From Rhizophagus irregularis (Eukaryota > Glomeromycota > Glomeromycetes > Glomerales > Glomeraceae): 64,000 nucleotides of DNA. The notes under the pieces were generated by a model. The model made no database searches. It was given only the letters and a program-made list of their open reading frames with translations, and had not been told where the DNA came from. Location: contig NC_089436.1 of assembly GCF_026210795.1 (NCBI RefSeq), forward strand, positions 1,984,001 to 2,048,000. Reading direction: 5' to 3'. Positions 1 through 64,000 of the stretch are shown here, one piece after another. The stretch's first letter is position 1. The number at the start of each line of letters is the position of its first letter. Made by a program: the position numbers and the translations under genes.

Positions 1-1000
1 GAAAAAGAAACCTTTTTTTTAAAAAAAGATGCAATTTATAAAAAAACTAAAATAGATAGTTGTTTATATTTTCTGATATGAATACCCTTTAAATCAAACT
101 ACGGAGTTCAAAATGGCAAGATTTTTTATTGTACTTGTTGTACAAATTAATAGATTAAGAATAAAATGAATATTGATCCCGTATTTCGGTAGTCTTTATT
201 TGTAATTTCCCCATCTGGAAATGTTTTATTAAACACGAGATTAACTTTATTTGAAACAATGACAATTTATTTATAATTATGCATAGTTGAAGTAAGTTAT
301 TTTTTACAAATTGAATAACATAGCTTATTTTTATTTATTCGTTTACTTTATTCAGTGATGTATAAAAAAATGTTATACAATATATGAGTTGGGGACTCGA
401 GAAAATATTAAATTTTTACGATTTGAATGAATATCCACCCAGAATGGATCTTCAGATTTTCAATAAAATGAATTCACATGATTATATAGTATGGATTCGA
501 TCGAATTTTGTATCTACTCAAATCGCTCTTGGCTTTCATCTTAATGCAAAAAATAACTTCTTTTCTCGCTTTAATGATTATAAATAATTTATCACATTAC
601 CATTTTTTTGGTTAAATTCTTATTACAACAATTTTAACAATTTAAAGTACTTTTTTAAAAAAATTTTCAAAACTTCTTCATGTGCAGATAATGATCTTCA
701 ACCAATCCTTATAAAAAGAGCTAAATGGGGATAAATTAGATCAGATGATCGAATATCACTGAAAATCATATATAAAGTAACTACGCGAGTGTCTCATTAG
801 TCACATTAGTCACGAGTTTTACTTAGTGAATTAAATTTAAGTTGCTCACGTGATTGAGAAAAATTTCGGTATTTATTTCCGGTATATTTATGATTATAAA
901 TCTAAATTATGTAAATTATATCTATTTAATATCACGTATCTATAGCCATACAAACAGTGTATGAGTTTAACAAATATCTATTTATTAATTTTATAATAAT
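1..1000. other. AT-rich stretch without a recognised gene
   Basis: No homologous product is recognisable on either strand. A 67-codon open frame at 384-587 (+) starts MSWGLEKILNFYDLNEYPP and has no splice partner or family that I know, so I do not call it a gene. The right end is the downstream side of the FAD synthase gene. Confidence 0.6.
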
Positions 1001-2015
1001 CTATTTTTCGATTAGATTCATCTTTTCCTGTCTTATATTTTCTCTCCCGCACCTTTCTCTGCTCTCATCTGTTAATTTCCAAGCTGGATCATAATAACCA
1101 TCTGATCGTTTAAGATCAGGATTTCGATAAGTGTTATTTTTACTACCAAGAGATGTGTAACTTTAAATTGATAAAAAAAAGATAAATAACGTTAGAGCCG
1201 AGAAAAGATATTCAATAAAGAAAAAGGATAATTTACCCCAAATCGTATAATACACAATATGGTACATTTAACGATCTTAAGAATTCCCATATTTGTGTGT
1301 AGTGCATATCTAGAATTGGGTGAACTCTCATAATTGATGGCCATCCATCGTCGGTTGGAGTAAATTCTTTCAGTTTACCTTAAAAAAAAATTATTTTAAT
1401 ATGTTATTCTTTTTTATTCTAAAAAAAAATCAATTTTTTTTGGTAAAACAATCACCTCCATGAGGATCATTTCTCCTTGTACCAACTAAGATAGCTTTAA
1501 TATTTGGTTTTTGTTTTAAATATTTTATCAACGCAGGTTTCATTGAGCCTTCTATTTTAACAATATTTAAACAATATCGTTTTTCACATTCTTTTACGAA
1601 TTCATCAACTTCAGAGAAAGGATTTGGATGTGTAACGTATAAAGCTTGGATATTAGGTATTTCGTCAGAATTTTGGTAAAATTTATAATAAACGGCTGCA
1701 AATAAATGTAATAATACAACACAGTCTTTTCCACCATTGAAAGAAAGACTCACCCCGTCAAGTCTTTATCGTACAAATAAAATATGATGTTATCAAACAT
1801 ATATCTATTGAAAAGTGAAAAAATTGAAAATAAAGAATTTATCTGATTAAGAATTCTATTTTAAAATCATACCCATATCGCTCCAAAGATTCTTCAATAA
1901 CTTTTAGTGCGAAAGTTGTCTTTTTCGAAATTGGTTGTTCTGAATTCGCCAATTCGTATACTTCTTTGTGGATTTTAGAAAAATAAACTCTGGCCTCGTC
2001 AGCACTAGAAGCCAT
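1001..2015 (-). CDS. FAD1: FAD synthase (FMN adenylyltransferase), PAPS-reductase family
   Basis: Transfers AMP from ATP to FMN to make FAD, a cytosolic step of flavin cofactor synthesis. Four exons: 2015-1873, 1763-1456, 1378-1237, 1160-1001, giving 250 residues. The ATP-binding loop LSFNGGKDC (about residues 54-62) and [10 protein letters not shown] (about 142-151) are in exon 2. Exon 3 carries the family blocks [19 protein letters not shown] and [17 protein letters not shown]; exon 4 begins YTSLG. This order matches eukaryotic FAD synthases of the PAPS-reductase type. All three introns are GT-AG and the phases join. The start follows the first in-frame ATG of exon 1 ([12 protein letters not shown]). 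It is head-to-head with the TLS1-like gene, 299 bp away. Confidence 0.93.
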
Positions 2016-2314
2016 ATGAGAATTTAATAAATATATTTTCTTTTTTTATATCTTAAAATCTTTCATTATTTCCTTATAAAAAAAATTTATAAAAAAGAAC
2101 CCAAGAAACTTTTAAATTGTAACGAATATTTACTAGTTTAAATAAATGATCCAAAAGTTCTTTAGCAAAAGTGCGGAGTTATTTATGATTATGTGATTGT
2201 ATTACATTTTAATCGAGATTACCACGTTTTCATTAATTTAATACATCATCTACTAATTTTGTTTACACGTGTAATTCCGACGCAGGTTTTATCTGAGATA
2301 TTTTTCGGAAACTT
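2016..2314. promoter_or_regulatory. Shared divergent upstream region, FAD1 / TLS1-like
   Basis: A 299-bp AT-rich interval lies between two divergent start codons and must hold both 5' leaders and promoters. No specific factor site can be claimed by eye. Confidence 0.5.
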
Positions 2315-3828
2315 ATGTCTACCAAAAATCGAAACTATAGAAAGAAAACGAAAACTTTGAGTGACGAAGAACTCGCTGAAGATCAAAAAACTCCCAAAAG
2401 TATCGTAAAAGATGAAAATTTAGAAGATATTAGGTAATACTTAAGTCTTATACATTAATTTTATTATTGCTATTTGGTTTTTTCTATTTGCTCTTTGTTT
2501 ATTCAGTTTGATCAATGTTTTAGTGAAACAATTGAAGAACTCATCGAATTACGCAAGTATCGAAAAAGGCCACAAGGTATCGACGCAGAAAAACTATCAA
2601 AGGGAGAAACTAAAGCTAAGAAAAAGAAAAAAGATGATAAAATAGCGGCTAGTGATTTAGACGAGTTGGATGAAATTGGAGAAAATGAAAAGTAAACGTG
2701 ATTCCAATTTTTTATATTTGATATTCTTAATTCTTGCATTATTTAATTCTTATATTATCTAATTTTATAGAGATGATGAAGACGAAGAGGAGGTACAAAA
2801 GAAGAAAATTATGCTTGATTCGTTCACCAAACAAACCAATGCATTAGATGTAGATAAACATATGTAAGTTTTTGATTCTAAAATCTCATTAAATAAAAAA
2901 GTTCTATTAAATAATTGTATGTAACAGGATGGCTTACATAGAGGAAGAAATGCGTAAGAGAAGAGGCAAAAAGTCAGATGCAAAAAATGAGCACGAAGAT
3001 GAAGAACCTTCAAAGCCTTTGAATCCTCAAGATGAGCTTTTTCAGGCTCCGGACCACTTGAGAGTATGTATTAATCGTTTGACGATAAATGCAAAAAAGG
3101 ATATTTTCGTACGAATAATCCAATACAGTTAGACAATATAAGATAGACAACATATTAATTCATTAACAAAATAATAAAATATAACATTAACAAAGGAGCT
3201 CTACTTCATACGGTTCTTTATTTATATTATTTATTATTTTTCATTATTTATTTCAGGTTGAAAGCAAACCGATATCAGAGGGTAACGTACAATTATCAAC
3301 AACTATGTTAACTGCTATACCTGAAGTCGACCTCGGAATAGAGTTTGTATAAGATAAATTATTTTATACGGTCCATAATTTCAAATTGTACTAATTTTGA
3401 ACTTGTTTATCTTAGTGTTCGGCTAAAAAATATTGAAGAGACAGAAAAAGCAAAGCGCAAGTTGTTAGAACAACGACACCAAAAACCTAAAGATGAGAAA
3501 GATACAGTAAGTTACATTTATTATACAATACGCAAAGTTTATACTACTAAATTCTCGCTCTTTTCGTGAATCTTACAAAAAAGTTTGAAGGGTCAAATTT
3601 TTCTGCGACAAATAGATGTAAGTCAATTGCAAATATTGGAAAAAGTTTCCTTACCTTTTCTAATTTATTCGGTGTTGAATAGTTTATCGAACTCGCCCGA
3701 CTGTGAGTGATCATGAAAGAACAAATAACGATCAACCAAATCAAAATTCACACAAGACTGGACAAAGGAGAGAAATGGCCACAGACGATCTTGTTGCGGA
3801 AAGATTCAAAAAGAGACTACGACGCTGA
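2315..3828 (+). CDS. TLS1: C9orf78/TLS1-family protein (Hep59 domain)
   Basis: Member of the C9orf78 / Schizosaccharomyces Tls1 family, nuclear proteins tied to the spliceosome (Brr2) and telomere silencing. Eight exons: 2315-2433, 2524-2691, 2771-2863, 2928-3063, 3257-3342, 3416-3506, 3584-3617, 3683-3828, giving 290 residues; human C9orf78 is about 289. Family blocks seen in order are EELIELRKYRKRPQGI, MMAYIEEEMRKRRGK, LTAIPEVDLGI, RLKNIEETEKAK, NRFYRTRP and a basic end FKKRLRR. The middle is rich in Lys, Glu and Asp, as in the family. Exon 7 is only 34 nt and its acceptor is purine-rich. It is supported because it restores frame and supplies the conserved NRFY. Confidence 0.88.
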
Positions 3829-4109
3829 TAAATAGTCTAGAATTCTATGGAGGATAGTTACTTATTTATACAATATATCGGACTGACGTCCGGAACAAAT
3901 TCTTCTCGATACAATAGATCTATAAAATTTTACCAATTTCATTGTCTGTTATATCAGTTATTATTAAAATCTAGAAATTGTTTTATAATCAAAGAATAAT
4001 AAATACGTAACAGATAATAGTTATAAGCTACAATCACGTGATGATTGTTATATTCTCTGATTGTAGATGGATAATCTACAAAGTTCGTTTTTTTTGTTTT
4101 TTTTTCAAA

Positions 4110-6984
4110 ATGTTTTTACCAACTATTGATCTTTCTGAACAAGAAAAATTGTCCAATGCTCATTTTACTGATCTTATCAAATCTCTCAATTTACTTGGAG
4201 ATATTATCTTAAATATTCCCACTCTCGCTGACTCATCTTTGGTAAAAAAATTTCTTGAAACTCATCCTATAGATTCATATTGGATAAATCCTATTAAAGA
4301 ACAAGAATTTATTGATAATGATAGTATAATTCGTTTATTGGATCAAGGAACCGAAAAATTTATTATTCCTTCTTCAAAAATATTATCTTTAAATTTTGAT
4401 TACATACCAGCAGATAGATTAGCTATCAGTATAAATTTAGATCAATCAAAAGATATTGAGGAATTAATTAAAAAATTAACAGGATCTGTTTCTGCGTATT
4501 TAATTACTTTACCAATAAATTCGTCGACAAAATCTCTTTCCGAAGATTTAATTCAAAATTTAATTAATTTGACTAAATTGGCACAAAAAAGTTTATTACC
4601 ATCTGGAGGCCAAACAAGAATAGGAATTATTATAGATAACCATAATTCACCTTCAATTGAAATAATTCAACAATTGTCAGAAATTTCCGCAGATTTAGTT
4701 GTAGATATTGGAAGTCTTACTCTTGACCCTACAGATAAAGGATTGATTAATATTTCAGAATCATTAATCTGCACTTTGAAAACTGATCGTTCTGATGGGT
4801 TATTCACGACAATTGTTTCGGATGAACGAGGTGAGGCATTAGGGATTGTATATTCTTCTGCTGAAAGTATTCGAGAAGCACTTAAAACTAGAACGGGGAT
4901 ATATCAGAGTAGAAAGCGAGGTTTGTGGCATAAAGGTGCTACTTCAGGAGCAGTTCAAAAACTAAATAAAGTTCAAGTTGATTGTGATGGTGACTCTCTC
5001 AGATTTATCGTAAAACAATATGGCCCAGGTAAAAAGATAGCTTAAGTTAGTCATAACAAATTTAGCATTATTTAATCTCTGTATTTCTTTTAGGATTCTG
5101 TCACTTGAATACTCGTACATGTTTTGGTAATAGTAAAGGATTAACAGCACTTGAACAAACTCTTCAAAATCGAAAAGAATCTGCACCTCCTGGGTCATAT
5201 ACAGCAAAGTTATTCCAAAATCCGGATTTACTTCATTCAAAGATTATGGAAGAAGCGGACGAGCTATGTTCAGCTAAAACCAAAGATGAAATTGCTTGGG
5301 AAGCTGCTGATTTAATATATTTTGCACTTGTGAAATGTATAGCAAATGAAGTGCCTTTAACGGATATTGAATCGCAATTGGATAAGCGTTCGAAGATAAT
5401 TACTCGTAGACCTGGGAATGCTAAACCTAAATGGGATGTTACTTCAAATGAGACATTATCAGTACAAAATAATGAGAATAAGCAACAAGAATCACAAACA
5501 AAACCAGTTTCCACTTCATTATCAACTAAGAGTGAGACAATTAAAATGCAGAAGTTTGATTTATCTGAGATAAACGTTACGCAAAGGACATCGCTTCTTC
5601 AGCGTCCAATTATTAAATCTGATGATATTATGGCTAGAGTTCGTCCAATTATGGATGATGTTAGAAAAAAAGGTGACGCTGCACTCATTAAACTCACAGA
5701 AAAATTTGATGGTGTAAAACTTGCATCTCCTGTAATTTCTGCTCCTTTCCCTCCAGAAGCTATGGCGCTTGATGAATCAACACGTCTTGCCATTGATCGA
5801 GCTTATGATAATATTTATAAATTTCATGATGCGCAATATGACCGTTCCACTTTAGTTGTTGAGACCATGCCAGGAGTTGTTTGTTCTCGATTTAGTCGTC
5901 CAATTGAACGTGTTGGATTATATGTTCCTGGAGGAACTGCGATTTTGCCTTCTACTGCACTCATGTTGGGAATTCCTGCTAAAGTTGCAGGTTGTAAACA
6001 AATTGTATTTGCAAGTCCACCACGTAAAGATGGAACTGCTGTACCAGAAATATTATATGTTGCCCATAAAGTTGGGGCATCGAAAGTTGTATTGGCTGGT
6101 GGTTCTCAAGCTGTAGCAGCTCTTGCTTATGGCACTGAATCTGTCCCTAAAGTAGATAAAATATGTGGACCTGGAAATCAATACGTAACAGCTGCAAAGA
6201 TGGTCGTTCAGGTAAGTAGTTATCATAATCTATGAAATATTCATCGTTATTAATTAAAAATTTATTTATTAGAATGACAGTTCTGCTCTGACATCTATTG
6301 ATATGCCAGCAGGACCTTCAGAATTATTGGTTATAGCCGATAATACAAGCAATCCAGCATACGTTGCATCGGATTTATTATCACAAGCAGAACATGGAGT
6401 AGATTCTCAAGTAGTGTTGGTTGCTGTATCACTTACGTCTGAACATCTTGCAAAGATTGAACACGAAATTCATGCACAAGCAAGTATATTGCCAAGAGTA
6501 AATATTGTTAGTCAATCAATTCCAAAAAGTTTTATATTGCAAGTAGATACTTTGGAAGATGCTGTAAAATTCTCTAATGATTATGCTCCTGAACATTTGA
6601 TTTTGCATCTGGATAAAGCTGAAAGCTTGCTTGAAAAAATTGAGAATGCTGGAAGTGTTTTTGTTGGTCCTTATTCTCCTGAGAGGTTCGAATTAATATA
6701 AACTTAAAGTCCTTTTTTTTTTGATATGATATACTTATATAATTTATTTCATTAGTTGTGGAGATTACGCATCTGGTACAAATCATACATTACCTACATA
6801 CGGATATGCGAGAATATACTCCGGTGTAAATACTTTGACGTTCTTAAAACATATCACTTCTCAACAATTAACTAAAGAAGGATTGCATAACCTGGGAACT
6901 ACCGTAATGAGACTAGCAGAAGTTGAGGAATTAGAAGCTCATAGAAATGCTGTTCAAATTAGACTTAAAGATATGGAAGTTTAA
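4110..6984 (+). CDS. HIS4: Trifunctional histidine biosynthesis protein
   Basis: Catalyses histidine steps 2, 3 and the last two, as in yeast His4: phosphoribosyl-AMP cyclohydrolase, phosphoribosyl-ATP pyrophosphohydrolase and histidinol dehydrogenase. Four exons: 4110-5028, 5094-6211, 6273-6685, 6756-6984, 892 residues. The cyclohydrolase region is at about residues 227-315 ([28 protein letters not shown]). The pyrophosphohydrolase follows ([27 protein letters not shown]). The dehydrogenase fills the C-terminal half ([76 protein letters not shown]). An upstream in-frame ATG at 4038 exists. I chose 4110 because MFLPTIDL resembles the yeast start MVLPILPL and because the extension is Phe/Cys-rich. 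All introns are phase-consistent. Confidence 0.95.
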
Positions 6985-7970
6985 TTAATAAGAATTCTTT
7001 ATTTGATTTGAAAAGCTTGAAGTGTAAAAAATAAAACCGTAAATGATTATTTATTTTAACACAAGTTTAGAACTTTTAAATTAATAATTACATCGTTTCT
7101 GTATATAGCTCTCAAAATTTGTATCCTTGTGATAATAAAAATAGAGTAGTAAAAAAAAAAGAAAAAATCGATTTTTTATTAAAGTATAACCGGGCATATC
7201 GGTGATTATGTCCGATCTGAATATAGATCATGTAATTCGCAATATAAATCATGTATCTGGTATAAAGCTTTTACATATGCATCCATAAATCTTCAACTCT
7301 ATTTAGCATACTTGCAAATTTGTATCAATAATACTGAATTTAGATCCTTTAGAATAGTTATTTCCAATTAGTTATTTCATGTATATTATTATATCACACC
7401 CTAAGATTGTTTAAATACTATTACAAGTTATACTGTTAATGTTTTAATTGCTTATTATTATGAAAGAAAATTAAAAGATAGAATTAAACTTAGTGGAAAA
7501 ATTCAAATGATACATCTTTTAAATAGATATTCAAAAGGAATAAAATTGGGTTTAGCAGGTCATTAAGCCAATGATCTATAATGATAAAAAATAGATTAAA
7601 AGAATTTGTAAAGCTCATTTATTCACAATTGTTATTTAGTAAAAATTCTTTCTCTTCAACCAGCATAAAACTTAATTCAAGAAATATTGAAGTTATTACG
7701 GCCACAAAGTGATTTTTATTCCAAATTCTATTGTTAGCTAAACTTTATTGGGTATCCACAATTTATTTTACACAAGCCTACTATAAATTACCAGATTTCT
7801 TTAAAAATACTTAGTAATTTTCAATTACATAAAAATATATAAGTTTCCAATAAAATCACTCAATTTTTTTTTATTTGAAGCTAATCCTTCATAGATTTTA
7901 TATTTTAAATAAAAAAAAATGTTTTTAAGATATAAAAAAATTATCTGATTATAAAATATATTGACTTTTT
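6985..7970. other. AT-rich gene-free stretch downstream of HIS4
   Basis: Nothing codes here on either strand at useful length. The first 150 bp are the HIS4 3' flank; the remainder is AT-rich sequence leading to the retroposon target site. Confidence 0.6.
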
Positions 7971-9086
7971 GAGATTATTTTATTTTATTTTATTTTATTT
8001 TTTTTATGTTTTAGGAGACATCATCATAGCCAGCTCACCAGAGCTACATGGAGGGAGCACTACAACTAAAGTTGCGGTAATGCACTCCTACCGTTGAGCG
8101 ACAGATAACCAAGCAACCTACTCTAATTATTTAGAAGTAACTGGATGTTCATCCCCCTACCCCCTATATACCACACTGGGAAGACGACCCAAGTTTATAC
8201 CCACACAAGGATGGATCGTAGTGTAGCAGGGGTTTCTGACACAGTTATACTACCCACTAGTGCCTGTCAGAAGTGAGTAACCACCCACGTACGGCAGATA
8301 TAACGGAGCAGACATCTAGAAGTTCTTCTATGATGGTTAGCTTAGAGGTACTGCAATACTAAGACTACTAATATGATCTCACTCAAAGCCCACTACAGGC
8401 CGCGATTACCATACCAGCCCACCATAGTTGTAAATCCCCCAGTAGTAATAGCAGTGACTACCAGAACAGTAAGCTGCTAAAGGTACTAGGATCACCCCTT
8501 TATTATAAGTAACCAACCCAGTTACCCAGGAATCACCCACCAGCACGTTAAATTCACTGAGGAATTGAATCTCACCTTAGAACCTTATATACCTGTGAGC
8601 CTACGAACGTCTCCAATCAGCCTAAACCTATTAGAAGGTAAACTAATGCTAAGACATTGCACTTGAGACTTTACTATCTATGAGGACCATCTAGCATAGT
8701 AAACCCCTTAATAAAGTTTACCACACCCTTAGTGGTATCGTAGAGTGACCCGCGAGAACGAAGGCTGCTCCCAGATGGTATGCAAGCAGATGACCATCAA
8801 ACAGGACAATAGGAGCTTCCGTGGCTGTAGGGGAACGCTAGGAGGGACAACGTGGTAACTTTGTTGAAATATGCCACCGACCAGTACATACTAATTCACC
8901 ATGATGCAGTCCAACCTACACTAATCCCTGTACCTTCACATTATTGGTAGTAGTGTCTGCAGTAAAATTCTTTTAATTTCCGTGATCAGTGGAATCGAAC
9001 CTGCAACCTCACCATACTCAGGCTTCACGAGGGGACTCACAGACTAACCAATGAGCCAAGAGTGATCAACCCCGAGATTATTTTAT
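7971..9086 (-). mobile_element. SINE-like retroposon, about 1.09 kb, with tRNA-like head
   Basis: Flanked by a 13-bp direct repeat gagattattttat at 7971-7983 and 9074-9086, the mark of target-primed insertion. On the minus strand the head at 9073 has a tRNA-like pol III promoter. The other end (7984-8013) is a repeated TTTTA tract, i.e. an (AAAAT)n tail on the minus strand. The body is clearly richer in G+C than its surroundings and has no long reading frame. It is longer than usual fungal SINEs, so it may be a composite or a non-autonomous LINE partner. A second tRNA-like string (cgctcaacggtaggagtgc on the minus strand) lies near the tail, around 8078-8096. A decayed same-strand relative is at about 11040-11772. 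Confidence 0.8.
8983..9068 (-). promoter_or_regulatory. Internal RNA polymerase III promoter (tRNA-like head)
   Basis: On the minus strand, box A TGGCTCATTGG is at 9058-9048 and box B GGTTCGATTCC at 9001-8991, 46 nt apart. The box B matches the consensus fully. The module is bounded by TGATCA at both ends (9063-9068 and 8983-8988), which can pair like an acceptor stem. The T-stem pairs poorly, so this is tRNA-derived rather than a tRNA gene. Confidence 0.75.
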
Positions 9087-9717
9087 ATATTTATTTGCAT
9101 ATAATAACATAAATAACTTTTAAAATTTCATTTTTATTTGCATTTTTAACAACTACAATTGATTATCTTTTAAATAAAAAAAAATTTTTTATATTAAAAA
9201 ATACCTATTTTACTATATTTTACTATTATTTTTTAAGGTTATTAGTAATTTTTAGTAAATTTGCCATTTTTCTAGATATATAAAAGCCTGTTAATTTTTA
9301 ATAGATTTTAGTAATTTTTTTTTATTCAAAAGCTAATCAATTTAATCAATTGTAATTTTTAAAAATATTATCTATATATAAATAAATATACAAAATAATT
9401 CTAAAAACTTATTATAATAATTAACAATTAGACAATTTTTTTTTATACTTTAAAATATTCTTTTTTATTTAAAATTTAAAATCTACAATGGATTATCTTT
9501 CAAATAAAAAGGTAATTTATTATAAATACTGTATAAGATAAATTTAATTAAAATATTATACAGTCGATTATAACTATAATTACTTACATTATAGTCGCAT
9601 TATTTTATATAATTATCTTAATTAAGTATTCCAAATTTCATATATAAAATCTATTATTTATCATAGTTACAAACTGTTTATAGTTACTATCACATCTATT
9701 TTTAAAAATTATATATA

Positions 9718-10182
9718 CAGTCAGCCCCCTCTACAATCACACCCCTCGGGACCATCCAATGGTGTGATTATAATGAGGTGTACCTAATGGGGAGGGTTAA
9801 ATATATAATCACACATATATAAATTTTTAAGTAAACGTGATTATATATATATATATATATATAATAATTAAGTAAAAGTTTATATGTAAAACCATCGAAT
9901 TTTTGAAAAATAAAAAACTTAAATTTTTCTCGATGGTAAAACAACAAAATAATAAAATGAAACGCACAGTTATTTTATAAATCACGTGATTTGTGTGCTT
10001 ATGCAGGGGAATTTTACATATATTTACTATAATATGGGACCGACGTTTGGTGTGATTGTACTTATAACTAATAAAGTGATTATAAAAGGGGTATTTTATA
10101 TATAAAAAAATCTGGACTAAAAAATGTGTACCTTAAGGAGGGGAGTTCTTATATGGGAGGTGCCTATAAAGGGGGTCGACTG
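9718..10182. mobile_element. Tc1/mariner-type MITE, 465 bp
   Basis: Terminal inverted repeats begin CAGTCAGCCCCCTCTACAAT (left) and, read inward on the other strand, CAGTCGACCCCCTTTATAGG (right). TA flanks both ends (9716-9717, 10183-10184). No transposase is present. It sits inside the older MITE 157 bp from that element's left end. Its own ends are much less decayed, so it is younger. Confidence 0.75.
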
Positions 10183-10219
10183 TACATGTAATTATAAAGA
10201 ATTATTTATTAAAATATAA

Positions 10220-10790
10220 TTATTTAAAATCTAATGATTAAATTTTAATATTTTTTAGTTCATCAAATTTGTTTTATTAAAAGGAATCAAATAATAGTAA
10301 TTTCATAGTAATTAAATTAATATTGACTGAAAAATCTAATTTTAAAGATCAAATCAGCATTATATATATATAATTTGTGTAATATTAAATAATTACTATA
10401 GATTCCAGTAATCAGATTTTAATGATCTTAAATTCATTAGAATTATTTTATTAAGAGAAATCAAATAATAGTAATTTTATAGCAGTTAGATTAATATTAA
10501 CTAAAAGATCCAATTTTAAAAATTAAACTAATATTCTATTTTATATATTACTAAGTAATCCAATTTTAAAGATCAAATTAATATTCTATATCCCTAATAT
10601 GTAAAATTTGCATAATATTAAATATTTAACTTTATTTTGACTTTATTTCAATTATTACAGGTTTTAGTAATCAGATTTTAATAATTTTAGATTCATTAAA
10701 ATTGTTTTATTAAAAGAAATTTAATGGTAATAATTTTATAATAATAATTAGAAATATTAACTATTAATAAAATTATTGTTTTTTTTTTAC
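10220..10790. repeat. Decayed tandem units inside the old MITE
   Basis: Roughly three units of about 150-230 bp recur, each with a core like cattagaattattttatta followed by ataatagtaattttata and a run like aatattgactgaaaa. They line up with the units around gtctcatcaagacgaatcg in the fresher MITE, where most C has become T and most G has become A. Confidence 0.6.
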
Positions 10791-11039
10791 TATTTATTCA
10801 GAATAGAAGATTAAAGAGTATTTAAAATTACCCTTATAAATGCATTCTAAAATACTTTTTTTATACCTTAATTCTATATTAATTTAGAAAAATATCATAG
10901 TACTAATTATTAGGTTTAAAAAAGTCTCTTTTTAAATAATTATATAAAGTTAAATTAAGTTTTTATATTTGAAAACTTTATCTAGCTATATAATTATCTA
11001 CTTGAGAATTATAATACAATATTAAATATCCTTTTATAA

Positions 11040-11772
11040 CTTATATTATAAAAGTGTAAACTTATTTAAGATCATTATAGTCTTATAATTTACAATTTCT
11101 ACGAAATTACAGTTGTATTATTTCCTAATAGTCTGGTAAGTGAATTTACATCAAATGATTATACCATTATATAAATAACTACTAAGGTAAAAAGCATGTA
11201 AAAGGTGCAAAATCATTTTAGTAAAGGATTAATTTACTTCAAAAATTACTACCAATATGTTAAATTTAACAAAAAAATTAAATCTAACTTGATATAGCAT
11301 TTGGCTTATAAACATTATAGTCAACTTAAATTTAATAAAAAATAAACTACTATAAAAATATAAAAATATTGCATCCATGATTTTACCATCTATGAGAATT
11401 ATCTAATATCTAAAAAATACTTTAGTGGTATTATAAAATGATTACTAAATAAGAACTCATTCAAATAGTATGCAAACAGTAACTCACTAACTCTAGATAG
11501 AATTATAAACTTTCAAAAAGCCTTTGTAAAAATGGTAGAGAATACCAATTCTTTATTAAAATATGCATTTTAATTATATATACTAATATATTATAATGCA
11601 ATTCAATATTATACACTAATCCCTACACCTTCACTCTATTAATGGCAATATTTGCAATAAAATTCTTTTAATTTTTATAATTAGTAAAATCAAATCTATA
11701 ACCTTATTACTATAATTAGTAGACTATATAAAATAGTACACACCTTAATAATTACATTAAAATTGATCAGTA
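11040..11772 (-). mobile_element. Decayed copy of the SINE-like retroposon
   Basis: From about 11230 to 11772 the sequence tracks 8540-9068 of the intact element base by base, with C read as T and G as A in most places. An example is tccctacaccttcactctat against tccctgtaccttcacattat. The region 11040-11230 matches more loosely. The head end is at 11772, next to attaaaattgatcagt. It sits inside the old MITE. Confidence 0.7.
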
Positions 11773-11885
11773 ATTTTAATATTTAACCAAAATTATTATT
11801 TATAATTTTACTGATTGGATATTACTTATAAATACATCTTAAATATAACTTGTCCTAAATGTATAATTATAAAGAAAATTGATTG

Positions 11886-14171
11886 TATTATTTTATAAAA
11901 TATTTGACTAAATAATAAATTAAATTAAATTATAAATTACATTATAAAAATATAAAAAAATAATTTTTTAAATTACTTAATATCTAATAAATATTAATAA
12001 TTAGAAAGTTACATATACAAATTAAATAAAAACTATTAATAATATTTAAGTAATATAAATAGTACCTTTATTTTTACTTCTTATCATATATTAACTAATA
12101 ATAAAGAAAAAGTTTATTTTAAAGTAGTCATTCCTATTTTAACTAATACTTTATAAAAAGACTTTTGTAATGCTTTCAAAAAAAAAAGAAAATCATATAT
12201 GAATGCAATATTTAATGTCCAGTTAGTTACCTAATATATAACTATTATAAAATTCAGAAATATGGTAAGACTTTTAGTTTTGCAAAAGTAAAAAATTTTT
12301 TAATAAAATCACTTTTAATATGTAGTTTCTTTAAAACTAAGAGCTTTTAGCTTGGATTAGTCTTAAAAGAATTCTCTTAAATCTATAAACTGATAAAAAG
12401 TACTTTATAATCACTCAGGTGAGAAAAGTTAAACTTTTCCTTTAGTGTTCTTTTACTGGAAAAATGGTCAAGAGATTAGTGAATAAGAAATATAGTTAAT
12501 CCTTAAATTAATTTATTTTGAATTGTTATATTGAATTATAATTATATATATTAACTAATATTTGTAAAAATATATTATAAAGTATAATATATATATAAAT
12601 TAGATGAAAAAATATATTAAATAGCCGAAATTCTTTATAATACTATAGCAATAAATTAAATTTATAAAGCTTTTTAATTTTTTAATTCTATTATACTATT
12701 AAAATTATAATATTTTGAATATAAATTTCTCTCTAAATTATTCTAATAGTATGAAATTTTATTTACTAACTATTTTCTTTGGCAAAATAGTTAGTTTTTT
12801 TATTACAGGACCTGCAGAATTAAAAAAAATTATTGAGATAGAAATTTAGAATATTAGAAAGTTAGGCTTAGTTATTAAAATTATTGAAAAAATTTAATTC
12901 AACTTAATTAGTTTAAAGCTTTATATTATTTATATATGTTTATTTATATATGTATTAAAAATTTCCATTGTTAATTAAAATAGTATTAAAAACAATTAGA
13001 AATTTAATATACTGTACTTCCAATCATTTAGTAAATATATTATAATAAATAAAAGATAGTTACTATATATTATTATTTATCAATTTACATTATTTTGAAA
13101 CCTTAAAATTATTTTCTTAAAATTACTTTAATTAAAATAATAATTTTATTATCTATAAGTTTATACATAGGTTTTATAATTGCTAAAAAACAAAATACAA
13201 ATATATATGGTAAGAACGCTTAAGTTTAAGCTAGTAAGTTGATAAAGACCTAAAGCTTTACAATCGATATTTATTGGTTAATGATATGAAGCCAAAAAAG
13301 TTTATGGAAATAAAACTTGATTAATATAGTAAATTATATGTTACTAGTGGAGATAAGACGTCATAGTTTCCTTAATTATGGAATCATTATACATTTAATA
13401 CTAAACAATTTGTTGGGGCCTTGAAGGCTAAATTATGATTTAAATTTTACAAAATTCGCGATTTTTTTTTATCACAGAAAGTGATCGGAAAGAATTATTA
13501 AAACTGCAGTCACAGCATGATCAATAATACACTAGTAGTATATTCAAATTAATTTAGGTTTCTCAACTTATAATCTACATTCATTAAAAATTTCCATATA
13601 TAGAAACTTTTTTTTGTAAATTAAGTTTCAAAGTATTTTTCGGCAATATGTTTCGTGTAAAATATGCAAATTGATCATCTATGGTAAAGCTTTAATGCAA
13701 TTTTCGTCTTTTCGTACACCTTTACTTCTTTTACATACAATATTTTCTCAAGAAAAATATGCACGTGAAGAGAATTGCCTTGCAATAAATAAATATGGTG
13801 TGGCACGAACTATAACAATGGCTTGTCAACTTCTTTATAATGTATCAGAAGTAAAAAGAACAATGAATTATTTACCTGCTATCAAGCCACTCTATTACCA
13901 CTTGAAATCTATCTATCACACTATCGCCTAAAAAATTCCCTTATTGATAAATAGAATGAGTCCAGATAATCGGATTCCAACTCCGAGTTGAAGTCACACC
14001 CTATTAATATATATATATATAGTTTGTACATTTTGACATAAAAGTCCGTCATTTGCGCTGATATTTTTTTTTTTTTTAAAAAAAAACCTCCTTAAACCAG
14101 CGATCTAAAACTCACACTCTCGTAAAAATTTCCTAATTCTCATATAATAAAAGAAAACTTAAAAATCTACA
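11886..14171. other. AT-rich gene-poor stretch
   Basis: No recognisable gene. It is probably more decayed transposon DNA judging by base composition. One 86-codon frame at 13671-13931 (+), with KYAREENCLAINKYGVARTI and then an Arg/Lys-rich part, has coding-like codon use. It has no family I know and may be an orphan exon or fragment. The last 240 bp upstream of 14172 are the Rho GTPase 5' flank. Confidence 0.5.
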
Positions 14172-15127
14172 ATGCCTTGTAATCCACTTTTCGGTAAAAA
14201 TAAACCTCTACACCGTAAATTAGTGGTATTGGGTGACGGTGCTTGTGGTAAAACTTCTCTTTTAAATGTATTTACAAGAGGTTATTTTCCACAGGTATGT
14301 TAAAGACTCCTCTTTCGACTGTTTTTAAACACTACTTTTCTTCGAAAGTATTCAAATAGTTTTTTAATATTTTATTTCCTTCTTTTTGCTTTTATTAGAT
14401 ATATGAACCAACAGTATTCGAAAATTATGTACATGATATATGGATAGACAACCAGCAAATTGAATTGTCCCTTTGGGATACAGCCGGTAAATTAAAATTA
14501 CTCATTATTATTGATAATTAACAATAGATTATTTAGAATGTAAGTTTCGAATTTTAATATAGGACAAGAAGAGTTTGACCGTCTACGTTCTTTATCATAT
14601 GCTGATACACATGTTGTCATGTTGTGTTTTGCAGTAGATAACCGAGACTCACTTGAGAATATTGAATCAAAATGGATTGCAGAAATTTCTGAACATTGTC
14701 AAGGTGTCAAAATTGTCTTGGTTGCCTTAAAATGTGATTTAAGGGAGGATATTAATGTCGTAAGAAATATGCAACGATATGGAGAGAGACCGGTTTCTTA
14801 TGAAGAGGTAATTTATAAATACGGAGAGTTGTTTGTTTATTTATTTTTACTTATGGCTTTTTTTTTGAATGTATAGGGGCTAGCCGTGGCTCAAAATATA
14901 AATGCTTCCAGATATTTGGAATGTTCTGCAAAACATAATAGAGGTAGGTAATTTGGTAATTTATTATGTCAAAAGATATATATATATATTTTGAAAAAAA
15001 AAATAATAATAGTTCTTTATTATCAGGTGTGCGAGAGGCTTTTGAACAATCTGCTCGTGTGAGCATTCACGCAAGACCCAAAGGCGCGCCACATGATTCA
15101 AACAATGTGAGATGCATAATACTTTAA
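14172..15127 (+). CDS. RHO3: Rho3-type small GTPase
   Basis: Membrane-anchored GTP switch for polarised growth and exocytosis in fungi. Five exons: 14172-14294, 14399-14486, 14563-14807, 14877-14943, 15027-15127, giving 207 residues. Seen are the P-loop GDGACGKT (residues 21-28), the effector loop [32 protein letters not shown] for guanine and CSAK. The C-terminus is CIIL, a CAAX box whose final Leu predicts geranylgeranylation. The frame ends at a TAA directly after CIIL. A GT inside this end (AATGTGAGATGC) looks like a donor, but using it would lose the CAAX box, so I do not splice there. The sequence is closer to fission yeast Rho3 than to Rho1 or Cdc42. Confidence 0.92.
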
Positions 15128-16687
15128 CTATAAAAATTTCGTCGATAACATACATTACAAGTATCTTCGGAAATATAACAAAAAATTTAGGACATTTTTA
15201 TTTTACTTTATTGTATTTATCATATATAGTTCTGGAGATTTCTTGTAGATAATTTTATGGGGGTGTAATTTTTCTTGGAAGAAACTCATCATTACACAAA
15301 CAAAATTTTTATATATTTCTGTGATGGGTTTATTTTCCGCTGGTTTATCCTTTTTCCTTTACCTTGTTTATCTAGCGATTTTTTTCTTTCCTTCATTAAC
15401 ATTTCCACTTCCATTAATCACTATTATTTTTACACCACACACTCTCCTTTAAGTTAATATACCATTCATTATATTTTGTAACACCGAAAACTTGAAGTCG
15501 TTTTAAAGATTAGAAATCTCAATTTTTTTTTTAAATTTTGGTAGCTGAGGAAAGAAGGTCGGGTTAATCATGAAAGACGTGCTGTTTGCTTGGAGAATGA
15601 TTATGAATGATTATGGGAATATATAAGGAGGATGAGCGAACAAAAGATTATTTAGTAAAACTTTTGACATAAACACTTCACTAATGTGAAGTGATTGGGT
15701 TTATGAAAAGTTTCAAATCAAAAAAAAAAATCAAAAATAACATTAAAATTATACAAAAATTATTATATGTATATATTAATGTATGAGTATACTGTATATC
15801 ATATATATTAAATAAAAAGTATTTATCATTAAATAAATACTATAGTTTATATAGTTTATATAAAAATGGATATTAGTATAACTGTATAAGATATACATTA
15901 AAATATATATATATCTAATAAAATTTTTTTTTGTATGCATGGGCTTGCATGCATTATCTAAACGGGCAGTCAGGTACTAATACTGGAACTATTCGGCCGA
16001 ATTTTTGATTTGCATATTTATTATTTTGTTTGAGAATCTTGAACTAATATATATATATATATATTTATTTTAAACAATGAGTGTTCCTACATATTATTAC
16101 ATATCTACGCATAAATGTTTTTTTTTATTTAGTTATTTATGGAATAGCATAGTTTTAAAAGATGTTAATTTTGTTATTATAACTTACTGATAAGTAATGA
16201 TACCTGATTTATTACGTGTAAATATTCTGAAATTTTCCGGAGAAACTATGATGCAAGGAAGTTCTCTGAACAGAAGATATGTGACATGTGACACTAAATC
16301 TAATAATAATTATTAATAACAAAATACTTTTTTAATGCTCCCTGCCGAAATGTAATTAAACATTTACGATATTTATCTCAAGATTATAATAATTACAAAT
16401 AATTTTCTATAAGCTAAAGGTTTATTTTCTTTGAACGACAGTTTAAATATATTCATCATAAATAATTTCCTTATAATTTGGTTTAAAAAAACTATTATGT
16501 TTTGTTGAAAACGATTTTAATTTAATTAATACTATAAATTAATAATTTCATTTTTAATTAATATACCTTATATAATTTCGAGGAAAAAAAAAAATGCCAA
16601 AAATAGTTACAATAAATCAATATATATAAATTATTAATAATTATTATATTACTATATTTTAAATATTATTAGTATAAAATTGGATTT
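15128..16687. other. Intergenic, low-complexity
   Basis: Holds the 3' flanks of the Rho gene (+) and the WLM protease (-). Several AT dinucleotide runs (for example near 15900 and 16050) are visible. No gene, RNA or element is recognisable. Confidence 0.55.
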
Positions 16688-17990
16688 CTATAATTTTCCG
16701 GAACCACATCCTTCATTTAATTCTTCCTCTTCCTTTGTTAGACGAATTAAAGCAGCTTCAGCTAAAAGTTCACGTTTCGACAATGTCTTAGAACGATCTG
16801 AACTTCCACCAAGTATAAAAGATCCACCTTGCCATGCTTTCTCATCGACTTTTTCTTCTTCTGGAGGGTTATAAAATTCACCATTTGATATTTTATTACC
16901 TCCTGATGCCGTCCAATCCAAATTAACTAAAAAAAAAATTATTATTATTATTTAGTTTGATATAATATTTTTTTTATAAGATTAAAATAAATTATTGAAT
17001 GATACTTACCAACTTCCTTGTTAAGTTGTCTGTTTAAACGATGAAAATTATCATCATGTTCACCCCAAACATTGTGAGTTAATTCATGTAATAAAACTTT
17101 CCTAATTTCAGGATAATGTCTAAATCCTTCCATATCATTTGTACGTAATCTTAATGATATTAATTGTCCATAATTTCTATTAAAACCTAATATTGTTCTT
17201 TCTGATGGTGATAATTCTTGTAAAGTACCAACATTCCATTTATGTTTCTTCATTATCGCTCTAATTCCTTTATCATCCCTTAATCTTTCTAATATATTAC
17301 GTGCTTTTTCAGGTTCAGGAAAATTTTCTATTACTTCTATCCTATGAAACGTATAATCATGTCCTGATAAATCTTCAACTCTATTTACATCTTTATATGG
17401 CTAAGATAAAAAAAAATATTCATTAATAAAATATTCGTTAATTAGAAAATTTGACAATAATAATTTATAATATAATTACATTTATTGCATATTTCGATCT
17501 CGATTTGTTGGAAAGTTGATGTATAATCTTAGAATCAGCCTTTTTTACAACTTGAATTTCTTCTTGTGAACTTCCCATCAATGTTACTTTAATTCCGGAT
17601 TTAAAATTACATTCTCTAAACGTTTTCCCATCTTTTAAAACACCTAAACATGAAAAAAAAACAATAAAATAAAAAATATTTTAAATAAATAAAATATAAA
17701 TAAATTTCTTTTTTTTACACTATTATTTTAAAAAAATCCTTACTTTTGTATAATAATTTTTGAAATTCTAAGGGTACACCAGTACTTTCCACAAGATATT
17801 CTTTTAATTCATGTATCGTATTATCAAGAGACCATGATTCCACCGGTATTATATTTCCTTTGAAATTTACTTGAAATGAGACTGGTTTAAAGGAAAAAAA
17901 AAATTTATATATAAATATTATAAGTTCATTTTGATTCATTAGAAATGAATTTTTTTTTTATAAATAAAACTTACTTGTATCTTCAGACAT
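16688..17990 (-). CDS. Ubiquitin-like / WLM-domain metalloprotease (Wss1-like)
   Basis: Likely DNA-protein-crosslink or SUMO/ubiquitin-linked protease of the Wss1/SPRTN-related group. Exons 17990-17975 (16 nt), 17881-17744, 17643-17480, 17400-17010 and 16926-16688 give 315 residues. A ubiquitin-like fold occupies about residues 6-75 (SFQVNFKGN, TIHELKEYLVESTGVPLEFQ). The WLM domain follows, with zinc site HELTHNVWGEH: His211, Glu212, His215 and His221. The C-terminus (GGSSDRSKTLSKRELLAEAA) is charged. The order UBL then WLM matches the ubiquitin/metalloprotease fusion proteins of fission yeast rather than budding yeast Wss1, which lacks the N-terminal UBL. Start chosen as MSEDT, joined by a very short first exon. 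Confidence 0.88.
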
Positions 17991-18791
17991 TTTATTATTG
18001 TTAATAATAAATAGTACTTAAATTAATATACTTTCTATGTAATTTTTTTAAAAAAATTAAAAGACAAAGTTGTTTCTTTTTCCGCATTTCACATATTCAC
18101 ATACAGTATTTATATTTTACTTTGTGATTACAAATTCTATATTCTATTCACATTAGGTAAGATCTCCGAAACAACTAGATTTTTCGGTTGAAAATTACGT
18201 ATGACGTAATTTATTACGTAACACAGACGCGTAAACTGAATTTCCGATCCGATTTGCATAATTAATGTATGGGACTATGGGGTGAACTGTGAAGAATTTT
18301 AAACATTTTAGATAAATATTTTTTTACATGTACAAATATACAACACATAATAAATTAAAGGAAAAAAGAAAAAGAGGAATCAATCACATCTTTTATTTTG
18401 ATTTTTTCCGTAAATTCAATTTATAGCTAACAAACTAAAGTACAGATATAAATATATCTTTTTCATAAATGCTAAGTCAAAGGTTATTTGACAGCTAGCA
18501 AAAAAATATTAAGATTATTTTTTTATGCATAAAGGGGTTTTTTTTAGAATTAGTCAAATTGTTATACAATGTATGAAAAATTATTATGTATCGTGTAAGG
18601 CTTTTTACATGCTGAAGGTCATTATAATATACAAGGGTTAGAAAAAAAAATTAGGTATAAATAATGCAAATAAGTATGTGGATTAATAAAAGGGAAAATT
18701 TTGAAATTTGGTTTTTTTTAAAATTCGAAATATTAGCGCCGTTCATAATTAATTAAAGAAGTCGTCATAATTTCATTTTTAAATAAATAAA
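17991..18791. other. Intergenic between WLM protease 5' side and FTR1 3' side
   Basis: About 800 bp with no gene seen. The part next to 17990 must hold the WLM protease promoter, and the part near 18790 the FTR1 3' flank. An acgtatgacgtaatttattacgta string near 18200 is an imperfect palindrome with CRE/ATF-like TGACGTAA and TTACGTAA cores; its function is unknown. Confidence 0.45.
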
Positions 18792-19932
18792 TTAAGCTGC
18801 ATTCACAATAGCAGCTTGATCATCCTTTTCATTTCTTTCATCTCTTTCATTTTTTTCAACATTATTAGATTGATCGTTATGTTTTCTCTTTTCTCTATAC
18901 AACATGAACATGGCTACAAGTACGACGAAAATCCAATATATAAAATAACCAACTGTTGTTCCAACGGTAGCTTTATTTCTCCATCCGAATATTGTCGACA
19001 TAAGTGACCAGAAACGATTTTTGTTATCACAACAATCTAATTGCCATAAAACTTGTTCATAAGTTTCTGTTGCTTCTTGTAATTCATGAATTGAAGTGGA
19101 GAAAAGACCAGCGGCAACGAATAAAAGAAATACTGTTGTAATGTTGAAAAACACAGCCATTGACATCCTATGCGATCCTTTGTAAATTACAAACCCAATT
19201 AAGAATCCGGTAAAAATTCCCAAAATGATAGGAATTGGAAGTCCAGTTGCTGGGTTTTGGAAACCGATCTATTAGTTAGAAGATATATATATAAGGAAAT
19301 CAGATGATGCGCGCGTAGATCTAAATCGTCACACTTGGTTGCTTGTAAGATAAAGAGGGATGGGGTCAAACAATACTTACTCCGGCCATGAACACGAATG
19401 TTTCGACGCCTTCACGACATACAACAGTGAATGGTAAAATGATCAAGGCCCATTTATTTCCTCGTTCATGTTTTTGAAGATAATTTTCAGTGGCTTCTTT
19501 TAATTTGTTTTCCCATTTAGCTCTCCATTGATTGACTCTTAGCATACTTAATGCCATAAAGGTAATAACAATTGAGGCAATAAGACAGAACGATCCCTCT
19601 ATTTTTAAAGAGAGAATGAAATTAAAAAAAAAAATCCAAAGAATTAGTATTAAACATAAATGATATTACTTACCCCACGCGGCTTCACTTTCTTCCCAGA
19701 GATTTCTTTTGATAGTATAAAATATGCCAATAAAGATAGCACCAATTAATAAAGAAACTCCTAAACCAGCAGCAGTTCCATACCAAATTTGTCTTTTAAG
19801 TTTCTTTCGTACTGATTCATCGTCAAGAACCAATTTATCGATGAACCCTAAGAGAACTGCAAGAATAATTGTAGCCTCAAGAGTTTCTCTTAAGAGAATG
19901 AAATAAGCGGGAACATCGAATAAATAAACCAT
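18792..19932 (-). CDS. FTR1: High-affinity iron permease
   Basis: Plasma-membrane Fe(III) permease that works with a multicopper ferroxidase (Fet3 type). Exons 19932-19674, 19598-19381 and 19268-18792 give 317 residues. Both iron-binding REXLE motifs are present: RETLE at 15-19 in the first membrane segment and REGVE at 148-152 in the fourth. Further hydrophobic segments follow (PIPIILGIFTGFLIGFVIYK, FFNITTVFLLFVAAGLF, GYFIYWIFVVLVAMFML). The tail is highly charged (NVEKNERDERNEKDD) and cytosolic by analogy. A loop with Cys-Cys-Asp sits before the last segment. No ferroxidase gene is next to it in this window, unlike FTR1-FET3 pairs in many fungi. Confidence 0.93.
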
Positions 19933-21602
19933 TATGTACGAATTTTGTCGTTAATTTTGTCGTTAAAATATATTTTTTTTAAAAAAAAAAAATTGACAAA
20001 AGAACTGACACTATTTATTTATTTGAGAGGGATATGCCTAAAGAAAAGAAATAACGTAAATCTTTGGACTTTTTATATGTATTTTTATCACTTGATATGA
20101 GCATATCATTGGTATTGCCATTTTTGCGATTCTTTTTTCCCTACATATAAAAGTTGATAAAAAAAAGATTGAAATTTATTATTTTTACGATAATCAAACC
20201 CTCTTAAGTAATCATAAAGGTAATCATTATAGTCTTACAAGTGATAACTCTAACGATATTTATACTCACAAATAAGTGAAAATTGTGTAATTTGTGACAT
20301 TGATCAATTTTTAATTCTTAATTTATGTAAAAAAAAACAAATTAAAAAATTTGTAAAATGAAACACACATGCAGCCACGTTAATAATGCTTAAAGTTAAT
20401 CACGAATTTTTGATTGTAAATCACCAATTGGGGATAATGTGAATAATGTGCAAATGATTAGCGAGATTCATACAAAAAAAAATTGCCAAGTATTGTTTAA
20501 AGAAGAATAATAATATTAAATAATTAACCAATCATTTTCATGATTTGGATAATTTAACGCGTTCAAATTCTAAATATGGATAATGATTTTCATTTGATTT
20601 TTTTTGACAATCTAGATTTTCTCCCCCCTTTTTTTTAAACGGGATCACATTCAAATGTCAACAGTTGTTTATCATATGATTTGGGTTTGATTGGTAAATT
20701 ACTTATGTAAGCATGAATTAAACTTTTTTTAGTTGAGCACGCCTTTATTTAAGCTGATCAGTAACCAATAAGTCCATTCTTGAAATGTGATTATCGACAA
20801 TATTTTATTTAGAAATATAATTTCATTAATTGAAGTAAATTATACTATGAACTAAGTCCGTGAATTATATATATATACTGGTCGAAGGTTCATTCATACA
20901 CACGTTGAATGTAATGACATCTTTTTTCATACTACTCAACTACTACTCAACTACTCAAAAATTCAGAATTTAGAATATACTCAGTGATGTACATTGGAAA
21001 CTTCCAATGACTTTTTATTGGAATTGGACCTTACGATCTTTCCAATTCCAATCCTTTCCGATATTCCAATAATTTTTTGTATCCATATTATGTCAGTTAC
21101 ATATATATGTATATGTAATCTATGGTATCAAATAGGAATTCTATTGAGGTTGGGAGGTTGGAATGGTTTCCAGTAGCTTCCAATCTTCCTGTGAATTAAT
21201 CATAGGAGAAATTTTATTTAAAATGGAAAATATTCGTGCCAATTATTTCATAGATAATTTATTAAAAACTTGATTAATTTTACATAAAATGAATGAATGC
21301 TAGTTCCTATAAACATTATTAGACCTCAAAATAAGTATTTATTAATACAAAAAGAAAACCTGATAATATACAATATATATATATATAACATACATACATC
21401 ACATATATAATGTATAGTTGAATAAGCAAGATATATACATAGTTCAACCGGAAGGGGGAGATTTAGGAATGAAAAAATAATTTAAAAGTGAAAGAAGTAT
21501 TTTAAAGGAGAAATATTGAAATAGGATGAAAAGATCAAAAAATGCGTCAAGCATTTTTTTCTCAATTAATTATAACTAATCAAATTGTGCCTGCGAGATT
21601 AT
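19933..21602. other. Intergenic, FTR1 upstream region
   Basis: The first several hundred bases upstream of 19932 must contain the FTR1 promoter. A few TGATAA/TTATCA strings occur (for example near 20085 and 20240) but AT-richness makes them unreliable as GATA-factor sites. A short direct repeat of ctactcaa-type units lies at about 20930-20955. No gene is recognised. Confidence 0.45.
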
Positions 21603-23050
21603 TCATTGGAAGACAATAAGATACCTTGGGATTGTGGCCTAAGAAGATATTTATCGGTTAATATAATTCATTAAGTTCATAAGCTCATAATCTCAACATA
21701 CCTCATCTTTCTCAATTATCAATATTGAGTTTGGCGAAGTGGATACCACATCAACTACAAACATAGCTTTTACGTTATTACTGCTACAATAACTTAGCGA
21801 TGTGGCTGAATTATTCGCGAACCACATTCCTAAAAAAAGTGTAAGAAATTTTTTTTTTTAAAAAAAAATGTACATTTTAAAATCAAATAAACAAAATGAA
21901 TATACTTACTCTGATTATAACGAGAATATTTTGTTTTATTGCCTTCTTGAACGATACCACAAACTCCACAACCAATTTTACAAAATAAAGCACATTTATT
22001 ATTGATAAAATGTTGAGGTTTACATATAAATGCGGTCTTAGTACCGTGAAACATTCTATGACAAATCTGAGATTCTGATGTAATGTTGTTTTGAGCCAAC
22101 TCTCTTTTAAACTGTTCGTGAGCTTTAATAAGTCTTGTTGGCATTTGTAAACGTATTATACCAAGGATATTTTTATTTGGTAAACCAGCTTGAAAGAGTT
22201 TTTTAATCTCGATATATTCTTCATCTTTTGGAGAAAGTGTTTTCAATTTCGTCCTTCTAATTGTCTTGATTGTCTTGATTGATTTTGAGCTCTTTTTCTT
22301 CCCTTTCTTCTCTTTTTTCTTCATACAACAATAACTATCTGTTTCCGTTTCATAAGCAGAATCATTTTGATCCATATCCGAACTTTCGATACTAGTACTT
22401 ACTGTAGAATTTGAATAATTATTATTTTTAATATTCCAGTTTTTAATAGGTTCGGGCTCACGTTTAGAAAAACTAAACAATTTCTTCTTCTTTTTGGTAG
22501 AATCTACAGGATTTTCTTGATGAACAAGAATTTCTTGACTATTATCAACGCTATTATTTATCGTCGTTGAAGCGTCAGAAGTCGTCGAAGATTTATGTTT
22601 CAAAATGGAACTATAATTCCAGGGAAAATGACTAAATAAGGAAGCAGATTTAGTCGAAGAATTAGCCGTTGATTCCGGCTTTATCGAACCTCTATCAGAA
22701 AATGAAATCACTGATGTTGAGACAACAGGCTGAGATTCGTTAATAACTGGTAAAGGAATTTCCGAAGATGATGAAACCGAAGTTGAAGATGATGTTAAAG
22801 TTTTTGTTGATGAACTTGCAACTTCTAATTGTGAATTTTGATCCTCTTCAAGAGTATCGCTACAAAGAGAAGAATTAGAACATTTATTATTACATTCTTC
22901 TAATTGATATTTAAGTTTGTCATTTTTCCTTCGAATGCTATTCATTTTAAATTTTAAAACGTTTCCAAAAATAAGTTTCTTTTGAGAAAGTTGTGAAGAT
23001 TGAGTGTTATTTGCAGTACCGTCTTGATGTGTTATTGTTTCTTGAATCAT
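21603..23050 (-). CDS. PARP-fold (ADP-ribosyltransferase-like) protein with long disordered N-terminus
   Basis: Exons 23050-21910, 21829-21702 and 21638-21603 (36 nt) give 434 residues. The first 270 or so residues are Ser/Thr/Asn-rich, with basic runs such as KKKEKKGKKKSSKSIK, and look disordered. The last 110 residues carry a PARP-like pattern: MFHGT (His335), a Cys-rich insert with GCGVCGIV, then MWFANNSATSLSYC (382-395), AMFVVDVV and a final PRYLIVF strand. This order matches PARP-like catalytic domains seen in many fungi. The usual small-Tyr position is Trp/Phe here and no third catalytic Glu is obvious, so activity is uncertain. A helical block IKKLFQAGLPNKNILGIIRL precedes the domain. 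Substrate unknown. Confidence 0.78.
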
Positions 23051-25696
23051 GTTTATTTTTTTATTTTAATTTTTAATTTTTTTTTCCCCTTGATTCAGAT
23101 GCGTGACTAATTATAATTGCAAGAAAATTCGCAGCAAAAAAAAGGGTGAGAAATTTTAGGATGATAAAATAATGATGAATAAATAATTTCAAAGGAATGA
23201 TTGAAATTCAGGATGTTTAAATACTTTCTTGGCAAGAGATGTTGCCAAGTACTTCCGGAGTAAGAAAAAAAAAATTTTTTTTATTAGTTGAACTTGTAAA
23301 AAAAAAAATTTACATTAATTTTTTCTTTTCAGGGTTCATTGAAGTATTTTATTAAAAACAAATGATGGTAACACTATACATATCCAACTTCTTTTTATTT
23401 TATCTTATTTTTTTTTAAAAAAAAAATATATATATATATGTATGTATATATATATTCTCTCAAAAATATTGGCTTGAGAGAAAAAAAAAAAAAGAATGTT
23501 TAGATAGAAAGAAAGGGTTGATTTTTAAGGAATTGTGCCAATGTTATGTACCTAAGGATCCACACATTTAAACAAAAAAAGTTTAGCTTAAAGAGTTATT
23601 TTGTTATTTTGACTCCGATAGTAACACGGACGGAAGAGCTTATGAAATATCGGCCCTTATTTAGCTTTATAAAGGAATGATTTTAGACACAATCCGTAGT
23701 ATAAAACGGAAATTAATTCCCTTTTTTTTATATAAATAGAAAGATTTCGTAATTTAACAATGAAATGATAAACGAAAATTTATTAATAACTTATTCGATC
23801 AAAAAAATATATTTATATATATTAAAATTAAAAAATAGAATCAGGGAAAATCACGGAAAATCAGGGAAAATCGTATTTTGGTTATGATAGTCATTATAAT
23901 TTAACCCTTAATAACCTTAATAACCATACGGATAATAAATTCCGATGTGACATCTTTTTTGTTTTGTTTGCCTTCTTTGAACAACGATCATTATCAAGTT
24001 CATAAAAATCTTTTATTATAACGTTAAAGGAATTTTTTTCTTTTTCTTTTTCTTTCTTTGTTTCATAAAATAATAAAAAATGATACCTTTGTTTACTTTT
24101 CGATAAGTAAATCGGAACAACGCCATATGAAAGAAATGAACTAATTAGCCATTACTCTGTTAAGCATCAATGATGCACAAATAGGATATTTTTTAAAAGT
24201 ATATTTACGCCATAGCATTAACGTACTTAAGTGGTAGTATAATGAGTATTATGTGAGAATATATTACGAGTTACCTAAAAGGATTTATAATCAAAAATAA
24301 AAAAACCATTTTACAATAGACATTCCAAGCGAGTCAGTGAATGACAGACATCAGACGGTCGGTTTATGCAGCAATGTGCGTAGTGTTACTACAACGCGCA
24401 TACACGGTACAGTCAGTACACGATGTAGTCGGTGTACGGTGTACGTACCGGTCCATAAAGTTTATTCATTGTTACTTGTCAATTAGAATCACAGGAATTT
24501 TGAAAAACGAATCAATAGTAGAATAAAAGAATGGCAAATTATATTTGTCACTTTTGTTGCGCGAATATATTTTAGATTTCACGATGTTATCATTTTATTT
24601 ATTATTCATTTCAAGTCCTAACTTTAAAATCCTGATAAAATATTTAGTCGAGATTCGAGAAATACTTAAAAAAGATGTTCTGAAAAAAAAGGTTATTTCT
24701 AATAATGGTTATTGCTTAAAGAATAATTCCAAGAAAATATTTTAGTTCATGCCACACAATACAGTATTAAAATTGATAATGCTGAACATTTAAAAAGACT
24801 GCAATATGATAAAGTAGGTCAGAATTCTATTTGATAGTTTAACCAGATAATGCAAGGCATTCCAATATGATAAAGTAGGGGATAAAAGTTAATTTAACTA
24901 GGATTACAAATCACATGACATAATTTCTTATGTCGTTTATCACTTGTCAGTTTGGATTGGAGCCGAACTGATGCAAAGGTCTAAACTAAAAAGAAAAAGT
25001 TCACAGACGTTTGTATCCAAACCGCCGATTTGGTCTAGGTCAAAAATTATGGCTCCGAAGTTGTTTTGTGATATTGATCACACTGATTACATTAAATAAT
25101 AAGAATAATAAGTAATTTACGTCATTATTACGTCTAAATCACCAGTCATCGCCTTTCTCTCTTCGGCTTCAATAAAATCCAGTTTATTATAATTACATAA
25201 TTTTGATTGATATAACAAATCAAATATTTGTTATTAATATTGTCTTTTTTTAAACAATCATAAGGCATTAGGTCTAACTGTCAGATAATTGGCGTAACTT
25301 TAATCTTATCATGACTTTTTCCCATAATGCAAATTAAATAATCCTCTTTAATTCTCACGTAAACAGTACCTTCTTCTCATCGCGATATCAGTCACAATAT
25401 TATTGAAATTTTCTTCCCACAATTGTTAATAAATAATATTATTCTAAGGCTTTATCAAAATATTTAAATTCTCGTTTTTTTTTGGCATTAAAAAATAATA
25501 ATTTTTTCGCTTTTTTATTTGATAACAAATAGTATTATCTCTCGTGCATCCCGTTTCCTCTCGTCTCTCTAATTTTTTTATAAGTTGTACTTTTTAAAGT
25601 TATTTATCTTGTATTTTCGTGTTTGAGAGAGCCGGTGTATATTTTGCGTGTTTATAACTTTATACACCTTTTTTTTTATTTTTAATGAATTAGACA
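23051..25696. other. Intergenic, 2.6 kb
   Basis: No gene recognised. There is a (TA)n/(TATG) microsatellite near 23428-23455. Three 11-12-bp units of the form aatcagggaaa / aatcacggaaa lie at about 23838-23873. A G+C-richer patch at 24330-24460, with an unconvincing 61-codon frame, is unexplained. The last 150 bp before 25697 are pyrimidine-rich and look like a 5' leader. Confidence 0.45.
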
Positions 25697-25891
25697 ATGA
25701 GTAAGTCAAATAGTGGAAAAAGCGTTAGTTATGCAAAAAAATCTGCCAATGACCGATCGAATGCTTTTAATAAGAACTCTCCAGCTTATAATAAAACGAC
25801 CGAAAATAGCAAGGGAGGTGGCACCTCTAAAGCATCTCATAATGCTGCAGCGAAAAACAATGAAATTATTAAAAATACTGGGAAAAAATAA
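25697..25891 (+). CDS. Small basic Ser/Lys/Asn-rich protein, 64 residues
   Basis: A single ATG frame MSKSNSGKSVSYAKK... ending NTGKK, strongly hydrophilic, with no hydrophobic core, signal peptide or known domain. It looks intrinsically disordered. A long pyrimidine-rich leader (25540-25690) precedes the ATG and a T-rich tail follows the stop, as for a short expressed gene. An overlapping frame 16 nt downstream (25713-25913) encodes a different 66-residue string and is taken as a shadow. No homologue is recognised; transcript evidence would decide. Confidence 0.45.
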   Translation: MSKSNSGKSVSYAKKSANDRSNAFNKNSPAYNKTTENSKGGGTSKASHNAAAKNNEIIKNTGKK

Positions 25892-26463
25892 ATGGAATCG
25901 TTCTCTCTTTTAGAAAAAAAATCGTTTTTTTTTTATTTTTCGCGTAAAATGTATTTGTTAAGAAATTTTTTTTTTCCCCTCAAATATCTCTCTTTCTTTA
26001 TATTTTAACGATTTTTCTTTTCTTTTTTGACTTTAAACGCGTCGTAAATATTATATTAATAATCTATACATTAAAAGAAGCTTTAAAATGATTTTCTTGT
26101 AATCAATTTACGACAATTAAAATAAAATGATTCAATAGTTTCTCGATTTAGACTCTCGTCTCATGTCAAATGATTTAAAAAAGTTAGTTGCCAACTTTTT
26201 TTTAGATCCAAATTTCGGATATAAAAAAAAAGTTACGTTTTGATACAACGCGTTATATAATATTTCTCCTTTCAAACGATGAATTCAGAATTTGAAACTT
26301 TCTATAAAGAAAAAGATGATGTAAGAAAGTTAAAAGTGAACCGATAGGTTTTTTTTTGTATTTATCAAAAATAAAATAAATAAGCATATATATATATATA
26401 CTCTGTATTTATTAATATAATATTGAAAAAAAATTTTTTTTCTAAAAAAAGACGAATATCGAC

Positions 26464-27108
26464 ATGAAAATTAACGATGAGAATATTAAAAATGATAATG
26501 AGGAATCTGACGATGACGAGAAATTTTATGATAAAGTTGATAATTACGCTAGAACTGTAAGATCTGAACTCGTTCTTAAAACTATCGAAAGTAATATCAT
26601 CAAAAAAACGAAAGAAACGAAAATCGAAGAATCTCCAAAGTCTAATCAATTAAATAACAAGAAATTCAAATGTAACTTTTCTGGATGTGAAAAAGCTTTT
26701 GTTCGAAAGAATAAATTAGTTATTCATATGAGGTACCATACGGGTGAACGACCATACGAATGTAAGGAACCTGGATGTGGAAAGAGTTTTACGCAATCTT
26801 ATAATTTAACATATCATACGAGAACTCATACTGGCGAACGTCCTTACATATGCCCCGAACCAGGTTGTGGAATGTCTTTTGCGATGTCCAGTCATTGTTC
26901 GCGTCATAAGAGAACTCATTCCGGGGAACGTCCTTACCAATGTAAAGAACCTGGTTGTGAAAAAAGTTTCGCGCAATTTTATAATTTGAAAGTTCATATG
27001 AGATCTCATACTGGGGAACGTCCATATAAATGTAGTGAACCGGGATGTGAAAAGAGATTTGCATATAATACTCCTTTAAAAGAGCACATGAAGACTCATA
27101 TTCATTGA
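26464..27108 (+). CDS. Five-finger C2H2 (TFIIIA/Zap1-like) protein
   Basis: A 214-residue uninterrupted frame. The N-terminal 65 residues are acidic and disordered ([12 protein letters not shown]). Five C2H2 fingers follow at about residues 70-92, 100-122, 130-152, 160-182 and 190-212. All have the spacing C-x4-C-x12-H-x3-H and linkers HTGERPY or HSGERPY. The x4 Cys spacing with GC (EPGCGKSF) is typical of TFIIIA-like and Zic/Gli-like fingers. It is probably a nuclear DNA-binding protein; the target is unknown. No intron is needed. A broken relative lies 360 bp downstream, suggesting a local duplication. Confidence 0.85.
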
Positions 27109-27468
27109 ATAGATTTACAGTATCGTTTTTTTGGTGAGTACGACATTGATCATGTGACTGAATTAGTTTTAGAATTTTGATCTCGTATCAAAAGTCTACA
27201 ATTGGTAAATAAACATTAGAATCAAAAAGGTTTTAAAAAATGTTTTTTAAACTTTTATTGTTTTTTGTCGAGTTATTCTATTAAAGATTTTTACGCTCTT
27301 TTAATAATTAAATCCTTTCCTTCAGGTATAATTAATTATATTAATTATTTATATTTACAAAATAAACAACGTAAATAAATAATAATATAAAAATTATATA
27401 TACTGTATAGTATATTATATATTAATAAATTATCTCATTCTTTTATAATAATTATTATCATTATTTTA

Positions 27469-29215
<1,747 letters not shown>

Positions 29216-29383
29216 GAAGCATCAAAAAGATTGTGATGGGTAAAAATGATGAAAATGTACAAATTTGATAAATCATTGATATATTTAAAAGGTTGTAATA
29301 TGATATACAATTTACAAATAAATAAAATAAATAGATGAAATTTATTTTTTACGTTGGCACGTTATTAGAAAATACGTTATTTC

Positions 29384-31192
29384 TTAAGCGGAATGTTTTA
29401 CTTTTATTTTTACAGGCAATTCTTCGCAATGATTCACAACCGTTGAAGAATACTTTATACCTCCGCTCATGTCCATCAATTCCACATCATATTTTCTATA
29501 TAATAAAACCATCAATGCTTTCAACTGTAATATTGCCAGTTGTTTGCCCATACAAACTCTCGCGCCTCCACCAAAATGAAGTAAGGCGTTCTTTGGAATT
29601 TGTTGTTCACTATCCATAAAACGATCAGGATCGAATTTTTCTGGTTGGTTCCAATGAGAAGGGTGCATTTGTATAGCAGGTACATTTATAAAGAATTGCG
29701 TATTTGCAAGAAATTTATAACCTGCGATTTCATCAGGTTTTGCTGATACGCGAAATAAAACCGAAACCGTTGGCATTAAACGCGAAACTAAAAAAATTTG
29801 ATATAAACATTGTTTAAAATTTTAGTATAAAGAAAAATTTCAAACAAGACGAAAAAATTTTAGTCACCTTCTTTGATGATTGCTCCGCAATAATTCAACT
29901 TATTTAAATCTTCATATGTAATTTCACGATTCATATCTTTACCAAGAATCTTTTCCATTTCTTGTAACATTTTTTGTCTAACTTCAGGATAATGTGTAAG
30001 ATAGTAAACTACGTAACAAAATGTATTTGCGGTCTAAAAAGTAAAATTTAGACTAATAAATTAACTGTAAAAAATTTTTTTTTTCAAATATATATTTACA
30101 TACCGTATCAATTCCGCCTCCCATGATTTCATAAACATTTTCACGAACTTCATCTTCACTCATAGGTCTAGCGTCAATCAAATTATCTTTATCGGTTGTT
30201 TTTACATATTTAGGATCTCGATTTGTATTAATTGTTAATAATAAAGTTAACATATCAGCACTTAATTCTTCATCTGGATCGGCTTTCTCAATTTCTTTTT
30301 TTCTTTCTCTAATTAGTTCCAACACTTTACTATTTAACCACGCCACAACATCCAACAATTCTCTTGATTTTTTTCTATTTGCTGGAAGAATTGTTCTTAA
30401 TATCTTTGGGGTATCCTTAAAGAAAATACAAGCAACGAAATGTAATCTAATATAGTTTACAAATTTTTCTGATTCTCTTAAAAAATGATCATTATTACTT
30501 TCTCTTTCATCTTTATTCAAGGTATTGAAAGTGTTAAAATAATTAAGCAAAGCATAAGATTTTGTATTTGTAGTTAGATTAAAAACGGAATCAGTCATAA
30601 ATCTCCTCATCCAATTTGCCAAATCAAGTTCAATCTCTTGTTCTTTTGCGTCATTTAGATAACCAAGTTTTTCCCAATGCTTTTCCATTTCAAAAAATAA
30701 TTCTTCTGTATTTTTTACAGCTGTCTTTAAAAACTTAGGTGCCATTAACACTTGCACCACAATTCTTCTATTATATGCCCAACTATTTACATTTCTATTA
30801 AATACTATTCCTTTACTTGTCATATCCATTTTATCCAATCCTTCATTTTCGGTTGTACGATAAGGAAAATTATTATTTGTATATGGAGAAAGTAGTTTAT
30901 CTGTAAGACTTGCATTCGAAATCCAGATTTGTCTATTATTTAAAGTGAATAAACCTCCTGAATAAACCTCAAAAATATCACCATACTTTTTTTGGAGTTC
31001 TCTTGCCCATTGCGATGAATTCGGATGATAAGTTTCAAAATTTCCTATTAATGGAAAGGGGATCGGACCTGGGATTGGATGTTGTCTTGTAAAGTAACGA
31101 AAATAAAATTGTGATATGTAAGTTAAAACAAAGATAAAGATTAAATAAAGAAAATTTGGTGGATCAAAAATGAATTCTTTAATTAATGTCAT
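29384..31192 (-). CDS. Cytochrome P450 monooxygenase (copy 1)
   Basis: Exons 31192-30104, 30033-29868 and 29787-29384 give 552 residues. An N-terminal membrane anchor (FLYLIFIFVLTYISQFYF) is followed by the Pro hinge HPIPGPIPFPLIGN. The I-helix reads GGGIDT/TANTF across intron 1. The ExxR pair is Glu418-Arg421 (EVSR), then KFDPDRF. The haem loop is FGGGARVCMG with Cys497 as thiolate ligand. ER-bound oxygenase; substrate not predictable. Start taken at the first ATG (MTLIKEF). Paralogue of the plus-strand P450 at 33115: same first two intron positions, and shared blocks such as SHW..PEKFDP and LLYRKYDVEL. Confidence 0.93.
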
Positions 31193-31677
31193 GACTGGGA
31201 AAATCAATTTTTAATTTTTTGTTTTTTTAGGAGTTGGCTTTTATAATAAATTTTTAACCTTTCTTAATTTAGTTTGGTAAAATTGAACTCGTGATTCAAA
31301 CATTTGAAAAATTAACTTAATCAAGCTAAATCTCATTTTTTATTTGAATTCGCTCGATATAATAATCAAAATGAAATTTATAATTGACTTTCTTTGTAAA
31401 GAAAGTCCATCGGCCCTGATTGTTATCCCGAATCCCTGTTCAACTCTTGATGATCTGAAGTTCTTAATATAATTTGTAACCAAATTTATGGATTTGCAAT
31501 TTTTTTATAATAAAATATTTATAAAGGCTAACTTTTTTTGTTGTTGATCTTTGGTTCAGCTCGGCACTCGGCAATTATGAACAATTTTTGTTTTGCCGTT
31601 GCATGTTTTACCCATCATTTACTTTAATATAAATATATAATGCCCCAAAACACTTTTTTTCTTCTGTAGTAAATATA
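31193..31677. promoter_or_regulatory. Divergent upstream region, P450 copy 1 / GDPD
   Basis: 485 bp between two divergent starts. A weak hairpin aactttctttgtaaagaaagt is at about 31386-31406. No other element is seen. Confidence 0.4.
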
Positions 31678-32832
31678 ATGAATATGGAATGTAAGTTTAT
31701 GCCTTTTTTTTGTAATGATAATTTTTATTATTATTATAATGTAGCACAATGTAATTATCAACATAATAGCTAGTTATGGTTCATATTGTTTAATAAACCC
31801 ATGCTTTTTTTTTTTGGATAAAGCTGTTATTCCAGGAAGATGTGATTATGGGATGTCAAAAACCAGACCACTTGTTGTAGGTCACAGGGGTGCAAGTGCT
31901 AAATACCCTGAAAATACCGTTTTATCTATCGGACAAGCTATTGCAGATGGTGCTAATGCTATTGAATTTGGTAAAGCCATTTTGCAATTATTTCAATTTC
32001 AATCATCAATAAATTAATTTTTTTTTATTATCAATTAGATATTCACCCAACACTTGATAACGAGCTTGTTATAATGCATGACCCTTCATTGGATCGCACA
32101 ACCACGGGCAAGGGAATGATATCTGACAGGAATTATTTTGGAGACATTGAATTTCTCACTACACAAAAAGAACCACGTTGTCCTATTTCTCGATTTCAAG
32201 ATGTCCTTGACCTTCTTCTCAAAACCGAGAATTCTCATGTTTGGGCAGTAATTGATATCAAAATGCATAACTCACCTGAAATTCTTGTGACTTTAAGCAA
32301 AATTCTTAAATCATACAATGAAGATTTATCTGTATTTTCCAAACGAATTACATTAGGAATATGGCATCCAAAATTTATTTCATACGCAAAAACTCATTTA
32401 CCAGAGATTCCAATAGTACATATAGGTGTTTCGTTGGAAATAGCAAGAGATTATTTTAGTGATGCAGATGGTTATAATTTGAATTATATTGCACTATCTG
32501 GATATGAAGCTCAAAATTTTATTAAAGAAGCTCATACTAAAGGAAAACCAGTATTTGTATGGACTGTTAACAAGGAAGAGCATGCCAAAAACTGTCATAA
32601 TTGGGGAGTTGATGCCATAATGACTGATAAACCTAAATTTTTTGTAGATTTCTTTAAAAAATTCGAAAATGAACAAGAGGAATATGATGAAGTAAACGGA
32701 TTAGTAACTGAAAGAAGAAAGTTTTTTAATGTTGGTAAAGAAAGTTGGTATATGAATTTAACTTATTTCGGATATAGATTGTTATCTAGTTTTGTGGTAA
32801 AATTGAAATTTCGTAGATTTGGAGGGTTTTAA
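31678..32832 (+). CDS. Glycerophosphodiester phosphodiesterase
   Basis: Hydrolyses glycerophosphodiesters to glycerol-3-phosphate and an alcohol. Exons 31678-31690 (13 nt), 31824-31970 and 32039-32832 give 317 residues. The GDPD pattern is clear: LVVGHRGASAKYPENT (His25), then IEFDIHPTLDNELVIMHD with the metal-binding Glu and Asp and the second catalytic His, then LDRTT. Later blocks are VWAVIDIK and the C-terminal barrel strands GKPVFVWTVN and WGVDAIMTDKP. No signal peptide is seen, so it is probably cytosolic or ER-associated through its hydrophobic tail. The tiny first exon (MNME) is inferred from a good GTAAGT donor and fits the phase. Starting at a later ATG (MSKTRP) is the alternative. 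Confidence 0.88.
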
Positions 32833-33114
32833 TTATTTAATTTATGCGGTCAGTAACTTCAGTAACTTATTTTAAAAGATTATCAATTATTTATTTTATC
32901 GAGTAATTTTAACAAATATCAACCTAAAATGCAATAAACTCGTTCAAGTTACGATATGACATATAATGATGTAGTAGTATGCTAAAAAGTAAATTGATCG
33001 TATACTTAAAAAGTCGCGAGCTTATGCCAATTTTGGTCATGCACGTTGTAGATTGATAAACTCATTTCAATCAAAGTTTTGTTATTTTACATTCTTTTAA
33101 CGAACATTTTTAAG

Positions 33115-34988
33115 ATGTCATTTATTGATATAATAAAATTTTTGTTTTGGAACATAATAGGATATGCATTAGCTATCTTCACGTTTTATTTAGCATTCTA
33201 TTATTTTAAATATTTTTCTAGATACAGGCCGTTGCCAGGACCTTTTCCTCTCCCATTTGTGGGCAATCGTTTACAGTATAGAGGACATCCAGCAACATGG
33301 GCAAAGCGTCTTCATGAGGAATATGGAGATATTTGTGAAATATACATGGGTGGCGAACGACATATATGGATATCCAGAGCTGATTTAGTAGAAAAGATAT
33401 TTAGACCCTCATTAAATAATAATTATTTAATAAGAATAACACACAGAGAAGGATTAGATGAAATTGATGTTACTACGAAAGGAATTACGTTCAATAGAAG
33501 TTTAGATAGTTGGACGTTTAATAGAAAGTTCTTTAATCAGGCAATTAGTTCGTTGAGTTTTATGAAACAAAATGTTATTTGGACACAAAACTTATTCGAA
33601 GAGATGGAAGATTATTGGCGGGAATTAAAATTTCAGACAGAGAACACAAGTGGCAAAGAATTTACACTTAATATATCAGAATGGATGATAAGATTTACAA
33701 CAGATGTTATTTTCACTTTGACAACGAATAAAAGAGCTTATTCATTTGCTAATTATTTTAATCAATTGTCTAATACAAAAACAAAACAACATTCAGAAAT
33801 TGAAATGGTTGAATCAGAAAATCTTATTAAAAATATTCGTTCATGGCTTCATGCTTTGCAATTTTTTATGGATACACCTTCATTATGGAGAAAATATATT
33901 CCTAGTTTTAAAAAAAGATCTGAATATTTAAAAAGTGAGGTTGATCGATTGAATAATACTTTTATGGAATTGGTTAAACAGAGAAGAAAAGAAATTGAAA
34001 TGACACCGGAAGATGAGCAATTGATACCTGATATGTTGTCAATGTTGTTAACTGTAAATACACCAAGAGATGTTACAGCTAAACTTGCAGATGAACACCA
34101 TACAAGACCCCTGTCTGATGAAGAAGTCCGTGGAAATATCTTAGAAGTTATTAGTGCTGGAGTTGATACTGTATGTCTAATCATTGAAAGTTGATTTTTA
34201 ATTTTCTTGGAAACTTTATAAAAAAAATTATATATATATATATTTTCTTTTCTTTAGACAGCAAATACATTTTGCTTTATTGTATATCATCTTGGCCATT
34301 ATCCTGATGTCAAGGAAAAAATGCTTCAAGAATTCAATTCTGTCTTCAGAGATGATTTAAGTCGTCCAATCGAACATGAAGATTTGAATAAATTAGTTTA
34401 TTGTGACGCTATCATTAAAGAAGGTATTCTCACAATTATTAGTAATATATATATTTTTTTAATCTCAATTATTTTTTAATAATCTCACATTTTTTTTAAA
34501 AGTTTCTCGGCTTATGTCAATTGTGCCAGTGATATTTAGGATGTCAATAAAGGCAGATGAGATAGTAAAATATAGTTTTCCAGCAGGAACGCAAATTAAT
34601 GTTAACACGCATGTAATTCATACACACCCGTCACATTGGAAGGATCCTGAAAAATTCGATCCTTCACGATTTCTGAATCAAGGCGTTCCAGGTGGTAACA
34701 AAATAGCAAAGAACTCTCTGCTGATTTTTGGCGGAGGACTAAGGATGTGTCCGGTAATTCTTTGATTTTTTTTTCTTTTAATCTACAAGAATAAAAAAAT
34801 GATTCTTTTTTATTTTATAGGGTAAGAATTTAGCTATGACCGAATTGAAAGCTTTGATGGTTTTGTTGTATAGGAAATATGATGTGGAACTGGTAAATAT
34901 TAATGAACCTGTTAAATATCATTATTCCATTGTTAAATCTTGTGATGATTTAATGATTAGAATAAAAGACAGGAAAGAAAAGCAATAA
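33115..34988 (+). CDS. Cytochrome P450 monooxygenase (copy 2)
   Basis: Exons 33115-34170, 34258-34423, 34503-34753 and 34821-34988 give 546 residues. An anchor helix (IIGYALAIFTFYLAFYYF) precedes the hinge RPLPGPFPLPFVGN. The I-helix is SAGVDT/TANTF, and the ExxR pair is Glu407 to Arg410 (EVSR). The haem loop is FGGGLRMCPG with Cys490. The third intron falls inside the haem loop (after CP) and is absent from copy 1, so an intron was gained or lost after duplication. Copies 1 and 2 lie in opposite directions with the GDPD gene between them. Confidence 0.93.
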
Positions 34989-35413
34989 AAATAATGATGA
35001 ATAATTGAATATTATTATTATACAACAAACAAATATGCTTGAATTTGTATCTTCTTTATTTCCTCAAATATTGTAACTATATTTAATTATAACTATATTT
35101 AATTATTAAAGACCTCTTAAGTGGAAAGTTTTGCATATTTTCACGATTTTATGCGACGTAACAAAAAAAATTTTAAATGTGACGATTTATTTGATATACC
35201 TAAGACATAGTAAAAAATGATACTATTATGATATTCGTAGAGGATAAAAATAAAGTAAAAAATAACACGATTATGTTCGTAGAAAAAAAAACGAGGTAAA
35301 AATAAGATTATGTTATTCGTAGAAACTAAATCAAAGTAAAAAAATGACAATTACAAAAAGATCATAATATTATTATATTAAGCGTAAAGAAGAAATATTT
35401 TGTAAAGACAAAG
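34989..35413. other. Convergent intergenic region
   Basis: 425 bp between the 3' ends of P450 copy 2 (+) and the HMG-like gene (-). It has two short, imperfect direct units (about 35211-35250 and 35262-35300) with a shared ttatg..attcgtag core. No gene. Confidence 0.4.
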
Positions 35414-35687
35414 TTATTCAGCCGGCGGTTCTTGAACGTTCTTCGGATTTTCAGGTGAATCTTTCCATCTTTGAGCAACTAATTTGAAGGCTTCTTTATG
35501 ACTAATCTTTGGGTTGTCAATCTTTACTTTTGGGAGTTCGGTTTTCATAAACTTATTGTAAGGTGTGATTTTATTTCTACCTAAAAACAAAAGAAAAAAT
35601 TTTCAATAAGATAATTCCAATAATATGATTTAAATACAGTATACGGAGTTGATACATACCACCAAATACTTTCTTTGTTTTAGCCAT
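35414..35687 (-). CDS. Small HMG/YABBY-like protein, 64 residues
   Basis: Exons 35687-35660 and 35580-35414 join in phase to 64 residues, starting MAKTKKVFGG. The core TPYNKFMKTELPKVK followed by NPKISHKEAFKLVAQRWKDS matches the YABBY-like/HMG-box fold of small fungal proteins: PYNxFM helix, then P.ISH.EAF..VA..W. Ends with an acidic Pro-rich tail (ENPKNVQEPPAE). Probably a nuclear, DNA-bending or chromatin-associated protein. It is the whole domain and little else, so the short length is normal for this group. Head-to-head with UTP13, 213 bp apart. Confidence 0.85.
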
Positions 35688-35900
35688 TATTATTGTGTGG
35701 AAAGAGTGATCTTTGAGATGGATGAGTTTAAAAAAAAAATATGGCTTATATACTGTATTTATCGCGCACGCAAAATAAAAACACGTTATAACGCGTTTGT
35801 ATTTCATAGTGTAACAACCAAGTGTAACTAAGATGCGACGTAATCATGCTAATATCTGTCACGATAAGATTGATTATTTTTTTTTAATTTTTTATCAAAA
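35688..35900. promoter_or_regulatory. Shared divergent promoter region, HMG-like / UTP13
   Basis: 213 bp between two start codons on opposite strands; a compact bidirectional promoter is implied. No factor site is claimed. Confidence 0.5.
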
Positions 35901-38900
35901 ATGCCAAAAATGCCTGACACACCTATAAAACCGCAACATAAAATTAGTTTTAAGTCTACGTTAGCGATTGGATCGCTATTTACTGGCGGTAAGGCATCGA
36001 TTACACCCGATGAACAACATTTGATTACGACAATTGGAGAAGATATTGACGTTACTGATATTCAAAATGGAAAAATATTGTTCCGATTAAATGGTGTATG
36101 TAACTTATCATAATTAATTATGGAATCATCCTGTTAATTTAAAATCATTTTTAATTAATTGTTTAGGATACTGAAATCATTACAACCTTTATTATAACAC
36201 CAAATGGGAAATATTTAATAAGTTCATCACGTAGCCTTACAGTTAAAACATGGGACTTGAAAACAGGAAAATGCATGAGATCATTCAAGGTAATTTCTAC
36301 ATCAACAATTTTTGGTTTATCATTATTTAACTTATATTTAATGTGGGATGGTTAGGCACATGAAGCACCTGTAATTGTAATGGATGTTGATGAATCATCA
36401 ACTTTAGTTGCAACAGGATCAGCTGATAGTACAATAAAAATATGGGATATAGAGAGAGGGTATTGTACACATAATTTTCGTGGACATGGGGGAATTATAA
36501 GTTCATTAAAATTTTGGAAAGATGATTCTAAATGGATGTTAATTTCTGGTGCCGATGATTGTAATATTCGTATATGGGATTTGTCGAAAAGAAAGTGAGT
36601 TATTTTTTGCAAATTTGAAATTTTGATCAGGAAGAATCTACTTTTGATTCATTTTTCTTTGATTGTTTAGTTGTGTGGCTGTATTGAAAAGTCACGTCAG
36701 TATAATTCGTGGATTAGGCGTATCTAATGATGGCAAATATTTAATAAGCGGATCAAGAGATAAAGTTGTAAATCTTTGGGATTTGAATAAGAACAAATTG
36801 ATTAAAACATTTCCCATATATGAGGTATTATAATCTAACTATTTTTAAAGAAAATTTAGCTCGTAAATTATAATTTTTTTTTTTCATTTTTAGACAATTG
36901 AGACAATAGGAATATTAAATCCTGATACTTTCATATCCGAAATTGAAAATAGTATTGGTAGAGAATTATTTTATACTGGTGGCGATAATGGTAAATTAAT
37001 TATAAATTTATTTAATTCAACCCGACTTTTGTACTTATTTAATTTTGATTGTTAGGAATTATAAGAATATGGGATCTTCAAAGTGGCAAACTTGTTAAAG
37101 CACAGGATCCCGAAAAGAACGCGAAATATGGTATTTCAGACATCATGTATGTAAAATTTTCAAATAAAAAGTCTTTTTTCCTCAAAAATATTTAATTTAC
37201 TTTTTTGTAATCTAAATTCCTTTAGATATCTTCGCAAAAGCAATTGTTTGGTAGCCATAACTACGGACCAAAATATACTATTTTATAATATATCTTCCGG
37301 TTTAAAAAGAATAAAACAAATTGTAGGCCATAATGATGAAATAATAGATCTCGTCTATGTAGGTCCAACAGAATCACATTTGGCTATAGCAACGAATACA
37401 GAACAAATTCGTTTATTTAATATAGATTCATTTGATAATAATATTATTTATGGTCATAAAGATATTGTGATTTGTTTAGCAAAATCTTTTGATGGAAAAT
37501 TTTTAATATCAGGATCAAAAGATAATACTGCAAGATTATGGAAAATTAATGTTGAATCATATGAAGCGGAGGAAAGAATTAAAGGAAGTGGAATTTGTGT
37601 TGGACATACTGAAGCTATTGGAGCTGTTGCTTTACCTAATAAAAGTTTAAAGTTTTGTATAACTGGAAGTCAAGATCGGACTGTAAAATATTGGGACCTA
37701 TCTCAAGCAGGTAAGATTAAATTTTGTTAATCAAATTTTTTTTTTTGAAATTAAGTGTATTTTCACACTATTCTATTGTAGATCTGTCAAAGTGCGAAGA
37801 AGAGTATAGACCAAAAGCATTATATACACATCAAGCACATGAAAAAGATATAAATTCAATATCTATTTCATCAAATGATAAAATGTTCGCAACAGGATCA
37901 CAAGACAAAACTATTAAAATTTGGTCGGTTTCTGATGGAAAATTATTGGGAACTTGTACGGGACATAAAAGAGGTGTTTGGTGTGTACAATTCTCGCCAG
38001 TTGATTATACTATCGTATCAAGTTCCGGTGATAAAACCATCAAAATTTGGTCAACAAATGATTTTTCTTGTTTGAAAGTGAGTAAACCAATCCAAAAGTG
38101 AACTTTTAAAGCAAACATGACTATTTAAAATCTTTACTCCCTTTTTAAATTCAGACATTTGAAGGACACACAAATACAGTGTTAAGAGTCTCATTTATAA
38201 CTTCAGGTTTACAACTCATATCAAGTGGATCCGACGGTTTGATTAAATTATGGAATTGTAAATCAAATGAATGTGTAACTACATTAGATAATCATACAGA
38301 AAAAATTTGGGCATTAACTATACGAAAAGATGAAAATTTTGTTGCTTCGGGTGGTGGTGATTCTTTAATAAATTTATGGCAAGATTGTACTATTGAAGAA
38401 ATGGAAGCCCGTGTTAAGGAAGAGGAAGAATTAATTTTAAAGTGAGTAAAATTATAAATATCCTTAAAGAGAAATATCCTATAACGCATTCTTACTAATA
38501 TATTTTGCATTTAGGGAACAAGATTTGTCAAATTATTTGTTAAAGAAAGATTATAAGAACGCGATTATGCTTGCCATATCATTGAATCAACCATTTAGAC
38601 TTTTAAATCTGTTTACCGAAGTTCTTAATAACAGAGCTGAAGGTAAGTTGTAATCGCAAACATCTTTTGATATCATATGGATATTTAAAAGAACATGTAT
38701 CATATTACATTTTTAGGAGATAAGAGTATTACAGGATCTGAATCAATCGATAACATAATTGCAACACTTTCAAAAGAAAATCTAGAACAAGTACTAAAAT
38801 ATATTCGAGATTGGAATACAAATGCAAAAAATTATCGTACATCTCAAACTATTTTACATGCTATCGTCAAATCTTTTTCATCACAAGATTTATTGGAAAT

Positions 38901-39149
38901 TAATGGAATTAAAGATGTAAGTAAAATCATTTCCAACCTAAGTTAGAGTATGGTTTAGTTCTTGTTTTTTAGAAACTTAGAATTAATTTCTTGCTTAAAT
39001 TATAGATATTGGATGGAATATTATCATATACGGAAAGACATTATCAACGTTTGGATAGGTTAATTACAGATTCTTACATTGTTGATTATTCATTACACTC
39101 TATGGATTTATTAGGTCCTTTAGAACAAAACTTTATGGAAGAGGATTAA
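35901..39149 (+). CDS. UTP13: U3 snoRNP / SSU processome WD40 protein Utp13 (TBL3)
   Basis: Nucleolar component of the UtpB complex needed for 18S rRNA maturation. Twelve exons: 35901-36095, 36167-36289, 36356-36594, 36671-36824, 36894-36990, 37056-37146, 37226-37710, 37782-38077, 38155-38441, 38515-38642, 38717-38916, 39006-39149. This gives 812 residues; yeast Utp13 is about 817. Two sets of WD40 blades fill about residues 20-670, with clear GH...D...WD units (TGSADSTIKIWD, SGADDCNIRIWD, SGSRDKVVNLWD, TGSQDRTVKYWD, TGSQDKTIKIW, SSGDKTIKIW, SSGSDGLIKLW). The C-terminus is the helical Utp13 domain (AIMLAISLNQPFRLLNLFTE, ILSYTERHYQRLDRLI). Every intron is GT-AG and phase-consistent. Confidence 0.95.
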
Positions 39150-40768
39150 TAATTAACAAAATAAAGGATAAAATTATTTATTTTAATCATTATACTAAAT
39201 AATAATTAAGTTTATGTAAAAATTTATATTACATGTAAATGATAACCTCCTTTAAGTTTATGTAAAACGAATATGCAAAATACATACTTTACATGTTAGC
39301 AAAAATACTTTTGGCTACAAGTATGTTCAACAATAATAATTGTCTGGAGCGAAGCGAAGGACAATATACATCAAATCTCGATATACCGAACCCACGGTTT
39401 GGGAGTAAAAGTTCGGTATATAATAGAGTTCGGTAAAGAAAATTTTTTTATATACCGAACCCCTTTAGGGAAAGTTAAGAAAATCACGTGATTAATATCC
39501 CAATTTCGGCCAGAATTAAGATGATTTGGCATCAATTAATTTAGGCAAAATTAAGTGGTTCTAATTCTGGCTTAATTTCAGGCGAAATTGGCAAATCATG
39601 TAGCAGTAAATCAATAAAAGTTCAGTATATTTTATATAAAGTTTATATAATGTTTAATATATCAATTTATTATATCATGAATTGTTACAGACTGTATATC
39701 TACGTACCATAAAATAAAATTGATTATATAACCTTTATTAAAATTATTATACTATACTGTCATAATATTCTTTATATTATATTCTGATATCATTAATTGA
39801 GCAAAAAGTATTTTATGTGACATGATGAAACTTTTTAGTTTAAATTATGAAAAATCTTAAATGATGATTTATTTGATAATTAGAAGTAATATAATAAAAA
39901 ATGTATTATTTATTTAAATAAAAACAGAGTAAAAGTTACTAAAAAAACAAAATAAAAAAATATAGTAATGTGACCATGTCATAAGTAGAAAAAAGACAAA
40001 TTATAATATTTATTATATTATTAATTATAATATGTTATTTACAAATAAAAATGCTTACCAAAATTCTATTAAGCTGTGATAAAATGAAAAAAAAACCTGT
40101 TAAAATTAATGAAATATCAAAATAATTTTAATATGACAAAATTTCTAAAATTAATAAAATTAATAAAATGCTAAAATAATTTTGATATGACAAAATTTCT
40201 GAAATTGATGAAATTGATAAAATGCCAAAATATTTTGATATAACAAAATTGCCAAAATGTATAAAATTATTTTTGATATGTAAAAATTTATATTAATAAA
40301 GTTAAAGATAAGCTCTAGTAAGAATTTATATTAATTATTTCCTTTTTAGGTCAAATGTTATATAAATTCCAAAATTGGTAAGATATATTTTTAGAAAATC
40401 TATTACTAAATAAGAAAATTATCTGTATACTGTGTTTGATATTACATAATCAGATAAAATAACAGATTGAACAGATAACCAAATTAAGGTTGCTGAAGAA
40501 ATTAAAAAGTTTTAGCAAATTGGCAAAATACTAAAATAGTGAAACTTTACTGAAACTATATGAAAGTTTTATTAAAAAGTTGGCAAACTTTGAAAAAAAG
40601 CAAAACTTGATAAAACTTATTATAAATACTAAAACTGACAAAATCTTACTAAAACTGTAATAAAACTATAGTAAAATTTTAAAGAAACTAATCATAGGAT
40701 TTTAGAGAAGTTTAAGCAATCCTATGAAAAGCCTTTATACTTAAAATATAATTAATTATTTTTTTTAG
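39150..40768. other. AT-rich intergenic stretch with short inverted repeats
   Basis: No gene. Between 39370 and 39475 the string ataccgaac occurs in alternating orientation (gatataccgaaccc, gttcggtatata, tatataccgaacccc), a small hairpin-forming cluster that may be a MITE end. From about 39500 to 39600, variants of attctggccaaaatt-type strings occur that recur near 47420, 54215 and 57480. The span 40100-40300 is repetitive aaaatt..aaatgccaaaat. Confidence 0.5.
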
Positions 40769-41080
40769 ATGACTGGAATTTTGGGTTTTCAAACAGGATA
40801 TTTGGCAAGTAAAATAAAATAATTTTTTCAATTTTTTTATATATTAACAAACATTACTAACTGTTTGTTTATTAACTTTTTTTAGGCATTTTTGAGTCTT
40901 TCTGAACATGGAATACCAGCAAGTAAGAAAAAAAAAAAATTTTTTTTCTTTTTGTTTGTTTATATTAACGAACATTACTAACTGTTCATTTATTTTCTTT
41001 TTTAGACATTTTTAAGTCTTTCTGGATGTGGAATACTAGCAAGTAAGAAAAAAAAAAATTTTTTTTCTTTTTGTTTATTT
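40769..41080 (+). repeat. Intron/mini-exon cassette array, three units
   Basis: Units of about 115-120 bp. Each has ttttttag, then a 37-40-nt block, then gtaag or gtaaaa, a poly-A/poly-T stretch, and a spacer acgaacattactaactgtt leading to the next ttttttag. Blocks two and three are both 37 nt (gcatttttgagtctttctga and acatttttaagtctttctgg at their starts). The spacer supplies a TACTAAC branch-site match, so every unit looks like a spliceable mini-exon. In one phase they read AFLSLSEHGIPA and TFLSLSGCGILA. Confidence 0.7.
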
Positions 41081-41456
41081 ATATCAATATTAACGAACAT
41101 TACCGTTACTACATATGGGCGAGTTTAGTTCATTTAAATTTAATTGATATAATTGCCTTATCTGTCCTATTACATAATACTAATGTGTTCGGCATTCATG
41201 TGATATTATGTCATGTGAATATATAGATTTTATTAAATAAAAAAATTTTCCGTCCAACTAATCGTTAAACAAAAATAACTTAACGAAAAAAACGCGTTCA
41301 ACCCATCCGACCACTACACAACCCATCCGACGAACCTTGGTATATATTTCAGCTAAAACCAGCTGATTTTTCTTTAAATTTATGAATTTATTTTATTAGT
41401 TTTCTCTATTTTTTTTTTTAGCTACTGTTTGCTTACAGATTTCTCTTTTTTAAGTC

Positions 41457-42071
41457 ATGTCTACTCAAGATTCAACTAAGTTATATTGCTCTATTTGCAA
41501 AAGGCGTGCAAAAGGATTTAAAAATCGCTCAGGACTTCAACGACATGAAACACTAAAACATGCGTCCTACAATACACTTCCGTCACACGTTCGGTCAGTT
41601 CCAAACTCCGAACTTTCACATTTAAAAAAAGCTATAATCAAAGAGTTGCAAAAGCGTCTTAAAAATCATCACACCGCTGTTGGGAAACAAGTATTTTCAA
41701 TACATTGCAGTGAAGATGCTTTTGTTAGTATTTTTAAAAATCATATAACACGTTATTCTCCATGTGGGTCTTCTTATTTTTGTAGTTTTAAGGGGGAAAA
41801 AGCCTTTGAAGAAGTTGGAAAAATCTTGGATGATGAAAGTTGGGGAGAACGTAATTATGGAGGAGGGCAATTAAGCTTTGTCCGTTTGCATATGCCTGAA
41901 ATTGAAAATAGTAATTATGAACAAAGTGCAAAAAAATCTAAAACAAAATCATTAGTTAATGGAGAAATGACTGTTCAATGGAAGGTGACAGGGGGTAAAG
42001 ATAAAGAGAACCATAAATTTGAAGCAGGTTCAGCTCAATTTCGTTTTTTTTTAGATCAATGTCAAATTTAA
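41457..42071 (+). CDS. Element-encoded C2H2-type protein, 204 residues (copy A)
   Basis: Begins MSTQDSTKLYCSICKRRAKG. One zinc-finger-like unit is at residues 11-35: Cys11-x2-Cys14 then His30-x4-His35, with a longer than usual 15-residue gap. The remaining 170 residues (RLKNHHTAVGKQVFSIHCSE, RNYGGGQLSFVRLHMPE, EMTVQWKVTGGKDKEN) match no domain that I know. The repeated copy B shows mostly conservative or silent changes, so it was under selection as protein. The stop is 126 bp from the stop of the transposase on the other strand. It may bind element ends or be a partner of the transposase; that is inference from position. Confidence 0.75.
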   Translation: MSTQDSTKLYCSICKRRAKGFKNRSGLQRHETLKHASYNTLPSHVRSVPNSELSHLKKAIIKELQKRLKNHHTAVGKQVFSIHCSEDAFVSIFKNHITRYSPCGSSYFCSFKGEKAFEEVGKILDDESWGERNYGGGQLSFVRLHMPEIENSNYEQSAKKSKTKSLVNGEMTVQWKVTGGKDKENHKFEAGSAQFRFFLDQCQI

Positions 42072-42196
42072 AGAAAATCTTATAATGTAAATAGATAATT
42101 TTTATATGATATTTTTGTCAAATAATAAAAAAAATTATATAGATAATTAATACGTTTTTTCATTTTTTTTTTATTTGATAAACAAATAAAATCCTG

Positions 42197-44468
42197 TTAT
42201 TCTAGTCTGTATTTTTTGGATTTTTCAAAAAAATCAGGAACTCTATTTGATGCAAAGTACAATTGCCGATTTTCATGCTCTAACATTTCCAAAATTGCTG
42301 ATTTTCGCGAATTTCTATTCCCCCCATCTTTCAATGTGTTTTGAAAATATAGGCATACCTGCATATGATTTTTTTTTTCAACTGCAGAACACGAAAATGC
42401 TGCCAATCCAAACTTATGATGGATTTCAAGAAATTCTGCGACATGATTGCACAACACATGAATATATGGTGTTATATCCTGAATACGATACATGCCTCTA
42501 ACAAAATTACCTCTATTTGGATGTCCTGTGGAAGGAGCTGTAAATTCATCTAACCAAGATTTAGCCTTATAACGAAAAAATTCACCAGTTGTTTTTTTAT
42601 CTTGTATTAAATGATACAGTTCATTAAATTGATCCCATAAAGCACGGATTTGTATGGCTCGTGTTATTGATTGAAAAACAGCAAAAAGGTCAAATTCTTT
42701 TAGAACTTTTAATTTGTCTGGACCCATTAACGAAGTATAAGACAGATTATTTGTATTTTTTTCATGCCAAAATTGAAAGGGAATATTAAGTCTTTGCATT
42801 TCTGATAAAATTTTTCCTTTCCAAATTTCTTCATTTGCAGTCTCACGGCGAAGATCAGAAATCATTAGTTCCCACAATCTATCTGTTATTCGCAATAAAA
42901 TATGCAACTCGTCAACCACCCAATTTTGTAATGGTATCATATGAAATAAAGGTTCTTTGATATGGCCATTTATTTGTTTATAATTGACTTTAATATTATC
43001 CATTGATTTGTTAATTTTTTTTGAAGTAGTATTAATACCATTTTTATTACAATCACACCATGGACAGAAATACTGTGCATTAGCAGCATTCATTCCCAAA
43101 CAAATTGCTAAAAATTTCCAATCGGAACTGAAATACAGTTCTACAGGCCATTGGTTGCCACCTATTTGATTAAAACCTTTCTCTTTTAATATACATAAAT
43201 CAGAAATTAAAGGTGTTAATACATTCTTAAGAGACTCATATGTTTCAGCTCCCGGATATAAAACTAAAGTATAGTGATTATCTGGTTTTTGTAATCCACT
43301 TAAATCATTCAATAATGTCATTGTGACCATTACATGTTTCACTTTGCGTCCAACGTTACGCCCATCTCCTGAAATTCGAATATGTAATGTTGATTGTCTA
43401 GGAATTAAAATTCCTTTTTCAATATATAAGGGTATTATGTAGTTTAATATATCTGTTATACGACGTTGACCTCCTTTTCCAATTGATTCTAACATATTTG
43501 TAATAATTTCACTATCAGTAATATTTGGTTCTTCTCTAATTGGTTCAAATTTAGTCGGTTGCAATAAATCAACAAGAGTTAGTGGGACCTTTTTCTTCAT
43601 TTCTGCATTAATTTTTTGCCGCACATCACATACTGCCTTTTCACGTGGAAGATCTTCAATTCGTGCTAGAGATCGATAAGCTTCTCTTGATATATGGCCT
43701 TTATCCATAGATTTAACTACTGCTTCAATTTTTTTTATTTCCTCTATTTTATTCACCTTTCCAAAATTAATATCATATGCATCATCATCTATCTCAAATT
43801 TTATTTGTTTAAGTTTTACTTGATCATCTGGATGAAATGTATTGTCTCTTTCTCTTTCAACAATATCTAAAACACTTTGTGATAATCCAAGTATTCTGCG
43901 ACGTTTTTGAGAATTACCAAGATCAATAAATGGCCGAATTTTAAGATCTAGAGACATTGTTCTACGCACTCGTTCAACGCTAAGTAACTTGAGACCAAAA
44001 AGTAAAGGACCAGATATTTTTCCTTTATTTTCTTTATTTGACTGGTTCCTATTTCGATTTTTCTCCATTTCTTTCATTTCATTAAACTCCTAATAGTATA
44101 ACTAGTTAATATTCATTTCAACAATAAAAAATATTTTTAAAAAATAAGTGTACCTGATAATACTTGCAGGCAGCATCTGTAGATGTCTCCCAGGAATGTA
44201 CTTCTCTTGAAAAATTAACTCCAAAGCAAATTTTGTATAAAGGTTTTTTTTCCACATATTCAATTGAACATTCAACTGTATACATTGCTTTTCCATATTG
44301 GGTCTTGACAACATAATTATGAGGAATTGGGTGTTTAGGATTCCTGGTATAATGAAGTTGTTCTGTAAGAGGGTATGTTCCCTCTTTTATTATCTCGTAA
44401 AAATAGGTTCTTTTATTATCAAAAAGTTTTATAAATGAACTTTTAGGATAAGTGCCTTCTTCTTTCAT
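42197..44468 (-). CDS. RAG1/Transib-like DDE transposase, copy A, 735 residues
   Basis: Exons 44468-44154 and 44089-42197, phase 0. The catalytic half reads like RAG1. RISGDGR gives first Asp347. SSDWKFLAICLGMN gives second Asp428. A CxxC follows 19 residues later (Cys447, Cys450 in FCPWCDC); in mouse RAG1 the same 19 separates Asp708 and Cys727, and the same 3 separates Cys727 and Cys730. VVDELHILLRITD parallels RAG1 SIDALHCDIGN. YIHVLCNH gives His649 and His654, five apart like RAG1 His937/His942. AAFSCSAVEKKNH gives Glu676, 22 after His654 (20 in RAG1). ESLKNVLTPLISD, ahead of Asp428, parallels ETLTAILSPLIAE. The N-terminal 340 residues are family-specific and unrecognised. No RAG2-like kelch protein is present. 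Homology is read by eye, not by search. Confidence 0.78.
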
Positions 44469-45190
44469 AATTTATGTTTTATGTAATTATACTAGATCGT
44501 TAAACGTGAATGATTTACAAAAATAAAAAATGAATATATTAAAAAGTGTGAGAGAAATAAAATAAAAAAAAATTATTTGAAAAAGATTTAATAATAAAAA
44601 AAAATATTTATCTAACGCTAACTGCTAATATTTAAAAACTGCTGTGTAACACGTTATGTTTAGACTAATCCACATAAATAACAATTTCAAATTGTGCGAC
44701 TACAAATGACGCAAACGGCAAAAGTATAGTTACATAATGTTCATAATGTTATAAGTTATAACGCGTCAAAAATATATAATTACGTGGTTAGTCTTTAATT
44801 ATTTTTTTTTATTTTATTTTTTTTTATTATAACTGTTAACATAGTATTTATTACACTTATAAACGTTAACAGGTGAACCCTAAAAAAAATGTGATTAAAA
44901 AAGATGCGTCACTGACTCACTGTCAGATCAAAATTTGTTATGCTATTAAATCAAGATAAAAACCTGTATTCAATCCAAATTTAGTTATAAGCCTGATGAT
45001 CATTTCCCAAATTGAAAACTTAGCCTTATTATTCAATCTATTTATATACTGACAATTGTAATCTGAGATGCAGCAATCGATCTGAAGAATTCGTTACATA
45101 GTTAAAAAAAAAAAAAAAATTTTTATTTTGTAAGAACAGATAACCTGAAAAGTGTATATTATATATACGCCTCAGTAAGTTTCTAGGGAA
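44469..45190. other. 5' side of the transposase gene, copy A
   Basis: No gene. Contains the transposase upstream region. A block near 44940-45020 (attcaatccaaatttagtta, gcctgatgatcat) recurs in copy B near 55175-55215. Confidence 0.5.
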
Positions 45191-45199
45191 TATTTTTAT

Positions 45200-46970
45200 T
45201 AAGTATTCTTTTCTTTATAGGAAATAGACCTGGAGACCTTGTATTTGCCATTTCTCTTTAATAAATTAAAGTTTGCCGAAGTAGTTCAAGAAAAGTTTAG
45301 CAAATTCAAAAATATTGAAATTACAAAAGCTATTAAAAAAAAAATAACATGATCTTACTATCAGAAGTCATCATGAGCTCCTAGTATACTATTTATATGG
45401 TGAGTAATTTCCCAGAATTTTATGCTTAGTTGGACAAGGGGGTTTCTAGCATTTCGAATTGTATATTTTTTTAGGTGGTTCTTTCGGTTTCCTTTTCCTT
45501 AGACGCAAAATTTTGGTTTTATTTTTATTTTTTCTTAAATTATTTTTGTTTAACAAATGATTTCCAACAGTTCGTTTACTTTCCTTTATCTGGGTGGTTC
45601 TCTTTGGATATGATTCTGGTAAGGTTAATTTCTATTTTTTGTATTTTATTTTAACATACTTTACTAACAGTTCTTTTTTTCCAGTTTTTTCATTTCTTTT
45701 AGATGTTGCCGATTCCCTTTTGAAATATGGGTGGTGTCCTTTTTTTTTTGTTTCCTTCTGTCTTGTTTTCTTTTGCCTTGTTATTAACTTTTGCCTTTCT
45801 TTTTTGTAGATTTTGTCTTTTTTTCTCTTATAGTTTTTGGCAGGTTTTTTTTTCGGATTTTTCTAGGTTTGCTGTTCTCTTGAGGTTATTTTTTTTTCTT
45901 TTTTGTTTCTTTTCATTTCATTACTAATTTTCATCTTGCTTTTTCATTTTTTTAGGTTCTAGTACTTTTTCTTAGATTTCTGTGGCTCTCTTTGCGGAAA
46001 TAGAGGTTGGTATTCTTTCACTTTTTTTATTTTACTGTCATTTTCTTTACTAATTTATCCTTTCTTTGGCTCTTCTTTTTTTAGGTGCTGGCGATTTTTC
46101 TTTTTTAAGCTTGACGGTTCTCTTTGGAAATAAAGGTTAATGTTCGATTTTTTTCATTATTTTTTTAGTTTCATTTTCTTTTACTAATGTTCATTTTGTT
46201 CATTTATTTCCTTTCTTTAGGTTTCAAACGGCTTGTTCTTAGGAATTCGTAAGTTCCAGTACTTTTTTCTTTATAATTTTAACAAAATTTTAACTAACAA
46301 TTCCTTTTTTTTCCTTTTTTATGCGGTCCTTTGGATTTCTTAGACGTGTGTAATGGTGTGTGATATTTTCTTCAACTTGTTTATTTACGAACTATTAACT
46401 AACAGATTTTTTCCTTTTTTAGGTAAATTTTCAGGCTCTTGGACACACGGAAATTTGGTGAGGGAGAGTTTTGACGAATGATTACTACATTTCGCTTTTT
46501 TAAACTATTTAAAAACATTTTTTTAACTTTTTTTATATTTTGTAGGAATGGTATCACATCGGAACCCTAGAGAAGCTTTTGAAGACGTCTTCAAAGAAAA
46601 TAATATATTAAGGTATTTTTTTTATTTGTAGGCTCCACATTTCTTTTCTTTGAACTACCTTTTAATGAAACTCTCATTAACGTTTCATTCATTCTTTTTT
46701 TTTAGATGGTTCTGAAGCATGGAATTTCGGTTAGAATTTGTCAATGACAGATTCAGAGATCTTGGGATGTTGTATTGGGTCATCATAGAGGTGTGATCCA
46801 AATCATCAAGATTAACTGGATTATCTGTCAGAACCTTTGGAACTGCCTTTGGTACTTTAAAGGTAAAGATGGCAGATTTTTTTTAATTAGGGACATTAGT
46901 AAAAGTTACTAACACCTCTTTATTTTTTTTTTCTTTATAGAGAGGGAGTCCTCCAGTATTAATGGAACAG
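45200..46970 (+). repeat. Decayed intron/mini-exon cassette array inside copy A
   Basis: At least ten times, a pyrimidine tract ending ttttag or tttatag is followed by a short block and then a gtaag- or gttag-like string. Examples are at about 45470, 45700, 45955, 46085, 46218, 46422, 46547, 46705 and 46940. Blocks share phrases such as ggtggttctctttgga, tggctctctttgcggaaata and cggttctctttggaaataaa. Spacers repeat tttactaa..gttcatt. The Phe-rich open frames seen here are by-products of the T-rich spacers. Confidence 0.55.
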
Positions 46971-47497
46971 CTTTTGAAAGGCATTTAAAGGGAATTTTTT
47001 AATCTGGATAATCCTGATCATTGATTATCCAGCTAATGGATTGATCAGATTCATCCAGATCGTACCTTAAAGGGAAGGATATATTTCGCTGCTTTCTTAT
47101 TGTTTATCTTATATAGCAAGTTTACAATTAGTGTGAAATCATTGTTGAGTAAAAAAATTTAGTTTAACAAAACACCTCATAATTAACTACATGTCAATCA
47201 ACAAAAATACATTATTATCTTTTATCTAATAGTAATTTACGTCATGAATGCATTATTTACTAATTAAATTTAAAAGCGTATGTAAAGTTAAACTAGTAAT
47301 ATACGTGGTTAAAGTAATTATTACATTGCAACGATTATAGCGATAATCTTAAAGTAGCCGCTAGAAATTTATTTTTTATTAATTTAAAATCTTCATATTT
47401 TAATATAATGTTAATTTTAGCCAAAATTACGCTAATTCCGGCCAAATTTTAAATCGAACCAAACTGTATTTTTTAAAAGTCAAATATACTTATCAGA

Positions 47498-47584
47498 TTA
47501 TTGTATTACATATTCTATTTTTGCTGCATCTTTGTTACTATAAAATTCAACGTATTTTGATGATGAATCAAATTCGCCGATATG
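47498..47584 (-). other. Conserved 29-codon segment at right end of copy A
   Basis: On the minus strand it reads HIGEFDSSSKYVEFYSNKDA then AKIEYVIQ and a stop. Copy B (57653-57567) keeps the same length and reads HIGEFDSLSKYVEFYTKKDA then AKLGCEIQ and a stop. It overlaps the terminal inverted repeat, so part of the conservation may be at the DNA level. Confidence 0.45.
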
Positions 47585-47599
47585 AACTGTTCGGTTTTC

Positions 47600-48110
47600 T
47601 TTTTAGGTGGTTTTTGAGTCTCTGAATCTGAAATATTAAATAGTAAGTGAAAAATGTTTTTTTTTGTTTATTTTAACGAACATTACTAACTGTTTATTTT
47701 TCTTTCTTTTTTTTAAGAATTTTTTTAAATCTCTAGATATAGAAGCATAGTAAGTAAAAAAGCTAAAGATTTTTTACTTTAACGAACATTTCTAATTGTC
47801 GTTTCTTATTTTTTAGGTATGTGTGTAAATCTTCGCATTGTTCTAGCTTTTCATTAACCTAAAAAAATAAAAAATAAACAATTAGTAATGTTTATTAATA
47901 TAAAAAAAAATTAAAAACATTTTCTTTTACTTACTGGCATTCCACATTGCCACATCTAATATAAAAACTCAAAAACCTGTTAAAAAATGAACAATTAGTA
48001 ATGTTCGTCAAATTAAATAAAAAACTAAAAAATTTTTTTTTATTTTTATTGTTCTTTTTTATTATAACGTAATTTACTAACAATTTATTATTTTCTTTTT
48101 TTAAGGGTAA
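47600..48110. repeat. Cassettes right of copy A, first direct then inverted
   Basis: 47600-47830 holds three direct cassettes (tttttag / gtggtttttgagtctctgaa / gtaagtg and two relatives) with the acgaacattactaactgttt spacer. From about 47855 to 48030 the same motif appears on the minus strand: acaattagtaatgttt spacers, and a block ending gtggaatgcca followed by gtaag. This makes a head-to-head arrangement. Confidence 0.6.
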
Positions 48111-48259
48111 AAATGTAAAACAAATCTTTGAACATTTCTATAAGAGGACAATATCATTCTATACATCATAACTTTTAATAATAATTTTAAAAATTACTAT
48201 AATTAGATGGGTCTTAGTATTTTATTAAGGAAACCGGTTTTATTTAATATTCTTGATTA

Positions 48260-48552
48260 AGGACCCCGGATATCTAATATAAAGGTCATAATGGACTTTT
48301 GGCCAAAAACACCCCTTTTTGCTGAAACTCAAAAAATCGTTTTTTGTAAATATCTCAGCATCCAGTAATTCAATTTTAATGAACTTTTTTTATTTTGTAG
48401 CCTCATTTAGCTCTACAATTTAAAAAAAGTTCATCAAAATTGGACCACTGGATGCCGAGATATTTACAAAAAACGATTTTTTGAGCCCTGAAAAATGGGC
48501 CAATCTGCCGAAAGTGTGACTTATGACCTGTTTTGGAGATATCCAGGGTCCT
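48260..48552. mobile_element. hAT-type hairpin MITE, 293 bp
   Basis: Flanked by an 8-bp direct repeat CTTGATTA (48252-48259 and 48553-48560). The element is one long imperfect palindrome: it starts aggaccccggatatct and ends agatatccagggtcct. Inner arms near 48330-48400 and 48420-48485 pair, sharing tcgttttttgtaaatatctc. It has no coding capacity. The 8-bp duplication points to a hAT transposase in trans. Confidence 0.82.
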
Positions 48553-48671
48553 CTTGATTAATTAGCTTAGAAAGGACATGTAATAATATATGGGAAATAA
48601 TAAATAAACATATTAATAATAATAAATAAAATAATTAAAATTGGCCAATATAATAACAGATAAATATGATA

Positions 48672-49995
48672 CAGTTCCCGGCGAAAAGAATGGCGGTGGG
48701 AATATTACTTCTTTTTTGAACTGTAACATGGCCATTTTCCCGATTTGGAATTTATTAATTGTTTCCAAATTGGTCAGTGACATATACCTTAAAAATAACA
48801 AGAAAAAAAATAAATGAAAAAAGTAACTTTCTTGATGTTTTTCCTCTCAAAATGACATTAACCACCTTTGAAAAAAACAGAAATGCTGTTAATCTTCTCT
48901 GGGGGCAAAATATCCGAAATGCAAGAGAAATTTCACAAATAACAGGAGTTTCCCTACGCTCCTGTGAACGATATGTCAGTTCCTTAAAAAAAATGGTAAG
49001 ATTATTGTACATCAGTCCTCTGGTCGACCACGAAAATTAACCCCCAGAAAATGCCGCCATATTGGGAAGATCGTCAAACGCAATCATTTCACTATAGCAG
49101 GTGAAATGAAAGCCCAACTTGAAGAAAAAAATCCTGAGCTTGAGGTTAGTGAACGTACCATACGTCGTGAGCTTAAAAACCTTGGATTTGCTTCTGTTCT
49201 CCCTAGAAGGGTTCCTCTTTTGACACAAAAAGCAAAAGAGTAACCATTGATTGTCAGGCGCCAACGAACATGCGAACTTTAATTAGAAAAAAGTAGTTTT
49301 TTCCGATGAAACTACACTCCAAATGTTTTGTAACACCCTTCCTGCATGGTCACGTGATGCAAAACCAATTGCTCCGATGGTAAAACATCCATTTAAAGTT
49401 CATGTTTGGGGTGCAATCAGCATTAAGGGAAAAATCGCCATGCACATGTTCACTGAAAATTTGGATCGTCATTTATACCTTCGAATTTTGAATGAGCATT
49501 TATATGATAATGCAAATGAAGTACATAGTAGTCGATGGGTCTTTCAACAAGATAATGACCTGAAACACACTTCCCGTGATGTTCAAAATGATTTGAGAGC
49601 TCACCTTCCAGGTCGGATCCTTCCTTGGCCTTCATACAGCCCAGATCTCAACCCCATTGAGAATGTGTGGGCTGTTTTAAAGAAAAATGTTGAGAAAAAG
49701 GTCAAGAGTATGGTCGCACAAAAAAAATATTTCGAAAAATAATTTTCTTGACTTAATTAGGAAGGAATGGGACGATCTTGATAATACCGTAATTATTAAT
49801 TGCGTTAAAAGCATGCCACATCGTATTAAAGCATGTATTGATGCAAATGGAGGCCATACCAAATATTAATTTAATAATAAAATATATGTATTTTTTGTCC
49901 ATCTTTCAGAATATAAAAAAATATTTTAATGATTTATTATTACAATTTGCATATATTATTAAAAAATTGACCGCCATTCTTTTCGCCGGGGACTG
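48672..49995 (+). mobile_element. Tc1/mariner transposon, decayed, 1.32 kb
   Basis: The 26-bp terminal inverted repeats differ at one base; they start CAGTTCCCGGCG at the left and CAGTCCCCGGCG read inward from the right. TA flanks both ends (48670-48671, 49996-49997). Transposase remnants on the plus strand include a helix-turn-helix (NAREISQITGVSLRSCERYV), a second one (EVSERTIRRELKNLGF), a block starting SDETTLQMF, VHVWGAIS, QQDNDLKHTS and SPDLNPIENVWAVLKK. The catalytic Asp and Glu are about 35 residues apart, the Tc1 range. At least three frame changes plus stops (around 49000, 49243-49300 and 49740) make it non-autonomous now. Confidence 0.88.
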
Positions 49996-49997
49996 TA

Positions 49998-50601
49998 AAT
50001 AAAATATCCTTGAGGATTTCTTATTAGTAAATTTAGGATCTTTAAGGATTCTATAGAATTCTTTTGATAGGGAATCCTCGCTGGTGGGGAAGATTCCTTA
50101 GGGATCCTTACTAATTACAGGATTTTTGGAATCCCTAAGGATCCGCACTCCAAAAAATTTACTGATATAAGTATAAAATTTTTTTTTTCTGCAATGCATT
50201 TGATAGTTTATTAAACAGCAAAAAGAATCAGAAAATACATAAAGTAAATAAAACTTAATCTAACTATCTAATATTATTAATTACCAAACCACTTGTCATG
50301 CTATAGAGCACCTCATGTGTGCACTATTGGGTGAAATTTTTGCTTAGAGAGTATAATTCGTTTAGAAACAGCCATTTTTAGCATAAATGCCCCTTTTTCT
50401 ACACAAGGCATTCACAGGATCCACATCACAAATTAAAATTAATACTTATTTTAAGTATATTTTAATAAAATTTTAAGTATATTTTAATAAATTTTAAGTA
50501 TATTTTAAGTATAAATACTTTTTATGGGATAGACAACTTTAGACTTTAACTTTATTTCTAAATAAAGTAAATAATAAGCAAATAAAAATAAAAAGAGATA
50601 T
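49998..50601. other. Intergenic with small repeats between the Tc1 element and copy B
   Basis: 50020-50155 contains an inverted motif (ccttagggatcc with ggaatccctaaggatcc), perhaps a short MITE remnant. 50440-50515 is a short tandem array of ttttaagtatattttaataa. No gene. Confidence 0.45.
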
Positions 50602-50947
50602 CATATGCGCGAATTTAGTTCATTTGAATTTAATTGACAAAGTTGCCTTTAGCGGTCCTTTACGTAATACTAATATGATCGGCATTCATGTGTTTTTATG
50701 TCATATGATTATAAAGACCAGTTAATAAAAAAAATTTTCCGTTCAACTAATCGTAAAACAAAAATAACTTAATGAAAAATATGCGTTCAACCCATCTAAC
50801 CACTATACAACCCATCCAACTAACTTCGGTATATACTTCAGCATAAACCCGGCGTAATTTTTTTATAAAACTTACTGAAATTGTTAGTTTTCTCTACTTT
50901 TTTTTTAGTTATTCGTTTACTTATAGAATTTTATTTTTTTTTAAGTA

Positions 50948-51562
50948 ATGTCTACCCGAGATTCAACTAGGTTATATTGTTCAATCTGCAAAAGGCGTGT
51001 TAAAGGGTTCAAAAATCGCTCAGGTCTACAAAGACACGAAACATTAAAATATGTATCTTACAATACACTTCCTTCACATATTCAACCAGTTTCAGAATCC
51101 GAGCTTTCACACTTGAAAAAAGCTATAATTAAAGAATTACAAAAACGTCTTAAAAACCATCATACTGCTGTTGGGAAACAAGTATTTTCGATACATTGTA
51201 GTGAAGATGCCTTCGTTGGTATTTTTAGAAACCATATAACGCGTTACTCTCTATGTGGGTCTTCTTATTTATGTATCTTTAAGGGAGAAAAGGCCTTTGA
51301 TGAAGTTGGAAAAGTCTTAGATGACAAAAATTGGGGTGAGCGCAATTATGGAGGAGGACAATTGAATTTTGTTCGTTTGTATATGCCTGAAAGTGAAAAT
51401 AACAGTTATGATCAAAATGCAAAAAAATTAAAATCAAAATTAGTTTATAATGGAGAAATGACCGTTAAATGAAAGGTGACGGGAGGTAGAGACAAAGAGA
51501 ACCATAAATTTGAAGCGGATTTAGCTCAATTTCATTTTTTTTTAGACCAATGTCAAATTTAA
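50948..51562 (+). pseudogene. Element-encoded C2H2-type protein, copy B, truncated
   Basis: Begins MSTRDSTRLYCSICKRRVKG and tracks the 204-residue copy A protein. A Trp codon of copy A is TGA here, ending the frame at residue 174; homology continues to 51562. The last zinc ligand (His35 of copy A) is Tyr. The other finger ligands are kept. Confidence 0.8.
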
Positions 51563-53377
51563 AGAAAATTTTATAAACTTATGTAATTAGGTTTTTATTA
51601 TGATAACGATGGAATGAACTATTATCAATTGAAAAAAAATTACATAGATATAGTATTAGTTCAATTGCCCATAATAAAAATTACTTGATCCCGAAAAAAT
51701 TTTTTTCTTTTTTATTGTCAAACAAATAAAATCCTATTATTGTAACCTATATTTTTTGGATTTTTTTAGAAAATTAGGAACTTTATTTGATGCAAAATAT
51801 AATTGCCGATTTTCATGCTCTAGCATTTCTAAGATTGCTGATTTTTGTGAATTTTTATTCCCCCCATCTTTCAATGTATTTTGAAAATAAAGGCACACCT
51901 GCATATGGTTCATTTTTTCTACTGGTGAACATAAAAATGCAGCCAATCCAAACTCATGATGGATTTCAAGAAACTCTGCGGCATGATTACATAAAACATG
52001 AATGTATGGTGTTATATCTTGGACACGATACATACCTCTAACAAAATTACTTCTATTTGGATGTCCTGTGAAGGAGCTGTAAATGCATCTAACCAAGATT
52101 TGGCCTTATAACGAAAAAATTCGCCTGTTGTTTTCTTGTCTTGCATTAAATGATATAGTTCATTAAATTGATCCCACAAAGCACGAATTTGTATAGCTCT
52201 CGTTATTGATTGAAAAACAGCAAAAAGATCAAATCCTTTGAGGATTTTTAATTTGTCTGGACCCATCAGCGAAGTGTATAATAAATTATTGGTATTTTTT
52301 TCTACGCCAAAATTGAAATGATATGTTAAGCCTTTGCATTTCCAATAAAATTTTGGCTTTCCAAATTTCTTCATCTGCAGTTTCACGGCGAAGATCAGAA
52401 ATCATTAGCTTCCACAATCTATCTGTTATCCGCAAAAAAATATGCAATTCATCAACTACCCAATTTTGTAGCGTATCATATAAAATAATGGTTCTTTGAT
52501 GTGGCCATTTATTTGTTTGTAATTAATTTTAATATCATCCATTGATTTGTTAATTGTTTTTGACGTAGTAATAATATCATTTTTGCTACAATCACACCAA
52601 GGACAAAAGTATTGTGCGTTAGCAGCTTTCATTCCCAAATAAATTGCCAAAAATTTCCAATCGAAACTGAAATACAATTCTACTGGCCAATGATTACCAC
52701 CTATTTGATAAAAACCTCTCTCTTTTAATACATTTAAATCAGAAATTAAAGGAGCTAGTGCATTTCTAAGAGAATCATATGTTTCAGCACCTGGATATAA
52801 AACTAATGTGTAGTGATTATCTGGTTTCTGTAATCCATTTAGATCATTTAATAATGTCATTGTTATCATGACGTGTTTTACTTTGCGTCCCACATTACGA
52901 CCATCTCCTGAAATTCGAATATGTAAAGTTGATCTTCTAGGAATTAAAATTCCTTTTTCAATATATAATGGTATAATGTAATTTAAAATATCTGTTATAC
53001 GGCGCGTCCTCCTTTGCCAATTGATTCCAACATATTCATAATAATTGTACTATCAGTAATATCTGGATTTCCTGTAATTGGTTCAAATGCAGTTGGTTGT
53101 AACAAATCAACTAGAGTCATTGGAACTTTTTTTTCATTTCTGCATTGATTTTTTGTCGGAATCACATATTACATTTTCACGTGGAAGATCTTCAATTCGT
53201 GCCAGAGATCGATAAGCTTCTCTTGAGATATGGCCCCTATCCAAAGACTTAACCACTGCTTCAATTTTTTTCATTTCCTCTATTTTACCCAACTTTCCAA
53301 AATTAATTTCATATATATCATCATAAGTTTCAAATTTTATTTGTTTAAGCTTTATTTGATCATCTGGATGAAATGTA

Positions 53378-54339
53378 CAGTCAACTCCCTCTATAGTTAC
53401 TCCCGTTATAGTCACATTCTACTATATAGTCACACCAGTTGAATGTTCAAAACACTTTATTATTAAAAATTATCCTATATAGTCACAATCTATCTATAGT
53501 CACTATCACACCTATCCTCAAAAATCTTATATTAAAAAGAACTGTTTATAATCACAGTTATATAAAGAATATATTAAATAACTTGGCATCTAATAATCGT
53601 ACAAAGATGTATCATATCTTGTTAGAATCGTCTCACTGAGACGAATCGAATGGTGGTAGTTTTATCCTTTTCCGATCACTGGCTGACGAGTTATTCAACA
53701 AAATGTTAAACATCGGCATTATAATATTTCTTGATTTACGTTTTACTGCGCCATTTAACATTTTGCTAGATTTCTCGGTACCTAGTGATTGTAAAAAGAC
53801 GATTTATAGCTCGTTGGAATCGCCTCATCGAGACGAATCGAATGGTGGTAAGCACATCTCTCTGTGATCAATATTAACGGAGTTATTACTTAAAAACCAT
53901 TTAATATTTTTTAATTTCGGAAATTGATCTAGTGATTGGATTTCGATGTATCTTATACCATTAGATTCGTCTCATCAAGACGAATCGAATGGTAGTAAGA
54001 TCGTCTTTCTAGAATCAATATTGACAGAGTTATTACACAAAAACCATTAATATTTTTTTAATTTCGGAAATTAATCTAGTGATTGGATTTCGACGTATTT
54101 TATACCATTAGAACCGTCTCATCAAGACGAATCGAATGGCGGTAAGATCATCTCTCTACGATTAATATTGGCGAAGTTACGATACAATAAAGTTTTAAGT
54201 ATAATTCTGGCTAAAATTATGTTAATTTTTGGCCAGAATTATGATATACAAATATAAGAAATTTTTTATATAGTCACATCTCTTTATAATCACCAAATAT
54301 GGACTGTCCCAAATGTGTGACTATAAAGAGAGTTGACTG
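53378..54339. mobile_element. Tc1/mariner-type MITE, 962 bp, inside copy B transposase
   Basis: The ends read CAGTCAACTCCCTCTATAGT (left) and CAGTCAACTCTCTTTATAGT (inward from the right). TA is duplicated at 53376-53377 and 54340-54341. In copy A the same site reads gaaatgTAttgtctc with a single TA and no insert, giving a direct empty site. It has no transposase. The interior is mostly the tandem palindromic units listed separately. The same family, decayed, is at 9561-11885. Confidence 0.9.
53590..54190. repeat. Four tandem palindrome-bearing units inside the MITE
   Basis: Four units of about 150-160 bp, each containing a gtctcatcaagacgaatcga-like palindromic core, an aatggtggtaag-like string, a tct(c/t)tctacgatcaatattg-like run and aatttcggaaatt. 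Cores lie near 53625, 53830, 53970 and 54115. Confidence 0.8.
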
Positions 54340-55309
54340 TATTTCCTTTTTCTTTTTCAACTATATCTAGGACACGTTGTGACAATCCAAGTATTTTGCG
54401 ACGTTTTTGAGAATTACCAAGTTCATCAAATGGACGAATTTTAAGGTCTAAAGACATTGTTTTGCGCACTCGTTCAACACTCAGTAACTTGAGGCCAAAA
54501 AGTAAAGGACCAGATATTTTTCCTTTATTCTTTCTATTTGACTGGTTTCTATTTTGATTTTTTCCAATCTCTTTCGTTTTATTAAACTTCTAATTGTATA
54601 AATTAATTAACATTATTTGTTAAATATTTTTTTTCAAATAAGTGTACCTGGTAGTACTTGCAGGCAGCATCTGTCAGAGACTCCCAGGAATGTACCTCTC
54701 TTGCAAAATTATCCCCAAAGCAAATTTTATATAAAAGCCTTTTTTCCATATATTCAATTGAACATTTAACTGTATGCATTGCTTTGCCATATTGGGTCTT
54801 GACAATATAATTATGAGGAATGGGATGTTTCAGATTTTTGGTATAATAAAGTTGTTCAACAAGAGGATATGTTCCTTCTTTTATGATCTCATAAAAAAAA
54901 GTTCTTTTATTATCAAAAAGCTTTATAAATACACTTTTGGGATAAGTGCTTTTTTCTATCATAGTTTATGACTACTCCTAGTTTTGACAAAAATATGAAT
55001 AAAAAAAAATATGTGAAAAAGGTGATTAAAAAGTGAAAAATATATAAAAAAAATATTGTTACCGAGATGTGAAATAACTGGGATTGCTATGATGAAATGA
55101 ATAAAATATAAACACCATAACAGGACTGATGTGTGACGGGTGGCCACGTGGGTGTATTAAACAAGATACGAACCAGCATTCAATCTAAATTTAGTTATAA
55201 GGCCTGATGATCATGTCCAAATTAAAATATTATTTATTAAAAAGAGTATCTAAAAAAAGTTTTTTATCTAAATACGAATTTTTTTTTTTTTTGAGGAGTA
55301 TATTTTCTG

Positions 55310-55870
55310 ATAAAAAAAAAATTTATTTTTCGGTCAAAAAAAAAAAAAAAAAATTTATTTTTTCCGGTCAAAAAAAAAAAAATTTATTTTTTTCGGTCAA
55401 AAAAAAAAAAATTTATTTTTTTCCGGTCAAAAAAAAAAAATTTATTTTTTCGGTCAAAAAAAAAAAATTTATTTTTTTTCAAGGTCAAAAAAAAAAAAAA
55501 TTTATTTTTTCCGGTCAAAAAAAAAAAAATTTATTTTTTTCCGTCAAAAAAAAAAATTTATTTTTTTTAGAACCAAAAAAAAAAAAATTTATTTTTTTCG
55601 GTCAAAAAAAAAAAATTTATTTTTTTCGGTCAAAAAAAAAAAAATTTATTTTTTTCGGTCAAAAAAAAAAAAATTTATTTTTTCGGTCAAAAAAAAAAAA
55701 ATTTATTTTTTTCCGGTGAAAAAAAAAAAAATTTATTTTTTTCGGTCAAAAAAAAAAAAATTTATTTTTTTCCGGTCAAAAAAAAAAAAACTTTATTTTT
55801 TTCCGGTCAAAAAAAAAAAAAAAATTTATTTTTTTTCGGTCAAAAAAAAAAAAAAAATTTTTTTATTTTT
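55310..55870. repeat. Minisatellite of about 18 units, 27-32 bp each
   Basis: The unit is cggtca followed by 9-16 A, then tttattttttt and cc or c. About 18 copies vary mainly in A- and T-run length. The 170-codon Lys/Phe/Ile frame across it (55207-55719) is an artefact. It is absent from copy A at the corresponding place. Confidence 0.9.
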
Positions 55871-56009
55871 TTATAGATAACCTTAACTGTTAATATATAT
55901 TTTGAGTTTGGTAAGTTCTTAGAAAAAAGGTTTCATTAAGAAATGTTCAAAGAATGGACTTGAAGCCTTGTTAATGGTGTAATGGAAAACTAATGAGAGT
56001 CTATTGGGA

Positions 56010-56990
56010 GCGTATATTCATCATTAACATGGTCATTTTTTTTGTTTATAGGAAATAGATTTGGAGATCTTAATAGGAACGTATTCTTGTCTTTAACCTG
56101 AAGTAGAATTATGATCCAGATGATTTATGGCCACATTTTAATAATTATATACGTCTTTGATTAATAAAAGAATTATTTTTTTTTAAGATCTCTTATAAGT
56201 ATACCTCAATATATATATAATTTGATGAATTTAAATATCTCATCCAAAAACAAAAAAGAAAAGAAAAATTAGTAAGTTAATCAAAAATCAGAAATATTCA
56301 TCCGTATAGATAATAAAATTCAATCTGTTTTGATTATGTTTATTTTTATACTTTAATTAATAAAATAATTCATTTATTAGGGTCATCCTATGATGTTGAA
56401 TAATGACCTGCTGGTTATGCATAATTTAAGAAATGCGGGGTATTACATTCCAAATATTGATTGAGGATATTTAAAAATGTTGATCTTAGTTAATCATCCA
56501 GATCGAAACTCTAACCTAAAGAAATGTTAAAAAATGGACTGACGAGTTTCTAGGTAAATTATAATAACGGTATATATTTGACATTTAACCTAAATTAATA
56601 TTGTTTAACATTTCTTTTTTATTTATTCTTATAGAGAACAGATTGAGATCTTGCGTAAATTGTAATAGGAACATGCACTTGTCTTTGACTAAGAAATGTT
56701 AAAAAATGGATCGAGATCTTGTAAGTTTATAATAGTTACAGTATGTATATTTAGCATTGATCTAAAGACACATTACATTGTTAGTGTTTTTTTCTTTATT
56801 TTTATAGGGAACCTTATGTACAGTAAATTGTAATAAAAAACGTGATTGTCATTAAACCTAAAGAAATATTAGAAATGGACCTGGAATCCTTAGATAAGTT
56901 GTATGTTCGTTTTTTGCTAAAGCTCTGTTAGTTAGAAGAATAAACTTATTATCTTTTTTATTTATTTTTTTAACCATATAGAAATAAATT
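56010..56990 (+). repeat. Diverged cassette units inside copy B
   Basis: Four to six units of about 130-180 bp share aaagaaatgttaaaaaatgga, gagatcttg, a taaattgtaata string and a tttttatag acceptor-like end. One acceptor at about 56050 is followed by gaaatagatttggagatctt, matching copy A at 45222 (gaaatagacctggagacctt). Confidence 0.55.
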
Positions 56991-57566
56991 TTTTTATTTC
57001 TTTAATTTAGATGTCATCAATTTATCGATGATAGCAATTATCCTCATATTAAATATATGGCCTCTAACAATTAACAAACTGTTACATATCAATGCATTAA
57101 CTTTCATAATACGAAGGGCATAAAATCTTTATTTTACTTATGTAAATTTACTATATTTTATAATACTTTAAATAAAATCTTCATCAGTTTTATAATAAAC
57201 TACCAAAGATAAAAAAACAAATCATAGATCAATAATTGCAAATTTAAAAATGGATAAACGATACTTTTTATGATAGTAAGATGGTGTAAAAAACATTTAT
57301 TTTTATTTTTTTATTATGTCTATAGATATCTTTTTATTTGGCTAACGTTTAAATATTTTTTATGGTAATTACAAACAAAAAATAAATTTCAAATATCTAA
57401 ATTTATGTAAGTTCATCTTGATTTAAGAAACCTATAATTCAGAATTGACTTCGTATCATTTTTGTATTAATATTAATTTTAAATTCTGGCCAAAATTATG
57501 CTAATTCTGGCCAAAATTTATATCACGTTAAATTGTATTTTTTAAAAGTTAAATCTACTTATCTGG

Positions 57567-57653
57567 TTATTGTATTTCACATCCTAATTTTGCTGCATCT
57601 TTTTTAGTATAAAATTCAACATATTTAGACAATGAATCAAATTCGCCGATATG
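57567..57653 (-). other. Conserved 29-codon segment at right end of copy B
   Basis: Same length and register as 47498-47584. It reads EFDSLSKYVEFYTKKDAAKL then GCEIQ and a stop on the minus strand. Most residues and the stop position are shared with copy A. Confidence 0.45.
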
Positions 57654-58107
57654 TTGAGTATGTAAATGTAATTATTATGATATCATTATATTTAATTAAT
57701 AAGATACAATATTTTTATATTATTTTTCAATTTAGCAATTTTATTATATTAATATTATTTTAGCATTTTATTAGTTAATATTACTAATTTTGGTAATTTT
57801 GTCATATTAAAATTATTTTGTTATTTTTGACAAATCTGATATATTTTTAACATTTTAATATGATAAAATTCACTATTTTTAGCATACACTTTTAATTGCA
57901 AAATCAACTTTCTAATTCATTATTTTTGACAAATAATTTTATTTAAAAATTTAGTAGACTAATTTATCTGCTAAATTTCTTCTAAACTATTTAATAATAA
58001 AAATAAAATATAGTTTATTAAAATCAATTTATTAAGATAAATTCAATAGTAATAATCAATAGATTTAGATTTACTATATTTAAAAATAGAGTGTTGCTAA
58101 ATTTTCT
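57654..58107. other. AT-rich spacer
   Basis: 454 bp between copy B and the Mutator-like element, mostly repeated tttagcattttattaatatt-like runs. No gene. Confidence 0.5.
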
Positions 58108-61100
58108 CCAGTGGTGAAATCACTCAGGTGAAATCACTTAAGTGATTTCATCTATATAATAGTACAAATTATAAATTATTAATTTTTATCATGTGATTTT
58201 ATTGTATTACATATTAAAAAAAAATGCGTTACATTTAAAAAAAAAATTTTATTTACATATTATAATAGCATTTATTAAAAAAATTTAAACTTTTTAAACA
58301 TTATTTGGACATCATGAAGCATAATGTCCAACTTGATTACATTTTTTACAACGTCTTTCTCTTTTTTTATCTTTTTGGCCTGTTATAACCTTTTCATTAT
58401 CTTTATTCGTAATATGATTTGTTATATCTTGAATACGTCTCACTTTCTTTTTTTGAGGTTCACCACATGATTTGTATCTGTTAGGTTGTCGACTTTTATG
58501 TCTTACCCGTAATAGATCACCAATATGCATAAAAATTGCATTTTCCTGTTATTCAGATAGGTCTACTTTTACGTTTTCAATAAAATATTCCATTTGATTG
58601 ATAAATTCATTGACTTTATCAGTCTGAACAGCTATATCAAGAGCCTTTTTGGCATATGATATATTAAATCCATACTTTTGTTTAGGATCTCTGGATTGTA
58701 CAATACTAGGGGTTTTTCTAAAATTCGCCAAATGTTGATCCAATTCATTTTCTTCTATTTGGTATATTGGTTCCTTATGTTGTTCAGTATTATACTTATT
58801 ATAATTATACCATCTTCAAAGTATAAGAGATATATAAAACTGTGCATTATTTGAATAAAACATTATTCAAAAGAAGTGTCTACACACTATTCCTCTGTTA
58901 ATAAGCCATAAATAGGTACATAAATGTGAACTGTCATCAAGTAAAATAACATATTGTAGTTCTGATTTTTGTTCACAATGTCTAGTTACTTTCCATACTT
59001 GCTGAATACTATTATGAGCTATATTTTCAATTAAAAAAGAGAATAATGATTGAGGTTAGTCATAATCATCTTCTCTGGCCATTTCTTGCTGATAAGAATC
59101 GTCTACTATCTATTAAAAAGAAACAAAAAATAGGGGAAGTATTTTTTTTAGTTATATGTCCTTACAAATTCCTCTTTTGTTGATTATTAGTAATAAAATA
59201 CTTATATCTAAAAGTAGTAACCAATCTTTAATCAATACCACATCATAGCATAATGATTGCGCTATTTGATCACGTTGTTTTTGAAGAATTTGCGATATTA
59301 AATATTCTCACAGAATTTTATTAAGTTCTGAAAAATATTCGTTCATTACTGAAGGTATTTCTCTAGTAGGAATTTCATTTTTACATTCATTTAATATCAC
59401 TTTTTTTGATTGTTAATCAAAAATTTTTGAATTTCTCCAATAATATTAGTTAGACATGAGGATCTATTTAATTTATCCTTGATTATTTTATTAGTAGCCT
59501 CTACCCGTTACGTACTTTGTATTCTGGCGGTAAAATTGTGATTGATAATATGACGAGCCAACTATTTTTACATGGATATAAAACTCTTGTAAGGTATTGT
59601 TCACAGGCTGTAAATTCTTTAATAAGTTCATTCCATTTTCGTTCAAATATTTTTTGACATAAAGAGTTGCGCATTTCCAGAAATTTACAACGAAAAGATT
59701 TAAATTGATCACGCAATTTTCCTTTAAGTTTTTTTCTCAGATTTAGATCTATATGAAAGATACAATAGAAATGGTATATTTCTGAATAATTCATTTTTAC
59801 AGCTGATATTAATGCTAGATTAGCGTCAGAGTATATGACATTTAGTGTAATATAACAAGAATTCAATGGCTCATTATCTTCCGAAGCTTCTGGTATTGAC
59901 GTTTGTTTTTGAATTTTAGTAGAACCGGAACCAGAAGCTGCGGATTCCTGTTTCGACGTTTGTTTTTGAGTTTTGGTAGAACCAGAACCGTAAGCTGCGG
60001 ATTATTGTTTCGATATTGACGTTTATTTTTTAATTCTTGTAAAACCCATGCAAAAGTAATTTCTGTCTCATCTTCCAAAATCGCTGCTGCTATGATCACA
60101 TTTCTAAAATTATTATCAACTGCAATAATTAACATTAATATCATATTAAATTGATTAGTTTTTGACATCGTATCAACAATTATAATGTCTTGATATTTTT
60201 CATAAGCATCTATTTGATTGAGTGATATTCAAAACAATAAATTTAACCTTCTTTCTTCATGATCAAAGCGTGGCTTTATGATCCATCTTGGATCTTTTTC
60301 TTTTTTTAAATACAATTTGGTAAGCATTTGACATGCATCATTTTTATCAGAGTTTACTTTTTTTTGAATCTTTGAATAGCATTACTTAAATCCTTTTTGT
60401 TAATTACATTATTTGGAAATAAAGCTACTAGCAGGTTATATTGAGTTGATACACCCATTTTTCCATGAATTGTCCAAAATTCTATCTGCATAAGCATTTT
60501 ATTAGTTAATTTTTGAAACCTTGGTGCTAATTCAGCAATGAGTGGATTCATATTATGATTATGATTACCAATTATACTATTAATACGAACACCATTTCCA
60601 GATTTGAGAAAAGTAAGATTAACATGCCAAGAGCATCCCGTCATTTCTAAATCTCTATCTCTTCTGTTTTCAGCCAAAATGACTTTTTGGGCTTCGTGAG
60701 TATTAGCTTGTGAACATTCATATGTTCTACGTCTTGTGATTGTATTATTATTTGGATCTTGTATACACCTTTTTTTCCAAAAACAAAATTTCTGATATTT
60801 TGCATATTTGTCAAGATATGATTCTACAAGCTTCCTAGTTTTAAATTTTCCAAATTCCATTCCCCTGACTTAATTTTAAATGATTTTCTTCATCTATTTC
60901 ATACTCACTACTATCATATTCACAGGTCGAAAAGTGAAAAATCAGGCATCAATTAGTTACTAATCGGTCACCAATCAGGTGATTCGATTAGACCACTATG
61001 ACTGATTGGCATTTTTGCCAAATACTGTCACCAATCAAGCAGTTTGCTAACTTTTTATCCAGTGATCAGAAAAGAATGAAATATAGCTCATTGGAATCAT

Positions 61101-62085
61101 CTTAACAAGACGAATCTAATGGTAGTAAAATCGCATCTCTAGGATTAATAGTTAATAAAAAATTAAATAAAATATAAATGATACATTTTTATTTTTATAT
61201 TTTACTTAATTTCTTATCAAGTATTAATCCTAGAAATGAGATTTTACTACCATTAGATTCGTCATGTTGAGACGATTCCAATGAGCTATATTTCATCCTT
61301 TTCTGATCACTAGATTAAAAGTTAGCAAACTGCTTGATTGATACGTATTTGGTGAAAGTACACTTAGGCACCGATTGGTGCCTGATTTTTCACTTTTCAA
61401 CCTGTAATTCTTCTTGATGATTAACATTTCCATCACATTCTTCTAGATTTCCTATTTGAGTTTCGTTATATACTTTATGACTTTCAAAAAATAGATTAGA
61501 AGAATCGTCATATAAATCAGATATCAGCAAGTTAGAAGAGTCATACAATAAATTATAATAAACATTAGATAACAAGTCAGAACCGCTATATGAAGAATCA
61601 TAATAGGAGTTGAACAATATATCAGAACTATCACACAAAGAGTCATAAGGAAAGTTTATATTTAAAATAGCGGTTTTCATTAATAATTTTAAGTAAGTTC
61701 TGTTGGCAGATATAATTAGAGAAAATAATGTTTTAGAGACAGAATACAGGCAAGATATAGATTGTTTTTTATGCTACAGATAAAATGTTTTTTGGGTTTG
61801 GAACTGAAACAACACACTAGAGTGTGAAGTTTTTTTGAAATGGAAGGCTTAGATTACATCATTTACACAAACAATAGCAATCATTATAAACATTATATCA
61901 TCGCGTAATATTCTGTTGATTTAGGTGTTATCACCTGAGTGAAATCACCTACTATATGGTATATCGAAATTAATAAAATTAATAAAATATATTAAATTAT
62001 AAAATTAATCAGATGATTTCACCTATCAGACAAAATAAAATTATTAATTGATCAGGTGATATCACCTGAGTTATTTTACCTCAGG
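58108..62085 (-). mobile_element. Mutator-like element (MULE), decayed, about 4 kb
   Basis: The ends are similar when read inward: ccagtggtgaaatcactcag at the left and cctgaggtaaaataactcag at the right; no target duplication was found. Pieces of one transposase lie on the minus strand: an acidic N-terminus (61680-61405), a FAR1-like DNA-binding region with YECSQANTH and IIGNHNHNMNP (60860-60354), and the MULE catalytic core. The core includes a VDTMSKTN-like first Asp ahead of 60168, YSDANLALI for the second, and FYCIFHIDLNLRKK for the C..H motif (60168-59491). A C-terminal CCHC knuckle CKKCNQVGHYA is at 58530-58312. Frame changes and stops separate all pieces; a foldback element splits the N-terminus. 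Confidence 0.8.
60923..61404. mobile_element. Foldback element inside the MULE, 482 bp
   Basis: Arms of about 200 bp are inverted: it starts caggtcgaaaagtgaaaaat and ends attttt..cttttcaacctg. Each arm includes agacgaatctaatggtagta, the palindromic motif found in the MITE at 53378-54339. The centre is AT-rich. It separates coding remnants EECDGNVNHQEELQ and EYDSSEYEIDEEN of the MULE, so it is the later insertion. A target duplication could not be fixed. Confidence 0.75.
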
Positions 62086-64000
62086 TTAAAAGTTAAAAAT
62101 ATATAATATTATTATTAAATTTATTTTTATAAAATATTTCCAATAATAAGTTGTATTTTATCTTTTTATAATTATATACTAGATGGCTAAAAATTTTATT
62201 TACAGGTAAATTTAATTGTAAAGATTTATAAATAATAGATAAAATTAAATTATAAAAAGTTTTAATATATAATAAGTAATAAATTATGTATTATTCTAAT
62301 AGTTGGATAATGGTTTGAAAAATGCTTTTCAAACTAATTATTCAAACAAATTTTTTCATCTACATATATGATTTATACTTTTTTTTTTTATTTTAATATA
62401 GTATGTCTGGTTAAAATTTTATTAAAATTGTAACAGTATAAAAATATAAATATACAAAAGTTTTTCACTTCCACTATATAATAAAAATGTTCGAGGCATC
62501 TTATATTAAATAATCTTACTAATAAAAAAAAGAAATAAAATGAAAATAAAAATAAAAATAAAATAAAAGGGTTAAGGTTGACAATGAAACCACTCTACTA
62601 TATTTACACTTCTAAAATTAGGCTTCATTAATTATTCTGTTGAATTTCTTAAAATACTTCTAATTTTCTTAGCATTGATTTAATATTAGCTAAAACTATA
62701 AGTTTGTTGATACTACTGTCTAAGCTCTTATCAATTTTCTTAGTTTACTTAGCCATTTTATATTTTTTGTCCAACCTAATTGTGTTAGTATTTTTCTGAG
62801 ATACCTTAGAAACATCATCTTGCTTCACTTTTTAATGGTGATTTCTTTTTTATTTTAAATTAGAAATACCTTTTTCAATCACCAATAAATTTGCTTAAAC
62901 TGAAAATTTTACTAATGACTTTATCCAAATTAGCCCATGATTTGTAGTAAGTTATTAACTTGCAGGTACCTTTATTTTGAATTAATTTAAATGCTTTACA
63001 TCCTGTAGGTATAATTACTGAGTGGATAGGGTTATTCAGATATAAGAATGCAATGATGGTAGAAGCAGAAACTTTTATTAACACTGTCTGGAATCTTTTC
63101 TGTTCTTTTCTTTGTTTGAGATTCCAGTTAGTCAGAAATTATCATGGGTAAACCTTTAAGTGGAGCAGTTCAGGTTTCACTATTCTATAGATTTATTGCC
63201 ACTTTATTGAAATCCACTGATACAGTTATAGTAGTGTATTTCTATTGCGATTTTAATTTAATCATAATTATTTAACCCTAGGCTTTTAAATGATTAAGCA
63301 TATTAAAGTGGATCTGTTTGAAAGGGATATCATAAACTGTAATTTTACAGATATAATTTTTAATTTCAGAATTATATCCAGTCATTATAGTGCTAATAGT
63401 TTTGGCTGGTTGTTTTTTGAAGGTTTTACAATTGTTACTAGTTGGATTAGTTTTTAAAATGGACGCAGTTTTTTTTTTTATTCATAATAAGGAAAAGGTG
63501 AGCTTGGTTTGCTAAAGTTACTATTTGAATCCTATTTAATTACTTCTGCATAGAAAATTTGCTTAGTTCCTTTTTCTTTAGAAGTAAAAGGCATGGCATT
63601 TACTTTAAGAGTTACAGGTAACACTTCAATTTGTACTGCTTTTTTTTTAATTTATGTTACATTTATATTCATAGGTGATTAGTGTCATATTTATTGAGGT
63701 GTTTTCTGTAGAACTGGATATATAATTAGATTGTCAGTTATGATGACATCAACAAACTATTTTTCCAACTTTCATCAACTTTCTGATTAATTAAGAGCTA
63801 AAAGTGTTGAAAATATGTAAGTACAATAAAGAGAAAGTGAAAGAGTTTGTTAAGATTCTTCACTCCAAAGGTTGTAAAAATGTCTTTGAACTTTAAAAAG
63901 AAAGCTTCATAGGAGGCTAAATCTTCTCTGCTACTTCACTTATATTATTAGCATTGTATTTACTTAGATTAACCCTTAAAAAATCAAAAAAAGAACTATT
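62086..64000. other. Unrecognised end region
   Basis: No gene recognised on either strand. A 69-codon minus-strand frame (63084-62875; ASTIIAFLYLNNPIHSVIIP) has coding-like composition and may be a fragment of a decayed element. From about 62600 onward G+C is somewhat higher than before and stops are frequent in all frames, as in decayed transposon DNA. The window ends inside it. Confidence 0.45.

Follow-up and report, generated by a model that had tools for sequence, protein, structure and literature searches.

A probable RAG1-like DDE transposase gene of Rhizophagus irregularis lies in an inverted-repeat-bounded two-gene element, probably a member of the RAG1/Transib/Chapaev/CACTA supergroup

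RAG1 is the enzyme that shuffles antibody genes. A reading frame of the arbuscular mycorrhizal fungus Rhizophagus irregularis that carries RAG1-like catalytic residues raises the question of whether a close relative of RAG1 and Transib, or a more distant member of the same supergroup, resides at this locus. The window analysed, that is, the whole stretch of 64,000 nucleotides around the locus, has a GC content of 27%, and PRA-CH, PRA-PH and histidinol dehydrogenase domains occur together at 4038-6235 as a HIS4-type set, an arrangement typical of fungi. The window also contains a piece of a cytochrome P450 gene at 30056-31207 (E 1e-15), with a similar-looking ORF at 33079-34194, and a fragment of a FAR1 DNA-binding domain at 60357-60860 (E 1.1e-4, short of the cut-off), perhaps of a Mutator-like element.

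The earlier note had described a complete reading frame of 735 residues at 42197-44468, and this description was borne out, the gene lying on the minus strand with two exons and one 64-bp intron. Exon 1 (44154-44468, minus strand) encodes 105 aa without a Pfam match, and exon 2 (42197-44089, minus strand; 630 codons plus stop, of which the ORF at 42197-44077 holds 626 codons plus stop) carries the DDE, CxxC and HxxxxH residues. The predicted GT..AG intron lies at 44090-44153 on the same strand, and splicing of the two exons in frame yields the 735-aa protein with zero internal stops. In the second copy of the gene (copy B, described below), the start codon is retained, as are the donor and the acceptor AG of the splice junction.

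The residues D238, D319, C338, C341, D389, H392, H540, H545 and E567 of the 735-aa protein correspond to D600, D708, C727, C730, D792, H795, H937, H942 and E962 of mouse RAG1 (sequence from PDB 9jpu), and the counterparts in HzTransib (PDB 6pqn, residues 106-459), the sole Transib compared, are D109, D208, C224, C227, H258, H392, H397 and E419. The order D, D, CxxC, DxLH, HxxxxH, E, which had been likened to that of RAG1, was thus confirmed residue by residue, and the spacings claimed along with it were exact: 19 residues from the second aspartate to the first cysteine in the 735-aa protein and RAG1 (16 in HzTransib), 3 between the cysteines in both the protein and mouse RAG1, 5 between the histidines in all three proteins, and 22 from the last histidine to the glutamate in the protein and HzTransib against 20 in RAG1. 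The spacing between the first two aspartates was unequal (81 in the protein, 108 in RAG1 and 99 in HzTransib), and the intervals C341-D389 and H392-H540 measured 48 and 148 residues against 62 and 142 for their RAG1 equivalents. None of the nine residues has changed in copy B. Such a pattern could come from a true Transib or RAGL element, in which case it would belong, as a diverged fungal branch, to the clade from which RAG1 arose; the histidine spacing of 5 and the histidine-to-glutamate spacing of 22 are exactly those of HzTransib, and E567-K-K-N agrees with the E-x-x-N motif, which reads ESGN in RAG1 and EARN in HzTransib. This origin is at odds, however, with the position of the string GNFVR, which lies 17 residues before H540, compared to approximately 86 for GNFAR in RAG1 and 70 in HzTransib. 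Furthermore, the C2C/H(3-4)H layout is common to the whole RAG1/Transib/Chapaev/CACTA supergroup, CMCT (PMC12730594, available in part), and the layout therefore fails to single out RAG1.

Similarity to RAG1 beyond these residues was found in short blocks. In blastp of the 735-aa protein against a one-sequence database consisting of RAG1, with composition correction off, the best two blocks were colinear at the catalytic sites, spanning D708 to CxxC (E 0.001) and HxxxxH (E 0.43), and the Smith-Waterman score was equalled by 3 of 1000 local shuffles and, in a second run, by 2 of 400. When profiles of the two copies were compared with 177,635 distinct PDB sequences, RAG1 ranked first, at the same D708-to-CxxC block, with non-significant E-values of 0.5 and 0.94 (two matches and one match up to E 10 in the respective runs), a ranking that counts both for membership in CMCT and for a Transib or RAGL element. 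In phmmer against PDB, RAG1 was absent from the result for the 735-aa protein, which returned an influenza PB2 fragment alone (E 1.4), and the 121-aa N-terminal part gave no match. A by-eye resemblance to the nonamer-binding domain failed the shuffle test, 699 of 1000 shuffles equalling its score; the domain was thus not found in the 735-aa protein, which weighs against a Transib or RAGL origin. The same holds for the comparison with HzTransib (106-459), in which similarity was undetected and 397 of 1000 shuffles equalled the score, whereas RAG1 and HzTransib matched each other at E 2e-6 with 0 of 1000. HzTransib itself matched the Pfam RAG1 model at 4e-5, short of the cut-off, compared to a best value of 0.13 in the present family. 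In hhalign runs with one-row or two-row inputs on each side, the top match to RAG1 or to RAG1 plus HzTransib was always the block from the second aspartate to CxxC (E 0.007-0.046, probability 1-5%) and the second was always the HxxxxH block, while matches to HzTransib alone fell outside the catalytic blocks.

Among the 24,736 Pfam models, the core of copy B matched two, neither of them reaching its cut-off: DUF1280 at 0.022 and RAG1 at E 0.13. A longer copy-B fragment gave DUF1280 at E 0.026 and RAG1 at 0.16, and the joined copy B gave DUF1280 alone at 0.062, with the DUF1280 match spanning 36 residues. Neither model was matched by the full-length 735-aa protein, the copy-A fragments or the other copy-B fragments. 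These copy-B values (0.02-0.16) are no stronger than some chance-looking matches in the same scans, namely Codanin-1_C (0.04), GP7 (0.066), NAS (0.11) and TscT (0.15), and the Pfam result was taken as a hint because both names, DUF1280 and RAG1, fit. DUF1280 is the Chapaev transposase, placed in one clade with RAG1 (PMC3985635, available in part). A Chapaev-type element, which would be nested in CMCT so that the odds of the two overlap, is suggested by DUF1280, which ranked first among the weak Pfam matches of copy B in three overlapping queries, though a match of 36 residues short of the cut-off and the lack of any DUF1280 match in copy A argue against it.

Pfam contains models for KDZ, Plavaka and hAT transposases. 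No CACTA, KDZ, Plavaka or hAT family was among the Pfam matches of either copy up to E 10; a better match to KDZ or hAT, which had been set as grounds for rejecting the RAG1 assignment, was thus not seen, and the weak DUF1280 and RAG1 matches of copy B stood in its place, in a scan run without a positive control for KDZ, Plavaka and hAT. The CACTA models Transposase_21 and DUF4218 were likewise without a match up to E 10 in either copy, and as a positive control, a CACTA sequence matched them at 9e-111 and 3.5e-56. In hhalign against this CACTA sequence, the 735-aa protein alone had its top match at the second-aspartate-to-CxxC block (E 0.13), the two-row profile had its top match elsewhere, and the pairwise score was at chance, being equalled by 933 of 1000 shuffles. 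Scans of NCBIfam and PHROGs gave weak matches only (best E 0.044). Homologues were found neither in viral contigs, where tblastn of the 120 stretches listed, of at least 120, gave no match, nor in prokaryote genomes, nor by tblastn in phages and plasmids. None of these database searches was significant.

AlphaFold2 models were of very low confidence because of the want of homologs, with a pLDDT of 34 for the 735-aa protein alone and 38 for the core together with four copy-B pieces. The second model places D238 after the first strand, D319 at the end of a later one and E567 within a helix, a predicted arrangement that agrees with an RNase H fold and to which we give little weight. Foldseek on this model returned 228 matches within an E limit of 10, all with E above 0.001, and no transposase occurred among the 50 of them that were listed; we regard this result as meaningless.

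The extent of the unit that carries the gene was given by its ends. Element A, with a length of 6473 bp from one terminal inverted repeat (TIR) to the other, occupies 41112-47584, and its homology to copy B stops at this pair of repeats. The left TIR, CATATGGGCGAGTTTAGTTCATTT, lies at 41112-41135 on the plus strand, and the right TIR, CATATCGGCGAATTTGATTCATCA as read on the minus strand, lies at 47561-47584. The repeats are imperfect (18 of 24 positions identical between left and right in A, 19 of 24 in B) and start with 5'-CATAT, the terminal sequences being CATATGGGCGAGTTTAG at the left of A, CATATGCGCGAATTTAG at the left of B and CATATCGGCGAATTTGA at the right of both copies. In a scan for inverted repeats from the left boundary, reaching about 4 kb and 3.5 kb at the right side, the best partner (12 of 14) fell exactly at the homology ends in both copies. 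On the opposite strand of the window, the first 16 bases of left A matched at 13 of 16 in two places, at 12 in none and at 11 in 17, and those of left B matched at 13 in two places and at 12 in two. A relaxed TIR pattern with 3 mismatches gave 10 matches against 3.85 expected; the four exact matches carry no independent weight, because the pattern was written from those four ends. The TIRs were absent among the 25 of 351 pairs listed in a general search for inverted repeats. In both copies the termini CATAT..ATATG thus take the form CA..TG. Transib elements have 5-bp target-site duplications and TIRs resembling the RSS heptamer (PMC7204232, available in part), and repeats that do not start with CAC count against a Transib or RAGL element.

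Within the left part of element A, CAACCCATCCGAC occurs twice in direct orientation at 41299-41331 on the plus strand, the two copies standing at a distance of 20 bp. In the window this sequence has 4 matches with at most 2 mismatches, compared to 0.72 expected, forming two homologous pairs in A and B, and two CAACCCATCCRAC-like repeats lie 5' of the companion gene in both copies. From their sequence, the CAACCCATCCGAC repeats are candidate protein-binding sites. In the right arm of A (44470-47584) no gene was recognised, the Pfam scan there covering one ORF at 45561-45806, and the arm includes TTTTTAGG-rich sequence similar to the units that flank the element.

Those flanking units bear on whether element A moved. 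Local array units like CGAACATTACTAACTGTT occur at 40848, 40969 and 47677, and less similar ones follow at 47783, 47877 and 47990; when at most 3 mismatches are allowed, this makes 6 matches against 0.11 expected. The immediate flanks of element A, CGAACATTACCGTTACTA on the left and AACTGTTCGG on the right, are parts of such a unit, so that a repeat unit is interrupted by element A, with four extra bases at the left edge of the interrupted unit relative to its neighbours. This interrupted unit appears to be the best evidence that element A moved as a single unit. A target-site duplication was seen at neither copy, both of which are old, and the array units beside A suggest from their sequence a duplication of one base at most. 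Formally, the ends would also fit insertion into a palindromic CATATG with duplication of ATAT, a reading that was rejected, since the array units beside A are without CATATG; CATAT is therefore read as part of the TIR. The repeated units flanking A at 40840-41100 and 47600-47860 resemble very short exons together with their splice signals (TTTTTTAG / ACATTTTTAAGTCTTTCTGGATGTGGAATACYAGCA / GTAAG). The lack of a visible target-site duplication and ends of the form CAT..ATG are also a departure from Chapaev, which invariably has CAC..GTG ends and generally duplicates 3-4 bp (PMC4079192, available in part), and with the DUF1280 evidence above, a Chapaev-type element is rather unlikely.

Element B (50602-57653), the second copy, shares approximately 84-86% identity with A over the gene part. 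The gene-bearing block of 3.4 kb recurs at 50602-54970 with 84-86% identity, the copies have the same orientation and lie 9.5 kb apart, and further homologous pieces follow rightward, the last ending at 47584 in A and 57653 in B. The middles of the right arms (approximately 45241-47377 in A and 56072-57443 in B) could not be aligned between the copies and showed no clear gene. The companion gene of B (50948-51472, plus strand) has one stop relative to A and yields 174 aa, and the transposase of B is a frameshifted pseudogene with both exons (51740-54962, minus strand) that holds a transposon-like insert. This non-autonomous insert of about 960 bp in exon 2 (53378-54339) is flanked by TA on both sides, has the ends CAGTCAACTC..GAGTTGACTG and looks like a Tc1/mariner or pogo element. 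Copy B also contains a minisatellite of TTTATTTTTTTCGGTCAAAAAAAA-type units at 55280-55900 and, in the middle of its right arm, degenerate direct repeats approximately 172 bp apart and 65% identical. Between the two copies, a Tc1/mariner-like element of about 1.3 kb with CAGTTCCCGGCGAAAAGAATGGCGG ends lies at 48672-49995 with TA on both sides and a transposase frame that appears decayed by eye, and an inverted-repeat-like stretch with ACGATTTTTTG-type arms, possibly a foldback element, was seen by eye at 48300-48560.

The gene beside the transposase in element A is a companion of 204 aa with a C2H2-like zinc finger at its N terminus (41457-42071, plus strand). It is an ORF convergent with the transposase gene, from which 125 bp separate it, and its Pfam match to zf-C2H2 (E 0.075) is short of the cut-off. 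The convergent layout of two genes resembles that of RAGL elements, though the companion had no RAG2 or kelch match in Pfam, which speaks against a RAGL identity. Compared between A and B by NG86, the companion gene had a dN of 0.085 and a dS of 0.657 (203 of 204 codons), transposase exon 1 had values of 0.094 and 0.42 (102 of 105), and the two parts of exon 2 had values of 0.089 and 0.38 (79 of 79) and 0.062 and 0.50 (542 of 547), the codons dropped being those with gaps, frameshifts or a stop in B. The dN/dS ratios of both genes thus range from 0.12 to 0.23, indicating purifying selection: selection acted on both proteins, and the decay of copy B came later. Selection on both genes supports a functional pair, in which the companion may, by analogy, be an accessory factor that binds the element ends or the subterminal repeats.

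Tandem segmental duplication was our first idea and was dropped once the TIRs had been found. That the two units are host or domesticated transposon genes copied in this way and not a mobile element would be in keeping with their common orientation at a distance of 9.5 kb, the purifying selection on their genes and the lack of a visible target-site duplication. However, in each copy the homology halts at an inverted repeat at either end, and A lies inside an interrupted array unit, albeit one with four extra bases at its left edge, and segmental duplication is thus very improbable. We propose instead, with a probability of roughly three in four, that the locus holds a cut-and-paste DNA transposon of the CMCT supergroup, probably of a lineage distinct from Transib proper, a reading supported by two copies of one TIR-bounded two-gene unit with homology ending at all four TIRs.

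The assignment to the RAG1/Transib superfamily made in the earlier note was thus sustained in part. What stood, with moderate support, is a RAG1-like DDE order in a TIR-bounded unit that has apparently moved, and what did not is closeness to Transib or RAG1L, given the want of an HzTransib match and TIRs starting with CAT and not CAC. A close relationship to RAG1 specifically is not supported, and judged on sequence, membership in the broad known CMCT group is most likely. Fungal Transibs have been reported (PMC9435367; PMC11075540, available in part), which favours a true Transib or RAGL element; on the evidence given for and against it, such an element is nevertheless quite improbable here. 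Under the wide use of 'Transib superfamily' for Transib, TransibSU, Chapaev and Chapaev3 (PMC4411706, available in part), the original Transib reading could still be right.

RAG and Transib cleave DNA through a hairpin. For the proposed CMCT transposon, we envisage the following scenario. The 735-aa DDE transposase would bind the 5'-CATATSSGCGARTTTR ends and pair both of them, and cleavage would take place at a two-metal site of D238, D319 and E567 within an RNase H fold, into which a zinc-bound insert held by C338, C341, H540 and H545 may be built. Cleavage would probably proceed via a hairpin, by analogy with RAG and Transib, and the cut ends would be rejoined elsewhere in the genome. The convergent C2H2-like protein may serve as an accessory factor, like RAG2L in position and unlike it in sequence. 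More tentatively, and at somewhat less than even odds, the family may be an unnamed lineage on the RAG1/Chapaev side of CMCT with its own 5'-CATATSSGCGARTTTR termini, an unusual or absent target-site duplication and an obligate convergent C2H2 partner in the role that RAG2L has in RAGL elements; the two-gene layout would then have arisen a second time, independently.

The idea that RAG1/Transib elements were undescribed in arbuscular mycorrhizal fungi did not hold, since Transib, along with Plavaka, has already been reported in R. irregularis (PMC11075540, available in part). In addition, 20 potential Transib-like proteins have been listed in fungi, and a RAG1L is labelled with the abbreviation used there for Rhizophlyctis rosea (PMC9435367); the main text of a study of Rhizophagus transposons does not contain the word 'Transib' (PMC8647823). 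In the open-licence literature, a scope outside which Repbase lies, no description of the CATAT ends and convergent C2H2 partner of this family was found; Repbase or the curated library of PMC11075540 (available in part) may include it already. With its two ends and two genes defined, the present locus extends the supergroup behind the antibody recombinase by a fungal lineage. Should movement depend on the C2H2 partner, this would suggest that accessory proteins were recruited by RAG1-like transposases on more than one occasion. The family may also help to label part of the unclassified repeats reported for R. irregularis (PMC11075540, available in part), if it occurs among them.

In comparison with known systems, the element shares with RAG1 and RAGL of the ProtoRAG type the order of catalytic and zinc residues, the spacings of 19, 3 and 5, and a convergent second gene. 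It differs in its TIRs, which start with CATAT and are not of the CAC type, in the alignment of just two short blocks, and in its partner, which is C2H2-like and without a RAG2 match where RAGL has RAG2L. With Transib, represented by HzTransib, it has in common the DDE order, CxxC, HxxxxH, the histidine-to-glutamate spacing of 22 and E-x-x-N, and it departs from it in the undetected sequence similarity, the spacing from the second aspartate to the first cysteine (16 in HzTransib, 19 here), the CATAT ends compared to heptamer-like CAC ends and the lack of a visible 5-bp duplication. The likeness to Chapaev consists of the weak DUF1280 profile match of copy B, and the ends and duplications differ. 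ESTA elements of fungi have a transposase that is RAG1-like by HHpred and TA target-site duplications (PMC12730594, available in part); compared by description alone, they resemble the present element in being fungal, in the RAG1-like transposase and in C2C/H(3-4)H, and are unlike it in their TA duplications. To CACTA/EnSpm, the motif order is alike by eye and the CACTA sequence aligned at an hhalign E of 0.13, whereas Transposase_21 and DUF4218 were unmatched and the pairwise score was at chance. Most lineages of CMCT have CA..TG termini, and the group has target-site duplications of 2-5 bp (PMC12730594, available in part); although no duplication of 2-5 bp was seen here, the CATAT..ATATG termini of both copies fit the CA..TG form of this group.
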